DNA from: Hoeflea phototrophica DFL-43
GTDB taxonomy: Bacteria; Pseudomonadota; Alphaproteobacteria; Rhizobiales; Rhizobiaceae
DNA: 64,000 nucleotides
NCBI RefSeq assembly: GCF_000154705.2
Contig: NZ_CM002917.1
Span: 1,630,461 to 1,694,460, forward strand
Direction of reading: 5' to 3'
The notes below the pieces were generated by a model. The model was given only the letters and a program-made list of their open reading frames with translations. It was not told the origin of the DNA and made no database searches. Positions 1 to 64,000 of the stretch are shown piece by piece. Both the position numbers and the translations under genes were made by a program. Every line of letters begins with the position of its first letter. Position 1 is the first letter of the stretch.

Positions 1-380
1 GGCTGCTCGAGCCGGGCGCGATGACCGCTCGCGTTGCGCTCGGTCTCGGACGCGATGTCGTCCACCGCTTCCAGACGCAGTTCCATGAGGTCGATGCCCG
101 TCTTTTCGGGGTCGTAGTCGATACTTGTGACGACAGGGATCGGATTGCCGCGCCCATCCACCGCCAGCTCGCGCACTTGGCGGCAGATGGTGAGTTCGCG
201 GATCAGCAATGCCTGCCCGTCAAAGCCCTCGGCCCGGTAGGTCGGGCCTCCACGATGGACCGTCCCGTCTGCTGCTCTAAGGCCGAAATCCACGAAGCGA
301 AAGAAGTCCGGGCAGTCTTGAGCACTTGCCTGGGCGTTGAAAAACATCAGCAAAAGCGCTGTGAAAAAAATCGTGCGCAC
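1..380 (-). CDS. Secreted protein of unknown function, N-terminal part
   Basis: The gene reads leftward and leaves the window, so only about 126 N-terminal residues are visible. The chosen start is GTG at 380 because GGGAGGAG lies just upstream; an in-frame ATG at 347 is possible but would cut off most of the signal peptide. The N-terminus has one basic residue, a hydrophobic stretch (IFFTALLLMFF) and ASA before QDC, which fits a Sec signal peptide with cleavage near residue 20. The mature part starts with Cys-Pro and is acidic, with no motif I recognise. It follows the LysR gene on the same strand after 174 bp. Periplasmic location is inferred; function unknown. Confidence 0.6.
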   Translation of the reverse strand, partial: MRTIFFTALLLMFFNAQASAQDCPDFFRFVDFGLRAADGTVHRGGPTYRAEGFDGQALLIRELTICRQVRELAVDGRGNPIPVVTSIDYDPEKTGIDLMELRLEAVDDIASETERNASGHRARLEQ

Positions 381-554
381 GGCTCCTCCCGTCGGTCTGC
401 AGCAATTAAACCGTCTCCGCAGCCGGAGCGCCAGCCCGAAGCGCGAGGCATCACCTGATAGTGAGAATGGGGCGCCATCGGAGGCGCGCCGGTCAGGCAG
501 AGCAAGGGGCCGCTCGGGGCCCATTTGGTTGGACTTGGTGAACCCAAGCCAGGC

Positions 555-1436
555 TTACAGCACAGTGCCCGACTTGAGGGTCTCAACCAGAAAGTCGCGA
601 AATGCCGTGACTTTCTTTGGTGTCTGACCGCTTGACGGATAAAGCACGACAAGATCACCAAAGAGCACATGAGGTTCCTGCAGCGACACCTCCTCAAGCA
701 AGCCTTCCTTGAGGTCGCTGCGCGCCATGAAGGTCGGCAGCAAGCCGACGCCAACGCCCTCGCGCATCAGGTCGCGCGCCAGAAAGAAGTCGTCAACGCA
801 GTACTGTACGCCATCGGCATCTAACTTGAGCAATTGAACAATACCTGCGTGCAACACCCAGCTGTGGCGTTTTTCGAGCAGTCGTTTTGGACGTCCCTGG
901 CGCGCGATATAGGCCGGGGCAGCATAGAAGGCGGTCGTGCCGCGAGCGATGCGGCGCATTTTCAAGGCCGAATCCTTGAGTGAGCCGGTTGCAACCCTGA
1001 TCGCCAGATCGTAGCCCTCTCGGACCAGGTCGGCATTGTCTGTGCTCAGGCGGATGTCGAAGCGCACATTGGGAAAGCGCTGCGAAAACGCCGATATGAT
1101 CGCCGGCAGCACCAGCACACCGAATTCGGGTGCTGCGGCAATGCGCAACAATCCTGAAGGCTCGTCCTCAAGCTCCGGCAGGTTGCTGACAGACGTCTGC
1201 AGCGCCGAGAGATGCCCGCGCGTACGCTCATAAAGCGCAGCACCGGCAGTCGACAGCGCCACATGGTGGGTCGTCCGGTGGACCAGCTCGATGCCCAGTT
1301 CAGCCTCAAGCTGAGTGATTGTGCGGCTCACCGTGCCCTTCGCCACCCCAAGTGCCTTGGCCGCCCTGGAGAAGCTTTGGTGCTCGGCGACCGCAGCGAA
1401 CGTCGTCAGCAGTCTCAGGTCAAATGGTGTCTTCAT
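555..1436 (-). CDS. LysR-family transcriptional regulator
   Basis: This 293-residue protein has the standard LysR length. Residues about 5-65 form the winged helix-turn-helix (SFSRAAKALGVAKGTVSR, then ITQLEAELG), and about 90-290 form the periplasmic-binding-like effector domain (FDIRLS, YDLAIRVATG). I start at ATG 1436; the GTG one codon earlier is possible. No good ribosome-binding site is visible. It lies downstream of the flavin oxidoreductase gene on the same strand, separated by 107 bp with an intrinsic terminator, so it probably has its own promoter. Target genes and effector cannot be read from the sequence. Confidence 0.9.
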   Translation of the reverse strand: MKTPFDLRLLTTFAAVAEHQSFSRAAKALGVAKGTVSRTITQLEAELGIELVHRTTHHVALSTAGAALYERTRGHLSALQTSVSNLPELEDEPSGLLRIAAAPEFGVLVLPAIISAFSQRFPNVRFDIRLSTDNADLVREGYDLAIRVATGSLKDSALKMRRIARGTTAFYAAPAYIARQGRPKRLLEKRHSWVLHAGIVQLLKLDADGVQYCVDDFFLARDLMREGVGVGLLPTFMARSDLKEGLLEEVSLQEPHVLFGDLVVLYPSSGQTPKKVTAFRDFLVETLKSGTVL

Positions 1437-1502
1437 CACGGAACAGCATGTTGCATTTCGATCTCAAGTGCCAGACAGAAACAGCTCTGCTGTCGCTCGG
1501 GC

Positions 1503-1536
1503 TGAAAAGGAGCCGCCGGGAACTGATCCCGGCGGC
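1503..1536 (-). terminator. Intrinsic terminator after the OYE gene
   Basis: Perfect 10-bp arms GCCGCCGGGA (1512-1521) and TCCCGGCGGC (1527-1536) enclose a 5-nt loop. On the minus strand they are followed by CTCCTTTTC. The position directly after the oxidoreductase stop codon supports termination of that transcript before the LysR gene. Confidence 0.75.
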
Positions 1537-1543
1537 GTTCTCG

Positions 1544-2665
1544 TCAGACCAGTTCGGCCAATGATGCGGGATCGAACGCCTTGAGATCATCCGCGCTGCC
1601 GGTCCTGATCTTGGTCACCCATTGCGGGTCTCCCAGGATCGCGCGGCCGACAGCGATCAGGTCGAATTCCCCGGCTTCCATGCGCCTGACCAGGCCATCG
1701 AGGCCCACCGGGGAGGATGTCTCTCCACCGAACGCGGCCATGAATTCGCCCGACAGTCCCACCGATCCGACGGAGATGGTGGCAGCGCCGGTCAGCTTCT
1801 TGGCCCAGCCGGCAAAATTGAGACCTTCCTCGCCATCGATTTCGGGAAATTCCGGTTCCCAGAAGCGGCGTTGCGAGCAATGGAAAATGTCGACGCCAGC
1901 GTCCTTGAGCGGCATCAGCCAGTCTTCCATCTCACCGGGTGTGGTGGCAAGCCGGACCTCGAAATCCTGCTGCTTCCACTGGCTGAGCCGCATCAACAGC
2001 GGATAATCGGGGCCGACTGCGGCGCGGGTTGCAGCCACCACTTCGGCAGCGAAGCGGGAACGTTCCTTCAGCGACGCGCCGCCATAGCGGTCGTCGCGCT
2101 GGTTTGTGGCGTGCCAGAAGAACTGGTCGATCAGATAGCCATGCGCACCATGGATCTCGACCACGTCAAATCCAAGCCGCTTTGCATCCGCTGCGGCCTT
2201 TGCAAAGGCGGCTATCGTGTCGGCGATGTCCTCATCGCTCATGGCAACGCCGTTCGGGTCGCCGGGGGCGTTTAGGCCTGACGGGCTCTCGACTGGCGCT
2301 TCGGGCGTCCAGCCGAACATGCCGCGGGTCGCGCCGGTGTGCCAGATCTGCGGGCCCATCTTGCCGCCTGCGGCATGCACGCCGTTGATGACATCGGCCC
2401 AGCCGGCAAGCGCGTCCGCGCCGTGGAAAAAGGGAATTCCGGCCTCGTTGCGCGAGGCGGGCCTGTCGACCACCGTTCCCTCGGAGAGGATCAGTCCGAC
2501 TTCGTTCTCGGCACGGCGGCGGTAGTAGGCAGCCACATCCGGCCCGGGAATACCCTCAGGCGAGAAAACCCGCGTCATTGGGGCCATGACGATCCGGTTC
2601 TTGAGCTTCAGCGACTTCAATTCGAAGGGGCGGAACAGGCTGTCGGTGTTGGGAAGTGTTGGCAT
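1544..2665 (-). CDS. Old-yellow-enzyme family NADH:flavin oxidoreductase
   Basis: A 373-residue FMN-dependent TIM-barrel enzyme of the old yellow enzyme family, which typically reduces activated C=C bonds with NAD(P)H. The N-terminus (NRIVMAPMTR at residues 23-32) is the FMN-binding strand, QIWHTG (106-111) follows, and HGAHGYL (172-178) holds the substrate-binding His pair. DDRYGGA (191-197) and a C-terminal AVGRAILGDPQW phosphate-binding motif are also present. I start at ATG 2665, which has AAAGGA upstream, rather than an in-frame TTG 30 bp earlier. It is divergent from an HxlR regulator across a short region with a palindrome, the usual layout for electrophile-responsive reductases. The physiological substrate is unknown. 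Confidence 0.92.
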   Translation of the reverse strand: MPTLPNTDSLFRPFELKSLKLKNRIVMAPMTRVFSPEGIPGPDVAAYYRRRAENEVGLILSEGTVVDRPASRNEAGIPFFHGADALAGWADVINGVHAAGGKMGPQIWHTGATRGMFGWTPEAPVESPSGLNAPGDPNGVAMSDEDIADTIAAFAKAAADAKRLGFDVVEIHGAHGYLIDQFFWHATNQRDDRYGGASLKERSRFAAEVVAATRAAVGPDYPLLMRLSQWKQQDFEVRLATTPGEMEDWLMPLKDAGVDIFHCSQRRFWEPEFPEIDGEEGLNFAGWAKKLTGAATISVGSVGLSGEFMAAFGGETSSPVGLDGLVRRMEAGEFDLIAVGRAILGDPQWVTKIRTGSADDLKAFDPASLAELV

Positions 2666-2698
2666 GGTCTTGGTTGTCCTTTTCAAAGAGACCAAACA

Positions 2699-2715
2699 GG
2701 TATATATCCTATACC
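2699..2715. promoter_or_regulatory. Palindromic operator candidate, OYE/hxlR
   Basis: GGTATA and TATACC form perfect arms around a 5-nt spacer in the 101-bp region between divergent genes. A second GTATAC palindrome lies at 2747-2752, close to the regulator start. HxlR dimers bind such sites; assigning these to this HxlR is inference from position. Confidence 0.55.
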
Positions 2716-2766
2716 AAGGTTCAAGAACGCACTTTGAATTGACCAGGTATACTGAAGGAAACCACC

Positions 2767-3150
2767 ATGGATAAAATCGCCTGTGAGAGCTTTTCGGCCA
2801 GCTGTCCGAGCCGTGTGTTGTTCGAGCAGATTGCCGACAAATGGTCGATGATGGTGCTGGCGGTTCTGGATGCGGGGCCGGTGCGTTTCAATGCCATCAA
2901 GCGGCATCTGGAAGGCATCACCCAAAAGGCGCTGACCGACTGCCTAAGACGCCTTGAGCGCAATGGCCTTGTCGAGCGGCGGGTGCTGCCGACATCCCCG
3001 GTGGGGGTCGAATATGAAATCACCCCGCTCGGCCGCACCCTGCAGCCACCCTTCAAGGCGCTTTATGGCTGGACCATCGAACAAATGCCTGAGGTGGAGG
3101 CGGCCCGCGAGGCGTTTGACAAGCGCACCGGTCAATCTCAGGCGATATAG
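2767..3150 (+). CDS. HxlR-family transcriptional regulator
   Basis: A 127-residue winged-helix protein. It has the HxlR pattern: Cys at residue 6 and again at 13 (CESFSASCPS), then the DNA-binding core (IADKWSMMVLAVL, RFNAIKRHLEGITQKALTDCLRRLERNGLVER split over residues about 25-78) and the wing (VEYEITPLGR). N-terminal cysteines are redox or electrophile sensors in several HxlR relatives such as YodB and HypR; a sensor role here is inference. GAAGGA precedes the ATG. It is divergent from the old-yellow-enzyme gene, which it likely represses. A bidirectional terminator follows. Confidence 0.9.
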   Translation: MDKIACESFSASCPSRVLFEQIADKWSMMVLAVLDAGPVRFNAIKRHLEGITQKALTDCLRRLERNGLVERRVLPTSPVGVEYEITPLGRTLQPPFKALYGWTIEQMPEVEAAREAFDKRTGQSQAI

Positions 3151-3200
3151 CGGCCGCAAAGGCAAAGCCGGGTTCGGCAGACCAGCGCTTTGCCAAACAA

Positions 3201-3237
3201 AAGGCGGGCGCGGTTTCCCGGACCCGCCTTTCTGTTT
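3201..3237. terminator. Bidirectional terminator between hxlR and the ABC operon
   Basis: Arms AAGGCGGG (3201-3208) and CCCGCCTT (3223-3230) are flanked by TCTGTTT on the right and by AAACAA on the left, so both strands have a U-rich tail. It separates two convergent genes. Confidence 0.8.
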
Positions 3238-3258
3238 CGGGGTGCTCTGAGAGCTGGA

Positions 3259-4047
3259 TTACAGCGAAGGCAGCGGCGGCAGCTTCTGGCCCAGCCATTT
3301 CTCGGAGAACGCGTTGAGCTGTCCGCCGAGCTTCTTGTGCAGAATGAACACGTTGACCCACTGCAGCAGGTCCACATTGCCCTTCTTCACGCCGATGAAG
3401 GCCGGGGATTCCTTGATGATGAACTTGGTTTCCATGCTCAGGTCCGGATTGTCGGCTGATACCTGGGCGGCGACCGTGTTGCCGGTGACAAGCACGTCCA
3501 CCTGGCCCGAAACATAAGCTGACAGCGTTGCTGCATTGTCGCCGAAACGGATGATCTCGGTACCCTCAGGGCTGTTCTCGGTGAGTTCGATGTCTTCGAG
3601 CGAGCCGCCGGTGACGCCGACCTTCTTGCCGGCCAGATCCGCCATCGACGAAATCGCCATGTCCGTGCTGGCGAAAGCGCCGGAGAAGAACGGCGCATAG
3701 GCGCTCGAGAACCAGATCGATTTGGCGCGTTCGGGATTGGCGCCCATCGACGAGATGATCAGGTCGACGCGGTCGGTTTCCAGAAACGGAATGCGCTGCT
3801 TGGAGGTCACCGGCACCAGCTCGATGTCAATGCCCAGGTCCTCGGCGATCAGCTTGGCGACGTCGACGTCGTAGCCTTCATACTCACCCTCTGCACCGAG
3901 TGAACCGAATGGCGGGAAGCTTTCGGGAATGCCGATCTTGATTGTTCCGGCTTCGAGAATGTCCGACAGCTCCGCATGGGCAGCGCCGGCAAAGCCAACC
4001 GTTGCGACGCAAAGCGCCAGGGTCGCGGTTCTCAGTTTATTCAGCAT
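3259..4047 (-). CDS. Periplasmic amino-acid-type solute-binding protein (family 3)
   Basis: A 262-residue exported binding protein of ABC-importer family 3 (polar amino acids, opines). Residues 1-25 are a signal peptide ending AHA before ELSDI. The family pattern follows: GTIKIGIPESFPPFG, then YEGYDVDVAKLIAEDLG, and DLIISSMGANPERAKSI with the conserved Thr/Ser-rich hinge. I start at ATG 4047 with AAAGGA upstream; the frame is open 129 bp further but carries no signal peptide there. It is the last gene after two permease genes on the same strand. Ligand specificity cannot be read. Confidence 0.92.
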   Translation of the reverse strand: MLNKLRTATLALCVATVGFAGAAHAELSDILEAGTIKIGIPESFPPFGSLGAEGEYEGYDVDVAKLIAEDLGIDIELVPVTSKQRIPFLETDRVDLIISSMGANPERAKSIWFSSAYAPFFSGAFASTDMAISSMADLAGKKVGVTGGSLEDIELTENSPEGTEIIRFGDNAATLSAYVSGQVDVLVTGNTVAAQVSADNPDLSMETKFIIKESPAFIGVKKGNVDLLQWVNVFILHKKLGGQLNAFSEKWLGQKLPPLPSL

Positions 4048-4091
4048 GGTAGTTCCTTTCATTGAGTGCACGAATGTGCGGCTAGATCCGA

Positions 4092-4799
4092 TCAGGGAAG
4101 TTTCGGAATTTGCTTGGAAGACACGGCGCCGAGCCTGCGCTCCAGACGTCTGGCCCAGACCGAGAGGGGAAAGCACAGGCAGAAATAGATCAGCGCCATC
4201 AGCGGGAAGATCACATAGGGCTCTGTGCCGCTCACCGGCGCATTGGCCCAGCGCTTGCCGATGCTCATCAGGTCATAGAACCCGATGATGTAGGCCAGCG
4301 ATGTGCCCTTGATGATCTGCACCGTGAAGCCCACGGTCGGTGCCAGCGAGATGCGGACCGCCTGTGGCAGGATCACCAGCCGGACGATCTTCAGGAAGGA
4401 CAGTCCGAGCGCACGAGCGCCTTCCCATTGTCCGGCCGGAATGGATTCAACAGCGCCGCGCCAGACATCGGCCAGATAAGCGCTGGCATAGACCACCAGG
4501 GCAATGCTGGCGGCCAGCCAGGGATTTACATTGACCCCCAGAATGCGCGGGATCCCGAGCCCGATGAGAAACAAGAGCATCAGCAGCGGCACCGACTGGA
4601 ACAGCCAGATATAGCCGGCCGCCACCCGCTTTGCGTTGAGATAGGGGGAGGTTCGCACGATGGTGATCACCAGCGCGATAAGCCCGCCGCCGATCAGCGC
4701 GATCAGGGAAAGGTAGATCGTATACTGGGTGGCCGCCAGAAGCTGGTAGACCACCACGCCGAATGGCTTGCCCAGGACGGCTGTGAACAGCTCGCTCAT
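4092..4799 (-). CDS. ABC importer permease, polar amino acid type
   Basis: A 235-residue inner-membrane permease of the HisM/GlnP class with about five membrane segments. The EAA loop is clear around residues 130-155 (WEGARALGLSFLKIVRLVILP), and this loop contacts the ATPase. I start at ATG 4799, which overlaps the stop of the upstream permease gene by four bases (ATGA), implying translational coupling. A 44-bp gap separates it from the binding-protein gene. Together the two permeases would form the heterodimeric channel of an amino-acid importer. No ATPase gene lies in this operon, so the energy subunit must be encoded elsewhere. Confidence 0.9.
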   Translation of the reverse strand: MSELFTAVLGKPFGVVVYQLLAATQYTIYLSLIALIGGGLIALVITIVRTSPYLNAKRVAAGYIWLFQSVPLLMLLFLIGLGIPRILGVNVNPWLAASIALVVYASAYLADVWRGAVESIPAGQWEGARALGLSFLKIVRLVILPQAVRISLAPTVGFTVQIIKGTSLAYIIGFYDLMSIGKRWANAPVSGTEPYVIFPLMALIYFCLCFPLSVWARRLERRLGAVSSKQIPKLP

Positions 4800-5473
4800 C
4801 GGGCGCGCTTCCACTGGAACATCTGGTAATAGGCCCCGTTAAGCAGCGCCTTGAACGCCAGTGCCAGCAGGATGTAGATCACCGTCAGCGTGATGAAGAC
4901 CTCGAACGAGCGGAAGGTCCGGCTGTCGATGAACAACCCGGCTGAGGTCAGGTCCGTCACCCCGATTTCCGCGATCACACCGGTGGTCAGGAACAGGAAG
5001 ATGAACTGACTGTTGAGCGAGGAATACATCGCAGCGACGGCCTGCGGGAAAATGACCTTGCGGAACAGGGTGAGCTTCTTCACCCCCAGCGCCATGGCCG
5101 CTTCCACCTGACCCGCCGGGACGGCCGCATAACCGGCGCGCAGGATCTCGGAGAAATATCCGGAAAAATTGATCGTCAGCGCCAGCAACGCATGCGCCCA
5201 GAACGGCCAGGCGTAACCGACCAGAAGCGGTAGCCCGAAGGCGAAGAAGAACAGCTGCACGATCAGCGGCGTGTTGCGGATGACCTCGACATAGGCGGTG
5301 GCGAAATGGCGCAAGCCCGGGACTTCGAAGTAACGCAAGGATGACAAAACAGCAGCAAGCAGGAACCCCAGCAGGCCGCTTCCGATCGCCAGCGCCGAAC
5401 TGAGCGCTGCGCCCTCCGCAAGCAGCCCCATATATTCCTGGCTGCGATAGATCTCAAAAAACCGAAACTCCAT
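4796..5473 (-). CDS. ABC importer permease, polar amino acid type
   Basis: A 225-residue membrane permease and the first gene of the importer operon. It has an N-terminal GAALSSALAIGSGLLGF membrane helix, the VIRNTPLIVQLFFFAFGLP signature of His/Glu/Gln/Arg permeases, and an EAA loop (EAAMALGVKKLTLFRKVIFP). I start at ATG 5473, preceded by GGGGAG; the frame stays open upstream without membrane character. It is coupled to the second permease by a four-base overlap. An AT-rich palindrome lies about 105 bp upstream. Confidence 0.9.
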   Translation of the reverse strand: MEFRFFEIYRSQEYMGLLAEGAALSSALAIGSGLLGFLLAAVLSSLRYFEVPGLRHFATAYVEVIRNTPLIVQLFFFAFGLPLLVGYAWPFWAHALLALTINFSGYFSEILRAGYAAVPAGQVEAAMALGVKKLTLFRKVIFPQAVAAMYSSLNSQFIFLFLTTGVIAEIGVTDLTSAGLFIDSRTFRSFEVFITLTVIYILLALAFKALLNGAYYQMFQWKRAR

Positions 5474-5576
5474 GAAGTGCTCCCCGATAGCGCGAAGAGT
5501 CCAGCAAGGAGCATGCCAGCTTTGTAAGAGCCGGGATGCGGATGTCCTGCCGGAATTGTTGCACAAAAAAAGGGCA

Positions 5577-5593
5577 GATCAATTAAGTTGATC
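5577..5593. promoter_or_regulatory. Palindromic operator candidate upstream of the ABC importer
   Basis: GATCAA (5577-5582) and TTGATC (5588-5593) form a perfect inverted repeat with a 5-nt spacer inside the AT-rich part of the region between the importer operon and a divergent SAM-fold gene. The second half also starts the overlapping palindrome TTGATCAA. No regulator gene is adjacent, so its owner is unknown. Confidence 0.4.
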
Positions 5594-5760
5594 AATTATT
5601 GGTCGCTAAAGTTCCTTGAAACCGGGGTTCGGCTTCTCAATCGAGACAGTGTCCTAAGGAGTTGGTTTCGAGGGTATCAGCACCCGACTTGCTCTCCGCA
5701 CGTTTTCGGGCCATCACCCTGCATTCACGCACTTGCTCCTGTCTGGAAAGGCCTGCCATC

Positions 5761-6435
5761 ATGATCCCCTGGGAACGGCTGGATGCCGTCACGCTCGAAG
5801 ATGGCGTCGAGCTCAAGCTGATGCGCCGCGGCACGGAATATTCAATCATGCTCGGCTCCAACGAGTTGATGAACAGCCGTCTGAGTGGATCGGAAGAGGC
5901 GCTGGCCAATCTGGCGGCGGAAAGGCTTGAAGGGCGGGCGTCGCCGCGGATTCTGATTGGCGGACTGGGAATGGGGTTCACCGTGCGCGCTGCCTTGGCG
6001 GCACTGGGTCAAGGCGCTTCCATCACGGTCGCGGAACTTGTTCCCGAGGTTGTCGCCTGGGCGCAAGGGCCAATGGCATCGCTCTTTGCAGGCTGTCTCG
6101 ATGATCCGCGCGTGGCCCTGCATCAGGGGGATGTCGGCGAGTTGATCCGAACCGCCAGGAGCGGGTGGGATGCGATCCTGCTTGATGTCGACAACGGCCC
6201 CGATGGGCTGACGCGTGGAGGCAATGATGCACTCTATTCCGCCAGCGGACTGGCCGCTGCACATCAGGCCCTTGCGCCGGGCGGCATCTTTTCGGTCTGG
6301 TCGTCCGCTCCTGACCCGGCGTTTACCCAGCGGCTCCGGCATGCGGGTTTCCAGGTTGAAGAAAAGCCAACCCGCGCCAGCACCAAGAAGCGCGGCGCGC
6401 GCCATATGATCTGGCTGGCATTGCGCCCCGCCTGA
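5761..6435 (+). CDS. Spermidine-synthase-like SAM-fold protein
   Basis: A 224-residue class I SAM-fold protein resembling the spermidine synthase/polyamine aminopropyltransferase superfamily. It has ILIGGLGMGFT (residues 64-74) as the nucleotide loop, an acidic residue after the second strand (TVAELVPEV), and DAILLDVDNGP (137-147) in place of the usual catalytic region. I start at ATG 5761 (GGAAAGG upstream), although the frame is open 99 bp earlier. It is shorter than true spermidine synthases and has no spermine/decarboxy-SAM partner gene nearby, so it may be a methyltransferase-like homologue. It stands alone between the importer and a chemoreceptor. Confidence 0.8.
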   Translation: MIPWERLDAVTLEDGVELKLMRRGTEYSIMLGSNELMNSRLSGSEEALANLAAERLEGRASPRILIGGLGMGFTVRAALAALGQGASITVAELVPEVVAWAQGPMASLFAGCLDDPRVALHQGDVGELIRTARSGWDAILLDVDNGPDGLTRGGNDALYSASGLAAAHQALAPGGIFSVWSSAPDPAFTQRLRHAGFQVEEKPTRASTKKRGARHMIWLALRPA

Positions 6436-6580
6436 GCGCCCGAACGTATTGAGCCCGAGCAGCAAGTGCTTCTACCACCGCTCAAGGTGAGTGGTACCCA
6501 TGGTCAAAATATGGCTTCTTAGGGGTGAAAATCCAAGGTCGGATTCAGTCGGAAAGCTGCCTCGCGTCAATTTTCGATTA

Positions 6581-6595
6581 ACTCTAAATTAGAGT
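6581..6595. promoter_or_regulatory. 15-bp palindrome upstream of the globin-coupled receptor
   Basis: ACTCTAA and TTAGAGT flank a single central A, giving a perfect 15-bp palindrome 105 bp before the preferred GTG start. It lies in the only AT-rich stretch of this spacer. Operator function is inferred. Confidence 0.4.
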
Positions 6596-6699
6596 AAATG
6601 TATACATATATGTTCTCAGGAATCCATGAAGGGCTCCGGAATTGTCGTCAAAATGTGAATGAAAATCGCGAAGTTGATGCTGTTTTGAGGGGGTTTACC

Positions 6700-8208
6700 G
6701 TGGGCCAGGACAATCACGCAGGCGTCGGCATTGAGGAGAAACTCAGCTTTTTGGCTTTTGATGAAGCGCAGCGCCAAGCACTTGTCGCTTTCAAGCCGCA
6801 GCTTGACAAATCAATGGGCCCCGCGCTCGACCGGTTTTACAAACAGGCGGCAGCTCAGCCGGAAACGGCGAAGCATTTCCGTGATGCAGCCCATATGGAG
6901 CATGCCAAACAGAAGCAGATCGATCACTGGGAGGTCATCTCCTCCGCCAAATTCGATCAGCAGTATGTCGATGCTGTCACCCGCATTGGCAAGGTTCATG
7001 CGAAGCTTGGTCTCGAACCGCAATGGTACATTGGTGCCTACGCATTGCTGCTTGAAGAGTTGACCAAGAACGCCATTCAATCCGAACTCGGCAAGTATGG
7101 GATGGGCAAGAAGGCTGGCAAGACTGCCGCGGGCATTGCCGCGGTGATCAAGGCAGCCATGCTTGACATGGACTACTCTATCTCGGTCTATCTCGACGAG
7201 CTTGCCAAAGAGCGCGAGCGGGCGGAAGCCGAACAGGCGCGCCTCAAGGCCGAACAGGACAAGGCGTTGGGTGCGTTGGACCGTGCCCTCAGCGGATTGT
7301 CGGCGGGCGATCTCGGTTCCACGATCAATGAGGATCTCGCCCCTGAATTTGATCAGCTCAAGAGCAACTACAACAGTTCCGTTGCCAAGCTGAATGAAGC
7401 CTTTTCGGATATGATCGCCTCAATCCAGCAGTCGAATTCCGATACCCGCGAGCTTTCACGCGCCACAGATGACATGGCAAAGCGGACCGAACAGCAGGCC
7501 GCGGCGCTGGAGGAAACGGCCGCAGCGATCGAAGAGATTTCCATCATCTCGAAACAGTCCGCCGAGCGCACCACCGAGGCGCGACAGGTTGTCGAGCAAA
7601 CTTCGGTCGAAGCCAAGGAGTCCGGCGAAACCGTGACCGAGGCAATTGCGGCCATGGGCAAAATCGAGGAATCCTCCAAGAAGATCACCCAGATCATCAC
7701 GGTCATCGACGAGATCTCGTTCCAGACCAATCTGCTTGCGCTCAATGCCGGTGTTGAGGCTGCGCGGGCAGGGGAAGCGGGCAGAGGGTTTGCGGTTGTC
7801 GCTCAGGAAGTGCGCGAACTGGCCCAGCGTTCGGCATCCGCAGCCAAGGAAATCAAGGAACTGATTGAGGCTTCGTTCAGCGATGTCATGCAGGGAGTGA
7901 CGTTGGTCAACAAGACCGGCAAGGCGCTAGGCAGCATTGGCGGACAGATCAGCTCCATCAGCGAGCACTTTGCCTCAATCTCCAAGTCTTCCCAGGAACA
8001 GTCGTCGGGCATTGCCGAAATCAATGCCTCGATCAATTCGATGGATCAGATTACCCAGCAAAACGCGGCGATGGTCGAGCAGACCAATGCCGCCACGCAG
8101 AACCTGCTCGGGATCAACCAGACGCTGGCGGAGCTCGCCGCACGTTTCACGGTCTCGGGCACGGGCCACGCCGCCCCGTCCGGCGGCCGGTATTCCCAGG
8201 CGGCATAG
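6700..8208 (+). CDS. Globin-coupled methyl-accepting chemotaxis protein
   Basis: A soluble chemoreceptor of about 502 residues. Residues 1-160 are a globin-coupled-sensor domain: [18 protein letters not shown] carries the proximal heme His (H100) in the family's characteristic context. A short linker with one HAMP-like segment ([14 protein letters not shown]) leads into the signalling coiled coil, whose hairpin tip contains [19 protein letters not shown]. No membrane segment is present. It should sense O2 or another gas ligand and signal through CheA/CheW. I prefer GTG 6700 because GAGGGGG sits seven bases upstream; ATG 6598 would add 34 residues unlike the family. The C-terminus ends GRYSQAA, so there is no CheR/CheB docking pentapeptide. 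Confidence 0.9.
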
Positions 8209-8227
8209 CCGAGCTTGCTGCCGGAGA

Positions 8228-8857
8228 TTACGGGGTCTGAGTCTTCGGAGCACCAACCGTTACGTCAAAGGCATCGCGATCGATAATGTCGCGGTGCCGC
8301 TTGTCGACATGCTGCCTTAGCGCGATCAGCAGCGGATGGCAGTTGGTCGCCGGCAATCCGTAACCCAGATTGAACCGGTAGTCGAAATCATCATCATTCT
8401 TGCCGGTGCTGTGGGTCAGCATGGTTTCGATCTTGTCCAGGCCCTTGGCCATGATTGCCTCGGGCGAAGTGGCTTGGGCGTACTCATCCCACAGCGATAC
8501 GATCTCGCTTCTGAGATCTTCCGGAAGCGGCGCACACAGAGTGATGAGATCCGCCCGCTCGCGCTCTGCCCGGTCATCGCCGGCGCGTTGTTCAGTCGCG
8601 GGCACGTCGCCGGATATGGCCTCACCCAGGTCATGAACGATACAGATCTTGAGAAGTCTGAGCAGGTCCACGTCCTTGAGTTCACCGGCCAGGAGAATGG
8701 CCAGCAGGCAAAGGCGCCAGCTGTGCTCGGCAGTGCTTTCCTGGCGGCCTTGAGGCGTGCGCCCGCTGCGCAAGGTATCTTTCAGCCGGTTGGCCTCATC
8801 AAGAAAGGCAAGGACCGAACTCATCCGTTCGAATGAGATGGCGGGCAGTTCGGTCAT
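8228..8857 (-). CDS. HD-domain hydrolase (HDDC2/YfbR-like)
   Basis: A 209-residue HD phosphohydrolase. The metal ligands are visible: H45 in TAEHSWR, the H75-D76 pair in ICIVHDLGEAISGD, and a later Asp in GLDKIETML. This arrangement matches the HDDC2/YfbR group, known 5'-deoxynucleotidases or nucleotide phosphatases. I start at ATG 8857, which overlaps the alkB stop by four bases (ATGA); ATG 8824 is an alternative. The coupling to alkB means the two are made together, though no direct biochemical link between them is established. Confidence 0.87.
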   Translation of the reverse strand: MTELPAISFERMSSVLAFLDEANRLKDTLRSGRTPQGRQESTAEHSWRLCLLAILLAGELKDVDLLRLLKICIVHDLGEAISGDVPATEQRAGDDRAERERADLITLCAPLPEDLRSEIVSLWDEYAQATSPEAIMAKGLDKIETMLTHSTGKNDDDFDYRFNLGYGLPATNCHPLLIALRQHVDKRHRDIIDRDAFDVTVGAPKTQTP

Positions 8858-10026
8858 GAGGTCAAGACTTTGGCGGATTGATAGTGATCCGCGCGTGACG
8901 GATCCAGATTGGTGCGCGACAGATCTCCCCCGGCCCATGCGATCACCTTCGGATCCATCACCTTGAACCACAAGGGCGGGATGGCGGCGAGCAGGAAACA
9001 GCCGGGATAGCCCGACGGCAGGCTTGGCAGATGATCAAACGATCGCAGGGCCTGGTAGGGTCTCAGCGGGTTGGCATGATGGTCTGAGTGGCGCTGGAGA
9101 TGAAACAGCATCAGGTTTGTCACAATGTGATTGGTGTTCCAGGAGTGATGCGGTTCGCACGGCTCATAGCGCCCGTCGTGCCTGAGCTCGCGCTTGAGCC
9201 CGTAATGCTCGACATAGTTCGCAAAGGTGAGATGGAACCATCCGATCAAGCCGTTGAGAAGGAGAAACGGTACAATGTTCCAGCCGAAGGCCAGGATCAG
9301 CGCCGCGGCGGCCAGCAAAGTGATGGCATAGCCCTGAAGAATGTCGTTGCGCCAATGCCAGAAGCCGTGCCCCTTGCGGGCAAGCCGGACGCTTTCCATC
9401 TCCCAGCCGCGCACAGCGGTGCCCGGAATTTCCCTGAGCGCAAAGCGCCACAGACTTTCGCCGAGCCGTGCGGATGCCGGGTCGCCGGGTGTCGCCACAT
9501 GCACGTGATGCCCGCGATTGTGTTCGATTGAGAAGTGCCCGTAGCCCGAGACCGCATTCGCCAGTTTCGCGCCCCATTGATCGAGCCGGTTGGGCTTGTG
9601 TCCCAGCTCATGGCCAACCGTGATGGCCGTTCCGGAACTGATGCCGCTGCTCAGCACCAGTCCCAGATAGACCAGAAATGGGGTATCCGGCTGGCCGGCC
9701 GCAATCGCGCAGGCGAGGAAGGAAAACCAGAACACCGGCACCGAGGCAAACAGCAACACCCGGTAAAACGGATCGGAGGCCATCTGCCCGACAACGTCTT
9801 CGGGCGGATTGTTCGGGTCTGTGCCGATGAAGTGATCAGCGACAACCAGGACGCCGTAGTAAAACACCACCGGAACCACAATCCACCAGGCACTGCCGCT
9901 GGCAAGATAGGCGAGGGCGGCCAGGCCCGGCAGCGATGGCGACAGCACCGACAGCACCCACAGCCATCGCTTGCGGTCACGGTATTCGATCTTGTCGCCA
10001 TTCTTTGCAGTGGTGATGAAGATCAT
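8854..10026 (-). CDS. alkB: Alkane 1-monooxygenase (AlkB)
   Basis: A 390-residue integral-membrane di-iron hydroxylase. All AlkB histidine boxes are present: HELGHK (139-144), EHNRGHH (168-174) followed by VHVATPGDPASAR, NYVEHYG (270-276) and LQRHSDHHA (310-318). These separate it from ordinary fatty-acid desaturases. It oxidises medium-chain alkanes to 1-alkanols using rubredoxin as electron donor. I start at ATG 10026 with GGAGAGG upstream. No rubredoxin or rubredoxin reductase gene is adjacent, so electrons must come from products encoded elsewhere. It is coupled to an HD hydrolase gene. Confidence 0.94.
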   Translation of the reverse strand: MIFITTAKNGDKIEYRDRKRWLWVLSVLSPSLPGLAALAYLASGSAWWIVVPVVFYYGVLVVADHFIGTDPNNPPEDVVGQMASDPFYRVLLFASVPVFWFSFLACAIAAGQPDTPFLVYLGLVLSSGISSGTAITVGHELGHKPNRLDQWGAKLANAVSGYGHFSIEHNRGHHVHVATPGDPASARLGESLWRFALREIPGTAVRGWEMESVRLARKGHGFWHWRNDILQGYAITLLAAAALILAFGWNIVPFLLLNGLIGWFHLTFANYVEHYGLKRELRHDGRYEPCEPHHSWNTNHIVTNLMLFHLQRHSDHHANPLRPYQALRSFDHLPSLPSGYPGCFLLAAIPPLWFKVMDPKVIAWAGGDLSRTNLDPSRADHYQSAKVLTS

Positions 10027-10491
10027 TCGCAGCCTCTCCCGGCTATGAATGGTAGGCGGGCATTGGTCCGCGCACAAGGGCGACGTTCAACCCGTGAGCG
10101 CACCCAATTGACAGGCCCTCAGCCGGCTTCATCACCGAACGGTTGCGCCCCGCGTTCTTGGCCGCTAAAGCGCCAGATCGGCCCGCCGCATCAAGCCGCC
10201 AGTGGCCGGCAACGGAGCCCCTGCATAAAATCGCAGATAAGGTGCACCGTGAACGAACGGATGATCTGAGAAATCGGCTTGGATGCTGGCGTCCTCGGGA
10301 ACAGGAACGCCGTCCTTGCAGCTGGCGTAGCTGCAGCAGCACAGATTCCACTCGGGCTCTATGTTTGGCGTGCCGGCATGAGCCTTGGATCATTGCCTTT
10401 CTGTCCCATTTTGTGTCGTCAGGAAGTGGGATAAGTTTTAACCCTGCCGGGTTAGAGTGCGCGCCCAAGAGTTGCACAAGGAATTCCGGGA
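10027..10491. other. 465-bp spacer between alkB and a small membrane-protein gene
   Basis: No convincing gene is seen; the open minus-strand frame through most of it has no start signal and no recognisable composition. Near the right end TAACCC (10439-10444) and GGGTTA (10449-10454) form a perfect inverted repeat about 40 bp before the next start codon. This could be an operator or a leader hairpin. Confidence 0.5.
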
Positions 10492-10767
10492 ATGCGTAAA
10501 ATCTCCGCAATCACCACACTGCTGGTTGGTATGGTTATGGCAGCCCCGGCCCGGGCCTTCGAATACAAACCACTGCTCAAGCAGGTTTTCGGAACCTCCG
10601 ACCCGAGCGAGCTCGGCGGCCCGATTTTCGCTTTGGTCGCGGTGGCTGCGATCCTGTTCTTCTGGATTGCGCTCAGGATCGGGAAGCGGCGGCAGCGCCG
10701 GATGATCGAAACCTACGATGAGCAGCTTCAGGATTACGCCTCCCGCCTGCGCCGCGGCAAGCTCTGA
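10492..10767 (+). CDS. Small exported membrane protein of unknown function
   Basis: A 91-residue protein. Residues 1-22 look like a signal peptide (ISAITTLLVGMVMAAPARA before FEYKP). A single hydrophobic helix follows at about 43-62 (IFALVAVAAILFFWIALRI), then a very basic stretch GKRRQRR and a charged tail. This predicts a periplasmic N-terminus and a short basic cytoplasmic tail. AAGGAATTCCGGGA precedes the ATG. No family is recognised. It is preceded by an inverted repeat and stands alone. Confidence 0.7.
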   Translation: MRKISAITTLLVGMVMAAPARAFEYKPLLKQVFGTSDPSELGGPIFALVAVAAILFFWIALRIGKRRQRRMIETYDEQLQDYASRLRRGKL

Positions 10768-11073
10768 TTGCCCGGGTGTGCGGGAGCTGCTGGTGCGCCG
10801 CGGGTCCGATGGAACGTGCACAGGACACTTCAAAATAATGACGTTATGTGTGCGTTGCAGCCCGGTTTGACCCAGTTGAGCGCGGCAGGCTTTGCGGCGT
10901 CATCGCCCGTCAGCTTCAACGGGTGAATGTACCGGGATCCATTCGCGCCGCGAATGAGCGCTTTCGGGAAATTCATTTCACTTCGTGCAGCGTTTGCCTA
11001 TGATCGGTGTGCCCTGATCTGGGGTTGGGTCGCGCTGCAGGCCCGATCCAACCCGCTTTTTCAAGAGACCTCC
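10768..11073. other. 306-bp spacer upstream of pdxJ
   Basis: The pdxJ frame stays open leftward to 10927, but residues encoded before 11074 do not resemble the family. A -35-like TTGACC in the GTTTGACCCAG context lies near 10870 without a convincing -10. I see no RNA gene or strong hairpin here. Confidence 0.4.
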
Positions 11074-11817
11074 ATGCCCGCGCAACTCTCCGTCAATCTC
11101 AATGCTGTCGCCATGCTCAGAAACCGCCGGGACTTGCCGTGGCCGAGCGTCACGGCGCTTGGCCGGATTGCGCTTCAAAATGGTGCGCACGGGTTGACCG
11201 TGCATCCGCGGCCTGACCAGCGCCACATCCGGTTCTCCGATCTGCCCGAGCTCCGTGCGTTGATCGATGACGAGTTCCCCCAGGCGGAATTCAACATCGA
11301 GGGCTATCCGACCGATGATTTTCTCGATCTCGTCGAGGCCAACCAGCCCGAACAGGTCACCCTTGTGCCCGACGATCCATCGCAGGCGACGTCCGATCAT
11401 GGCTGGGATTTCGAAGGCAAGGGCAATGTCCTGCGCTCGGTGGTGCAACGGCTGAAGAAGAATGGCGCACGGGTGTCGCTGTTTTGCGATCCCGATGCCA
11501 CCCGTTCCGCGCTGGAGGCCGCCAAGGCAACGGGCGCGGACCGGGTCGAGTTCTACACCGGGCCCTATGGCGGCACCTATGACGACCCCGCGCGTGCCGC
11601 CGAAGAGCTCGACAAGCTCAAGACCGCCGGTTCAATTGCCGCCGAACTGGGTCTTGGCGTCAATGCCGGGCACGACCTGACGGTGGACAACATGCCGGGC
11701 CTGGCCCGCGCGCTGCCCAATCTGCTCGAGGTCTCGATCGGCCATGGTCTGACCGCCGATGCACTGGAATACGGAATGGCCGAAACCGTTCGCCGCTTTG
11801 TCCGCGCTTGCGGTTGA
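11074..11817 (+). CDS. pdxJ: Pyridoxine 5'-phosphate synthase
   Basis: A 247-residue TIM-barrel enzyme that condenses 1-deoxyxylulose 5-phosphate with 3-amino-2-oxopropyl phosphate to make pyridoxine 5'-phosphate, the last ring-forming step of DXP-dependent vitamin B6 synthesis. Family motifs are all present: [13 protein letters not shown] at the N-terminus, [13 protein letters not shown] (substrate phosphate binding and the catalytic His), [26 protein letters not shown] and NAGHDLT with the C-terminal phosphate loop EVSIGHGL. I start at ATG 11074. The gene stands alone, convergent with an NmrA-like gene. Confidence 0.96.
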
Positions 11818-11827
11818 GTTTCAACTG

Positions 11828-11867
11828 AAAAAGGCCCCCCTCGACAACGGACTTAACGAGGGAGGCC
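11828..11867 (-). terminator. Terminator of the NmrA-like gene
   Basis: GGCCCCCCTCG (11833-11843) pairs with CGAGGGAGGCC (11857-11867) with one mismatch. On the minus strand it is followed by TTTTT. It lies 52 bp after the minus-strand stop codon and also separates the convergent pdxJ. Confidence 0.75.
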
Positions 11868-11918
11868 GATGCCATGGCGGGAGGTCAGATCCATGACATG
11901 GTTTTGTCGGATCTGGTG

Positions 11919-12806
11919 TCAGGCTCCGAGGGCCGACTTGCTGGCTTGCAGAAAGCCATTCAGCGTTGTCAGTTGGGTTCCAGACAGTTTGGCTGCCGCG
12001 TCCGTCACAATGTCGACCTTGCCTTCCCGCGTGTTGGTGTCGAAGGAGACAAATGTCGGGATGTAAGGTGCCGGAACGCCGGCTCCAGCCATGCCCTGTG
12101 CCAGTTGGTCGTCGGTCACATGAACCACGGTGAGCGGTTTGCCGGTTGCCTGTGACGCCAGTTCTGCGATCTCGTCGGTGGTGAAGGCCACAGGACCCGT
12201 GAGCGTGTGGATTTCGTTGTCGGCGGAAGGCGTGGCGAGGCTCCCCGCAATCGCCCGGGCGACGTCGTCGCGAGCGATATTGGCGACTTTTCCGGTTCCT
12301 GCAGAGCTGTACCATTGACCGCTTGCCAGGGCCGGCGGCAGCGTCATGAAGAGGTTTTCCATGTACCAGCTGACGCGGAAAATCGTGTAGCCGAGGCCGG
12401 TTGCAATGATCGCGTCCTCGGTTCCCTTGTGATCGGGCGCGAACAGCACCTTGCTGTCATCCGGGTTGGGCATGGATGTGTAGAGGATGTGGCTGACACC
12501 GGCTTCCTTCGCGGCTGCAACCGCCGCCAGATGCTGGCGCAGACGCCTGTCTGTTCCGTCAAGCACATCGGTAGAGATGATCAGGATCCGGTCAACACCG
12601 GCAAGGCCGTCCTTCATCGAGTCCGCGTCTTCGAAATCGACCCGGCGTGTCTCGACGCCGCGCGCGGCGAGATCGGTGAGCTTCGCTGTATCGCGCGAGC
12701 CGGCGATGATATCTGACACGGGGACTTTGAAAGTCTCGATGAGATGGTGAAGCACGCGCGTGCCCAGTTGTCCTGATGCGCCGGTGACGAGCAGTTTTCC
12801 GGTCAT
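11919..12806 (-). CDS. NmrA/QOR2-like NAD(P)-binding oxidoreductase
   Basis: A 295-residue atypical short-chain dehydrogenase. The N-terminus KLLVTGASGQLG (residues 4-15) is the dinucleotide-binding loop. SRDTAKL after the second strand suggests NADPH preference, and the catalytic Tyr-x-x-x-Lys is replaced as in NmrA/QOR2 (ZitA-like) proteins. Length and the MENLF motif after the sixth strand fit the QorB group of quinone reductases. I start at ATG 12806 with AAAGGA upstream. It is divergent from an HxlR regulator, as QorB-type genes commonly are, and is probably induced by quinones or related electrophiles. Confidence 0.88.
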   Translation of the reverse strand: MTGKLLVTGASGQLGTRVLHHLIETFKVPVSDIIAGSRDTAKLTDLAARGVETRRVDFEDADSMKDGLAGVDRILIISTDVLDGTDRRLRQHLAAVAAAKEAGVSHILYTSMPNPDDSKVLFAPDHKGTEDAIIATGLGYTIFRVSWYMENLFMTLPPALASGQWYSSAGTGKVANIARDDVARAIAGSLATPSADNEIHTLTGPVAFTTDEIAELASQATGKPLTVVHVTDDQLAQGMAGAGVPAPYIPTFVSFDTNTREGKVDIVTDAAAKLSGTQLTTLNGFLQASKSALGA

Positions 12807-12858
12807 TGTGTTTCCTTTCCTGCGAGACCGGGTTCGTGTCGATCTCAAAAAATAATCT

Positions 12859-12875
12859 ACTCTCATATTGAGAGT
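12859..12875. promoter_or_regulatory. Palindromic operator candidate, NmrA-like/hxlR
   Basis: ACTCTCA and TGAGAGT form perfect 7-bp arms around TAT, midway in the 147-bp divergent promoter region. The arrangement repeats the OYE/hxlR module at 2699-2715 with a different sequence. Binding by the adjacent HxlR is inferred. Confidence 0.6.
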
Positions 12876-12953
12876 TACGGCATATATGGTATGTGGAAGA
12901 GGGAGGGAAGAAGGCAGTTTTGCCACCGATAGTTACCTTGAAGGAACCACCTC

Positions 12954-13355
12954 ATGGACGCGCATATTCCATTTTCCGAGCGGCTTAGGATGATGCAGGG
13001 CGATCAAAATCCTAATAACTGCCCGGTACGCCAGGTGATGCAGGGCATTTTTGGCAAGTGGAGCACGCTGCTGTTGCTGGCGCTGGCCGAACGGCCGTAC
13101 CGTTTTGGCGAGCTGCGCCGTCTGGTGCCTGACATTTCGCAACGCATGCTGACCCAGAGCCTGCGCGATCTGGAGCGGGACGGCTACATCTACCGCAAGG
13201 TCTATCCCACCAAGCCGCCCAGCGTCGAATACGGGCTGAACGATCTGGGAAAGTCGATGCTCGTGCCGCTTCATGATCTTGTGATCTGGGCCAGCGACAA
13301 TTTTGCCGCCGTGGACTCGTCGCGCAAAATCTACGACGCGCAAGCCGCGGACTGA
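12954..13355 (+). CDS. HxlR-family transcriptional regulator
   Basis: A 133-residue winged-helix protein. It has a single Cys in the NCPVRQ motif (residues 21-26), matching the conserved redox Cys of QorR/YodB-type HxlR proteins. The DNA-binding core follows (IFGKWSTLLLLALAERPYRFGELRR in two helices, ISQRMLTQSLRDLERDG) and the wing (PPSVEYGLNDLG). GAAGGA lies upstream. It is divergent from the NmrA-like reductase gene and is the likely repressor of it. Its stop lies seven bases from the convergent L,D-transpeptidase stop. Confidence 0.92.
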   Translation: MDAHIPFSERLRMMQGDQNPNNCPVRQVMQGIFGKWSTLLLLALAERPYRFGELRRLVPDISQRMLTQSLRDLERDGYIYRKVYPTKPPSVEYGLNDLGKSMLVPLHDLVIWASDNFAAVDSSRKIYDAQAAD

Positions 13356-13362
13356 TCAGCGA

Positions 13363-14370
13363 TCAGACGCCTGCACTGTCTCGCATGATCACGAAATCGG
13401 TGGCCGATCGGGTCTCGGGATGCGCCGGAAGGTCGGTCAGCATCATGGTCGCGCCCGGGTGCAGGTTGCGGGCGATCTTCTGATAGACATTCGGCGGGAT
13501 CATCAGCCGTGCCGTCGCCGCGATCTCCCGCTGAACATCCACCGCCGTTTCGTGCCCGGTTCCAAGCCCCACCGCCATCCAGTCATAGACATGGGTCGCC
13601 GGGTTGATTCCCTTGAGCAGATAGACATGCGTGCCCAATGGCAGACGCGGATGCTCGATGCCGATATCGGCACTGATGAACTCCTTGCCGTTCTTGAGCG
13701 CGATCAACCTGCTGTCGGCACCGCTGACGACAATGGCGAAGGCATCATCCTTCTCGCCTGACTTGTCGCGCGGCAGGCTCTTGCCGGCGACATGGCCGGT
13801 CATGGTTTCCACGGCCTTGAGATCCGAGCTGGTCAGCACCAGACCGGAATGGCTCAGGCTGCCGATCCCCGAGCGCGCCTTGGTGACGATTACCGGGGTG
13901 CCGTTGTGGGTGACGCCAAAGACCAGATCGGCAAAGGCCTTGGGAAGATGCACACAGCCATGGGAACTGGGATAGCCCGGCAACCCGCCGGCATGCAGCG
14001 CGCAGCCGCCGAAGAAGAACTGGCTGTCGGGCATCTCGGCGTTGTTGTAGGCTTTCGACAGATGCATCTTCTCCTTGCTCAGCACCGAGAAGACCCCGGT
14101 TGGCGTTTCATAGCCCTTGCGCCCGGTCGACACGGTCGAAACCCCGATGCGGATGCCGTTGCGGTAGACGAAGGCGAGCTGGTCGGACAGCGACACCAGC
14201 ACCGCCACCGGCCCTTCCAGAGCCCGCTCCGGATACCAGGTCCATTCGCCGGGTTTGAGATCGGTGACGGGCTTTTCGGTTTGCGCGAAACTGCCGCCAT
14301 TGGCTGCTATGAGGGCGGCGGCACCGCCGCTTGCAAGAATGCCCCTGCGGGTGATCTTTCCCCTGGTCAC
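13363..14370 (-). CDS. Tat-exported L,D-transpeptidase (YkuD domain)
   Basis: A 335-residue cell-wall enzyme. Residues 5-30 look like a Tat signal (KITRRGILASGGAAALIA). The YkuD domain spans about 50-165 with the catalytic motif SHGCVHLP (His137, Cys139). Such enzymes make 3-3 cross-links or attach outer-membrane lipoproteins to peptidoglycan. The domain is followed by about 170 residues that include a second, degenerate repeat of the fold (FAIVVSGADSRLIALKNGKE and a TRLMIPPNVY segment) without its own HGC motif. No clear ribosome-binding site was chosen; ATG 14370 gives the signal peptide. The gene stands alone. Confidence 0.88.
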   Translation of the reverse strand: MTRGKITRRGILASGGAAALIAANGGSFAQTEKPVTDLKPGEWTWYPERALEGPVAVLVSLSDQLAFVYRNGIRIGVSTVSTGRKGYETPTGVFSVLSKEKMHLSKAYNNAEMPDSQFFFGGCALHAGGLPGYPSSHGCVHLPKAFADLVFGVTHNGTPVIVTKARSGIGSLSHSGLVLTSSDLKAVETMTGHVAGKSLPRDKSGEKDDAFAIVVSGADSRLIALKNGKEFISADIGIEHPRLPLGTHVYLLKGINPATHVYDWMAVGLGTGHETAVDVQREIAATARLMIPPNVYQKIARNLHPGATMMLTDLPAHPETRSATDFVIMRDSAGV

Positions 14371-14621
14371 GATCCTGTCCTCCAGATTGCCGTATGCGAG
14401 ACTGAAGCGCCTGTGCTCCTATTAGGATGATTGCATATTGGGCGGACAATTCAAGCCAGCGTCCCGAAAACCGGGCGAAGCCATGGGCCTGAACCGGCCT
14501 TCAGGAACGTTCATCGCCGGTTTTCCGCCGTTTGGCCCGGCCCGGCCAGGGCGCGCATCTTCCTGCTTGAAATTGCGGCATGTCTCGGTCAAAAAACCTA
14601 CGTGATTTCACAGGGGCATTA

Positions 14622-15116
14622 ATGAGTCGGCTCACCACATCGATCTTCGCAGCGACCTCCGCAGCTTTTTTGAGCATGGCACTGGCTGGTTGCCAGACGG
14701 AATCCCCGTCCAAACCATCCCGCCCGGCGGTTCCTGCCAACTTCTCCTCGCTGATGCCGCCGCAGAGCCTGCTACGCAATGACACCATCGAGGCAGCGAG
14801 CCATGACCGCAATTCAAGCCGGCTCGCCTATGTCGGAGTCTGGGCCAAATCCGGCGATGCCTGCGCGATGATGGACCAGACTGCCTTTGAGGGTTATGCC
14901 GTTATCACCCCGGTGTCGTTGCGCCATCCGGGCGAGACCTGCAGCTTCGAACCCGGCGCGCCGGGGCAGGGCTACCTGCAGCTCGAGGCCAGCTGCAAGA
15001 TCAAGCGCAAGACCAGAAAGCGCACGATTACCATTGCAATGGCAAACAGCAGCGCCATGACCTTGAGCATCGACGGCCAAAGCCAGACCCTGACCCGGTG
15101 CCATATGCTCAAGTGA
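14622..15116 (+). CDS. Lipoprotein of unknown function
   Basis: A 164-residue protein with a lipoprotein signal peptide: hydrophobic residues 8-22 and the lipobox LAGC (21-24), so Cys24 is the likely acylated residue. After a Pro/Ser-rich linker the C-terminal half carries four cysteines and a pattern (SRLAYVGVWAKSGDACAMM and TCSFEP) typical of a small periplasmic domain seen in rhizobial lipoproteins. The frame is open upstream to 14580, but ATG 14622 gives the signal peptide. Anchoring in the outer membrane is inferred; function unknown. Confidence 0.72.
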   Translation: MSRLTTSIFAATSAAFLSMALAGCQTESPSKPSRPAVPANFSSLMPPQSLLRNDTIEAASHDRNSSRLAYVGVWAKSGDACAMMDQTAFEGYAVITPVSLRHPGETCSFEPGAPGQGYLQLEASCKIKRKTRKRTITIAMANSSAMTLSIDGQSQTLTRCHMLK

Positions 15117-15186
15117 GGTGGTTTGGCTTGGTCCTGGGCGAACGGGGCTGAGGCAGAAGGCAACAGCTGCCGCAGAGACCTCATCC

Positions 15187-15765
15187 TCAGGGCAGCAGAT
15201 TTTCGGGGATCCGGTGCGGGCGGTAGCTCTCGCCTGAGTTGGCCGACATAAGTCTGGAAAGTGGCCAGATCAGAAAAAAGCCGGCCAGGCCAAGAATGAT
15301 CACGATCTCTGTGGTGATGGCCTCAATGTTCCACAGCACCGCAACAGCAGCGGCAACTGCCGCAGCGAGGGTCAGTGCCCCGGCAACGCGGGCGGCATTG
15401 TTGTTCGCCCCTCCGGCAACAAATGCGATCCGGGAACGGCAATCCTGCGGGATCGCGTCATGCAGGTCTTGGACAAAGCTGCGGTAGGTCGCGCTGCGCT
15501 GCCGGTCAAACCGGCCCACCGCATCAGCGGAGAAGATGTTGAGGGTGGTTCCATCCCGGAACCACAAGACCATGATCCCGACCACTCTGGCCCGTCCGCC
15601 GAAATTGACCTTCAGGTTCACACGGCTGAGGTCCTTCAGGTGAGCCGATTTCTGGCGTCCGCGCTCGCTCCAGAACAGCTGCCCGTCGCGCAGCTCTACG
15701 CCGTCCTCATCGAGCCGGACATACATCCGGACTTCACCAGCCCTTGTGTGCAGAAGATACTTCAT
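15187..15765 (-). CDS. Membrane protein with an N-terminal soluble domain, unknown function
   Basis: A 192-residue protein. The first 100 residues form a beta-rich soluble domain (VRMYVRLDEDGVELRDGQLFWSER split across two strands, then LWFRDGTTLNIFSAD). Two membrane helices occupy about 124-172 (AGALTLAAAVAAAVAVLW and VIILGLAGFFLIWPL). The layout resembles small PH-like-domain membrane proteins, but I do not recognise the family. It is convergent with the lipoprotein gene and divergent from marC. Confidence 0.65.
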   Translation of the reverse strand: MKYLLHTRAGEVRMYVRLDEDGVELRDGQLFWSERGRQKSAHLKDLSRVNLKVNFGGRARVVGIMVLWFRDGTTLNIFSADAVGRFDRQRSATYRSFVQDLHDAIPQDCRSRIAFVAGGANNNAARVAGALTLAAAVAAAVAVLWNIEAITTEIVIILGLAGFFLIWPLSRLMSANSGESYRPHRIPENLLP

Positions 15766-15851
15766 CGGGCATATCCCGGCCTGGCTTTCCTGGCCAATTG
15801 TAGCGCCTTCCGGCAGATGCGGAAAGTTGGCCCGGTGCCCGCCTCCAACTC

Positions 15852-15941
15852 CAGGTCCGGGGCGGGCAGGCGGTTGATCCGGCTGTTACGCTGCCGGTGG
15901 ACCCGAGTTCACCGGGTGCCAGCGCGAAGTGCTCCATGCGG
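15852..15941 (+). pseudogene. Degenerate fragment copied from the tetR gene 5' end
   Basis: This stretch aligns with 17307-17399, the first part of the tetR gene, over about 90 bp. Shared exact blocks include GGCGGTTGATCCGGCTGT and GCCAGCGCGAAGTGCTC. Single-base deletions destroy the reading frame, and no start codon or helix-turn-helix part is retained. It sits in the 299-bp non-coding spacer between two divergent genes, and the rest of that spacer shows nothing recognisable. A partial duplication followed by decay is the simplest reading. Confidence 0.75.
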
Positions 15942-16064
15942 AGCCCGACTGAGGCCCGGGACATATCGAGGCTGTGCAAAGCCGCGGGGAACCTGTAGCG
16001 TCGCGCTGCATAAAATGGTTCAGTCCCAAGGGGTTGCCGCAATTGCAGAATCCGGATTTTTAAG

Positions 16065-16679
16065 ATGCCAAGCATGTTTGAGCAGTTCGTTACCATCTGG
16101 GTCGTGGTCGACCCGATCGGCACCATACCGGTCTTCGTTGCGGTGACCGCGTCACTTGCGCCGTCGGCACACCGCTGGATCGCGGTGCAGGCCGCGCTCA
16201 CTGCCGCTGGCGTTCTTCTGTTCTTTCTGGTCGCCGGTCAGTTCCTGATCGATGCGCTCGGCATCAGCCTGCCGGCCTTTCAGATCGCCGGCGGGCTCAT
16301 TCTGTTTCTGTTTGCGCTGACCATGATCTTTGGCGAGTCCAAGCCCGAGCGTGAAACCGCCGAGGCCGCCGCGGACGATGCCCCGTCACCGGCGATTTTC
16401 CCGCTTGCGGTTCCCTCCATCGCCTCGCCGGGCGCGATGCTGACCATCGTTCTTCTGACCGACAACAACCGCTTCAGCATCGCCGAGCAGGTCGTCACGG
16501 CGGCCATCCTGCTGTCGGTTCTCGCCTGCGCTCTGGTGTTGATGTTGCTCGCCGGCCCGATCCTCAAAGTCATCGGCAAGGGAGGGGCTGCAATTGTCAG
16601 CCGGGTGATGGGGATGATCCTCGCCGCCGTTGCGGTGGACGCGGTGATCAACGCGATTTTCGACATCATTCCCGCCTGA
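16065..16679 (+). CDS. MarC-family integral membrane protein
   Basis: A 204-residue protein with about six membrane helices. The family signature is clear: IWVVVDPIGTIPVF near the N-terminus, AFQIAGGLILFLFAL in the middle, and IFPLAVPSIASPGAM, the conserved proline-rich loop. Family function remains unestablished; the old multiple-antibiotic-resistance assignment for MarC was withdrawn. A start at ATG 16065 or 16074 is possible. It appears to be in an operon with the DUF2721-type gene 47 bp downstream. Confidence 0.9.
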   Translation: MPSMFEQFVTIWVVVDPIGTIPVFVAVTASLAPSAHRWIAVQAALTAAGVLLFFLVAGQFLIDALGISLPAFQIAGGLILFLFALTMIFGESKPERETAEAAADDAPSPAIFPLAVPSIASPGAMLTIVLLTDNNRFSIAEQVVTAAILLSVLACALVLMLLAGPILKVIGKGGAAIVSRVMGMILAAVAVDAVINAIFDIIPA

Positions 16680-16726
16680 TCATCCTGAAGAATTTTGAAC
16701 AAACCTGATTTGAGAGGAAACACCGA

Positions 16727-17137
16727 ATGCAAGCCTTGCCGGAAACCCTGTCGATAGCCCAGGAAATCCAGCTCTCGGTCGCGCCGGTCTTCATGCTGAC
16801 CGCGATTGCCGCGCTGCTGACCCTCCTGTTCAATCGCATGTCCCAGACCCAGGATCAGATCCGCGTGCTGGGCGAGCGTCCGGAAGGTGAGGCGACCGCG
16901 GCTGAGCCGGACAAGGCCGCCTCACGCTTGCTTGCAGCCCGTCTGTCGGGGATCCGGTGGGCCATCAGGTGCAACGTGACAGCCGCCATCCTGATCTGCT
17001 CTGTCGTCGTGTCCATCTTTATCAGCGATTACCTCGTCCCCGACCTCTCCAACCTGATTGCCGCCCTGTTCATCGCCGCCATGACCTTGCTGGCCGCCGG
17101 GTTCCTGCTGCTTTTGCGCGATGTTTCAAGGCCCTGA
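16727..17137 (+). CDS. DUF2721-type membrane protein
   Basis: A 136-residue protein. A first membrane helix with the segment VFMLTAIAALLTLLFNRM leads into the family's RMSQTQDQIRVL cytoplasmic arginine motif; two further helices lie at about 79-100 and 107-130. GAGAGGAAACACCGA precedes the ATG. It follows marC on the same strand. Function is unknown. The DUF assignment is from motif memory and moderate in certainty. Confidence 0.75.
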   Translation: MQALPETLSIAQEIQLSVAPVFMLTAIAALLTLLFNRMSQTQDQIRVLGERPEGEATAAEPDKAASRLLAARLSGIRWAIRCNVTAAILICSVVVSIFISDYLVPDLSNLIAALFIAAMTLLAAGFLLLLRDVSRP

Positions 17138-17236
17138 CAAGGTCGCTGTGGAGAGAGGCCGGTTCCCGAAGAAGGAGTGTCCCGCGCTGGAGAGTGAGTT
17201 CGCCCGATGTAAACATCATTGATTTGACTTGACGGC

Positions 17237-17250
17237 GTACCGTACGGTAC
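17237..17250. promoter_or_regulatory. tetR operator candidate
   Basis: GTACCGTACGGTAC is a perfect 14-bp palindrome 16 bp before the tetR start. It continues as GGTAC, so the core is partly repeated in tandem. TTGACTTGACGG just upstream offers a -35. The overlap with the promoter suggests autorepression by the TetR protein. Confidence 0.65.
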
Positions 17251-17265
17251 GGTACATGCGCGGCC

Positions 17266-17961
17266 ATGACATTGAACCTTCATCACCAAAGCGCGCCCGC
17301 GCGCATCAGGTCCGCGGTGGGACAGGCGGTTGATCCGGCTGTCGCGCTGCCGGTGGATGATGAATTCACCGAACGCCAGCGCGAAGTGCTCGATGCCGTG
17401 CTCAAGCTGATGGTGGCGGAAGGGGACGGGTTTTCGGTTGCCGCCGTGGCACGCGCGGCAAGCTGCTCCAAGGAGACGCTTTACAAGTGGTTTGGCGACC
17501 GCGATGGGCTTTTGACCGCCACGGTGCGCTGGCAGGCGTCCAAGGTGCGGATGCCGAAGCTGCCGCGGGACAAGCTGACCCGTGCGAGCCTGGAACAGGC
17601 GCTGACCGGCTTTGCTGAAAGCTGGCTCAGCGTGATCACCGGCGATCTGTCGATCGCGCTCAACCGCGCCGCGGTGTCCCATGCCGGATCGGGCAAGAGC
17701 CGGCTTGGCGGGATCGTGCTCACCAACGGTCCCTTTGCCATGAAGCGGCGGCTCGAGCCGTTGTTCGAGGCAGGCAGGGAGGCCGGGCTTCTGAGCTTTG
17801 AGGATGCGGGCGAGGCGTTTCGCGTCTTCTTCGGCCTGGTGGTGGCGGATGCGCAGATCCGCGCGCTTCTGGGCGAGGACTACCGGCCCGATACGGCCCA
17901 AATCAAAACCATCTCCGCTCTGGCGGTGACCAAATTCCTCGATCTCTATGGACGGGGATGA
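17266..17961 (+). CDS. TetR/AcrR-family regulator upstream of ilvC
   Basis: A 231-residue regulator with an N-terminal extension of about 35 residues before the DNA-binding domain. The helix-turn-helix is at about 56-80 (FSVAAVARAASCSKETLYKWFGD in two helices). The C-terminal domain includes SFEDAGEAFRVFFGLVVAD, like other TetR proteins with a TetR_C domain. No ribosome-binding site is visible; the start is only 16 bp from the palindrome, so the mRNA may have a very short leader. It lies 72 bp before ilvC on the same strand, a linkage that suggests control of branched-chain amino acid synthesis. The inducer is unknown. Confidence 0.9.
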   Translation: MTLNLHHQSAPARIRSAVGQAVDPAVALPVDDEFTERQREVLDAVLKLMVAEGDGFSVAAVARAASCSKETLYKWFGDRDGLLTATVRWQASKVRMPKLPRDKLTRASLEQALTGFAESWLSVITGDLSIALNRAAVSHAGSGKSRLGGIVLTNGPFAMKRRLEPLFEAGREAGLLSFEDAGEAFRVFFGLVVADAQIRALLGEDYRPDTAQIKTISALAVTKFLDLYGRG

Positions 17962-19053
<1,092 letters not shown>

Positions 19054-19081
19054 GTTCTGACGAGCTTGCCGAAAATGCGAC

Positions 19082-19108
19082 AAGGCCGGGAGCGATCCCG
19101 GCCTTTTT
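19082..19108 (+). terminator. ilvC terminator
   Basis: Perfect arms AAGGCCGGGA (19082-19091) and TCCCGGCCTT (19096-19105) with a GCGA loop run directly into TTT. Position 28 bp after the ilvC stop. Confidence 0.9.
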
Positions 19109-19123
19109 GCTCTTCTGCACGCC

Positions 19124-20158
19124 TTATACGCCCGGCACGGTCTCCCGCACCACCACCGACACCGGGAAATGGTCCGAATACCCGTCGGTGTTGACGTTCC
19201 TGGCGGCATTGCCCTTGGCCATGCCAAACCGGATCGGGCCTTCGTTCTTCGAATTCGAGGTCATCTCGGGATAGGCCTCGATGCGCACCGTGTCCTCGAG
19301 CACCTTAAGCGGGGTGCTGCCCTTGAGCAGCGAGCGCGACACCAGGATCTGGTCGAACAGATTGGCGTCCCCCTTGAAATAGAGCGTGCCGTAGAGCGTG
19401 CGCTTGCGCCCCGATTTGCTGGTGACCGTCTGCCTGAGCAGGTTCCAGCTCAGATTGTAGAACATCGCCGAGGTCGAGCCCTCCACATCGTCGCGCTCGC
19501 GCCGCGCATTGGCATGCACCATCAGCGAGGCGTCGTAGGGGTCGTCATTCATGTCGCCCATGGCGATGACAGCGGCATCCTTGTCGCGCTCTTCGCGGAT
19601 GCGCTCGTGCCAGTAGCCCAGCGTCTCGCCCGCGGTCATCCGGTAACCGGCACTCTCGATGGTCCCGCCCGAGCGCGAAGGCCAGTGATTGGACAGCGCG
19701 ATCAGCTGGTTGCCCGAATTGGTGACGAAGGTGCATTGGGTGATGTCGCGGGTGCCGGTGCGGCGCATCACGAAATGGCTGAAGATCTCGGTCTCGATGA
19801 TCACCAGCCGGTTCTTGTCAAAGATGAAGGCGGTGTCGATGCCGCGCTTGTCCTTGGTCGAATCCGCATGCACGATGGAGTAGTTCCGCCCCGGCAGAAG
19901 CTGATCCAGCCGGTCGCTCAGGGCTTCGAGTGCGAACCGGTTTTCAACCTCGCAGACCCCGAGCAGATCCGGCCCCGCGCCGCCACCCATCTGCACGATG
20001 ATCGAGGCCAGCTGGTCGATCTTGCGGTCGAACAGCGCCTGCGTCCAGCCTTTAAGATCGCCCGCATTCTTCTTGGCGATCCAGGGTTCACGCGCCGGAA
20101 ACCCCTCCGGCGCAAACAGATTTTCGAGATTCCAGAAACCAACGAGATAGTCCGGCAT
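19124..20158 (-). CDS. Endonuclease/exonuclease/phosphatase-family protein
   Basis: A 344-residue protein of the metal-dependent EEP fold. The N-terminus [10 protein letters not shown] contains the Asn-Glu metal pair; LLGVCEVEN is the second acidic motif; ALSNHWPSR contains the catalytic-side His; [10 protein letters not shown] is the classic D-x-N motif; and YSDHFPV supplies the C-terminal Asp-His pair. No signal peptide is seen, so it is probably cytoplasmic. Nuclease or phosphatase substrate is unknown. I start at ATG 20158 with GGGAGG upstream. It is convergent with ilvC. Confidence 0.87.
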
Positions 20159-20605
20159 GCCATCCTCCCGTGTCACAAAGATAAAGTGTACCGGATTGCA
20201 GTGACACTTTAAAGGCGAAGGCGCTGAACGTGCCGGCTGACGATGCCCGGCACCCGTGCGGCGGAATGTCCTTCAGCCGCTCCGGCAGCCCGCGCGTTTT
20301 CCTTTGCATGGGACATGTGCCTGCGGCCGGTTTACGTAAAGCAGGGCGCTCAACCCCGCTCCCAAATGGTGGAAAACTGTGGCTCGGACCGAAGCTTGCC
20401 TTCGGCGGAAACGCACATGCGAACAAGAGAATTGCGCATTGCACAACGTGGTTTGATGCTGATTTAAAAGAGAAATTTTAATTAGTGCAGAAAATTGAGA
20501 AACTAATTTCTGCTTTGTTAACCAATGTATTCCTAATACTTTTTGCATTGCACCAGAGGAGTCTGAACCCCGGGTTCCGGCTGTTTCAAAGAGAAGGGCA
20601 TTGCA
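20159..20605. other. 447-bp divergent intergenic region with two inverted repeats
   Basis: No gene is seen. Near the left end AAAGTGT (20183-20189) and ACACTTT (20204-20210) form an inverted repeat just upstream of the EEP gene. The right part is markedly AT-rich, with GCAGAAA (20487-20493) and TTTCTGC (20507-20513) as arms; ATTAGT (20481-20486) and ACTAAT (20502-20507) interlock with them. The AT-rich part is the likely promoter region of the solute-binding-protein gene. Confidence 0.5.
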
Positions 20606-21496
20606 ATGATCAGCCGCATCAAATCACCAGCCAAGCAAATCTGCATCGCGACGCTGTGTTCTTTGTTTGTGTATTCATCGGCGCTGGCCAGCGAGCCAAT
20701 GCCAATCAAGTTTAATTTCACTGAAAAGACTTCAAGCAGTCTGGCTTACAAGGTTCTCGAGCTGGCGGTCGGGAAGCTTGACAACAAGTACGAGCTTCAA
20801 GGCGCCGATGTTGTCTACCCGAACACCAATGCCGAAAAAGCAGCCTTGGCGGAGGGCAAGATCGATATCCGGTGGGGTGGGGCAACCAAGGTCGACGACA
20901 CAAAGTTCAAGAACGTGCCGTTTCCCATTGACGGGGGGCTGCTTGGATACCGTCTGTTTCTGATTGATGGCGAACGCCAGGCTGAATTCAGCGCGATCCA
21001 GTCACTTGAAGACCTCGAGAGCATGATCGCCATTCAGGGGCCGGGCTGGGGCGACATCGGGATCCTTGAAAACGCCGGTCTGACGGTCCGCACCGGGCCC
21101 TACAATCAGCTGTTCAAAATGACCGTTGGCGGCCGTGCGGATTACTTCCCCCGTGCAGCCTTCGAGGCCATCGCCGAGCAGGCGGCCAACGTGGATGATG
21201 CCCCGGGCCTCGCCGTCGAGAAGTCGCTGATCGTGCACTATCCGCTGACCTGGGTTTACACCGTCTCCGCGGATCGAAAGGGCCTCTATGATGACATCAT
21301 GAAGGGTCTGTACGAAGCCTATGATGACGGCTCGTACAAAAAGCTGCTTCTCAGCGATGCCAATGTGAAGCTGTCGCTGGAGCAAGGCAATCTCAACGGC
21401 CGCAAGGTCATTGAGCTGCCCAACCCCAACATGCCTGAGGAAATCAAGGCGATTCCTGAAAAATACTGGTTCAAGCCGCAAAACAACTCCTGGTGA
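20606..21496 (+). CDS. Periplasmic solute-binding-like protein next to a chemoreceptor
   Basis: A 296-residue exported protein. Residues 1-29 are a signal peptide (ATLCSLFVYSSALAS before EPMPI). The mature part resembles a type II periplasmic-binding fold: two lobes, KIDIRWGGATKVDD, GYRLFLIDGERQ and a VTVSADRK-like return segment, but not a family I can name. No transporter genes are near. It is 87 bp upstream of a membrane chemoreceptor gene on the same strand, so it may be a ligand-presenting sensor subunit rather than a transport protein. Confidence 0.72.
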   Translation: MISRIKSPAKQICIATLCSLFVYSSALASEPMPIKFNFTEKTSSSLAYKVLELAVGKLDNKYELQGADVVYPNTNAEKAALAEGKIDIRWGGATKVDDTKFKNVPFPIDGGLLGYRLFLIDGERQAEFSAIQSLEDLESMIAIQGPGWGDIGILENAGLTVRTGPYNQLFKMTVGGRADYFPRAAFEAIAEQAANVDDAPGLAVEKSLIVHYPLTWVYTVSADRKGLYDDIMKGLYEAYDDGSYKKLLLSDANVKLSLEQGNLNGRKVIELPNPNMPEEIKAIPEKYWFKPQNNSW

Positions 21497-21583
21497 GCTG
21501 AAAACGATGTTGGACCAAACCTTCCTGAATTCAATATTGGATTTTGTTCTCAGCGAGATCCAGACCCAATCTGAACACGCGAG

Positions 21584-23467
21584 ATGACGATGAAAAAGTC
21601 GATAACACTACAGCTCATTGTGCCAATTCTTGTCCTGGTTGCCGTGGGCTTCCTGGCTGTCGGATCCTACATGATCTGGTCTCAGTCCCAGTCGCAGATG
21701 AAGATGTTTGAAGAGAACGTCTCCTTGACAGGCGACCTGACAAAATCCGGGGCAACCCTGGGTCTGTGGCAGTTCGATGAGACGCTGATTGCCAACACAA
21801 TCAATCCTGCCAAGGCGGACAGCACCTTCAAGGCGGTTTCCGTCATTAAGCCTGATGGTCAGCCATACTTTGTCGATGGAGATGGCGACGATCAGAAGAT
21901 TGCGGTCGAACACGCTACCAAGGCAGGCACGTTGGATGCGCCGACACTGCATTGGGACAACAACATGCTGGTTGCCCTTGTGCCGCTTCTGCACACGGAA
22001 GAAGGCAATGCAATGAACATCGGCACCATGGCGCTCGCCTTTGACAGCAGCCCGGTTGTCGCGGGGATCACCAGCACGGCGATCATGTCGATTGCCCTGA
22101 TGCTGCTGGCCATTGCGGTGATTGCGGCTGCAATCTACCTGGTAACACGCAGCATCACCCGGCCCCTCGCCAATCTGGAAACGGCCATGGCGTCGCTGTC
22201 CGCAGGCGAGCTTGGCGTTGAAGTTGCCAATGCCGAGCGCAAGGATGAAATCGGCTCGATGGCCCGCGCGGTGCAGGTCTTCAAGGACCAGTCGATTGCC
22301 AAGATCACGCTTGAGAATGAAGCAACCGAACAAAGAGCTGCAACGGAACAAAGCCGCGAGGCGCAGCTTCGCCTGGACGGTGAACGCGCCGCGGCCATGG
22401 CGCAAGCCACCACCAGCCTTGCATCTGCCCTGAAGGCGCTTGCTCAAGGCGATCTGACCGTCCAGATCGACGAGACGTTCACGTCGGATTTCGAAGGCCT
22501 GCGTCAGGACTTCAACACCTCGATCGCGCAACTGGCGTCCACGATGAACTCGATCACGCAGAGTGTCGGCTCCATCACCAATGGCTCGCACGAGATTTCC
22601 AATGGTGCCAATGATCTCGCCAAGCGTACCGAGCAGCAGGCTGCGGCCCTGGAAGAAACCGCGGCCGCTCTCGATGAGATCACAGCCAATGTGACCAACT
22701 CCACCCAGCGCGCAGAAGAAGCCAGGCAGGTTGCCACCAATGCCAATCAGTCGGCGGCAAAGTCCGGGGAAGTCGTCGCCGAGGCTGTCAACGCCATGAG
22801 CCGCATCGAGGAAAGCTCGAGCAAGATCTCCAACATCATCAGCGTGATTGACGAGATCGCGTTCCAGACCAACCTTCTGGCGCTCAATGCCGGTGTGGAG
22901 GCAGCGCGTGCCGGTGAAGCGGGCAAGGGCTTTGCGGTTGTGGCGCAAGAAGTGCGTGAGCTCGCCCAGCGTTCGGCACAGGCAGCCAAGGAGATCAAGG
23001 AACTCATCGAAGCCTCAACCAGCGAAGTGGCGTCCGGTGTGGATCTGGTCTCTCAGACCGGAACCGCGCTCACTTCCATCGGCGAGCTGATTGTCAGCAT
23101 CAACAGCCACATGGATGCCATCGCCATCTCGGCGCGCGAACAGTCAACCGGTCTTGCGGAAGTCAACACCGCCGTCAACGAGATGGACCGGACAACCCAG
23201 CAGAACGCAGCTATGGTGGAGGAATCCTCCGCCGCCGCTGCAACGCTGGCCGATGAAGCCGCCGTCCTGCGCAAGCTGGTCAGCGAGTTCAAGATGGCAG
23301 GCAGCTCCAGCCAGGCCTCGGCTCTGCGCCAAACCGCCAACGCCATGGCCCAGCCGTCGGCCAGGCCAGCCCCAACTTCCCATGCCACGGCTCCCAGCCC
23401 CAGGGCTGCCAAACCCCTTGCCCAAGGCAACGCAGCCGTCAAAGAGCAGGAATGGGACGAATTCTGA
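21584..23467 (+). CDS. Membrane methyl-accepting chemotaxis protein
   Basis: A 627-residue chemoreceptor. Membrane helices at 8-32 and 165-188 enclose a periplasmic domain of about 130 residues. A HAMP domain follows ([19 protein letters not shown]), then a second HAMP-like segment ([14 protein letters not shown]). The signalling coiled coil has the hairpin tip [19 protein letters not shown]. The protein ends EWDEF, which resembles the CheR/CheB docking pentapeptide, unlike the globin-coupled receptor in this window. The upstream solute-binding gene is a plausible ligand partner. Two starts exist (21584, 21590). Confidence 0.92.
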
Positions 23468-23495
23468 TCGCTGACTGAAAGCGACCCGCTGATAC

Positions 23496-23528
23496 GATCC
23501 CTCCGTCAGAAATGACGGGGGGATCTTT
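23496..23528 (+). terminator. Terminator of the chemoreceptor gene
   Basis: GATCCCTCCGTCA (23496-23508) pairs with TGACGGGGGGATC (23513-23525) with one wobble around a GAAA tetraloop, followed by TTT. It lies 29 bp after the stop codon. Confidence 0.8.
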
Positions 23529-23628
23529 GCGTTTGGGGGAGGGTGTTGGCAATCCGCGCCTCCGCTTGCTAGCCCGAGTTGGGATACGCAATGTCCATGC
23601 AAGTGCGACTGGCTATCTCTGCCATCCG

Positions 23629-24921
23629 TTAACCGCCCCGAACCACCCGCCCCAGCCGCATGATGCCTTCCTCGATCATCGCCTCGCTGGCGCACGAAAA
23701 CGACAGCCTTATCGTGTTCGCCCCGGAGCCGTCGGCGAAGAAGGCCTTGCCGGGAACGAAGGCGACGCGTTCGATTCTGATGCTTTCGGCAAGCAGCGCC
23801 GCGCCGTCGAAATGTTCGGGCAGGGTGACCCAGACGAACATGCCGCCATCGGGCCTGGTCCAGGTCACGCCCTCCGGCATGTGGCGGGCAAGCGCCGCGA
23901 GCATCGCGTCGCGGCGTGCCATATAGGTGGCCTTGATCCTGGCGACCTGCGCCTCGAAGCCGTCCGAGGCGACCTGGTGGATCGCCATCTGGTTCAGCGT
24001 CGCCGAATGCAGATCGGCGGCCTGTTTCATCAGGACAAGCTTGGAGATCACCGGCTTGGCGGCGCAGACCCAGCCGACGCGCAGCCCCGGCGCCAGCGTC
24101 TTGGAAAAGCTGCCGCAATAGATCGTGCGGGTGTTGTCGATTCCGCCATTGCGTTCAATGTCGAGCGCCAGCAGCGGAGGAACCTCGTCCCCGTCATAGC
24201 GCAGCGACTGGTAGGCGGCGTCCTCGATCACGGCGATGTCGAGTTCGGTGGCCAGATCGAGAATGTTCTCACGCGCCGAGGCTTGCAGCGTTTCGCCGGT
24301 GGGATTGGCGAAATCGGCCGAGGCGTAGGCGAATTTCACCTTGCCGCCCCCGGGCCCGCCCTTGCCCTGCGCGGTCTCGCGGTAATCGGCAGCCGAGCGG
24401 TTGCCGAGCGGGGTGAGGCGGTCATAGCTGGGCTCATAGGCGTTGAAGGCCTGAAGTGCGCCCAGATAGGTGGGCCAGCCGACCAGCGCGGTGTCGCGGG
24501 GTGACAGGAACAGCTTGCCGAGATAGTCGAGCGCCTGCTGCGAGCCCGAGGTGATCATGATGTTGTCGGCGCTGCATTCGACGCCCAGCGAGGCCATGCG
24601 GGTGACCAGCCAGTCGCGCAACGGCTTGTAGCCCTCGCTGACCGAGTATTGCAGCGCCGCGCCCTTGCTGTCGCCGGAAAGCGCGGATGTCAGCGCCGCG
24701 CCAAAGGCGTCCGCCGGAAACAGCGCCGGATCGGGAATGCCGCCGGCAAAGGAGATCACGTCGGGCTGGTCGAGCAGTTTCAGGAGCTCGCGGATTTCGG
24801 ACGCCTTCATCCGCTCCGCACGGGTGGCGAAAAGCGCGGGCCAGTCGAGGCCGTGGCCGGTTGACGCGCCGCCCGGCGCTGTCGGCATGGTGGCCGAATC
24901 CTGCTGCATCTGCCTGGACAT
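23629..24921 (-). CDS. PLP-dependent aminotransferase, 2-aminoadipate/aromatic type
   Basis: A 430-residue fold-type I aminotransferase without a GntR domain. The internal-aldimine Lys is K274 in YCGSFSKTLAPGLRVGW. ISFAGGIPDP (56-65) and YSVSEGYKPLRDWL near residue 92 are the hallmarks of the LysN/2-aminoadipate and MocR-like aminotransferase group. DFANPTGET and EDAAYQSLRYDG contact PLP. GGGGAG precedes the ATG. Its upstream region holds two inverted repeats, one unusually long. It follows msrB on the same strand. The donor and acceptor are unknown. Confidence 0.9.
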   Translation of the reverse strand: MSRQMQQDSATMPTAPGGASTGHGLDWPALFATRAERMKASEIRELLKLLDQPDVISFAGGIPDPALFPADAFGAALTSALSGDSKGAALQYSVSEGYKPLRDWLVTRMASLGVECSADNIMITSGSQQALDYLGKLFLSPRDTALVGWPTYLGALQAFNAYEPSYDRLTPLGNRSAADYRETAQGKGGPGGGKVKFAYASADFANPTGETLQASARENILDLATELDIAVIEDAAYQSLRYDGDEVPPLLALDIERNGGIDNTRTIYCGSFSKTLAPGLRVGWVCAAKPVISKLVLMKQAADLHSATLNQMAIHQVASDGFEAQVARIKATYMARRDAMLAALARHMPEGVTWTRPDGGMFVWVTLPEHFDGAALLAESIRIERVAFVPGKAFFADGSGANTIRLSFSCASEAMIEEGIMRLGRVVRGG

Positions 24922-25025
24922 GATTTTCTCCCCGAGACCTGCGCCGGCGCACCTTGCCCGGCGGGATCTGGCTCCGTTGTGTTGCTTGTTGCGCGTCCGT
25001 TTTGCTCAAACAAAAGCCGTTTGGC

Positions 25026-25054
25026 GCAACAGAAATGCGCGCACGCTCTGTTGC
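25026..25054. promoter_or_regulatory. Inverted repeat upstream of the aminotransferase
   Basis: GCAACAGA (25026-25033) and TCTGTTGC (25047-25054) form perfect 8-bp arms with a 13-nt spacer. It lies about 105 bp before the aminotransferase start, next to a longer inverted repeat. Operator role inferred. Confidence 0.45.
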
Positions 25055-25074
25055 ACGCAAGATTGATCACGAAT

Positions 25075-25109
25075 TGGAATTTAAGTCAATAATGCTGACC
25101 TAAATTCCA
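25075..25109. promoter_or_regulatory. Long inverted repeat in the msrB-aminotransferase spacer
   Basis: TGGAATTTAAGTCA (25075-25088) pairs with TGACCTAAATTCCA (25096-25109) with one mismatch over 14 positions around a 7-nt spacer. Neither side has a T-run, so it is not an ordinary terminator. The size fits a dimeric or tetrameric regulator site such as Lrp/AsnC or LysR type, but no such gene is adjacent. Confidence 0.55.
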
Positions 25110-25163
25110 GGCGTGTTTCGGGTGGACGGTTTGGCAACGGGTCCGTCAAGCGGGGCGGAGCGT

Positions 25164-25571
25164 TCAATCGGGTTCGAAAGTCATGGCCGTCCCGTTCATG
25201 CAGTAGCGCTTGCCGGTCGGCTCCGGACCGTCCTTGAAGACATGGCCCAGATGCGCCTCGCACCCGGCGCAACGGATCTCGATGCGCACCATGAAGAACG
25301 AGCGGTCCTTGTGCTCGCTGACCGTTTCCGGCGCGACCGGTTGGCAAAAGCTCGGCCAGCCGGTGCCGGACTCGAATTTGGTCTCGGAGCGGAACAGCGC
25401 CTGCCGGCAACACACGCAGCGGTAAAGGCCGGGCGCCTTCTGGTCCCAGTTGGGTCCCGTAAAGGCCTGTTCGGTGCCATGCTGACGGGTGACGTAATAT
25501 TGCTCAGCCGTCAGCTGCGCCCGCCACTCGGCGTCGCTTCTGGCGGTCTTTGTTGGGGTTTTCGTGTGCAT
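25164..25571 (-). CDS. msrB: Peptide methionine-R-sulfoxide reductase
   Basis: A 135-residue enzyme that reduces the R-epimer of methionine sulfoxide in proteins. Zinc-binding CxxC pairs appear as CVCC and CAGC, the substrate motif as SGTGWPSF, and GHVF precedes the catalytic RYCMNG, whose Cys is the nucleophile. The C-terminus is TAMTFEPD. I start at ATG 25571 (GGAGA upstream); the adjacent GTG is possible. No msrA is nearby. Cytosolic, as no signal peptide is present. Confidence 0.94.
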
Positions 25572-25833
25572 CACAATGTCTCCGGAGCCTCATCCTAGAT
25601 TACCGGCGGGCGCTTGCAATCAGCAGCGAGCAAAGCCGCAAGCTGCGCCAAAACATCGCAGAGCCTATGCCGTCAGCCTTATGGCGGTGGAAACCTGACC
25701 TTTTTCGACAGTTTTCGGACTTCCTTGCCTTGTTCTTGCTCCGCGCCGTGACTAAGTGCTGTCTAACAAATTTGAGCAACAACTCCAAAATCCGTATCCA
25801 TCGGATCTACATAAGCCGTCCCGGGGAACTTCA

Positions 25834-28206
25834 ATGAGCGCTGCCGCGCCAGGAACGACTTTTATCATTCTCATGCTGCCGTTTCTGGCAGCCCTCATCG
25901 CACCATGGCTGACGCGCCGTCTCGGGCACAATGCCGCATGGCTGCTCGCACTGGCGCCGCTTGCGATCTTCATCCACTTCCTGGGCTTCTCTGCCGAGGT
26001 CGCCAATCGTGAGATCGTCACGGGCGGCTTCAAGTGGGTGCCCTCCTACAATGTCAGCTTCTCCTGGCTGATCGACGGCCTGTCGCTGACCTTCGTGCTG
26101 TTGATCTCGGGAATCGGCGCGCTGATCATGCTCTATTCGGGCGGCTACCTCAAAGGTCACGAAAATCTCGGCCGGTTCTTCTCTTTCATGCTGCTGTTCA
26201 TGGGAGCGATGCTCGGCCTGGTCGTTTCCGACAGCTTCCTGATGCTGTTCGTGTTCTGGGAACTGACCTCGATCACCTCGTTCCTGCTGATCGGCTTTGA
26301 CCACACCCGCGAGGCCTCGCGCCGCGCCGCATTGCAGGCGCTGGTGGTGACTGGGGGCGGGGGGCTGGCGCTGCTCGCCGGCCTTCTGGTGATCTGGAAC
26401 ATCACCGGCGTGACCCAGCTGTCGCTGCTTCTCATTCTGGGCGACGATCTCCGGCTGAGCCCGTTCTACCTGCTGGCGCTGCTGCTCGTGCTCGGCGGCG
26501 CGTTTTCCAAATCGGCCCAGTTTCCGCTGCATTTCTGGCTGCCCAACGCCATGGAAGCGCCGACACCGGTCTCCGCGTTCCTGCATTCGGCCACCATGGT
26601 CAAGGCCGGCGTCTATCTCTTGATGCGGCTCAATCCGGTGCTGGGTGACACAGTCTGGTGGGAAACCATCCTGCCGGTCTTCGGCGGCACGACGCTGATC
26701 GTCGGCACGCTGCTGGCCATCCGCCAGACCGATCTCAAGCTGATGCTGGCCTACACCACCGTGTCCTCGCTCGGCCTTCTGGTGATGCTGACAGGTTTCG
26801 GCTCCGACTATGCGATTTCCGCCGCGGTGCTCTATCTGGTGGCGCACTCGCTGTTCAAGGGCGCATTGTTCATGGTCGCCGGCCTGATCGATCATGAAGC
26901 CGGCACCCGCGACGTGACCAAGCTCGGCGGCCTTAGAACCGCAATGCCGATCACCTTCATCGCCGCCATGGGGGCTGCGATCTCGATGGGCGGGTTGCCC
27001 CCGTTCTTCGGCTTCCTGGCCAAGGAAGAAGTCTACTACGCGCTCTGGGCCACTGACCCCTGGTCGTTGATCTTCACGCTCGTCGCCATCATCGGCAATG
27101 GCCTGATGTTCGTCATCGGCTTTGCCGTCGCCATCAAGCCGTTCTTTGGCCCCAAGGTCGAAACCCCGAAACACGCCCATGAAGGCCCGGTGCTGCTGTG
27201 GCTCGGACCGCTGACGCTGACCATTGTGGCGCTGATCGCCGCAATTCTGTCGCCCTTCACCCATCAGATGATCTCGTCTCCGATGGCCAGCGCCGTTGCC
27301 GGTACGCCCGAAACCGTCACCATCTCGCTGATCCCGCATATCGGTGCGGCCCTGGCGCTGTCGCTGGTCACCGTAGTCTTCGGTGTGCTGGTCTATCTCA
27401 AGCTCGATCAGGCGCGCGCCGCGATCGACCGGGTGCTGATCGCCATCGGCTGGGGTCCGGACCGCGGATTTGACCAGTTCATCTCCGGCATCGTCCGGCT
27501 TTCGATCGCCGTCACCCGGATTGTCCAGCCCGGCAAGCTTGATGTCTACATGACCGTCACTTTCGTCATGATTGCGATCGCGCTCTATGCGCCGATGGCC
27601 TGGTATGGTGAGTGGCCGTCAATGCCGGTCTGGCCAGCCGATGCCCAGTTCCATGAACTTGCCGTCTTTGCGATCGCGCTCGTTGGTCTTGGCGCCGTGA
27701 TCTACGCCCGCGATCGCCTCACCGCCATTGTCTCGCTGGGCGTGCAGGGCTTTGCCGTGGCGCTGCTGTTCATGCTGTTCGGCGCGCCGGATCTCTCCTT
27801 CACCCAGTTCATGGTGGAGACGCTGGCCGTGGTGATCCTGGCACTGGTGATGACACGTCTGCGGCTCTCCGCCTCCGATCATCGCTCCACCCGTGACAAG
27901 CTGATCGACATGAGCGTGTCGCTGGCCTGCGGTACCGGGTTTGGACTGTATCTGCTGTCGGTCACCCAGCAGCCGTTCAATCCCTATCTCAGCGAGTTCT
28001 TCGCCGCCTATTCCAAGATCGTTGCCCACGGCACCAATGTGGTCAACGTCATCCTGGTCGACTTCCGCGGAACGGATACCTTGGGCGAGATCGCCGTGGT
28101 CATGGTCACCGGCCTAGCGGTGTTGTCGCTGATCCGCATCCGCTCCGGCTTTGGAAACGCCGCGGTGGCTGACAATGATCCTGACCAGCGTGAGGAGGCC
28201 CGATAA
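25834..28206 (+). CDS. mrpA: Na+/H+ antiporter Mrp complex subunit A
   Basis: A 790-residue membrane protein and the first gene of the mrp operon. The first 500 residues resemble respiratory complex I Nuo[75 protein letters not shown] in adjacent helices, with the conserved Glu and Lys residues of the proton channel. The C-terminus adds the NuoJ-like and MrpB-like helices. The complex exchanges external H+ for internal Na+ or K+ and supports pH and salt tolerance; the S. meliloti homologue is Pha. I start at ATG 25834 (GGGGA upstream). It overlaps mrpB by one base. Confidence 0.95.
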
Positions 28207-28625
28207 TGCGTACGGTGATTTTCCGCTCGATCGCGCCATATCTGACCAGCCTGATGCTGCTGTTTTCGATCTTCGTGCTGCTGCGCGGCCACAATGAGCC
28301 GGGCGGCGGCTTCATCGGCGGGCTGATCGCAGCCTCGGCTCTGGCAATCTACGGCATCGCCTGCGGCGTGGCGCCGGTGCGCCGGGCCATCTATTTCCAC
28401 CCCATGGGGATCTCCGCTTTCGGGCTGTTGATGGGAACTGTCGCGGGCGTGCTCTCGGTGTTTGCCGGCGTGCCGTTCATGACCGGCCTTTGGGTCTATC
28501 CGAACCTGTTCGGTGTGGAGATTGCGCTCTCCAGCGTGCTGGTCTTCGACATCGGCGTCTATCTGGTCGTGGTCGGCGCGATCTCGTCGATCGCTCTGGC
28601 GCTTGAAGAAAGGGACCGGGACTGA
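28206..28625 (+). CDS. mrpB: Mrp antiporter subunit B
   Basis: A 139-residue membrane protein with four helices and the MnhB signature [21 protein letters not shown] near residue 30 (split motif: NEPGGGF, then GGLIAASAL). It starts inside the mrpA stop codon (TAATG) and ends overlapping mrpC (TGATG), implying translational coupling. Part of the A-D module of the Mrp complex. Confidence 0.94.
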
Positions 28626-29002
28626 TGGAACCTCTCTTTGCACTTCTGGTCGGTGCCCTGTTCACGGTGTCGATCTATCTGTTCATGTCCAAGCACATCA
28701 TCCGCGTGTTGATGGGGGCCGCGATCCTGAGCAACGCCGTCAACCTGCTGATCTTCACAGCCGGGCGGGTCACCCGTGAGGTGCCACCGATCATCGGCGC
28801 GAATTCCGACGTGCTGCCGGCAGCCGCGGCCAATCCGTTGCCGCAGGCGCTTGTGCTGACGGCCATCGTGATCGCGTTCTCGTTCTTCGCCTTCCTGCTG
28901 GTGCTCGGCTATCGCGCCTTCCAGAAACTGGGCACCGACGACAGCGACGAGATGCGTGTGGCCGAACCCGTCAATGAACCAGCCCCGCCGTTGGGCTACT
29001 GA
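28625..29002 (+). CDS. mrpC: Mrp antiporter subunit C
   Basis: A 125-residue NuoK-like subunit with three membrane helices. GAAILSNAVNLLIF and NPLPQALVLTAIVIAFS are the conserved helices, the second carrying the family's PLPQALVLTAIVI pattern. The C-terminal tail is acidic. It overlaps mrpB by one base and is followed after 13 bp by mrpD. Confidence 0.94.
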   Translation: MEPLFALLVGALFTVSIYLFMSKHIIRVLMGAAILSNAVNLLIFTAGRVTREVPPIIGANSDVLPAAAANPLPQALVLTAIVIAFSFFAFLLVLGYRAFQKLGTDDSDEMRVAEPVNEPAPPLGY

Positions 29003-29015
29003 GGAGACACCTGTA

Positions 29016-30584
29016 ATGGCGGGAAAAACTGCGGGCCTTGAAGACCTTTCGGTCGCCTTTGTGATGGAGCCGGTGGCCGCTGCCGACTGGCTGATCCCGG
29101 CGCCGGTCGTGTTCTGTCTGCTGGCTGGTTCGGTGCTGTTGATGCTGCGCAAGCGCACCGATCTTCAGCCGCTGATCGCGATCCCGGCGCTTGTGATCCT
29201 GAGCGCCCTGACATTGGGATTGTTGGCCCATGTGGTCATCAACGGCACGGCGACGATGACCATGGGGCGCTGGCTGCCGCCCTTTGGTATTTCTTTCACT
29301 GTGGATGCACTGGGCGCGTTCTTCGCCGCCACATCATCCCTGGTGGCGCTTGCGGCCGGAATCTATGGCCGCAGCGATGTCGACCATTCCGGACAGCGCT
29401 ACGGCTTCTACCCGTTCCTGCTGCTGATCATGGCGGGCGTGCTCGGCGCCTTCATGACCGGCGACATCTTCAACCTCTATGTCTGGTTCGAGGTTCTGCT
29501 GATCTCGTCCTTCGGCCTGCTGGTGCTGGGGTCTGAGCGCTCGCAGCTCGACGGCGGCGTCAAATACGCCTTCCTCAACCTGATCGCCACCACGCTGTTT
29601 CTGGTCGCCACCGGCTATCTCTACGGCCTTTTCGGCACGCTCAACATGGCCGACATCGCGGTCAAGGCATCCGAGCTGCGCGCCGCCGCACCGTTGATGA
29701 CGCTGGTCACACTGTTCCTGCTTGCCTTCGCCATGAAGGCTGCTGCGTTCCCGGTCAATTTCTGGCTTCCCGCGTCCTATCACACGCCCAAGCTGGTGGT
29801 CTCTGCCCTGTTTGCAGGTCTGCTCACCAAGGTCGGCATCTATGCGCTGCTCAGGATCCTCGGCATGCTGTTCCCGGTCGAGCGCCTGGAGCTGTCCTAC
29901 ATCATCGCGATCGCGGCGGCACTGACCATGGTGCTTGGGGTGTTGGGCGCCCTGGCGCAGAACGACATTCGCCGCTCGATGGGCTTTCTGGTGGTCTCGG
30001 GCATCGGGGTCATGATGGCCGGTCTTGCCATCGGCAGCCCCGCTGGCCTGTCCGGGACAATCTTCTACGCCGCCCATTCCATGGTGGTGATGACCGCGCT
30101 CTATTTCGCCATCGGGATTGGTGCCCAGTTGGGCGGCAGTTTCATGCTGACCTCCGCCGGGGGGCTCTATGCCCGCAATGCAACATTGGCCTTTGTGACG
30201 TTGATGCTGTTTCTGTCGGTTTCCGGCCTGCCGCCATTCTCGGGCTTCTGGCCCAAGGTGATGCTGGTCAAGGCCTCGCTCGACATTGGCGCCTGGTGGC
30301 TTGCCGGCGCGATCCTTGTCACCGGTCTGCTGACCACGATCACCGTCGGCCGGATCTGGGCGCTGGCCTACTGGCGTCCGGCACAGGCGGAAGCAGCGGA
30401 GCAGGCCGCTGCACAGACCTTGCCGGCAGGCGCAGTGGCCGCGCTGGCAGGGCTTGTGATACTCACAATAGGCGCGGGCATTTGGCCGGAGCCGGTAATG
30501 GTGCTTGTCCAGGACGCTGCGCGTGGATTGATTGATCCGTCGGCCTATGTGCTTTCGGTGTTTCCGGGGGAGGTGCCGCAATGA
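29016..30584 (+). CDS. mrpD: Mrp antiporter subunit D
   Basis: A 522-residue NuoM/N-like membrane subunit. Channel motifs are visible: GVLGAFMTGDIFNLYVWFEVLLISSFG in adjacent helices, AFPVNFWLPASYHTPK, and the lysine-bearing LTKVGIYALLR. With MrpA it forms the cation/proton pathway. I start at ATG 29016 with GAGGAG upstream, although the frame is open into the end of mrpC. It overlaps mrpE by four bases (ATGA). Confidence 0.95.
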   Translation: MAGKTAGLEDLSVAFVMEPVAAADWLIPAPVVFCLLAGSVLLMLRKRTDLQPLIAIPALVILSALTLGLLAHVVINGTATMTMGRWLPPFGISFTVDALGAFFAATSSLVALAAGIYGRSDVDHSGQRYGFYPFLLLIMAGVLGAFMTGDIFNLYVWFEVLLISSFGLLVLGSERSQLDGGVKYAFLNLIATTLFLVATGYLYGLFGTLNMADIAVKASELRAAAPLMTLVTLFLLAFAMKAAAFPVNFWLPASYHTPKLVVSALFAGLLTKVGIYALLRILGMLFPVERLELSYIIAIAAALTMVLGVLGALAQNDIRRSMGFLVVSGIGVMMAGLAIGSPAGLSGTIFYAAHSMVVMTALYFAIGIGAQLGGSFMLTSAGGLYARNATLAFVTLMLFLSVSGLPPFSGFWPKVMLVKASLDIGAWWLAGAILVTGLLTTITVGRIWALAYWRPAQAEAAEQAAAQTLPAGAVAALAGLVILTIGAGIWPEPVMVLVQDAARGLIDPSAYVLSVFPGEVPQ

Positions 30585-31054
30585 GCCTGTTTCTGGTCAA
30601 TGTGCTGCTGGCGCTGGTCTGGACAGCCGTGACGGGATCGTTCTCGTTCCTGAATTTCGCCTTCGGCTTCGTGCTGGCGATTTTTGCGCTGTCGCTGATC
30701 CGCGAACAGGTGGGCTCCGTCGGCTATTTCTCCCGTTCCCGGCGTGTCATTTCCCTGTTCCTGCTGTTCATCTACGAACTGGTGCTTTCGGCATGGCGGG
30801 TTGCGGTGCTGGTTCTGTCGCCGCGAATGGATCTCAAGCCTGGCATCATTGCCTATCCGCTCAAGGTGGACCGCGATTTTGAAATCACCATGCTCGCCAA
30901 TCTGATCACCCTGACGCCGGGCACGCTCTCGGTTGACGTGTCCGACGATCGGCGCATCCTCTATGTCCACGCCATCGACGCCTCCGATCCGGATTCCACA
31001 CGGCGCGACATTGCCGAAGGCTTCGAGCGCAAGATCATGGAGGCGTTTCGCTGA
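30581..31054 (+). CDS. mrpE: Mrp antiporter subunit E
   Basis: A 157-residue subunit with two N-terminal membrane helices and a soluble C-terminal domain. The family motif [19 protein letters not shown] (split: [18 protein letters not shown]) is present. It starts four bases before the mrpD stop and ends overlapping mrpF by one base. Confidence 0.94.
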
Positions 31055-31461
31055 TGTCCGTCCAGACCATTTTCGATTTTTCGGTCACGCTGGCACTTGC
31101 CATCCTGTCGCTGTCCTTTTTCGTCACCATCTACCGCATCATCAAGGGGCCGACGCTGCCTGACCGGATACTCGGTCTCGACATGCTTGTCGGTATCGCC
31201 ATCGGCTTCATTGCTGTGGTTGGCATCAAGACCGGCTATGCGCTTTACATCGACGTCGCGATTGCGCTTGGTCTGGTGGGTTTCCTTGCGACGGTGGCCT
31301 TTGCACGCTTCGTTCTGTCGCGCGGCAAGACCGAGGACGATATTCTGGCGGAAGCGCGGCTGGCGGCCAGCGAAGCACGGCGCGAAGTCCGCGCCGCGGC
31401 AAAGGCCGTTGCCAAGGCGAATGACGGCACAGCGCGCAATCCAGAGCAGGGAGAACGCTGA
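31054..31461 (+). CDS. mrpF: Mrp antiporter subunit F
   Basis: A 135-residue subunit with three membrane helices. The conserved loop [20 protein letters not shown] (residues about 27-46) includes the Asp needed for antiport in studied homologues. An unusual Ala/Arg/Lys-rich C-terminal tail of about 40 residues ([21 protein letters not shown]) extends past the usual end of MrpF. It overlaps mrpG by one base. Confidence 0.93.
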
Positions 31462-31799
31462 TGTATGAGCTTGCAACTCTGGTATCGGCCGCGTTTTTGT
31501 TGATCGGATCGCTGTTTGCGCTGGTGGCGGCGGTGGGCCTGCTGCGCCTGCCGGATCTCTACACCCGCATGCATGCAGCCTCAAAGGCGGGCACCATGGG
31601 TTCCTGCCTGATGCTGATCGCCCTTGCCATTCACGCTTCCGATGTCGGCACAGTTACGCGTGCGCTCGCAGGTGTCGTGTTCTTCCTGCTAACGGCTCCG
31701 GTCTCTTCACATCTCCTGGCCAAGGCAGCCTACAGTGTCGGTTACCGATTGCATTCGTCATCAGTGCTAGACGAAATGGCTCCGAAAGAAGAAAAGTAA
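31461..31799 (+). CDS. mrpG: Mrp antiporter subunit G
   Basis: A 112-residue final subunit with three membrane helices. GLLRLPDLYTRMHAASKAGT is the family signature (residues about 29-48). It ends the operon; no clear hairpin follows. The gene begins on the last base of mrpF. Confidence 0.93.
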   Translation: MYELATLVSAAFLLIGSLFALVAAVGLLRLPDLYTRMHAASKAGTMGSCLMLIALAIHASDVGTVTRALAGVVFFLLTAPVSSHLLAKAAYSVGYRLHSSSVLDEMAPKEEK

Positions 31800-32058
31800 A
31801 AACAAAATATGTGATCAACATGTGTTGCAACCAGAAACTTTAAATTTATCCAGCTCGCGCTATAATTAAAACATAGTTCTGTAATATGCGGAGATTTGGA
31901 AATAAAGTTACGTTTCTCGCTAAATCTCGTACTTGTCAGCCGTAGAATTCCATGTCAGCAACAGTGACAAGCCTCCCAGGTGAGTTTGGTGTTCAAAGCA
32001 CAATAAGTAATTAGCTGAATTCAACGGCTGGCTTATTCACAAAAGTTAGGACAAGACG
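31800..32058 (+). promoter_or_regulatory. AT-rich mucR upstream region
   Basis: A 259-bp AT-rich spacer. TATAAT (31861-31866) is a good -10 without a matching -35. CTTGTCA (31932-31938) and TGACAAG (31965-31971) form a perfect inverted repeat with a 26-nt spacer. MucR proteins bind AT-rich, T-rich sites and repress themselves in studied rhizobia, so this is the expected kind of target. Confidence 0.45.
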
Positions 32059-32481
32059 ATGACAGAAGTAACCAAAGACAACGGATCGGATTTTCTCATA
32101 GAGTTGACCGCTGAAATTGTCGCCGCCTATGTGAGCAACAACTCAGTTGCTGCAAACGACCTCCCAAACGTGATTTCCCAGGTGCATTCCGCGCTTGGCG
32201 GCGCGACCGCGCCGGTGGAAGAAGTGGTTGAAAAGCCAAAGCCGGCCGTTCCGGTTCGCCGTTCAATTCAGAATGATTATCTGATCTGCCTGGAAGACGG
32301 CCAGAAGTTCAAGTCGCTCAAGCGCCACCTGATGACTCATTATGGCCTGACGCCTGAGCAGTACCGCGAAAAGTGGGATCTTGCTCCCGATTATCCGATG
32401 GTCGCTCCTTCCTATGCAGAAGCCCGTTCGCGGCTCGCCAAGGAAATGGGTCTGGGCCAGAAGCGCAAGCGCGGCAAATGA
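32059..32481 (+). CDS. mucR: MucR/Ros-family zinc-finger regulator
   Basis: A 140-residue alphaproteobacterial regulator that acts as an H-NS-like silencer and controls exopolysaccharide, motility and cell-cycle genes in relatives. The zinc finger is C77-x2-D80-x9-H90-x3-H94 ([19 protein letters not shown]), the MucR-type variant. The N-terminal helix pair ([30 protein letters not shown]) mediates oligomerisation. [12 protein letters not shown] and the basic tail QKRKRGK follow. AGGACAAGACG precedes the ATG. An intrinsic terminator follows. Confidence 0.96.
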
Positions 32482-32853
32482 TCCGATAGCCTCTGGCGCA
32501 GCAGTTGCGGTTCGTTCGTCAACCCCGAACGGCAACAGGGTGCCGGAGCAAATTTGAGCTGCGGGTTTTTTTAGATCGGGACCGCAGCGCATTTCAAACC
32601 GTGGCCTCGCGCCACGGTTTTTTTGTGCCCGGTTTTCCGCTGCCGGCATCGGCCAACGCATGCCGCATCCGCATCGCGAGGCGGTGCGAATGCCGGATCT
32701 CTCTTAGGGTGAGGAAAAAAATCCTATATAATTTCACAATTGTCCCTGGAAACATTGAAAAAACAACGTTAAGGTGCAATGGGTGGGTGGCTGCACGTCC
32801 GCATTATCTGCATATCATGTAAGAAAATATTCCTATAACAGGAGATTTTCATC
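32482..32853. other. 372-bp spacer between mucR and the DnaA-domain gene
   Basis: The left half holds the mucR terminator. The right half becomes AT-rich, with TATATAATTTCA near 32724 and TATTCCTATAACAGGAG near 32829, and is the likely promoter and leader of the DnaA-domain gene. I see no further gene. Confidence 0.45.
32596..32624 (+). terminator. mucR terminator
   Basis: AAACCGTGGC (32596-32605) and GCCACGGTTT (32611-32620) with a 5-nt loop run into a T-run. It lies 115 bp after the mucR stop, so the transcript has a sizeable 3' untranslated part. Confidence 0.85.
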
Positions 32854-33495
32854 ATGGCGAAACATACCCGTAAGTCCGCAGGTCCCAGGTTCGAACCCGT
32901 TGGGGCATCAAGGTTGACCAGAGCATCGCGAACCGAATGGCGGGCCCCGCCCGCCATTCGGAACCACGGCGTTGATGGCGCGGCCGGGTTTGCCCAGTGG
33001 CGTGATGTGGCGACGGCTGTCTTCATTGGCTCGCAGGCAGGCGTCGCGTCCCAGGACAGCGGCTCACCCGGCGCGCAGCGGCAGCCGGCGCCGCAGGGTC
33101 TGTCCGAACCCGCATTGGGCGACATCTTCGCCTATGCAGGTCCGGCAGCCGGGTGGGCCAATGCCATCGATGTTCTGCGTTGCCGGGTGGTGCTGCGATT
33201 GGTCACCGAACTCTTCGATGCCGCTCTGGAACGTGAACTTGCCAATGGCGTGGCACGGCGCAGACCGCGCTGTCATATGCGCCAGATCGCGATGTATTTG
33301 AGCCATGTGGTGCTTTCCGTGCCCTATCGGACCATTGCCAGAGCCTTCGGCCGCGACCGCACCACGGTGGTTCACGCCTGTGCGGTGGTCGAGGACCGGC
33401 GCGACGATCCTGGCTATGACCGGTTTGTTGAACGTTGTGAGCGTTGCGTCAATGCGATCTTTGCGCCCTTTGGAGGCTCCCATGAAGAGCGCTGA
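32854..33495 (+). CDS. DnaA domain IV-like DNA-binding protein
   Basis: A 213-residue protein without the DnaA ATPase. Its C-terminal 80 residues match DnaA domain IV: RQIAMYLSHVVLSVPYRTIARAFGRDRTTVVHA (residues about 142-174, in two helices), corresponding to the DnaA-box recognition helix (HTTV-like). About 90 Pro/Arg/Ala-rich residues precede it. AGGAG precedes the ATG. It overlaps the next gene by 14 bp. Stand-alone DnaA-C proteins next to DUF6456 genes are conserved in Hyphomicrobiales; whether it binds DnaA boxes is unknown, but the recognition-helix residues are present. Confidence 0.85.
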   Translation: MAKHTRKSAGPRFEPVGASRLTRASRTEWRAPPAIRNHGVDGAAGFAQWRDVATAVFIGSQAGVASQDSGSPGAQRQPAPQGLSEPALGDIFAYAGPAAGWANAIDVLRCRVVLRLVTELFDAALERELANGVARRRPRCHMRQIAMYLSHVVLSVPYRTIARAFGRDRTTVVHACAVVEDRRDDPGYDRFVERCERCVNAIFAPFGGSHEER

Positions 33496-34297
33496 GACGC
33501 GCGCCATGCGCAAGGCTCTGGCCGGTATGGTCGGTTTTCTGGCGCGCGGCGCCGCAACCCGGGATTATGCGGATCAGCCGTCAGACAGCCATCTCATTGG
33601 TCTGGTCCGCGGCGACGGGGCCAAACGCCAGTTTGATCCGGCGTTGTTGAAAGCGGCGCTGTCACGCGGGCTCATCACCCGCCGGACCGGTCCCGGCATC
33701 AGGACAAGCACAATTGCCATCACCGATGCGGGCCGGGCCGCTCTCAGGCGCCTGATCGCCGACCCGGACAGCGCCTTTCAGGACCAGCACCGGCAGATGG
33801 TGGCAAGAACCGACCAGGAGTTCGGGGCTGTGACCGTCAATGTTCTCGAATCTCCGCTTTCGGCGTTGGCCAGGATCAAGGGCCGGGACGGGGCCCCGTT
33901 TCTCAGCGAGGATCTGGTTGAAGCAGGTGAACGGTTGCGCGCCGATTTCACCCGTGGACAAATGACCCCATCGCTTGGCCAACGCTGGGAGCCGGTGCGG
34001 GCCGGGCGGATGTCTGGCCAGGCGGGCGGAGTTCAGGATCTCACCGATGCAGCCCTTTCTGCGCGCCAGCGGGTCGAAGCGGCCACAGGGGCCATCGGTC
34101 CCGAACTGTCGGGAGTTGTTCTCGACGCCTGCTGCTTTCTCAAGGGGTTGTCACAGATCGAACGCGAGCGGCAATGGCCTGTGCGCTCGGCCAAGCTGAT
34201 GCTGCGCACCGCGCTTCAGGCACTCGCCCGGCACTATCAAACCCCGCGGAGCAATATTGAAACTAGCCGGCGCGCGCCGCCGCCGCATGCGCCTTGA
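33482..34297 (+). CDS. DUF6456-type protein
   Basis: A 271-residue protein. An N-terminal helical part (FDPALLKAALSRGLITRR, then a Thr-Ile-Ala-Ile-Thr wing) looks like a winged helix. The C-terminal DUF6456 domain carries SLGQRWEP, SGVVLDACCFLKGLSQIERERQWPVRSAK split over adjacent helices, and KLMLRTALQALARHY. I start at ATG 33482 with GGAGG upstream, inside the end of the DnaA-domain gene, so the two are coupled. Its 3' end overlaps the convergent sufE by 35 bp. Function unknown; a DNA-related role is inferred from the partner. Confidence 0.82.
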   Translation: MKSAETRAMRKALAGMVGFLARGAATRDYADQPSDSHLIGLVRGDGAKRQFDPALLKAALSRGLITRRTGPGIRTSTIAITDAGRAALRRLIADPDSAFQDQHRQMVARTDQEFGAVTVNVLESPLSALARIKGRDGAPFLSEDLVEAGERLRADFTRGQMTPSLGQRWEPVRAGRMSGQAGGVQDLTDAALSARQRVEAATGAIGPELSGVVLDACCFLKGLSQIERERQWPVRSAKLMLRTALQALARHYQTPRSNIETSRRAPPPHAP

Positions 34298-34688
34298 TCC
34301 GCATCACCATGGAGCGCAGGCCATTGGCGCGCTGCGGCGTCAAATGCTCGCCGAGGCCAAGCTTGGCCAGCAGCGCGGCCTCATCGAATTGTTCGACCTG
34401 AGAGGCTTTGTGGTCCGACGTTGCTGCAAGAACAATCCCCACCAGGCCACGAACGATATGCGCGTCTGAATCGCCGCGAAACACCATCACCGGATCGCCG
34501 GATTCGCCCGGCTTGGTCTCGGCGACAAGCCACACCTGACTGGCGCACCCCTTGACCTTGTTGTCCTCGGTGCGGTCTTTTTCGGGCATGTCGGGCAGCG
34601 CCTTGCCGATCTCGATAAGATAGCGGTAGCGATCTTCCCAATCGTCAAGATACTCGAAGTCGTCAATAATGGTTTGCAGCTTGCTCAT
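34263..34688 (-). CDS. sufE: SufE-type sulfur acceptor
   Basis: A 141-residue protein that takes sulfur from SufS cysteine desulfurase for Fe-S cluster assembly. The acceptor is Cys48 in KVKGCASQVWL, the diagnostic motif. The N-terminus DFEYLDDWEDRYRYLIEIG and the later QRANGL are conserved. I start at ATG 34688; the frame is open upstream without family resemblance. The gene is convergent with and overlaps the DUF6456-type gene. SufS is not in the window. Confidence 0.93.
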   Translation of the reverse strand: MSKLQTIIDDFEYLDDWEDRYRYLIEIGKALPDMPEKDRTEDNKVKGCASQVWLVAETKPGESGDPVMVFRGDSDAHIVRGLVGIVLAATSDHKASQVEQFDEAALLAKLGLGEHLTPQRANGLRSMVMRIKAHAAAARAG

Positions 34689-34923
34689 GTTTAAATCCCG
34701 TAACTGTCGAGACATATAGGCGGAATCGATCTGGGATACACCCCGTAACCCTTGAATTGCAGCTTGGATTTTTCCCCAGGCGCGAATGTCATGATCGCAG
34801 CCCTGCAAGACCACCAGCCAGTCTCCCAGTGCCAAGCGGGGCTTTGTGCCGGACAGGCCGTTGCGCGGGCCGGTCCGCTCCGGCTAGATGCAGGCATACC
34901 GAACATCAACAGGCAGGGTCTCG

Positions 34924-35820
34924 ATGAACTACCCATTCAGAACGGTGGATGTTTTTACCACCCGGCGATTCGGCGGCAATCCGCTGGCGGTTGTCTTGGA
35001 GGCCGATACGCTTGATGGCGCACAGATGCAGGCGATTGCGCGGGAATTCAACTACTCGGAAACGACCTTCGTGATGCGCCCCTCCGACCCCGCCAACACG
35101 GCAAGGGTGCGCATTTTCACCCCGGCCGTGGAGGTGCCTTTCGCAGGTCACCCGAATGTTGGCACTGCCTATGTTCTGGCGATGCTTGAGCCGTCGTCAT
35201 CACAGACGACCGGGTTTGTCTTTGAAGAAAATGCAGGCCTGGTTCCAATCTCCCTGGAGTGGTCCGGCAATGAGCTCGAGAGCGTCGAACTCACGGCGCC
35301 CGAAGCACTTTCGCTTGGATCGGGGTTTGACACAGCCGATGTGGCAGCAAGTGTGTCGCTTGAAGCCGGCGACATTCTCACGGCCCTGCATCCGCCCGTC
35401 ATCGCATCGGTGGGACTGCCGTTTCTCGTTGGCGAAGTTGCCAGCCGGTCAGCGCTTTCGGCCGCGCGTATCAACAAGGAGGCTGTTTCGCGGATCCTGC
35501 CGACCGACGGGGCCGATGCGATCTATCTCTATTGCCGTCATCCAGGGCCCGCGGATGGCGATGCCGACCTTACCGCGCGGATGTTTGCGCCCTGGGACGG
35601 TGTGGCCGAGGATCCGGCCACCGGCAGCGCAACGGCCGCCGCCTGCGCCCTGATATCCAGTCTTGAGAAGGGCGGCCCGCAGCCGCGGCAATTCAAGGTC
35701 GCGCAAGGCATCGACATGAACCGGCCAAGCCTTATCGGCATCGCGATCGAAGTCGGGGGGCAGGTGGTCAAGATAAGCGGCAGCTGTGTGCCGGTGTTGA
35801 GTGGCGAGATCCAAGTCTAG
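34924..35820 (+). CDS. PhzF-family isomerase-like protein
   Basis: A 298-residue protein with two similar lobes of the diaminopimelate-epimerase fold. The family motifs are FTTRRFGGNPLAVVL near residue 12, YSETTFVM carrying the catalytic Glu, RIFTPAVEVPFAGHPNVGTA (split: FTPAVEVPF, AGHPNVGTA) and EDPATGSATAA. PhzF itself isomerises dihydrohydroxyanthranilate in phenazine synthesis, but no phenazine genes are here, so only the family is assigned. AGGCAGGG precedes ATG 34924; ATG 34888 is less likely. Divergent from sufE. Confidence 0.9.
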   Translation: MNYPFRTVDVFTTRRFGGNPLAVVLEADTLDGAQMQAIAREFNYSETTFVMRPSDPANTARVRIFTPAVEVPFAGHPNVGTAYVLAMLEPSSSQTTGFVFEENAGLVPISLEWSGNELESVELTAPEALSLGSGFDTADVAASVSLEAGDILTALHPPVIASVGLPFLVGEVASRSALSAARINKEAVSRILPTDGADAIYLYCRHPGPADGDADLTARMFAPWDGVAEDPATGSATAAACALISSLEKGGPQPRQFKVAQGIDMNRPSLIGIAIEVGGQVVKISGSCVPVLSGEIQV

Positions 35821-35870
35821 CTGGAGGCTTTGGGCGGTCTGTCTGCGCCCGGGTTCGCTCAAGGGCCGAA

Positions 35871-35914
35871 AAAAAGAAAACGCCGCCGGGAGGAAGGGCT
35901 GTTTCCCGGCGGCG
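35871..35914 (-). terminator. Terminator of the DUF5330-type gene
   Basis: CGCCGCCGGGA (35881-35891) pairs with TCCCGGCGGCG (35904-35914) over 11 bp. On the minus strand it runs into TTTTCTTTTTTT. It may also stop the convergent phzF-like transcript, though that side has no T-run. Confidence 0.75.
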
Positions 35915-36022
35915 GCGCGTCAGACGCGACTGGAGTTGGCAGTTTTCTGCATCATGAAGTCGATAAATTCGTGCCAGCCCCCATGATCGGAGTATCGAGG
36001 ACCGGTTGACCGTCTGTGGCGA

Positions 36023-36370
36023 TCAGTTGTTGGCGGTGGTGCTGTCGATTTCGGTTGGTGGGAGCGAGCCGGTCATCAGTTCGCTTTCACCGTCGGCGAA
36101 TTTTGAGTCGAGAAACTCATAGGCGATCCGGGCGCCTTCTTTGGCGCGGATGCCGAGAGCTGCGAATGTTTCGCTGCCTGTCTCGCACACGTCAGGTTTG
36201 CGCAAGCAGATCTGCTTGATGTCTTCAAATGCATCCATCGCCGCGGCCATGCTTTGGCCGACCTCGAGCGGTGGCGCGTTTTCGAGTGTCTCGCGCGAGC
36301 CGCTGTCAAAAACCGGCAACGCGATCAGCACAAGTGAAAACCAGAAACTTCCCTTGATCAGAAACCACAT
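36023..36370 (-). CDS. DUF5330-type small membrane-anchored protein
   Basis: A 115-residue protein with an N-terminal hydrophobic helix (LIKGSFWFSLVLIALPVF) and two cysteines in QICLRKPDVCETG, the recognisable core of the family. The C-terminal half is acidic. I start at ATG 36370, with GGAAGGG upstream. It is divergent from the kinase gene. Function unknown; proximity to a DivJ-like kinase suggests envelope or cell-cycle association but nothing more. Confidence 0.8.
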   Translation of the reverse strand: MWFLIKGSFWFSLVLIALPVFDSGSRETLENAPPLEVGQSMAAAMDAFEDIKQICLRKPDVCETGSETFAALGIRAKEGARIAYEFLDSKFADGESELMTGSLPPTEIDSTTANN

Positions 36371-36744
36371 TGTTAAGCCCTTCCTGTTGCCCGCCATCTA
36401 TGGACGGTGTGTCCGACGTGTCCCGAACTTGAACAGGAGTGTGCCCGACAACTCTCAAAAGCGGCTTGAAATGGGACTCTGCTTTTGATCCAAATTTGAT
36501 GAAAAATTTAATCAACCCGGTTCTGCGGGGTTCTGATCAGGCAATCGATGGCTTTGCACGTGCGGTACGGCAAGCTCTTGTCCTCTCCGGCAAACCCCTC
36601 ATTAACCATGATCACCAAAGTCAGGCGGAATCTCCATCTGGAGGCCCTTTTCGCCCAGCATACAAGAGCAGGGGGGGCTGTCTTTATTCTTTCTTTAAGC
36701 CGCCACTGCCACAGTCCCTCCAACAACAAAAAACTGCGGCGTGT
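36371..36744. other. 374-bp divergent region before the kinase gene
   Basis: The kinase frame is open back to 36439, but residues encoded before 36745 show no domain and no membrane character. The region is moderately AT-rich with CAACAACAAAAAACTG just before the chosen start. I see no firm promoter and no RNA gene. Confidence 0.4.
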
Positions 36745-38668
<1,924 letters not shown>

Positions 38669-38694
<26 letters not shown>

Positions 38695-39658
38695 ATTGTA
38701 TGATGCGGATGCTTTTAAAGGCCGCGGCGTGCTGGGCACGCTGGGACGGCTTGTTTCCGCGCATCCCTCCCTGGCAGGAGGGACAGTGGCGTTCACGGTG
38801 ATATTCAGTTTCATTTCGGCCAATGCGCTGTGGAGCCAGCCGGGCAATCATCCCGCACCGATTCTCAAGACCCGCGAGGTTGGACCACCAACCGCCCATG
38901 CCTTGACGCCGGTGGCAGACACGGCCGCGCCAGCGGTGGCGGACGTGCCGGCACGCAGCGTGACAACCTTCAGGATCGAGCGCAGCGACGAGACTTCGAC
39001 GGCCTCGATTCCGGTGCCAAACATCGCGCCGGCACCCGCGCCCGCAATGTCCCCGGCGACCACATCGGCTGCTGCCCCGGCGCTTTTGAAGGCCGATCCG
39101 GTCCTGGCCCGCATACAGGAAATCCTGGCTGCAAGAGGGCTTTACAGCGGCGAAATCGATGGCCTGATGGGTCCGAAATCCGCAGCCGGCATCCGCGCCT
39201 GGGAAAAGGCCAATGGCTATGTCGAAACCGGTGAGCCGACATCCGGACTTCTGGCGGTTATGGACACCCCGGCAGCAGCACCCGCGCCGAAGCCGGCAGC
39301 GCCCGTTGCAGCGGTTGAAACGGTAAGTCTCGAGGTCGCGCCGACGCCGACGTCGCGGCCAAAACCGGTGGCCGGTCCCACGGTCACATCCGTGCCGGCA
39401 CCGGCCATCAAGGCCGATCAGGTAAGCGGCGAGGCGGTCACCGAACCGGCGCCTGCCGTCTCCGGCGTGAGCGAACTGGTGCGTCAGATCCAGTCGGGTC
39501 TGTCCAACATCGCCTATGCCGACATCACAGTGGATGGTGTCGCCGGAACCCAGACAAAGTCGGCAATCCGGGCGTTCGAAAAGCACTACCGGTTGCCGGT
39601 CACGGGAGAGCCGAACCAGACGGTTCTCAACAAGCTCCTTGAAATTGGTGCCCTGTGA
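38669..39658 (+). CDS. Peptidoglycan-binding-domain membrane protein
   Basis: A 329-residue protein. One membrane helix lies at about 38-54 (GGTVAFTVIFSFISANALW), placing the rest in the periplasm. A Pro/Ala-rich linker carries two peptidoglycan-binding-1-like domains: RIQEILAARGLYSGEIDGLMGPKSAAGIRAWEKANG (in two parts, about 145-182) and LVRQIQSGLSNIAYADITVDGVAGTQTKSAIRAFEKHY (about 270-308). It starts inside the kinase gene, so the two are co-expressed. A link between cell-cycle signalling and the wall is inferred. Confidence 0.85.
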
Positions 39659-39676
39659 GGACCGAGTGAGGCCCAG

Positions 39677-40018
39677 GTGAGGCTCAAGACCGGTCTTTTT
39701 GTTTCCGCGCTGGTGCGCCGCGTATTCTCAGATGGCGGGATGGCAGCGATTGAAAAACGGGGTTCGGAAGAGGCCGGCGCTGTCTTCATCCGCATTCGCC
39801 ACCGTGATGGCGCCGAGAGCCTGGCGGCTCCGGCACCGCAGACCGCATTCGACACCGCACGGCCCGATGCGCGGCTGTTCGAATTGCGTGCTGTGCGGGC
39901 GCAAGGTCACGAGGTCTCTGAGGCGATTGCCCGTGAGAGCCGGTTTGACCCGGATATCTGGGTGGTCGAAATCGAAACCGACGCACCCGAAACCTATCTC
40001 GATTTCTCAGAAGCCTGA
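39677..40018 (+). CDS. DUF1491-family protein
   Basis: A 113-residue protein starting at GTG 39677. Family hallmarks are LFVSALVRRVFSDGG near the N-terminus, AVFIRIRHRDG, and SRFDPDIWVVEIE near the C-terminus. It is soluble, with no signal peptide. It lies 18 bp after the peptidoglycan-binding gene and probably shares its transcript. Function unknown. Confidence 0.85.
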   Translation: MRLKTGLFVSALVRRVFSDGGMAAIEKRGSEEAGAVFIRIRHRDGAESLAAPAPQTAFDTARPDARLFELRAVRAQGHEVSEAIARESRFDPDIWVVEIETDAPETYLDFSEA

Positions 40019-40044
40019 TTGGCCGTGCGCCGTTTTGCGTGCTC

Positions 40045-41253
40045 TTAACCCGCTTTGCGAGGCGTCCCAGATCTTGGTGTGATGGGCTTGCGATTGTCCT
40101 GACGGTGCTCGTTGCGAGTTGTCGGGCCGCTGGCTTGAGACCGCACCGGCTTTCCGTCCGCCAGAGCGGGGACATGCAACGCTCCGCCCGACGTATAGCG
40201 ATCGGCCCGCTGCCAGGCAGAGAGCCTTTCCACACAGGCCTGCGGATCGAGATCCGACATCAGGTCATTGGCCTGGGTCTGCAGCGTCGATGGTTTGGAG
40301 AGATGCGGGAAGAAGCTCTCAAGCGCTGCCTTTGTGGTTTCCGGTGGGGCTTTGAGCGCAATCAGGGCAGTGGCGAGCTGCCGCCCCGACAGATCCATCA
40401 TAATGCGTTCTGCGAGCGCATAGGAGGTCTGCATGGCGTCGGCAAGGGCGGTGGCAAACCAGCTCTCATGGTCTGGCTTGGCGTATTTGGCAAGCTGATG
40501 CAGGCGCGCATCCGCAAGCCGGCGAAGGGTCGCAGCCGAAGTCCCCGCCGTTGTCTTGCCGGAACTTGTGGCCTGCTGTTCGACGGCTTTCTTGCGCTGG
40601 CCTACAGGCCGGTTGAGTGGCGCATTGTAACCTGGTTTTGCTCGCTCTGCTGCAGCAGCGGGCGTGCGCAATGCCAGCGCCCGCAATTGTTCTCGCAGCG
40701 TCTCGCTCGGATCCAGCGGTGGCGTTTCCACGGTCCGCAGTTCAGCTTTGGCCAGGCGCTCGTAGCGCGCGTCGATTGAAGGTGATCCCTGTTTGGCGGG
40801 ATCCGGGATCAGTCCGCGCAACACCAGCAGGCTTTCCACAGATGGGTCACCAAGAGCGCGCAGCGAGGCAATTGCCTTTGGGGACAGATCGGAGCGGCGG
40901 GCGGCCGCGCGAGCATGCGGTGCGCCGTTGAGTGCGACGGCACGCTCAAGCGCGCTTTCCTTGAGACCGGCAAAATGGGCAATGAAGGGAGCTGCGATCT
41001 CGACGGGCTGGTTTATCAGGTGCTCTGCGACATCATCGGGGACGCGCGGCAAACGCGAAAGCACGGCAGCCGCGGTGCGCCGGGTCTGGATGGAGGCGGC
41101 CTCGAACAGGGGCAGAAAGAGTTTTGAAAACCGGGCCATGTCCTGACGGGAAGGCCGGTCGAGATACTCAAGGCCGCTGATTGCGGCCATCAGAACCGCA
41201 TCTTTGCGGTGGGCCGCTTCGGGCCGTTCGAGATCACGGAAACTGTCGGACAC
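40045..41253 (-). CDS. DUF2336-family protein
   Basis: A 402-residue helical protein starting at GTG 41253 (AGGTG upstream): the resulting N-terminus SDSFRDLERPEAAHRKDAVL matches other DUF2336 proteins. The DUF2336 domain (about residues 15-220) consists of helical-repeat segments such as FSKLFLPLFEAASIQTRRTAA. A charged linker precedes a helical C-terminal part with ALADAMQTSYALAERIMMDL. It is convergent with DUF1491 and divergent from a small conserved gene. Function unknown. Confidence 0.82.
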   Translation of the reverse strand: MSDSFRDLERPEAAHRKDAVLMAAISGLEYLDRPSRQDMARFSKLFLPLFEAASIQTRRTAAAVLSRLPRVPDDVAEHLINQPVEIAAPFIAHFAGLKESALERAVALNGAPHARAAARRSDLSPKAIASLRALGDPSVESLLVLRGLIPDPAKQGSPSIDARYERLAKAELRTVETPPLDPSETLREQLRALALRTPAAAAERAKPGYNAPLNRPVGQRKKAVEQQATSSGKTTAGTSAATLRRLADARLHQLAKYAKPDHESWFATALADAMQTSYALAERIMMDLSGRQLATALIALKAPPETTKAALESFFPHLSKPSTLQTQANDLMSDLDPQACVERLSAWQRADRYTSGGALHVPALADGKPVRSQASGPTTRNEHRQDNRKPITPRSGTPRKAG

Positions 41254-41402
41254 GGGAACACCTGACTGGTACGCTACACACACTTGCTTCAATTTATCCG
41301 CAAACCGTTAGCAAGCTGTTAACCAAAGTTAGGCTTGATGGCGAAGAATTAAGGAGAAGAGTGTCGAGCGTATTTCCTGTTCCACGACGTTGGAGAGACG
41401 AA

Positions 41403-41639
41403 ATGGCGACAATATTGGCTTTTGATCCATCAGGATCCAGACGAGCAACCAGATCCGGTCAGGCAGGAAAAACTGTGGAAGGGCCGGCTCAAATCCTTAT
41501 CTTTACTGGTGTGCGCCGCGAGCAGTTGGCCGCCGATGAAGCAACGGAAGGGTCCACACGGCGACCTGAGCCGATGTTTGATGATCCGCTTCCAAGCAAG
41601 CCTCGCGGCCGCAAAAACGGGCGCCGGAAGAAAGCCTGA
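41403..41639 (+). CDS. Small conserved basic protein
   Basis: A 78-residue protein: MATILAFDPSG at the N-terminus, ILIFTGVRRE in the middle, and a basic C-terminus KPRGRKNGRRKKA. GGAGAGACGAA precedes the ATG, which is why I accept it as a gene. A small protein with the same N-terminal pattern recurs beside DUF2336 in other Hyphomicrobiales, from memory. It is divergent from the DUF2336 gene. The basic tail suggests nucleic-acid or ribosome contact, but function is unknown. Confidence 0.72.
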   Translation: MATILAFDPSGSRRATRSGQAGKTVEGPAQILIFTGVRREQLAADEATEGSTRRPEPMFDDPLPSKPRGRKNGRRKKA

Positions 41640-41705
41640 CAAGAAGGTCAGTGCGAGCCAAAGCTCGCGCATGACGGCATCAATGATGTTTGACTACGGC
41701 CGGTG

Positions 41706-42212
41706 TCAGGCCGCTCGGCCGAGGCCCGTGAGGCCCGTGAGGCCCAGACCGGCCATGATGACCGCCAGGCCAGAGGCCACGGTGCGGATCTGGTTCCAGA
41801 ATTGCCATTGATCGGAATAGTCGCGCCAGATGGCCGTGACGTCTGCGGCCGTGTTGGCGAGATCGACCTCAGCCAGCGCTTCGTTCATCGGGACATTGAC
41901 AAGCGCGGTGACGCCAAATCCTCCGATCAGATAGACCAGGGCCGAAACACCGAACCAGGTGGCAGGTGCCTTGCGCCGCTTGAGCGCCAGCGCCAGCGAT
42001 AAAGCGAAAAGCGCCACCGGAGTGAGGAAAAAGGCCGGGAAGAACACCGCATTTCTGACCGAGGCATTCATCGCCTGCATGGCTTCGATGGCGCGGGCGG
42101 GGGGAAGTCTGTCGAGCCCCCACATGGTGGAGCAAACCCAGGCATAGAAAAAGCCGAAGATGGCGGCCGTCAGCAGCAGTGCCGTGAGTGGCAGAATGCG
42201 GGTGGAGATCAT
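41706..42212 (-). CDS. DUF1772-family membrane protein
   Basis: A 168-residue protein with four membrane helices and the DUF1772 (anthrone-oxygenase-like) pattern: FFYAWVCSTMWGLD, AVFFPAFFLTPVALF, NVPMNEAL, and WNQIRTVASGLAVIMAG. The C-terminus is a short Gly-Leu-Thr repeat (GLTGLTGLG) caused by a GGCCCGTGA repeat. It starts four bases before the stop of the upstream membrane-protein gene. Both are divergent from a TetR gene, which likely controls them. Confidence 0.87.
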   Translation of the reverse strand: MISTRILPLTALLLTAAIFGFFYAWVCSTMWGLDRLPPARAIEAMQAMNASVRNAVFFPAFFLTPVALFALSLALALKRRKAPATWFGVSALVYLIGGFGVTALVNVPMNEALAEVDLANTAADVTAIWRDYSDQWQFWNQIRTVASGLAVIMAGLGLTGLTGLGRAA

Positions 42213-42604
42213 GTCCGCGTTTCCTCTGGCAGTGTTGCCCGGGCAATGAACCGTGGGGCAAACATGTTGGCGATCAGCACCAGGGAGGCCAATTGACCGG
42301 CAATGACTGCGGGCCAGATCAGCGCGAATTGCGGATCGAAATACTTTTGCGGCCCGAAGGACAGCAGCGCCAGCAATGCGGCAAACAGGCCAAGTCCACG
42401 GCCCGCGCCGCTCGACCCTGCGCCCAGGATCAAGGCCGCGGCCGCAACCGACAATGCGACGCCAAGGAAGGGTGCAATGGCGAACGGCGCGATCGCGGCG
42501 GGGGGATGTGGCGCAACCCCGGCATAGAGCGCGGCCAGCATGACAGATTGCAGGATGATCAATGCCGCAAGGGCAGCGGCGGGAAGGCGGTCTGTGGTGG
42601 TCAT
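42209..42604 (-). CDS. Small membrane protein coupled to DUF1772
   Basis: A 131-residue protein with four predicted membrane helices and short loops (AALAALIILQSVMLAALYAG, AIAPFLGVALSVAAAALIL, GLGLFAALLALLSFG, LIWPAVIAGQLASLVLIA). It carries no recognised motif. It is the first gene after the divergent promoter and overlaps the DUF1772 gene by four bases. A role together with DUF1772 is likely but the activity is unknown. Confidence 0.72.
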   Translation of the reverse strand: MTTTDRLPAAALAALIILQSVMLAALYAGVAPHPPAAIAPFAIAPFLGVALSVAAAALILGAGSSGAGRGLGLFAALLALLSFGPQKYFDPQFALIWPAVIAGQLASLVLIANMFAPRFIARATLPEETRT

Positions 42605-42647
42605 GAACTGTCTCCTTAAGCGTAATCAGGTGTACGGTTGCTAATAT

Positions 42648-42665
42648 CCGTAATTCAGTTTACGG
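42648..42665. promoter_or_regulatory. TetR operator candidate
   Basis: CCGTAA (42648-42653) and TTACGG (42660-42665) form perfect arms with a 6-nt spacer. Another half site TACGG lies at 42633-42637. The palindrome ends 40 bp before tetR and 43 bp before the divergent membrane genes, fitting repression of both. Confidence 0.65.
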
Positions 42666-42705
42666 TTTTCGTCAACAGCTCGAATTCAACCGGAGAAGAC
42701 TGAAC

Positions 42706-43305
42706 ATGCGCGAGGAGACCAGGGCCGCCCGCCAGGATCAGATAGAGCAGGCGGCCTATGCAGTGCTTGAAGAGAAAGGCTATGCGGCCACTTCGATGCT
42801 GGCCATTGCCAAGCGGGCACGCGCTTCCAATGAGACGCTGTACAATTGGTATGGCGACAAGACCGGCTTGTTCCGCGCGCTGGTGATGCGCAATGCCGAT
42901 ACGGTGCGCTCGCTGCTTGAGGATTCGCTCGCCTCCGGTGCGCCACCGCTTGAGACCCTGCGGGTTCTGGGCCCGCAATTGCTGACGCTCCTGATCAGTC
43001 CGCGCGCGGTGCAGCTAAACCGCGCCGCCGCCGCCGATCCGACCGGGGAGCTTGGCGCTGTGATTGCCGAAAGGGGCCGGGAAAGTGTGGCGCCGCTGAT
43101 CGGTGAGGTTCTGGTCCGGGCCAAAGCTGAAGGATTGATCGAATTTGAAGAGGTAGGAGACGCAATCGGCCTTTATCTCGATCTTCTGGTCGGTGATTTG
43201 CAGATCCGCCGGGTGATCGGCCGTCAGCCACCGCTTGACGAGGCGGCAATCGCCGCTCGCGCCGAGCGTGCGCTTCAGCGGTTTCTCAGATTGAGCCGGC
43301 AGTGA
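42706..43305 (+). CDS. TetR/AcrR-family regulator
   Basis: A 199-residue regulator. The helix-turn-helix is at about 27-50 (ATSMLAIAKRARASNETLYNWYGDK in two helices). The C-terminal domain (AVQLNRAAAADPTGELGAVI, YLDLLVGDLQIRRVIG) is similar in layout to the ilvC-linked TetR in this window. It is divergent from the DUF1772 pair, with a palindromic site between. The inducer is unknown. Confidence 0.9.
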   Translation: MREETRAARQDQIEQAAYAVLEEKGYAATSMLAIAKRARASNETLYNWYGDKTGLFRALVMRNADTVRSLLEDSLASGAPPLETLRVLGPQLLTLLISPRAVQLNRAAAADPTGELGAVIAERGRESVAPLIGEVLVRAKAEGLIEFEEVGDAIGLYLDLLVGDLQIRRVIGRQPPLDEAAIAARAERALQRFLRLSRQ

Positions 43306-43368
43306 GACCTGGAGCGTCAACAATACCGTCACAATGACCCGGAACCAAATGTGGAGTTACGCTCCGGT

Positions 43369-43923
43369 TCAGATCTGGACTATCGTGTAGGGCGCGCAGG
43401 AGGCGTTGGCGACAAAGGCGCGTGCCGCGGGTTCCAGGCTTGGCAGCGGCGCAATGGCGCGCAGAGCCACGAAACCCTTCGGATTTGCCAGCTCCACCAG
43501 GACAGAACGTTCGAGCGCTTCTGGCATCACCCGGCGCAATTGCAGCATCTGTGAGGGGGTGACGAAAACGATGTCGACATTCACCCCGATCGAGGAGCGG
43601 TCATTCATTGAATAGGTTTCGTTCGATCCCGGATCATAGGCGGCCACCGTCCACACCGGCGTAGTGCCAGACGCCAGGATCCGCACCGGCATGTCGGTGA
43701 TGTCGAAATGGCACACCGCCGTGCGGATATGCGGGTCCTCATTGTAGAGCCCGGTGGCGTTGGGCTCATTTGCGAGCGGAAAGAACCGGTTTGACACGCC
43801 GAGAGCCGTCACCCGGCTCCAGGTGTCGGTGCCGGTCCAGCGCGGCACTTCGAGAATGGTAATGATGTGAATCAAGGCAGCCCCGACGAGGCCGATGACG
43901 ATCGCCAGCAGCGCACTACGCAT
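43369..43923 (-). CDS. DUF1254-type protein
   Basis: A 184-residue protein with one N-terminal membrane helix (LLAIVIGLVGAALIHIIT). The following domain (GLYNEDPHIRTAVCHFDI, VWTVAAYDPGSNETYSMNDR) is the DUF1254-like module seen beside DUF1214 in rhizobia. Only about 150 residues of the domain are present, shorter than stand-alone DUF1254 proteins, so this is the short form. It overlaps the upstream DUF1214 gene by eight bases. Envelope location inferred; function unknown. Confidence 0.78.
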   Translation of the reverse strand: MRSALLAIVIGLVGAALIHIITILEVPRWTGTDTWSRVTALGVSNRFFPLANEPNATGLYNEDPHIRTAVCHFDITDMPVRILASGTTPVWTVAAYDPGSNETYSMNDRSSIGVNVDIVFVTPSQMLQLRRVMPEALERSVLVELANPKGFVALRAIAPLPSLEPAARAFVANASCAPYTIVQI

Positions 43924-44503
43924 CGCGGCACCCGATCTGTCTGATCGTCGGCATGTCGAGCTCGATCAGTCCCGCGCTGCCTGCAGTCGGCGTATCGATG
44001 AGGGTGAGCACGAAAGCGACCCCGCTGTCGGCGTCGAGCCTGATCCAGTTGCCCGTTGCGGGCTTTGCCGAAAGGGTGATGCGGAACGTGCCGTCGGGTT
44101 CGCGCAGCGTGGTCCATGAGGTCAGGCTGGCAGGAAACATTTCTGCGGCGGGAAGCGGTGTTCCGGCGTTGTCGGTGGTGCGCAGCGTCCAGAACCGCGC
44201 CGGCGGTGTCTGCCCGCTCACCTCGTAGCTGCAAAGGCCGGAAAGCGCGTCGCCATCCTGATCTTCGCTGGCGGTGAACACCAGCCCTTCCGCGCGCCCG
44301 AGCAGAATCCGGCCGTCACTGGCGCGATGGGCCTTGGCGAAGGGGTCGGCGCTTGCAGTCTGCAGCTCCGGATAACCGACCCAGGGGCCAAGGCTGATGG
44401 CGCCGAACCCCGACGTGGCGGTAAGCACGCGCGATGCTGACCACATGCCGCCGCCAAAGGCGATCACCAGCGAGAGCAGGATCAGGAGGGGGAGGCGGAA
44501 CAC
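43916..44503 (-). CDS. DUF1214-type protein
   Basis: A 195-residue protein with an N-terminal membrane helix (LILLSLVIAFGGGMWSAS) and a DUF1214 domain: PYELQTASADPFAKAHRA-like segment (YPELQTASADPFAKA), CSYEVSGQTPPARFWTLRTTD in two strands, and GNWIRLDADSG. It is the upstream partner of the DUF1254-type gene. The pair is common in Hyphomicrobiales; the biochemical role is not established. Confidence 0.85.
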   Translation of the reverse strand: MFRLPLLILLSLVIAFGGGMWSASRVLTATSGFGAISLGPWVGYPELQTASADPFAKAHRASDGRILLGRAEGLVFTASEDQDGDALSGLCSYEVSGQTPPARFWTLRTTDNAGTPLPAAEMFPASLTSWTTLREPDGTFRITLSAKPATGNWIRLDADSGVAFVLTLIDTPTAGSAGLIELDMPTIRQIGCRDA

Positions 44504-44664
44504 AGCTGCGAATGTCCTTCGTCAATCATGATGATTGGTTGCACGTACGGGTCTTAGCCAACCTTGAAAGATGTCCGGCTGAACCAACCGCGCAATCTAC
44601 GAAGCACTTGAAATCATGCATTGAGCCGACCGCCCCGGTGTTCCCCAAATCGCGATATGGCTTA

Positions 44665-46857
44665 TCACCGTTCGACGGTATTGGGAACCGGCTCGACGCC
44701 GGTATCGGCGGCGGCCAGACGTTCGGGCGGACTGAGCGGCTTGGCATTCTCGAAGGCCTGGCCAAGCGCACGCAAGATTGCCGTTGAGTTACGGTTGAGG
44801 GTGCGCGGCCGTTGCAGCCTTGGCAGCGCATTGCCGTCGGAATCTGTCTGCGCGGCGGCGACGCGAGCGCCGGCGAGTTGTTCCGGGAACGGATCTTCCA
44901 CGCCGGGAACGGCGCGCAGCTCGATATCCTGATGGGCATAGTCCATCAGCCGTTTGAAGGTCATGGCCGGCAGCGATCCGCCCGTCATCCGGTTCGATGA
45001 AGTGTAATCGTCATTGCCATACCAGACGGCAGCCGTGAAATTGCCGGTGTAGCCGCAGAACCACGCATCGCGATAGGCCTGCGTGGTGCCGGTCTTGCCG
45101 CCGGTCAGCACGCCATCGACCGCCGCGCGGCGGCCGGTGCCGACATAGGGGACCCGCGTCAGCATCTGGTTCATCGAATTCGCCGCCTGTTCCGATAGAA
45201 CCCGCTCAGCCGGTGGTTCATCGCGGGCAAAATCGTAAAGCACTTCGCCGCTGTAGGTGAGGATCTGCGAAACGCCGTGACGCCGGGCCTGAAGCCCGCC
45301 TGCGGGAAACACCGCATAGGCAGTGGCCTGATCAAGCACTGTCATCTCGGAGGTCCCGATCGGGATTGTGACATCGCGGCGGATTGGTGTTTCGACGCCG
45401 AACTTTTTCGCGATCTCCATGATCTGTCCGACCCCATCCTCCCCGAGCCGCTCCTTGGTAATGCGGACCGGAATGGTGTTGATCGATCTGGCAAAGGCCG
45501 TCTTCATGTCGACCCGTCCCGAATAGCTGTTGTTGTAGTTCTTCGGATTCCAGTTTCCCCAGAAGATCGGTGCGTCGACGATCGCGGTGTCCGGGGTCAT
45601 GCCGGCTTCCATAGCCAATGCATATGGGAAAATTTTGAACGAAGAGCCGGGTTGCCGGAGTGCGCGTGAGGCGCGGTTGAACTGGCTCTCACCATAATCC
45701 CGCCCGCCGACCATGGCCCGTACAGCACCTCCGTTCTCGATCAGAACCAGCCCCGCCTGCGAGACACGATATCTCTCGCCATACTGGCGCAGCGTGGTTT
45801 CGACGGCAGCTTCGGCAGCGTCTTGCATGCCGATGTCGATGGTGGTGCGCACGATAAAGGAATGTTCGTCAAACCCGGCGGCGATGCGCTGCACTTCCTC
45901 AAAGGCCCAGTCGAGAAAGAAATCGGGCGCGTCGGTGCCGCCCCGGTCGATGACATTGGCGGGATTGCGCCGCGCGCCGATCACCTGGCCCTCGGTCATC
46001 AGATTGCCCTGAACCAGGTTGGACAGCACTTCATTGGCCCGCGCTCGGGCGGCGGGCAGGTTGATGTGCGGCGCATAGCGGGCAGGGGCCTTGAACAGGC
46101 CCGCGAGCATTGCCGCTTCCGCTATCGAGACCTCGGTGATGTTCTTGCCGAAGTAGAACCGCGCCGCAGCTGCTGCACCAAAGGTGCCGCCGCCCATATA
46201 GGCGCGGTCGAGATAGAGCCTCAAAATTTCGGATTTTGGCAGATTGGCCTCGAGCCAGAAGGCCAGGAACGCCTCCTTGACCTTGCGCTCGATGGTCCGC
46301 TCATTGGTCAGAAACAGGTTCTTGGCCAATTGCTGGGTGATGGTGGAGCCGCCCTGAACAACCGAGTTGGCCTTGACGTTTTCGGTCATGGCACGCGCCA
46401 GACCCAGGAAATCGATGCCGAAATGCTCGAAAAAACGCCGGTCCTCGGTGGCCAGAACCGTTTTGATGAAGTGATCGGGCAGCTGGTCGATGGGCACAGA
46501 ATCCTCGTGGATGACGCCACGGTGGCCGATCTCGTTGCCGTAGCGATCCAGGAAGGTGACGGCGAAATCGTCCCGCGCGCGCCAGTTGCCCGACGTCTCC
46601 TCGAATGCCGGAAGCGCCAGCGCCAGGAGCAGCACGAACCCGGCGGTGCCGACATTCATGCCTTCGCCGGCAAATTCGAACACCGCTTTCCAGACCCCGC
46701 GGGTGCGGAACCGGCGGAAGAAGATGGTGATCTCCTCCCAGATTTCGCCCACGCGGAAGCCGGCGTTCCAGATCGACGAATCGATCCAGGAATCGATCCT
46801 GAGCAGCAGGTTGGAGCGCTTGCGCGGCCGGTTTTCCTGGTTGAACGGGTCTTGCAC
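44665..46857 (-). CDS. Class A penicillin-binding protein (transglycosylase/transpeptidase)
   Basis: A 730-residue bifunctional peptidoglycan synthase. A membrane helix at about 67-85 anchors it. The glycosyltransferase domain has [14 protein letters not shown] and [18 protein letters not shown]. The transpeptidase has the active-site S-x-x-K in [10 protein letters not shown], the S-x-N in RSINT, and KTGT in GGKTGTTQ. The start codon is GTG 46857. It polymerises lipid II and cross-links the wall in the periplasm. It is divergent from the YcgN-type gene. It is the only penicillin-binding protein in the window. Confidence 0.95.
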
Positions 46858-47035
46858 GGGCCTTGGTCCATTGCGGGTTGCCGCGGCAGCTTTCGCCGCG
46901 CGTCGGTTTGACCGTGCTGCACAATCGCACCACAGTTTTCACCCCCTGTGGTCTATGCTTTTGCCGCATTTTCAGTCAAAGGACAAGCCAATCGGGCGCT
47001 CTGCGGCGAGGCCTGTAGCAAAAGGAAGCCCCGTC

Positions 47036-47488
47036 ATGGACCCCAAGCCTTTCTGGAAAGCCAAGACGCTCGACCAGATGAATGCGGCCGAGTGGGAAAG
47101 CCTGTGCGACGGCTGTGGCCGCTGCTGTTTGAACAAGCTCGAGGACTGGGACACCGGCGAGATCGCCTGGACCAACATCGCCTGCCGCCTGCTCGACGGC
47201 CATTCCTGCCGCTGCAAGGATTATGACAACCGCCAGGCCACCGTGCCCGACTGCATCGGCCTGACCCCGGACCAGGTCGACACCATCACCTGGCTGCCGC
47301 CCACCTGCGGCTACCGGCTGGTCCGAGAGGGCCGCGATCTCTACTGGTGGCATCCGCTGGTTTCGGGCGATCCCGAAACCGTGCACCAGGCCGGCGTCTC
47401 GGTGCGCGGCCGCACGGTGAGCGAGGAGGGGATGCTGGTCGATGATTTCGAGGATTACCTGGTCGAGTGGCCGGGCGAGGAGGCTTGA
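47036..47488 (+). CDS. YcgN/UPF0260-family cysteine-cluster protein
   Basis: A 150-residue soluble protein with the YkgJ-type cluster: CDGCGRCC near residue 22, then C in NIACRLL, C-R-C in SCRCKDY and PDC. Eight Cys residues in this order suggest a zinc or Fe-S site. [15 protein letters not shown] is another conserved segment. AAAAGGAAG precedes the ATG; the frame is open far upstream but that part is antisense to the penicillin-binding-protein gene. Function unknown. It is the last ordinary gene before the AT-richer insert. Confidence 0.9.
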
Positions 47489-47861
47489 GCACCAGCCGCC
47501 CGCCGCCCGGAAGCGCCAGTCAAGACCGTCACCCAGGATCCGCTGCGCAAGGCCGCCACAATCCGCTTCTTGCGCATAATTTTGGGCGGGACGGGAACCG
47601 ATTGCGCGCTGCCGGCCTGCTCGGATTCGGCCGCCCTGTCGGGGCGCGGCGCTGACCGCCGCGCCCCCCCCAGCGCGAAACCCAGCCGCCGGAGATATTT
47701 CTCTGGCGGTTTTTTGTTGGGGTGTATTTTCTGCGTCTATAGACACAATAGGACAAGTATCTGCGTTTTATACTTCGTGCACCTGATATGATAAGAGGTG
47801 CTATGAATAAAAGTATTGGGCGATTCACGGTGCGTCCGGCTAGCTGCGGAACTTGTATAAT
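47489..47861. other. 373-bp boundary spacer with two hairpins
   Basis: A very GC-rich left half gives way to an AT-rich right half. GGGGCGCGGCG (47641-47651) and CGCCGCGCCCC (47657-47667) form an 11-bp hairpin, followed by a full intrinsic terminator at 47686-47715. The AT-rich part has TATAAT at 47856-47861, which overlaps the beginning of the next gene. No gene is seen. Confidence 0.55.
47686..47715 (+). terminator. Terminator before the HEPN-like gene
   Basis: CCGCCGGAGA (47686-47695) pairs with TCTCTGGCGG (47700-47709) with one wobble, followed by six T residues. It closes the YcgN-type transcription unit and isolates the next gene. Confidence 0.85.
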
Positions 47862-48698
47862 ATGTTTTCTTTGAATGGATCGCGTTTTCTGGACACTTTG
47901 CTGGAAATCCGCCGCATCAAAACTCAAATCGAGAGTTGGGGTGAAGATGGGCGTGAGGCAGAGGTGACAAGCGCACGGGCTACGTTGAGCGAACAATTCA
48001 GGGAGCTCGCCATGGCCGCCGAAGCGGTGCAGGCAAGATTGGCGGGCGTAGCTGCGAGGCGAATGGCTGAGATGCTCGATGATTCAAGTCAAGTCGTGCG
48101 GATGGAGCAAGTAAGATCTTCGATTGATGATGTGGAATCTCGATTGCGTGACGAACTCAAGCAGGTGGCAATATTTGTCATGCATGCGCACGAGACTATG
48201 CTGTTGGGAAACGCTAATGAGCTCGCGAGCGGTTGGGATATAAATGCATTTTACCCGGATGCAGCTAGGGAGCTTGAAGAATCGGCTAAATGCATAGCCT
48301 TTGATAGGCCGACTGCTGGGGTTTTTCATGCTATGCGCATGTTGGAGGTGGGGTTAAAAGCTCTGGCCGCGCATCTTGAAATAGATGACCCTACTGATCC
48401 TGCCAAGCGCAATTGGGGGGCGATGCTTCGCGACATCAAGACCAAAATCGATGAAAAATTCGACAAGGGCAGCGATAGGCGAGAAAAGTACGAGCGCCTT
48501 TATGCGTCCATAGATGCAGTCAGAAACCCTTGGCGCAACGGTTCAATGCACGTGACCTCTTTCTATTCCGGCCAGGAGGCACTGCATATTTTGCGTTGCT
48601 CCCTCTATTTTCTGCAAATGCTGGCGAGCGTCACTAATCCTAGCGAAGTCGAAGAGCCAGAGGCGCAAGAGAAGGACGGTTTACCGATTGCGGGATAG
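47862..48698 (+). CDS. HEPN-like protein, accessory gene
   Basis: A 278-residue helical protein with visibly lower GC and different codon use (AAT, GAT, ATA) from its neighbours. I start at ATG 47862; the in-frame TTG three codons earlier is the only alternative. The N-terminal 130 residues predict coiled coil (MAAEAVQARLAGVAARRMAEM, VRSSIDDVESRLRDELKQV). The C-terminal part has the helical layout of a HEPN domain: RPTAGVFHAMRMLEVGLKALA, then AVRNPWRNGSMHVTSFY, where R225-N-G-S-M-H230 gives the R-x4-H motif of HEPN ribonucleases. Such domains occur in toxins and phage-defence proteins, but some are inactive. No antitoxin partner is adjacent. Function inferred only. Confidence 0.65.
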   Translation: MFSLNGSRFLDTLLEIRRIKTQIESWGEDGREAEVTSARATLSEQFRELAMAAEAVQARLAGVAARRMAEMLDDSSQVVRMEQVRSSIDDVESRLRDELKQVAIFVMHAHETMLLGNANELASGWDINAFYPDAARELEESAKCIAFDRPTAGVFHAMRMLEVGLKALAAHLEIDDPTDPAKRNWGAMLRDIKTKIDEKFDKGSDRREKYERLYASIDAVRNPWRNGSMHVTSFYSGQEALHILRCSLYFLQMLASVTNPSEVEEPEAQEKDGLPIAG

Positions 48699-48864
48699 AA
48701 TTTTGATCGCTTTTGTGAAGGCTTAGCCCGTTTTATCAGCCTCAGTCTTCCAAACTCTTCCGTTGGGATTGGGGTGGCTCGATATCACTGTGTTCTTATA
48801 AAATAGCTTGGTAAGATGACGACTAAGCGAAGTCCCAAGACTATAGAAAATAGGAAAATAATCC

Positions 48865-48893
48865 TTGACGGCGTCACGGGGCTCTGGTAGGTT
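48865..48893 (+). promoter_or_regulatory. Candidate promoter of the GTA cluster
   Basis: TTGACG (48865-48870) and TAGGTT (48888-48893) are spaced by 17 bp, in the CTTGACG context favoured by rhizobial housekeeping sigma factors. It points toward the first GTA gene, 160 bp downstream. The transcript would include the direct repeats and the hairpin. Confidence 0.55.
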
Positions 48894-48961
48894 CATGTCA
48901 TCGTCACACAAATGCGCCGGGAGCGGCGGGTTGGGTGAGGTGCTGCTGCGGCAGTGAAGTT

Positions 48962-48991
48962 GACAGTGCGAGACAGTGCGAGACTGTGTGA
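48962..48991 (+). repeat. Three direct 10-bp repeats before the GTA cluster
   Basis: GACAGTGCGA is present twice in tandem and followed by the diverged GACTGTGTGA. One helical turn per unit would put bound proteins on the same face of the DNA. A regulator site is inferred; too few units and no spacers for a CRISPR. Confidence 0.65.
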
Positions 48992-49022
48992 GCGTCTGAG
49001 GCTGCGGCCCGGGCGCTTTTTT
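48991..49022 (+). terminator. Attenuator-like hairpin in the GTA leader
   Basis: AGCGTCTG (48991-48998) can pair with CGGGCGCT (49010-49017) with two G-U pairs, followed by a T-run to 49022. It lies between the candidate promoter and the first GTA gene, so if functional it would stop most transcripts before the cluster. The stem is imperfect. Confidence 0.4.
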
Positions 49023-49053
49023 GTTGGCCGGATTCCAAGCGGAAAAGATCGAG

Positions 49054-49647
49054 ATGACACACCACCTGCCTGCTGCGGGCCTTTCTGCCGTGCCCGGAGA
49101 GCTGTTGCCGGCCGATGCGATTGATCAGGCGCTGGATGCGCTCTGGGCCCTGGCGGCCGATGATGCGACGGCTGAGCCCTTTGCCTTTCTGGTCAATGAT
49201 CCCGGGCTCCGTGCGATGATCGAAATCAAGCAGGCCAGGCTACCCGATGCCGGGGATCAAGAGAGTGTTCAAGTCGGGGAACAAGAGGGTGATCAAGAGC
49301 CGGTGAGCGTGAACGGGAGCGAGCCGGCGCCTATCGCTGACAGCACCAGGGCGATGCTTGCGCAGATGCGTGCAGTGCTGGACCGTGAGGCGGCTCGGCT
49401 GGGTGAGGAGGGCGTGGAGGGCAAGGCGGCGGTCGATCAGGTGGCGCTGATTGCCCGGACGCTTGAAAAGATCGACCAGATGGAGCGGCTGATCGCCGAG
49501 GATAAGGCCCGCGCGCAGAGCCAGGCATTGAGTGGCGAGGAGCGTGAGCAGATGCGCCAGACGGTGCGCCAGCTGATCCTCGCCGCCGCCGAGCGGATGG
49601 TGGCGCAGCGGCAGGCGGAGGATGGCGCGAGCGGGCAGGCCGGATAG
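49054..49647 (+). CDS. GTA small terminase candidate (gp1 position)
   Basis: A 197-residue protein directly before terL. Its segment VALIARTLEKIDQMERLIAEDKARAQ resembles the helical region of the R. capsulatus GTA g1 product, which works as the small terminase. An acidic repeat of ESVQVGEQEGDQE near residue 72 and a helical C-terminus follow. I start at ATG 49054. Its stop abuts the terL start with no gap. The assignment rests on position and one segment; an unrelated protein is possible. Confidence 0.6.
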   Translation: MTHHLPAAGLSAVPGELLPADAIDQALDALWALAADDATAEPFAFLVNDPGLRAMIEIKQARLPDAGDQESVQVGEQEGDQEPVSVNGSEPAPIADSTRAMLAQMRAVLDREAARLGEEGVEGKAAVDQVALIARTLEKIDQMERLIAEDKARAQSQALSGEEREQMRQTVRQLILAAAERMVAQRQAEDGASGQAG

Positions 49648-51126
49648 ATGGCCGGAGAGACCCGCGGCATGATTCTCCAGTCGATGACGGTGGCGCTGAA
49701 TTGCGGCGTGTGGATGCGCCCCAGACGGTATCCCGCGCGGCGGATCCAGATGCGGATGGCCGAAGGGGCTGCGTGCACATCCCGGTCCGAACCCAGCGGC
49801 GATCTTGAAGCCGGTCTTGAGGTTGGGGACAGCGGCGCTGCGGCGGTTGCGGATCTGCTCGCAGCCTGGATCGCTGAGTTTGACGACCAGGCGCTGATCG
49901 CCAATGCCAATGACTGGCAGTTGATCGCCCGGCCCGAGCAATTGCCGCCTGACGGCGACTGGCGATCCTGGCTGCTGATGGGCGGGCGCGGTTCGGGCAA
50001 GACGCGCGCAGGCGCTGAATGGGTGCATGGGCTGGCGTCCGGCGCGGTGCCGGGCCTGGGCCGTCAGGGGCGGATTGCGCTGGTGGCGGAGACCTTTGGC
50101 GATGCGCGCGAGGTGATGATCGACGGGGTGTCGGGGATCATGGGCGTGGCTCGGGATCAGCGGCCCGCCTTCGAGGCGACGCGACGCAGGCTGGTCTGGC
50201 CCTCCGGCGCGGTGGCGCAGATGTTTTCATCCGAAGACCCCGAAAGCCTGCGTGGCCCGCAATTTGATCTCGCCTGGTGCGATGAACTGGGCAAATGGCG
50301 CCATGCCCGCGAGACCTGGGACATGCTGCAATTTGCGCTCAGGCTTGGGCAGCACCCGCGCCAGCTGATCACCACGACGCCAAGGGCGACGCCCCTGATG
50401 CTGGCGCTGGTGAAAGACATTGGCACGCGGGTCACACGGATAAGGACCGAGGACAATGCAGGCAATCTGGCGGCGGGGTTTCTCGACACGGTGCGGGCGC
50501 GTTATGGCGGCACGCGGCTGGGGCGTCAGGAACTTGACGGCGAGCTGATCGCCGACCGCGAGGACGGGCTGTGGCGGCGCGAGCAACTGGAAGCCCTCGT
50601 GGTGCGCAAGCCCGGACCGCTGGGGCGCATCGTGGTGGCGGTGGATCCGCCCGCATCCGGCGAGGCAAAACATTCCTGCTGCGGCATTGTTGCCGCCGGA
50701 CTGGATGCGGAAGGCCGCGCGGTGGTGCTGGCCGATGGCTCGCAAGAGGGCGCAAGCCCGTCGGGCTGGGCGGGTGCGGTGAGCAGGCTCTACCGCCGCT
50801 TTGACGCCGATTGCGTGGTCGCCGAGATCAATCAGGGCGGCGACATGGTGACAAGTGTTCTGCGCACCGTCGATTCGACGCTGCCGGTGCGGCAAGTGCG
50901 GGCGACGCGCGGCAAATGGCTGCGCGCCGAACCGGTTGCCGCTCTCTATGAGCAGGGCCGGGTGGTCCATGCCGGGCATTTTGCGGCGCTGGAAGACCAG
51001 ATGTGCGACTTCGGCCCTGACGGGCTGTCCTCCGGCCGCTCGCCGGACCGGCTCGACGCGCTGGTCTGGGCGCTGACCGAATTGCTGCTCGAACGCAGAG
51101 GCGCGCCGCAGATACGGCATCTTTGA
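49648..51126 (+). CDS. terL: GTA terminase large subunit (gp2)
   Basis: A 492-residue DNA-packaging motor. Walker A is GGRGSGKT (residues 112-119) and Walker B FDLAWCDE (206-213). The C-terminal nuclease has the acidic clusters VAVDPPASGE, VAEINQGGD and SPDRLDAL. In RcGTA-type agents this enzyme packages headfuls of host DNA. The first 60 residues are low-similarity and may be an over-extension; the homologous part starts near residue 63 (AAAVADLLAAW). It is fused in frame position to the stop of the upstream gene, with zero spacing. Confidence 0.92.
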   Translation: MAGETRGMILQSMTVALNCGVWMRPRRYPARRIQMRMAEGAACTSRSEPSGDLEAGLEVGDSGAAAVADLLAAWIAEFDDQALIANANDWQLIARPEQLPPDGDWRSWLLMGGRGSGKTRAGAEWVHGLASGAVPGLGRQGRIALVAETFGDAREVMIDGVSGIMGVARDQRPAFEATRRRLVWPSGAVAQMFSSEDPESLRGPQFDLAWCDELGKWRHARETWDMLQFALRLGQHPRQLITTTPRATPLMLALVKDIGTRVTRIRTEDNAGNLAAGFLDTVRARYGGTRLGRQELDGELIADREDGLWRREQLEALVVRKPGPLGRIVVAVDPPASGEAKHSCCGIVAAGLDAEGRAVVLADGSQEGASPSGWAGAVSRLYRRFDADCVVAEINQGGDMVTSVLRTVDSTLPVRQVRATRGKWLRAEPVAALYEQGRVVHAGHFAALEDQMCDFGPDGLSSGRSPDRLDALVWALTELLLERRGAPQIRHL

Positions 51127-51177
51127 TGTTGGCGCAGAATCGGACAGGCTCGGCTCTGAACCGGTAGGGCGAAAGGA

Positions 51178-51828
51178 ATGGATGTGGCCAGCGCGACCGA
51201 GACAGAAATGGAGATGGTGCTGGCGGGCTATGCCGGGCTTGGTGCGGAATGGATCGCCCGCTCCGACGGTCTGAGTTGCGATGAAATCTATGCGCCTGTG
51301 GCGGATCTGCTGCCGCTTGCGCCCTCGCGCGTTCTCGATCTGGGAGCGGCCACCGGGCGCGATGCGGCCTGGCTGGTCAGCCTGGGGCACTGCGTTACCG
51401 CGGTGGAGCCGGTAAGGTCCTTGAGAGAGGCCGGGTTGCGGCTTCACCCGCAGGGCGAAATTGACTGGGTCGATGACCGTCTGCCGGGGCTGGAGCGGAT
51501 CGACGTGGCTGAGAGCTATGGCTGTGTGCTGGCCAATGGCGTGCTGCATCATCTCGAGCCGGCTGCGCAGCAAAGCGCGATCCGCCGTCTGGCCCCAATG
51601 CTTGACCCTGGTGGCCTGATGATTGCCTCGCTGCGGCACGGTGCCGGGCCTGAAGGCCGGAAGGCCTGGCCGATCGATGTTGAGGCGCTGGTCGGGATTG
51701 CACGGACCTGCGGCTTGGATCTGATACGCCGCGTCGACAAGGGCTCGATCCAGCCGGAGAACCAGACTGCCGGTATCACCTGGACCTGGCTTGCGCTCAG
51801 GCGAAGCGAGGGCACCGCCGGCGGCTGA
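51178..51828 (+). CDS. SAM-dependent methyltransferase within the GTA cluster
   Basis: A 216-residue class I methyltransferase. Motif I is RVLDLGAATGRD (51-62); Glu77 after the second strand binds ribose; CVLANGVLHHL is the fourth strand. The region after HHL resembles small-molecule rather than DNA methyltransferases (no NPPY or PC motif). It lies between terL and the portal gene, where RcGTA has no gene. GAAAGGA abuts the ATG, too close to be an ideal Shine-Dalgarno. The downstream 284-bp space holds a palindromic repeat, so the gene plus repeat form an insertion. Role unknown. Confidence 0.85.
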   Translation: MDVASATETEMEMVLAGYAGLGAEWIARSDGLSCDEIYAPVADLLPLAPSRVLDLGAATGRDAAWLVSLGHCVTAVEPVRSLREAGLRLHPQGEIDWVDDRLPGLERIDVAESYGCVLANGVLHHLEPAAQQSAIRRLAPMLDPGGLMIASLRHGAGPEGRKAWPIDVEALVGIARTCGLDLIRRVDKGSIQPENQTAGITWTWLALRRSEGTAGG

Positions 51829-51900
51829 GCGAATTGCTGGTCGGCGCAGGAGCGAACCGCAAGTGCGGCTTTTGTGAAGTGGTTTGGGGTTCAATGAGTG

Positions 51901-52043
51901 CCGTCATGCCGGACTTGATCCGGTATCCAGCAGGCGAGCGTCCGCGAGCCAGGAGACCTTTTTGCAGGACGCGAGATTGAAAAGAGTCTCTCACCGCGCC
52001 GACGCGCGGTCGCTGGATCCCGGATCGGGGTCCGACATGACGG
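51901..52043. repeat. Palindromic intergenic repeat element inside the GTA cluster
   Basis: Left arm CCGTCATGCCGGACTTGATC with continuation to 51931 pairs with the right arm 52012-52043 (ending CCGACATGACGG) over 31-32 positions with a few mismatches. An inner pair, GAGAC (51953-51957) and GTCTC (51986-51990), extends the fold. Arms of the pattern GTCATGCCGGACTTGATCCGG are widespread in alphaproteobacterial intergenic regions, from memory. The 143-bp size fits a small palindromic mobile element. Confidence 0.8.
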
Positions 52044-52112
52044 GAAGATCGTTTCACCCCGCCGGGTCGCCTCGGCGGGGTTTTTGATTCCATAACCTGA
52101 AAGGGCATCGAT

Positions 52113-53291
52113 ATGGCATTCGGATTGAGGCTTCCCTGGACCCGAGCGGCGCAAAACCGGGCACCGGCCGCCAAGAGCTGGCTGCCCGGTGCGATTGCGG
52201 CGCTGGCGGCTGACACGGGCGCGCGCTGGAGCGGGCGGTCCTATGCGGCACTCGCCCGCGAGGGCTTCATGCGCAATCCGGTGGCGCACCGGGCCACACG
52301 GCTGATCGCGGAAGCCGCGGCCTCGGTGCCCTGGGTGGTGTTTGATGCGGGCCGCGAAGAGGAACGCCATCCGGTCATCGACCTGATCAACCGTCCTGAC
52401 CCGACCGGTGCGGGGGACGGTTTTTTCGAAACGCTCTACGGCCATCTGGTGCTTTCGGGCAATGGCTGGATCAATCCCGTGGTGGCGGCGGGACGGGTGG
52501 CCGGGCTGCAATTGCTCAGGCCCGACCGGATGCGGGTGATCGAGGGCGCGGACGGCTGGCCGGTGGCCTATGAGCATCAGGCGGGCGGCAGGCGGCAGCG
52601 CTTTGCCGTCCACCCCGAAGAGGGGCCGGGGCTGTTGCACCTGAAGCTGTTTCATCCGCTTGACGATCATCTCGGCTTCGCACCGCTCGAAGCGGCTCTG
52701 ATGGCGCTCGATCTGCACAATGCGGCGATGAGCTGGAACAAGGCGCTGCTCGACAATTCCGCCCGGCCTTCGGGCGCACTGGTCTACCAGCCCAAGGACG
52801 GTGGCAATCTGACGCTTGAGCAATATGAGCGGCTCAAGGCCGAGCTCGAGGAGGGCTATCAGGGCGCGCGCCGGGCAGGGCGGCCGATGCTGCTTGAGGG
52901 CGGGCTCGACTGGAAGGCGATGGGGCTGACCCCGCGCGACATGGATTTCATCGAGGCCAGGAACGGCGCCGCCCGCGACATCGCCCTGACGCTCGGTGTG
53001 CCGCCGATGCTGCTTGGCATTCCGGGCGACCTGACCTACGCCAATTACCAGGAGGCCAACCGCGCCTTCTGCCGCCTCACGGTGCTGCCGCTGGTGGCCC
53101 GCACGGCTCAGGCTCTCACCGCCTGGCTGCAGCCTGTCTATGGCGCGGGGCTGAAGATCGACTATGACGCCGACCGTCTTCCGGGGCTAGCCGCAGAGCG
53201 CGATGCGCTCTGGTCGCGGCTCGGAGCCGCCGATTTCCTCACCGACGAGGAAAAGCGGGAAGCCGTGGGATATCAACGTGTTCCGGGCTGA
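52113..53291 (+). CDS. GTA portal protein (gp3)
   Basis: A 392-residue HK97-family portal. Motifs include VAHRATRLIAEAAASVPW, YGHLVLSGNGWI, LEQYERLKAELEEGYQG and ARDIALTLGVPPMLLGIPGD-TYANYQEANRAF, the last being the portal signature. Twelve copies would form the DNA gate at the capsid vertex. GAAAGGG precedes the ATG at good distance. It follows the palindromic repeat and runs into the small membrane-protein gene. Confidence 0.93.
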   Translation: MAFGLRLPWTRAAQNRAPAAKSWLPGAIAALAADTGARWSGRSYAALAREGFMRNPVAHRATRLIAEAAASVPWVVFDAGREEERHPVIDLINRPDPTGAGDGFFETLYGHLVLSGNGWINPVVAAGRVAGLQLLRPDRMRVIEGADGWPVAYEHQAGGRRQRFAVHPEEGPGLLHLKLFHPLDDHLGFAPLEAALMALDLHNAAMSWNKALLDNSARPSGALVYQPKDGGNLTLEQYERLKAELEEGYQGARRAGRPMLLEGGLDWKAMGLTPRDMDFIEARNGAARDIALTLGVPPMLLGIPGDLTYANYQEANRAFCRLTVLPLVARTAQALTAWLQPVYGAGLKIDYDADRLPGLAAERDALWSRLGAADFLTDEEKREAVGYQRVPG

Positions 53292-53364
53292 GGCGGACTC
53301 AGATCCGCAGCCAGCTGAATCAATTTGTGAAGCCGAAACCACTCGAAAATCCGGAGCCAAGCCG

Positions 53365-53685
53365 ATGCAGAGCATGGGGCCCGAACCATCAATGCTGGCC
53401 ATGCGCATCGCGGGCGCTGTCTGCGGCGCGCTGGTCTCGCTGGTCTACATGATGCCGCGCAGCACCCGCGAGGCCGCCGCGCGCGCCATCGTCGGTGTGG
53501 CCTGCGGGCTGGTCTTCGGCGGGCCTGCCGGTGTGGCGCTGGCGGCGCGGATGGGGGTGAGCGATCTGCTCTCGCCTGATGAAACCGTGCTGATGGGATC
53601 GGCGGCGGCAAGCCTTGCGGCCTGGTGGGTGCTGGGCGTGCTGACCCGGATCGCCGACCGGGCAGGGCGCGGAAAATATACCTAG
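53365..53685 (+). CDS. Small membrane protein of the GTA cluster (gp3.5 position)
   Basis: A 106-residue protein with three predicted membrane helices (AMRIAGAVCGALVSLVYMM, AIVGVACGLVFGGPAGVAL, LMGSAAASLAAWWVLGVL). I recall this type as DUF6107, found between portal and protease in rhizobial GTA clusters. GGAG precedes ATG 53365. A holin-like or scaffold role can be imagined but nothing in the sequence proves it. Confidence 0.75.
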   Translation: MQSMGPEPSMLAMRIAGAVCGALVSLVYMMPRSTREAAARAIVGVACGLVFGGPAGVALAARMGVSDLLSPDETVLMGSAAASLAAWWVLGVLTRIADRAGRGKYT

Positions 53686-53735
53686 GACAAGCTTTCAATT
53701 CATTTCGATCGGGGAGTGAGGCCGCCAAGGAATTG

Positions 53736-53867
53736 CCTCCCCCTTGAGGGGAGGCGGGCGATTGGCCTGGCTCATCCAGGACAGAGCCGGTGGGGGTGCG
53801 ACACCATCATCGGTCCCGGTGACCGGAGCTGACCCCCACCCCAACCCCTCCCCTCAAGGGGGAGGGG
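53736..53867. repeat. GC-rich palindromic repeat element before the protease gene
   Basis: The left arm holds CCTCCCCCTTGAGGGGAGG (53736-53754), itself nearly palindromic; the right end holds CCCCTCCCCTCAAGGGGGAG (53845-53864). GGTGGGGGT (53789-53797) pairs with ACCCCCACC (53832-53840) inside. It fills most of the 237-bp space before the protease gene. The CCCCTCCCC...AAGGGGGAGG pattern recurs in Hyphomicrobiales genomes, from memory. Different from the element at 51901. Confidence 0.8.
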
Positions 53868-53922
53868 CTTCGCCCCGCTCGCCCGCATCCCGATGGAATT
53901 CGACACCAACAAGGACAAAGCC

Positions 53923-54618
53923 ATGACAACGGACTGGAGCATCTCCGGACGGCAGCGAAAGCGCGTCGATCTGGCACTGGAGGATGTAAGCGGCGACGGC
54001 AGCTTCTCGGGCTATGCGAGCCTGTTCGGCGCGGTCGATCTGGGGCGCGACATGATCGAGCCCGGCGCTTTCGCCGCCTCGCTCAGGCGCCGCGGCGCAG
54101 CCGATGTGCGCATGCTCTATCAGCATGATCCCGATCAGCCGATCGGCCGCTGGCTGTCGATCCGCGAGGACAGCCACGGCCTTCATGTCGAGGGCAAGCT
54201 GTCGCTCGGCGTGGCGCGGGCCCGCGAGGTGCACGAGCTGATGAAATCCGGGGCGCTCGACGGGCTGTCGATCGGCTTCCAGACCTTGCGGGCCCGCAAC
54301 GAGGCCAAGAGCGGCGTGCGCCGGATCCTCAGCGCCGATCTCTGGGAAATCTCGGTGGTGACCTTCCCGATGCAGCCGGGCGCGCGGGTGACCGCGGTCA
54401 AATCGGCGATCGGCGTGCCCCCGACGAAACGCGAACTCGAACGCCGGCTCACGCGGGATGCGGGGCTGACGCGACGCCAGGCGCGCGGGCTGATTGCCCG
54501 CGGCCACGATGCCCTTTCGGACAGGCGGGATGCCGCGCCGGAGGATCTCAAACGGCTGGAACGGAAGCTCCGCGCGCTGACCGGCATGCTGCTCCGCTCC
54601 GCCGATTCAGCAAAATGA
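53923..54618 (+). CDS. GTA prohead protease (gp4)
   Basis: A 231-residue HK97-type (U35) maturation protease that trims the capsid N-terminus. The catalytic His is in MLYQHDPDQPIGRW and the Ser in GALDGLSIGFQT; DLWEISVVTFPM is also conserved. A basic C-terminal helical tail follows (RELERRLTRDAGLTRRQARG). I start at ATG 53923 because AAGGACAAAGCC precedes it; an ATG at 53893 is possible. Confidence 0.92.
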   Translation: MTTDWSISGRQRKRVDLALEDVSGDGSFSGYASLFGAVDLGRDMIEPGAFAASLRRRGAADVRMLYQHDPDQPIGRWLSIREDSHGLHVEGKLSLGVARAREVHELMKSGALDGLSIGFQTLRARNEAKSGVRRILSADLWEISVVTFPMQPGARVTAVKSAIGVPPTKRELERRLTRDAGLTRRQARGLIARGHDALSDRRDAAPEDLKRLERKLRALTGMLLRSADSAK

Positions 54619-54645
54619 TCAATTCCCACATGGAAGGACAATGCG

Positions 54646-55890
54646 ATGAACACTCTGACAACACCCGCCCGTGCCCCCGAGATCAAATCCGCCGATGCGG
54701 ATGTTACCGAGGCCTTTGAAAGCTTCATGTCCGCCTTCGAGGACTACAAGCAGCACAATGACCAGCGCCTCGCCGACATCGAACGCCGCGGCAGCACCGA
54801 TGTCGTGACCGAGGAGAAGATGGCGCGCATCGACCGTTCGCTGGACGAGCAGAAGCGCGCGCTCGACCGGCTGATGGTCAAGCAGGCGCGCCCCAGCCTC
54901 GGCAGGACTGCCGGTCGCGAGACCTCAGCCGTGCGCCAGGCGTTTGACGCCTATGTGCGCCGTGGCGACGAGGCCGCGCTGCGCCAGGGTGAACTCAAGG
55001 CGATGTCGGCGGGCAGCGACCCAGATGGCGGTTATCTGGTGCCCGACGAGCTCGACACCGAGATCGGCCGGCGGCTTTCCGAACTCTCGCCGGTCCGCTC
55101 GATTGCCACGGTCCGGCAGGTCTCGGGCGCGGTGCTGAAAAAGCCCTTCGCGCTCGACGGCATGGCCACCGGCTGGGTCGGCGAGACCGATGCGCGGCCG
55201 CAGACCGCGACGCCGCAACTGACCGAGCTGCAGTTCCCGACCATGGAGCTCTACGCCATGCCGGCGGCCACGACCTCTTTGATCGAGGACGGCGCGCTCG
55301 ACATCGAAAACTGGATCGCAGCCGAGGTGGAGGCGGCCTTCGCCGAGCAGGAGGGGGCTGCCTTTGTGGCGGGCGATGGCGTCAACAAGCCGCGCGGTTT
55401 CCTCGATTATCCGAGCGTCGATGATACGAGCTGGAGCTGGGGCAATCTGGGCCACATCGCCACCGGGGCGGCGGGTGCCTTCGGCGCCGATCCCTCCGAC
55501 CGGCTGATCGAGCTGATCTATGCGCTCAAGGCCGGGCACCGGCAGAATGGCCGCTTCGTGATGAACCGCAAGACCCAGAGCCAGATCCGCAAGTTCAAGG
55601 ATGCCGACGGCAACTATCTCTGGATGCCACCGGCGGGGGCCGGCCAGGCCGCCTCGCTGATGGGCTTCCCGGTGGTCGAGGCCGAGGACATGCCCGACAT
55701 TGCCGCGGACTCCGCATCAATCGCCTTTGGCGACTTCCGCCGTGGCTATCTGGTGGTGGACCGGACGGGCGTGCGCATCCTGCGTGATCCCTATTCGGCC
55801 AAGCCCTACGTGCTGTTCTACACCACCAAGCGCGTCGGCGGCGGGGTGCAGAACTTCGAGGCCATCAAGCTGATGAAGTTCGCCGCCTAG
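54646..55890 (+). CDS. GTA major capsid protein (gp5)
   Basis: A 414-residue HK97-fold protein. The first 100 residues are a coiled-coil delta domain that acts as internal scaffold and is removed by the protease. The mature part begins near KAMSAGSDPDGGYLVPDEL (residues about 120-138), the HK97 N-arm signature. Later marks are WVGETDARP, QEGAAFVAGDGVNKPRGFL and VMNRKTQSQIRKFKD. GGAAGGACAATGCG precedes the ATG. A strong hairpin follows the stop. Confidence 0.94.
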   Translation: MNTLTTPARAPEIKSADADVTEAFESFMSAFEDYKQHNDQRLADIERRGSTDVVTEEKMARIDRSLDEQKRALDRLMVKQARPSLGRTAGRETSAVRQAFDAYVRRGDEAALRQGELKAMSAGSDPDGGYLVPDELDTEIGRRLSELSPVRSIATVRQVSGAVLKKPFALDGMATGWVGETDARPQTATPQLTELQFPTMELYAMPAATTSLIEDGALDIENWIAAEVEAAFAEQEGAAFVAGDGVNKPRGFLDYPSVDDTSWSWGNLGHIATGAAGAFGADPSDRLIELIYALKAGHRQNGRFVMNRKTQSQIRKFKDADGNYLWMPPAGAGQAASLMGFPVVEAEDMPDIAADSASIAFGDFRRGYLVVDRTGVRILRDPYSAKPYVLFYTTKRVGGGVQNFEAIKLMKFAA

Positions 55891-55916
55891 ACCACAGGCT
55901 GCGAAATTCATCGACT

Positions 55917-55953
55917 GCGGTCCCGCCCCGTTGCCTCCCCGTGGCGGGACCGC
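55917..55953 (+). terminator. Strong hairpin after the capsid gene, without U-tract
   Basis: GCGGTCCCGCC (55917-55927) pairs perfectly with GGCGGGACCGC (55943-55953) around a 15-nt loop. No T-run follows. A hairpin here may stabilise or partly end the capsid mRNA, so that capsid is made in excess over the connectors. Confidence 0.7.
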
Positions 55954-55986
55954 ACCCCGTCAGCCTGACCAATTCCGGAGCCTGCC

Positions 55987-56553
55987 ATGACCCTGATTGA
56001 GACTGATCCGCCGCTGGCGGAGCCGGTGACGCTTGCCGATTTGAAGGCCCATCTGCGCATCGATGTGAATGACGAGGATGCGCTCCTGGAAAGTCTGATC
56101 CGCGTTGCCCGCGCTCATCTCGAGGCCGTCACCGGAACCGCGCTGATGCCGCGCGGTTTGCGGCTTGTGCTGGATGACTGGCCCGAGGCCCCGGTGATTC
56201 AACTTGGCAAAACCCCGGTCCAATCCATTGATGCGATTCGTGTTTATGACGCCGATGGCCTGCCCCGGGAACTGGCGCTTTCGGGCATGCTGCTCGACGC
56301 CACGGCACGCCCCGCGCGGCTTGTCATCAAGGAGAGGCCACGTCCCGGGCAGGCGATCAACGGCATCGAGATCGAATTCACCGCGGGCTTTGGCGCGGCA
56401 AACGAGGTCCCGCCGGAGCTGATCCGTGCGGTGCTGATCCATGCCGCCTATCTCCATGAATTCCGTGGCGCGGTCTCGCCCGACATGCAGCCCGCGGCGA
56501 TCCCCACTGGCTATGACCAGCTGATCGGGCCCTGGGTGCGGAGGGCTTTGTGA
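55987..56553 (+). CDS. GTA head-tail connector (gp6)
   Basis: A 188-residue protein of the HK97 gp6/phage head-tail connector group. The N-terminus PVTLADLKAHLRIDVNDEDALLESLIRVARAHLE (in two helices) is the Pfam-type connector signature. The C-terminus has LIRAVLIHAAYLHEFRG. It adapts the portal ring to the tail. Its stop overlaps the next gene (TGATG). Confidence 0.9.
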   Translation: MTLIETDPPLAEPVTLADLKAHLRIDVNDEDALLESLIRVARAHLEAVTGTALMPRGLRLVLDDWPEAPVIQLGKTPVQSIDAIRVYDADGLPRELALSGMLLDATARPARLVIKERPRPGQAINGIEIEFTAGFGAANEVPPELIRAVLIHAAYLHEFRGAVSPDMQPAAIPTGYDQLIGPWVRRAL

Positions 56554-56888
56554 TGGTGGCCAAGATTCTGGATCCGGGCCGGTTGAATGCCCGGCTGCGG
56601 CTCGAAACCCCGGCAGATGTGGCTGACGGCCAGGGCGGGGTGGGCGAAGGCTGGGTCACCGTCACCGGTCTCTGGGGCCGGGTGGAGCCACTGCGCGCAA
56701 GGCCACGCGAAGAGGCAGGGGCGGCGATTGCGCCGGTCAGCCACCGGGTCACGATCCGCCATCGCGATGACATCCGCCACGACATGCGCTTTGTGTTCCG
56801 CGGGCGGTTTCTCAATGTGCGCGCGGTGCACGATCCAGACGAGAGCCGGCGCTATCTGATCTGCGATTGCGAGGAGAGCGCGCCATGA
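56553..56888 (+). CDS. GTA head closure protein (gp7)
   Basis: A 111-residue protein of the SPP1 gp16/head-tail adaptor group. The N-terminal half is a beta-barrel pattern (ARLRLETPADVADGQGG, WGRVEPLRARPREE), and SHRVTIRHRDDIRHDMRFVFRGRFLNV is the family core, seen here in three strands. It seals the connector. It starts inside the gp6 stop and overlaps gp8 by four bases. Confidence 0.88.
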   Translation: MVAKILDPGRLNARLRLETPADVADGQGGVGEGWVTVTGLWGRVEPLRARPREEAGAAIAPVSHRVTIRHRDDIRHDMRFVFRGRFLNVRAVHDPDESRRYLICDCEESAP

Positions 56889-57289
56889 GCACCAACCAGC
56901 TGCAGAAAGCCGTTGTCGAGCGTCTGTCGGCCGACCCGGCCATTCTGGCGATCACAGGCACTGGCCGGATTTTTGATCGCCGCATCACCCGGGCCGAACC
57001 GCCTTACCTGGTGTTTGGCGAGGCGGTGGCGCGCGACTTCTCCACCGGAGACGACGAAGGCGGGGGCACCGAGCACCGCTTCGAAATCGAGGCCTGGACC
57101 AAGCAGAACGGCCGCAAGCAGGCTGTCGAGCTGGCCGATGCCGTTCGCGCGGCCCTGCATGACAGAGACCTCGCGCTTGAAGGCGCGACACTGATCAATC
57201 TTCGTCACGAGCGCACGCTCAGCCGCCGGGCACCCAGGAGCGGGCTGCATCTGGCGCGGCTCCGCTTTCGCGCCGTCACTGAACCGTGA
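56885..57289 (+). CDS. GTA tail completion protein (gp8, DUF3168)
   Basis: A 134-residue DUF3168 protein. LQKAVVERLSADPAILA is the opening helix, YLVFGEAVARDFSTGDDEG and EHRFEIEAWTK follow, and GLHLARLRFRAVTEP is the final strand. It should join head and tail tube. It overlaps gp7 by ATGA. Start ATG 56885. Confidence 0.88.
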   Translation: MSTNQLQKAVVERLSADPAILAITGTGRIFDRRITRAEPPYLVFGEAVARDFSTGDDEGGGTEHRFEIEAWTKQNGRKQAVELADAVRAALHDRDLALEGATLINLRHERTLSRRAPRSGLHLARLRFRAVTEP

Positions 57290-57351
57290 CGCTTTCACCA
57301 TGATGTTTTGGCTGCCGGGCCACTGCGACAGCACCAGGAAAGGAAAAGGAT

Positions 57352-57759
57352 ATGAGTGCTCAAAAGGGCAAGGATCTGCTGATCAAAATCGATGATGGCG
57401 GGAGTTATGTGACCATTGCCGGGTTGCGGGCGCGAAGGCTCGCCTTCAACGCGGACGCCGTCGACATCACCGACGCGGAATCGGCGGGGCGCTGGCGCGA
57501 ATTGCTGGGCGGTGCGGGCGTGCAGCGCGCGGCGCTGTCGGGTGGCGGGCTGTTCAAGGATCAGGCAAGCGATGCGCTGACGCGGTCGGTGTTCTTTGCC
57601 GGCGACATCCGCAACTGGCAGGTGGCGATCCCGGACTTCGGCACCGTGACCGGGCCGTTCCAGATCACAGCACTTGAATATGCGGGGCGGCATGATGGCG
57701 AGATGACCTTCGAAATCGCCATGGAATCGGCCGGCCCACTCAGCTTTGCGGCGCTCTGA
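57352..57759 (+). CDS. GTA major tail tube protein (gp9)
   Basis: A 135-residue tail tube protein of the TP901-1 type. The family pattern is KGKDLLIKIDDGGSYVTIAGLRA at the N-terminus, FNADAVDITDAES, and WQVAIPDFGTVTGPFQITAL. GGAAAGGAAAAGG gives a strong ribosome-binding site, as expected for a highly made structural protein. Confidence 0.9.
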   Translation: MSAQKGKDLLIKIDDGGSYVTIAGLRARRLAFNADAVDITDAESAGRWRELLGGAGVQRAALSGGGLFKDQASDALTRSVFFAGDIRNWQVAIPDFGTVTGPFQITALEYAGRHDGEMTFEIAMESAGPLSFAAL

Positions 57760-57762
57760 GCG

Positions 57763-58176
57763 ATGCGTGTCCACCCCAACCGGCATCGCGGCGAGATCGC
57801 CGCCCGGCTCGACGGCGAGATCCGGCTTCTCTGCCTGACGCTCGGCGCGCTGGCCGAACTCGAAACCGCCTTCGGTGCCGCCAATCTGGCCGAATTGGCC
57901 GAGCGCTTTGAAAGCGGCAGGCTGTCGGCGGGCGACATCATCAAGATCGTCGGCGCGGGATTGCGTGGTGCCGGCAACATCGCGACCGACGAGGATGTGG
58001 CGCAGATGTCGACCGAAGGCGGCGTCGCCGGTTTCGCCAGGATCGCGGCGGAGTTGCTGTGGGCGACCTTTGGCGGCGCGGCGCCTGAACCGAAAGAGCA
58101 GAGCGGAAACAACCATCAACCCGGCAATCGTGAGGGAGACGCAAACCCTCACGCGCCGCAGGCGGTGTCGCGGTGA
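57763..58176 (+). CDS. GTA gp10-family protein (tail assembly chaperone type)
   Basis: A 137-residue protein with the GTA gp10 pattern: N-terminal RGEIAARLDGEIRLLCLTLGALAELE and a helical continuation with AGDIIKIVGAGLRGAG. The C-terminal third is disordered. It lies between tail tube and tape measure, where chaperones are encoded in long-tailed phages. It overlaps the next gene by four bases. Confidence 0.86.
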   Translation: MRVHPNRHRGEIAARLDGEIRLLCLTLGALAELETAFGAANLAELAERFESGRLSAGDIIKIVGAGLRGAGNIATDEDVAQMSTEGGVAGFARIAAELLWATFGGAAPEPKEQSGNNHQPGNREGDANPHAPQAVSR

Positions 58177-58436
58177 CGAAACCGGAGCGGGCGTTGTTCC
58201 CCTGGGCGTCCGTGATCCGTTTCGGCCTCGGCCGCCTGCGGCTTTCCCCCGGTGCGTTCTGGGCGCTGAGCCTGCCCGAGCTTGTGGCGCTGATCGGTCC
58301 GCAAGCTCAGGCGGAACCGGCAACCCGTGAACGACTGGCGGCCTTGATGGCGCTGTTTCCGGACGGCACCGGGCCAGCCTCAGGCCATGGTGATGGCCCT
58401 GAAGACCCGATTCAACAGAGAGACGCGGATGACTGA
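58173..58436 (+). CDS. GTA small tail-assembly protein (gp10.1, rcc01693-type)
   Basis: An 87-residue protein starting at GTG 58173. FGLGRLRLSPGAFWALSLPEL is the recognisable core. It has the position of the RcGTA rcc01693 product and of the frameshift-chaperone partner in other tailed phages, though here it is a separate gene with a four-base overlap. The C-terminal tail is disordered. Confidence 0.82.
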   Translation: MTKPERALFPWASVIRFGLGRLRLSPGAFWALSLPELVALIGPQAQAEPATRERLAALMALFPDGTGPASGHGDGPEDPIQQRDADD

Positions 58437-59013
58437 CGATCCCGAATTCAGTGTGAATGGCGATCTGGATCTTGAGGGCGCGGACCGGGCGCTTGATGAA
58501 CTGACCCGCAAGGCCAACGCCTTTGGCGGTGCGCTGTCGACCGCGCTCAAACAGGCAACCGTCGAAGGCCGAGGCCTCGACGATGTGCTGCGAGGCCTCG
58601 GCAACCGGATGGTCAGCATTGCGCTCGATGCCGGCATGCGGCCGCTCGACAGTCTGATCAGCAGTTCGATTTCCGGCCTGAGCGGCAGCCTGGGGCAATT
58701 GCTTCCCCTCGCCAAGGGCGGCGTTCCGGGCCGGATCCAGCCTTTTGCCGACGGTGGCATTGTCGGCGGGCCAACACTGTTTCCGATGGCCGGTGGTGAT
58801 CTGGGACTGATGGGGGAAGCGGGCGCGGAAGCGATCCTGCCGCTGCAGCGCGGGCCGGACGGACGCCTCGGCGTGGCCTCGGGCAGAGCCCAACCGGCGG
58901 TGCAGGTGACATTCAACGTGACCACGCCGGATGCTGCGAGCTTCGCCAAATCGGAAACCCAGGTCACGGCGATGCTGGCCCGTGCCGTAGGCCGCGGCCG
59001 ACGCGGCCTTTGA
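58429..59013 (+). CDS. GTA tape measure protein (gp11), short
   Basis: A 194-residue tape measure, very short compared with phages and similar to the RcGTA one. TALKQATVEGRGLDDVLRGLGNRM is its helical part; a hydrophobic SLISSSISGLSGSLGQLLPLA follows; FADGGIVGGPTLFPMAGGDLGLMGEAGAEAILPL (in two segments) is the conserved C-terminal signature. The length sets a short tail. I start at ATG 58429; it overlaps gp10.1 by eight bases. Confidence 0.9.
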   Translation: MTDDPEFSVNGDLDLEGADRALDELTRKANAFGGALSTALKQATVEGRGLDDVLRGLGNRMVSIALDAGMRPLDSLISSSISGLSGSLGQLLPLAKGGVPGRIQPFADGGIVGGPTLFPMAGGDLGLMGEAGAEAILPLQRGPDGRLGVASGRAQPAVQVTFNVTTPDAASFAKSETQVTAMLARAVGRGRRGL

Positions 59014-59025
59014 GACGGGAGAGCG

Positions 59026-59670
59026 ATGATGAGCAACGGCTTTCATGAGGTGAGGCTGCCATTGCGGCTGTCACTGGGCGCAAGCGGTGGGCCGGGACGG
59101 CGCACCGACATCGTGGCGCTGTCGAATGGCGGCGAGACCCGCAATGCACGCTGGGCCGATGCCCGCCGCCGTTATGATGTCGGCACGGGGCTGCGGGGGC
59201 TCGATGATCTCTACCGGCTGATCGAATTCTTCGAGGCCCGGCGCGGGCAGCTCTACGGGTTCCGCTTTCGCGATCCGGTCGACAATCGTTCGGGCGCGCA
59301 TGGCCAGGCACCGACCGCGATCGATCAGCTGATTGGGGAAGGTGACGGCGTGACCACGCTGTTTGAACTGACAAAAACCTATTCCGATCCGGGCGGCGCC
59401 ACCACCCGCCGGATCGAAAAGCCGGCCGAGGGCAGTGTGCTGGTCGCCGTGGATGGCGCGCGGCTGGCGCCGGGCGATTTCAGCGTCGACGCGGTGGCAG
59501 GGCTGATCACGATTTATCCGGGTGCCGTGCCGGCACCGGGGGCGCAGGTGACCGCAGGCTTCGAGTTCGACATTCCGGTGCGCTTTGACACCGACCGGAT
59601 CGAAATTTCGCTGGCCGCCTTCAAGGCCGGCGCCGTGCCCAGCGTGCCATTGGTGGAGATCAAGCCATGA
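59026..59670 (+). CDS. GTA distal tail protein (gp12, DUF2460)
   Basis: A 214-residue DUF2460 protein. FHEVRLPLRLSLGASGGPGRRTDI at the N-terminus, YRLIEFFEARRGQLYGFRFRDP in the middle and FDIPVRFDTDRIEISLAAF at the end are the family marks. It forms the distal ring at the end of the tail tube. Start ATG 59026 or 59029; GGGAGAG upstream. It overlaps gp13 by four bases. Confidence 0.92.
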   Translation: MMSNGFHEVRLPLRLSLGASGGPGRRTDIVALSNGGETRNARWADARRRYDVGTGLRGLDDLYRLIEFFEARRGQLYGFRFRDPVDNRSGAHGQAPTAIDQLIGEGDGVTTLFELTKTYSDPGGATTRRIEKPAEGSVLVAVDGARLAPGDFSVDAVAGLITIYPGAVPAPGAQVTAGFEFDIPVRFDTDRIEISLAAFKAGAVPSVPLVEIKP

Positions 59671-60557
59671 GAGAGATCCCGGCAGGGCTCAAGACCCATC
59701 TCGATCAGACCTCGACAACGCTCTGCCATGCCTGGCGGCTCACCCGTAGCGACGGTCTGGTGATGGGATTTACCGAGCATGACCGAACCCTCAGCTTCGA
59801 CGGGACGGTGTTTTCCGCCGCCACTGGCTTTCGCGGCTCGGAAGTAGAGACCGGGCTCGGGCTTGAGGCCGATGCCGCCGAGATAGAAGGGGCGTTTTCC
59901 GATGCGGCGATCAGCGCCGATGATCTGGCGCTCGGCCGATACGACGGCGCGCGGGTGGAGACGTTTCTGGTCAATTGGCAGTCTCCGGAAGACCATTTGC
60001 TGCTGTCGACCCGGGAGCTTGGCGAGGTGCTCAGTGCCGGGCCTGCATTCCGCGCCGAACTGCGCAGCCTGGCCGCAAGGCTCGACCAGCCCAGCGGCCG
60101 GCTTTACGGCAAACGCTGCGATGCCGATCTTGGTGACGCGCGCTGCGGCGTGAACCTGTCGGTCGCTCCGTTCCGGCTGGAAGGTTCAGTGGTGAGCGTG
60201 CCCGACGAGATGAGCCTGATTGTGAGCGGGCTTGGCGACCGGTCACCGGGCTGGTTTTCCGGCGGGCGGGTGATGTTCGCCACGGGATTGCTGGAGGGTG
60301 TGAACCTCGATGTCGCAAGCCATAGTCTTGAGGCTGAGGGAGCGCGCCTGTCGCTTTGGTCGCCGATGGCGCGGGCACCCGCAGCGGGCGACGCGGTGGC
60401 GGTGACGGCAGGCTGTGACAAGGCCTTTGAGACCTGTTCAGCAAAATTTTCCAATACCCTCAATTTTCAGGGGTTTCCGCATCTGCCAGGAAGCGATTTC
60501 GCCTATGGTTACGCTGATTCCAACACGGTGCATGATGGAAGGCCTATTGTGCCATGA
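59667..60557 (+). CDS. GTA tail hub protein (gp13, DUF2163)
   Basis: A 296-residue DUF2163 hub protein. VMGFTEHDRTLSFDGTVFSA and VETFLVNWQSPED are family segments. Four cysteines at C151, C160, C250 and C257 (KRCDADLGDARCG, AGCDKAFETCSAKFSN) match those proposed to bind a metal or Fe-S cluster in the RcGTA hub. FQGFPHLPG closes the protein. It overlaps gp14 by four bases (ATGA). Confidence 0.91.
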   Translation: MREIPAGLKTHLDQTSTTLCHAWRLTRSDGLVMGFTEHDRTLSFDGTVFSAATGFRGSEVETGLGLEADAAEIEGAFSDAAISADDLALGRYDGARVETFLVNWQSPEDHLLLSTRELGEVLSAGPAFRAELRSLAARLDQPSGRLYGKRCDADLGDARCGVNLSVAPFRLEGSVVSVPDEMSLIVSGLGDRSPGWFSGGRVMFATGLLEGVNLDVASHSLEAEGARLSLWSPMARAPAAGDAVAVTAGCDKAFETCSAKFSNTLNFQGFPHLPGSDFAYGYADSNTVHDGRPIVP

Positions 60558-61027
60558 GCGGCTGTGTGGAGAGAACCGAGGATGGTGACGTGCATGGGGA
60601 ACGCGTGATCGCGATCGCCCGTTGCTGGATCGGCACACCCTATCGGCATCAGGCGTCGCTGAAAGGCGTGGGCTGCGACTGCCTGGGGCTGGTGCGTGGC
60701 GTGTTCGCGGAAATCACCGGCAAGGCGGCAGAGGCTCCGCCGCCCTATCAACCCGACTGGGCCGAGCGCTCCGGTGTCGACCGGCTGATGGAGGCCGCGC
60801 GCGCTCATTGTGGCGAGCCGGTTCCGAGCGGTGAAATGCGGCCCGGCGACATTGTGCTGTTTCGCTGGCGCGCGGGCGTTGCGGCGAAACATGCGGGCAT
60901 TCTCTCAGGCCCGGATCACTTCATCCATGCCTATGAGCCTGCCGGCGTGATCGAAAGCGCGCTGGTGCCGTCGTGGCGCCGGCGGATCGCCGCCGTGCAC
61001 CGCATGCCTGGCTCTACGCAAAGCTGA
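60554..61027 (+). CDS. GTA NlpC/P60 cell-wall peptidase (gp14)
   Basis: A 157-residue NlpC/P60 hydrolase. The catalytic Cys43 is in GCDCLGL, His113 in KHAGIL and a third polar residue His125 in FIHAYE. The WIGTPYRHQ motif precedes the Cys. It should cut recipient peptidoglycan during DNA entry. It overlaps gp13 and precedes gp15 by 18 bp. Confidence 0.92.
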   Translation: MSGCVERTEDGDVHGERVIAIARCWIGTPYRHQASLKGVGCDCLGLVRGVFAEITGKAAEAPPPYQPDWAERSGVDRLMEAARAHCGEPVPSGEMRPGDIVLFRWRAGVAAKHAGILSGPDHFIHAYEPAGVIESALVPSWRRRIAAVHRMPGSTQS

Positions 61028-61045
61028 ACAAGGCGAGATTTCGAT

Positions 61046-64000
61046 ATGGCGACAATTCTGTTGCAGGTGGCCGGTGCAGCGCTTGGCGGTGCGTTCGGGC
61101 CGGTCGGCACGGCCATCGGTTCGGCGATTGGCGCGAGCCTCGGTGGCATGCTGGACACAAGCCTGATCAACTCCACCCGCACCATTCGTGGCAGGGGATT
61201 GAGCGGCGCGCGCATTCCCTCTGCCGATGAGGGCGCACCGGTACTCCGTGTTCACGGCACCATGCGGGTGGCCGGGACATTGGTCTGGGCGACGCGGTTC
61301 GAGGAGACGGTGACGCGCGAGCGCCAAGGCGGCAAGGGCGGCGGGCCGACGGTGGAGAGCTATCGCTACCATGCCAATTTTGCACTCGGGATCTGCGAGG
61401 GTCCGATCGCCGCGATCCGCCGGGTCTGGGCCGATGGCCGCGAACTTGATCTCGAAACGCTTGATATGCGGATCTATCGCGGCACGGCAACACAATTGCC
61501 CGATCCGCTGATCGAGGCCAAGCAGGGCACGGGCCGCGCACCGGCCTGGCGGGGGCTTGCCTATGTGGTGTTCGAACGCCTGCCACTTGATGATTTCGGC
61601 AATCGCATCCCGGCGTTTCAGTTCGAGGTTGTGCGCCGGGTGGGCAGGCTCGAAACCGCGATCCAGGCGGTGGCGCTGATCCCCGGCGCGACCGAACATG
61701 GCTATGCGACAACGCAAGTGCGCGAATCCTTGGGCGTCGGGGCCGAGCGGCTCATCAACCGCAACATGCGCCAGGCTGCCACCGACTGGACCCAGTCGAT
61801 TGATGAATTGCAGGCGCTGTGCCCCAATCTCAAATCCGTGGCACTGATCTGCTCCTGGTTCGGCGATGATCTGCGCGTCAGCCATTGCCGCTTCCGCCCC
61901 GGGGTCGAGGTGCGCAATCGCACGGCCGAATCCAGACCCTGGAAAGTGGGCGGTGAAACCCGCGCCACCGCGCATCTGATCAGCCACAAGGATGGTGGCC
62001 CGGCCTATGGCGGCACACCCGATGATAGGGCAGTGATTGAGGCGATCCGGGATCTCAAGGCGCGGGGCCTGAAGGTCACGCTCTATCCTTTCGTGCTGAT
62101 GGACGTGCCCGAGGGCAATGTGCTGCCCGCACCCGATGGCTCGGCAAGCCAGCCCGCCTATCCCTGGCGCGGCCGCATCACCGCAAGTCCGGCGCGGGGA
62201 CGTGTCGGCAGTCCCGATAAAACGGGCGCGATGCGCATCCAGATCTTGGATCTCTGCGGCGCGACCCAGACCGGTGATTTCGCCATCGCCGGGGAAACCG
62301 TGAGCTGGCTTGGCGGGGATGAAGGCTACCGGCGCTTTGTGCTCCATCATGCGGCTCTGGCGCAGGCCGCAGGCGGTGTGGATGGTTTTGTGATCGGTTC
62401 GGAGATGGTCGGGCTGACGCCGCTTCGTGATCAGAACGGCGCGTTTCCCTTTGTCGAGCAACTGATCGATCTCGCCGATGATGCGAGGACGCTGCTGGGG
62501 TCTCAAACCACGCTGACCTATGCGGCTGACTGGACCGAATATGCGGGCTATCGTCCCGATGACGGTTCGGGCGATGTGTTGTTTCATCTCGATCCGCTCT
62601 GGGCGCATCCGCAAATCGGCGCGATCGGCATCGACAATTACATGCCCTTGAGCGACTGGCGAGATGGTGATCTTGTCGCGGGCAACCCCGATGGCGCCCG
62701 CTTTGCCAATGACAGCGCAGCGCTGAAGGTCGCGATCGACGGCGGGGAGGGCTTTGACTGGTATTACGCCGACAGGCAAGGCCGCGATGCCCGCGACCGC
62801 CTCCCGATTGTTGACGGGCTGGCCGGAAAACACTGGGTCTACCGGATCAAGGATCTGCGCGGTTGGTGGAAGAACCAGCATTATGAACGGATTGGCGGTG
62901 TCGAGGCAGTCACGCCCAGCCCCTGGGTGCCAGGGTCAAAGCCCTTCTGGTTCACCGAGCTCGGCTGCCCGGCTGTCGACAAGGGCGCCAACCAGCCCAA
63001 TCTGTTTCCCGATCCGAAATCATCCGAAAGCGCCATTCCCTGGTATTCGAGTGGCGGTCGCGACGACCTGGCCCAGCGCGCCTTTCTCGAGGCGCATCTG
63101 GAGCATTGGTCCGGCCCGCGCAATGCCGACGCCATGGTGAGCGGCGAGCACATCTATCTGTGGAGCTGGGATGCGCGGCCGTTTCCGGCGTTTCCGCTCT
63201 CGGGCTCGGTCTGGTCGGATGGTGCCAACTGGCGCACCGGTCACTGGCTCAATGGCCGGCTGGGAACCGTGGCGCTCAAGGATCTGATCGCCGCGGTGCT
63301 CGAGGCGGCGGGGTTTGAGGATTTCGATGTCGAGCGGGTCGACGGCGTCGTCACCGGCCACGTGATCTCCAATCCGCTCTCCCCGCGGGAAGCGCTTGCG
63401 CCCTTGCTGGAGGCTTTCGCCATCGATGTGCGCGAGGGCCCGCGCGGCCTTGAGTTCTGCTCGCGGCTGAGCGCGGGATCGGCCCCGACAGAAATCGAGG
63501 TGGTGGCGGACCCGGACGATGCTGCGCTGTTTGAGGAAACCCGGGGCGAACTCTCCGAATTCGCCAATGAGGCGATGATCCTGTTTGCCGATCCGCTGGC
63601 TGATCATGCGGCGGCATCCGCGCGCTCGCGCAGGCTGGAGGGCGAGGCCTTGCGCCAGCGTGACATGCCCTTGAGCCTGGCTTACGAGCCGGGGCTGGCA
63701 AGGGTGACCGCAGACCGCTGGCTGCAGGATCACCGGCTGCAACGCCGGCGCTTGCGCCTTTCGCTGCCGCCGCAGATGGCCGCGCTGCAGCCCGGCGACA
63801 CGCTGCGCCTTGATCTCGAACGCGCACCACAGGGCCTGTTTCGCATTCTCAGGATCGAGGACGGCGATGTCCGGCGCATCGAGGCCGTCTCCCATGCAGG
63901 AGCGGCAGCGGTGGCTTCAACTGAAACGGTCCCAATCGATGCCGGGAGCGACGCCAGCGCGTCCTTCGCACCTGAACTGATGCTGATGGACCTGCCGGTG
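61046..64000 (+). CDS. GTA tail-tip/host-specificity protein (gp15), partial
   Basis: The gene runs off the right edge; 985 codons are visible without a stop. It starts at ATG 61046 with AAGGCGAG upstream. The N-terminus (AGAALGGAFGPVGTAIGSAIGASLGG) is membrane-active-like and typical of this family. The GTA TIM-barrel-like domain occupies about 400-700, with VIGSEMVGLTPLRD, IDNYMPLSDWRDG, WKNQHYERIGG, WFTELGCPAVDKGANQPNLF and WSWDARPFPAFP, and has glycosidase-like residues. It forms the tail spike or megatron in RcGTA. The missing 3' part holds the receptor-binding end. Confidence 0.94.
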   Translation, partial: MATILLQVAGAALGGAFGPVGTAIGSAIGASLGGMLDTSLINSTRTIRGRGLSGARIPSADEGAPVLRVHGTMRVAGTLVWATRFEETVTRERQGGKGGGPTVESYRYHANFALGICEGPIAAIRRVWADGRELDLETLDMRIYRGTATQLPDPLIEAKQGTGRAPAWRGLAYVVFERLPLDDFGNRIPAFQFEVVRRVGRLETAIQAVALIPGATEHGYATTQVRESLGVGAERLINRNMRQAATDWTQSIDELQALCPNLKSVALICSWFGDDLRVSHCRFRPGVEVRNRTAESRPWKVGGETRATAHLISHKDGGPAYGGTPDDRAVIEAIRDLKARGLKVTLYPFVLMDVPEGNVLPAPDGSASQPAYPWRGRITASPARGRVGSPDKTGAMRIQILDLCGATQTGDFAIAGETVSWLGGDEGYRRFVLHHAALAQAAGGVDGFVIGSEMVGLTPLRDQNGAFPFVEQLIDLADDARTLLGSQTTLTYAADWTEYAGYRPDDGSGDVLFHLDPLWAHPQIGAIGIDNYMPLSDWRDGDLVAGNPDGARFANDSAALKVAIDGGEGFDWYYADRQGRDARDRLPIVDGLAGKHWVYRIKDLRGWWKNQHYERIGGVEAVTPSPWVPGSKPFWFTELGCPAVDKGANQPNLFPDPKSSESAIPWYSSGGRDDLAQRAFLEAHLEHWSGPRNADAMVSGEHIYLWSWDARPFPAFPLSGSVWSDGANWRTGHWLNGRLGTVALKDLIAAVLEAAGFEDFDVERVDGVVTGHVISNPLSPREALAPLLEAFAIDVREGPRGLEFCSRLSAGSAPTEIEVVADPDDAALFEETRGELSEFANEAMILFADPLADHAAASARSRRLEGEALRQRDMPLSLAYEPGLARVTADRWLQDHRLQRRRLRLSLPPQMAALQPGDTLRLDLERAPQGLFRILRIEDGDVRRIEAVSHAGAAAVASTETVPIDAGSDASASFAPELMLMDLPV

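Follow-up and report, generated by a model that had tools for sequence, protein, structure and literature searches.

A solitary HEPN-type gene beside the GTA cluster of Hoeflea phototrophica, and the IS1595-type transposons that carry its relatives

Metal-independent RNase activity is a trait of the HEPN superfamily, and some members of the IS1595 transposon family carry passenger genes. HepS of the Gifsy-1 prophage (structure 9oij) is described as a solitary anti-phage HEPN nuclease. According to the portions of three sources that we consulted, Ymh occurs as solos and AbiJ joins a helical N-terminal domain to a HEPN domain (PMC3710099); IS1595-family elements make an 8-bp duplication and encode a zinc-ribbon plus DDE transposase as their single transposase gene (PMC8101967); and LypABC, a CARD-NLR-like system, was shown experimentally to control GTA release in Caulobacter (PMC13236601). 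The literature that we searched held no link between HEPN toxin/defence genes, IS1595-type transposons and GTAs.

We analysed 64,000 nucleotides of H. phototrophica DFL-43 (NZ_CM002917.1, positions 1,630,461 to 1,694,460, forward strand; hereafter the window), which hold a gene that can be compared with each of these systems. Its product resembles the Ymh (PF09509)/AbiJ type in having a HEPN-like domain with R-N-x3-H, and 10 of the 18 members of its family match the later part of the Ymh profile, all below the Pfam cut-off; in contrast, the family's N-terminal bundle matches no named family, and the relatives of the gene are carried by IS1595-type transposons. Unlike RnlA/LsoA (RNase LS), the protein shows no RnlA-type N-terminal domains and gave no sequence match, and no RnlB-like partner was seen beside the gene among ORFs of at least 60-80 aa. 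HepS is prophage-borne, whereas here the carrier is probably a transposon, and the structural match to it (A3) lies within the range of common helical arrangements. The elements that carry the relatives share with the IS1595 family a DDE_Tnp_IS1595 plus zinc-ribbon transposase, inverted repeats and 8-bp duplications, but bear extra, often HEPN-type cargo and prefer GG-N8-CC targets, including the GTA promoter box; the copy in the window, moreover, is without a transposase. With LypABC the locus has in common that immune-type genes meet GTA biology; in the part of that account available to us, however, the proteins are unrelated and lie away from the GTA locus, whereas our gene is linked to the GTA by location alone.

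The gene and its putative HEPN-type product

The features of the locus are as follows (window positions):

47036..47488, + strand: upstream neighbour, a CxxCxxCC-domain (ycgN-like) gene (PF03692), left anchor of the site
47684..47711, + strand: terminator-like stem after that gene (terminator scan)
47748..47761, + strand: ATAGG-ACAAGTAT-C, degenerate and probably a left-hand copy of the GTA box, 11/14 identical to ATAGG-AAAATAAT-C
47761..47783, + strand: CTGCGTTTTATACTTCGTGCACC, probable degenerate left inverted repeat of a transposon (position weight matrix, PWM)
47862..48698, + strand: HEPN-type gene, 278 aa; open frame, 17 homologues, atypical composition
47877..48155, + strand: N-terminal helical bundle, codons 6-98 (AlphaFold2 model), possibly a sensor or regulatory part
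48243..48647, + strand: HEPN-like domain, codons 128-262 (predicted structure)
48534..48551, + strand: R225-N-G-S-M-H230 motif; R, N and H invariant in 18/18
48847..48926, + strand: conserved block upstream of GTA g1, putative promoter region (blastn, alignment of 8)
48853..48864, + strand: GGAAAATAATCC, conserved target box immediately preceding the TTGAC of the putative GTA promoter region; an insertion target elsewhere
49021..51126, + strand: GTA g1-like ORF and terminase, right anchor of the site (Pfam terminase domains)

The reading frame is real: it is open throughout from an ATG at 47862 to a stop codon ending at 48698, and this start is supported because an M-[L/F]-x-[L/V]-N-like beginning is common to most homologues. 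A 23-codon ORF in another frame (47803-47874) overlaps the start codon and is either a leader peptide or a chance occurrence. The gene is present once in its genome and stands furthest apart among the 18 window ORFs in all three measures used: GC of 0.517 vs. 0.616-0.680 in the 17 others, GC3 of 0.545 vs. 0.659-0.868, and a codon-use score of -1.42, the lowest, vs. -0.80 to -1.22. A first-pass annotation of the window had described an isolated, AT-richer gene boxed in by a terminator and the GTA control region; both points stand, with a terminator-like stem upstream (such sites number three in the whole stretch, against 1.9 expected from shuffles) and a genus-conserved block downstream, and the gene is indeed solitary, foreign-looking and beside the GTA. 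That block was matched, whole or for the most part, by blastn in 14 of 14 genus loci and contains TTGAC-17-TAGGTT, which looks promoter-like by eye and was not reported by the consensus scan. Among the GTA neighbours Pfam recognized terminase, portal, capsid, head-tail connector, baseplate-hub-type and DUF2460 proteins; the g1-like ORF gave no match in that scan.

The motif R225-N226-G-S-M-H230 agrees with the R-x4-6-H of the superfamily, in which a polar residue follows the arginine (PMC3710099, in the parts consulted). Its R, N and H are invariant across all 18 aligned sequences, R-N-x3-H is kept in 21 of 21 sister sequences, and R[NDH]x3H is found in 15 of 16 further loci, being broken in L118. 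Upstream lie a conserved E-x3-K and R-x2-E, with E139-x3-K143 and E162 invariant, as is usual for HEPN proteins, which have an upstream acidic residue typically within E-x3-[KR]. In the AlphaFold2 model, HEPN chains are among the best structural matches of residues 128-262, which points to the HEPN helical fold; pLDDT in the motif loop is modest (60-77), and bacteriorhodopsin scores 8.2 on the same C-terminal half, a Z that helical bundles reach through common arrangement. Foldseek gave no match at E 0.001 or better, the PDB sequence search found no HEPN chain, and the protein itself reached no curated family threshold and had no Ymh profile match. Sub-threshold Pfam matches in several family members point to Ymh/HEPN; the best scores 20.3 bits against the Ymh cut-off of 25, so that the family is Ymh-like only. 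From these sequence and model data together, we assign the protein to a small unnamed HEPN-type family, in agreement with the HEPN call of the first-pass annotation; the N-terminal coiled coil that it had also proposed gives way to four predicted helices (residues 6-98) in place of a plain coiled coil.

Relatives as cargo of IS1595-type transposons

Matches to the protein occur in 8 of 297 family genomes at E 0.001 and in 9 of 385 class genomes at E 1e-10, its own included in both counts. In the loci read, the relatives' genes are AT-richer than, or about equal to, their surroundings. They sit at many unrelated places, often among core-type genes. By eye, among ORFs of at least 60-80 aa, no recurrent partner gene was seen beside the relatives and no antitoxin or partner gene beside the gene itself. 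In L004 an ORF at 1395-1694, presumably CcdB-like, overlaps the start of the HEPN relative's frame by 4 bases; L053 (G031) groups, at 5072-7502, a member of the HEPN family of the window gene with a small R-x4-H gene and a fragment of a transposase. Distant relatives (24-30% identity) were met on one viral contig (L015 10001-10516) and in five plasmid records (H1-H5).

IS1595-type transposons carry relatives of the gene, and further small R-x4-H proteins, as cargo. The elements consist of a transposase and cargo bracketed by ~24-bp inverted repeats (forms GGCGATATTATACTTGACGTACCCA and CCTAATTATATACTTGACGTACCA) and 8-bp duplications, and L003, whose protein is 46% identical to that of the window, lies within an element having both repeats and the duplication. 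Among 28 distinct HEPN-type loci scanned, an IS1595-type transposase adjoins the gene in 11 (7 convergent, 3 in the same direction, 1 divergent) and transposase fragments lie near 3 more; the stretches scanned of the other 14, one of them the window, showed no transposase or transposase fragment, and scans of several HEPN loci for terminal inverted repeats gave nothing above shuffle level. Both DDE_Tnp_IS1595 and Zn_ribbon_IS1595 domains were found in three of three transposases scanned (PF12762, E 9e-33 to 5.5e-35), which, with the repeats and duplications, places the elements in the IS1595 family. The 18 HEPN-bearing genomes yielded no more than 26 transposase rows, and nevertheless 9 of these genomes have one ≤5 kb from the HEPN gene, in a control whose profile was partly built from the copies counted.

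A perfect 8-bp duplication was found in 33 of 42 loci and none in the other 9; as the search tries many offsets, a few (L130, L131) may be spurious. Twenty-one of the 33 are flanked as GG-N8-CC, and 6 more have the flank on one side only. The sample was in part selected: its first 11 loci were picked for holding a HEPN relative, L129-L132 come from genomes or contigs with a previously known HEPN-type gene, and in one further set nearness to the GTA was the reason for picking 8 of its 20 loci. HEPN-type cargo is present in 14 of the 31 loci not preselected for HEPN, 8 by HMM and 6 by motif only, that is by R-N-x3-H in a cargo-sized ORF (L129, L163, L164, L168, L171 and L181); a looser count of 27/42 includes three motif matches (L131, L166, L169) that we regard as chance. 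Other elements carry different, non-HEPN proteins, among them what we take to be DUF3800-like proteins in L123, L125, L127, L128 and L170 and, near a GTA-adjacent transposase, a presumably SocA/DUF4065-type protein (L166 1792-2283). Not every element carries a HEPN gene, and carriage by a transposon does not by itself mark a gene as one of defence. At GG-ATATTTTT-CC in L006 (~9838-9900), a transposase element directly adjoins a HEPN gene that has a repeat end of its own, an arrangement that suggests re-use of one target by two elements.

The GTA promoter box as a landing site

In 14 of 15 same-genus loci, the window included, GG-W8-CC stands directly before TTGA; in the fifteenth, L048, an element fills the site and the box reads GTGAAAATAATCC. 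The same box is found in 24 of 56 other linked family loci, and many of the rest differ by one base. IS1595-type elements with HEPN and other cargo repeatedly hit this box: the box is duplicated around elements at the GTA place within the genus (G306, G299, G304) and in other genera (G215, G218, G030, G067, G200, G204, G281, G032), and non-HEPN cargo lands there too. In L129 (G304), two IS1595-type elements apparently lie in tandem in the GTA box (394-3595), each with R-x4-H cargo. At E 1e-90 there are 42 transposase copies in 38 of 297 family genomes, and at least 12 of the 42 lie within ~3 kb of the GTA terminase (G215, G281, G218, G032, G067, G060, G200, G214, G042, G030, G221, G204), a lower bound, as 12 of the 42 rows had no locus; by our own arithmetic, uniform insertion into genomes of ~4.7 Mb would place ~0.03-0.05 copies there. 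The GTA-adjacent copies in L166, L168 and L169 are without a resolved duplication.

The site itself varies in content. None of 14 same-genus loci has the gene there (its protein gave a best tblastn E of 0.38), and the gap between the same two conserved blocks, 1188 bp in the window, is as short as 43 bp in the genus. Over 71 linked loci (window 47489-48846; L036-L049, L055, L057-L111; from 72 site loci we omitted L112, whose left anchor falls outside its stretch), the interval from the CxxCxxCC gene to g1/terminase ranges from 176 bp to 17.5 kb. Toxin-type genes, transposases and metabolic genes are mixed within it, and different R-x4-H genes recur there.

Origin and likely function of the gene

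At the window copy, sequence comparison gives support on the left alone, where it points to a probable transposon end next to a duplicated box. The 11/14 box match is the best position between 47491 and 48846, a level reached by 18 of 402,600 model-sequence positions; it runs straight into the degenerate repeat, and its distance to the ...ACC end is as in intact elements. The repeat has a PWM score of 11.0 (47764-47783), above the 95th percentile of shuffles (9.1) and below the maximum of 200 shuffles (16.1). On the right the box is intact, and a right repeat is indistinguishable from the genus's own ATAGG sequence. No transposase was found in window positions 44001-52000 or, at E ≤1e-20, in the genome. 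We regard a transposon origin of the gene as likely. That the HEPN reading is right but the gene came by ordinary horizontal transfer and recombination, the left-end match being due to chance, appears unlikely to us: the variable interval with its mixed cargo, the failure to find a transposase in that region or the genome and a repeat score within shuffle range all fit such a history, whereas the box copy and repeat stand side by side at intact-element spacing, the relatives travel as transposon cargo and elements have hit this site repeatedly.

A gene kept at this place as a GTA accessory, whose product or transcription would modulate GTA production or protect cells meanwhile, is distinctly improbable in our view. 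The gene is co-directional with the GTA, the scan reported no + strand terminator-like site between it and g1, different R-x4-H genes recur at the site, and in Caulobacter the release of GTAs is governed by a system of immune type (PMC13236601, as far as consulted); against this, relatives lie at many other places, all the same-genus site loci lack the gene, non-HEPN cargo lands at the box too, and transposon target choice is enough. A role in GTA control is possible and is not needed for the location, because insertions of IS1595-type elements recur in the GG-N8-CC box of the GTA promoter. Of the defence or GTA-regulating accessory gene envisaged by the first-pass annotation, the HEPN-type, solitary, foreign-looking and GTA-side parts hold, while a role in defence is presumed and one in GTA regulation stays conjectural. 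The protein could instead serve as the toxin in a toxin-antitoxin or addiction unit stabilizing the transposon or the locus, its antitoxin being small, distant or self-contained; TA-type genes lie in the same interval of relatives (HigB-like in L040, PIN in L101 and L109), and the ORF preceding L004's copy is presumably CcdB-like. HEPN toxins are common in such systems (PMC3710099, in part), but by eye no partner was seen among ORFs of at least 60-80 aa at the gene or repeatedly at its relatives, and we think this quite unlikely. Highly unlikely, finally, is a HEPN fold without an RNase role, such as an RNA-binding regulator of transposition or gene expression: cargo beside a transposase could serve the element and some HEPN domains are non-catalytic (same source, same parts), but non-catalytic families lose the catalytic-type R-N-x3-H, which is invariant here in 18/18 and 21/21.

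We therefore favor, as fairly probable, a solitary HEPN RNase-type protein that arrived as IS1595-type cargo at the GTA box, was stranded there and acts as an abortive-infection (Abi)/toxin-type RNase. A transposon preferring GG-(8 bp, A/T-rich)-CC would have landed in the box upstream of the GTA TTGAC, and the cargo would be stranded since its transposase is gone. In the protein, the N-terminal helical bundle would precede a HEPN domain that probably dimerizes and whose active site would consist of R225, N226 and H230; the bundle may hold or trigger this domain, giving a self-contained RNase kept inactive until infection or another cue. By analogy with described HEPN families (PMC3710099, in part) and from motif invariance, an Abi/toxin RNase with N-terminal control is the likeliest function; it is in this sense that we infer RNase activity, a dimer, a trigger, phage defence and any effect on the GTA.

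A wider reading, which we offer tentatively and with more doubt than confidence, is that the conserved GG-W8-CC-TTGAC box is a lineage-wide, attTn7-like docking site for a clan of IS1595-type elements that often carry solitary HEPN genes and others of toxin or defence type. As insertions would spare the promoter from TTGAC onwards, GTA loci would collect immunity-type cargo. GTA particles hold ~4 kb of DNA in Rhodobacter, and such particles could spread the 2-3.7 kb elements; the HEPN products, for their part, may keep phage infection or GTA induction in check.

In conclusion, the larger finding, beyond the earlier reading of the gene, is that IS1595-type elements carry genes of this kind as cargo and land time and again in the GTA promoter box. 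It gives functional leads for several unnamed protein families and raises the question of whether such insertions change GTA control. If true, a GTA promoter that serves as a recurrent landing site for elements bearing toxin-type cargo would explain foreign immunity-like genes beside conserved GTA clusters and would provide a testable route for the movement of single-gene defences.
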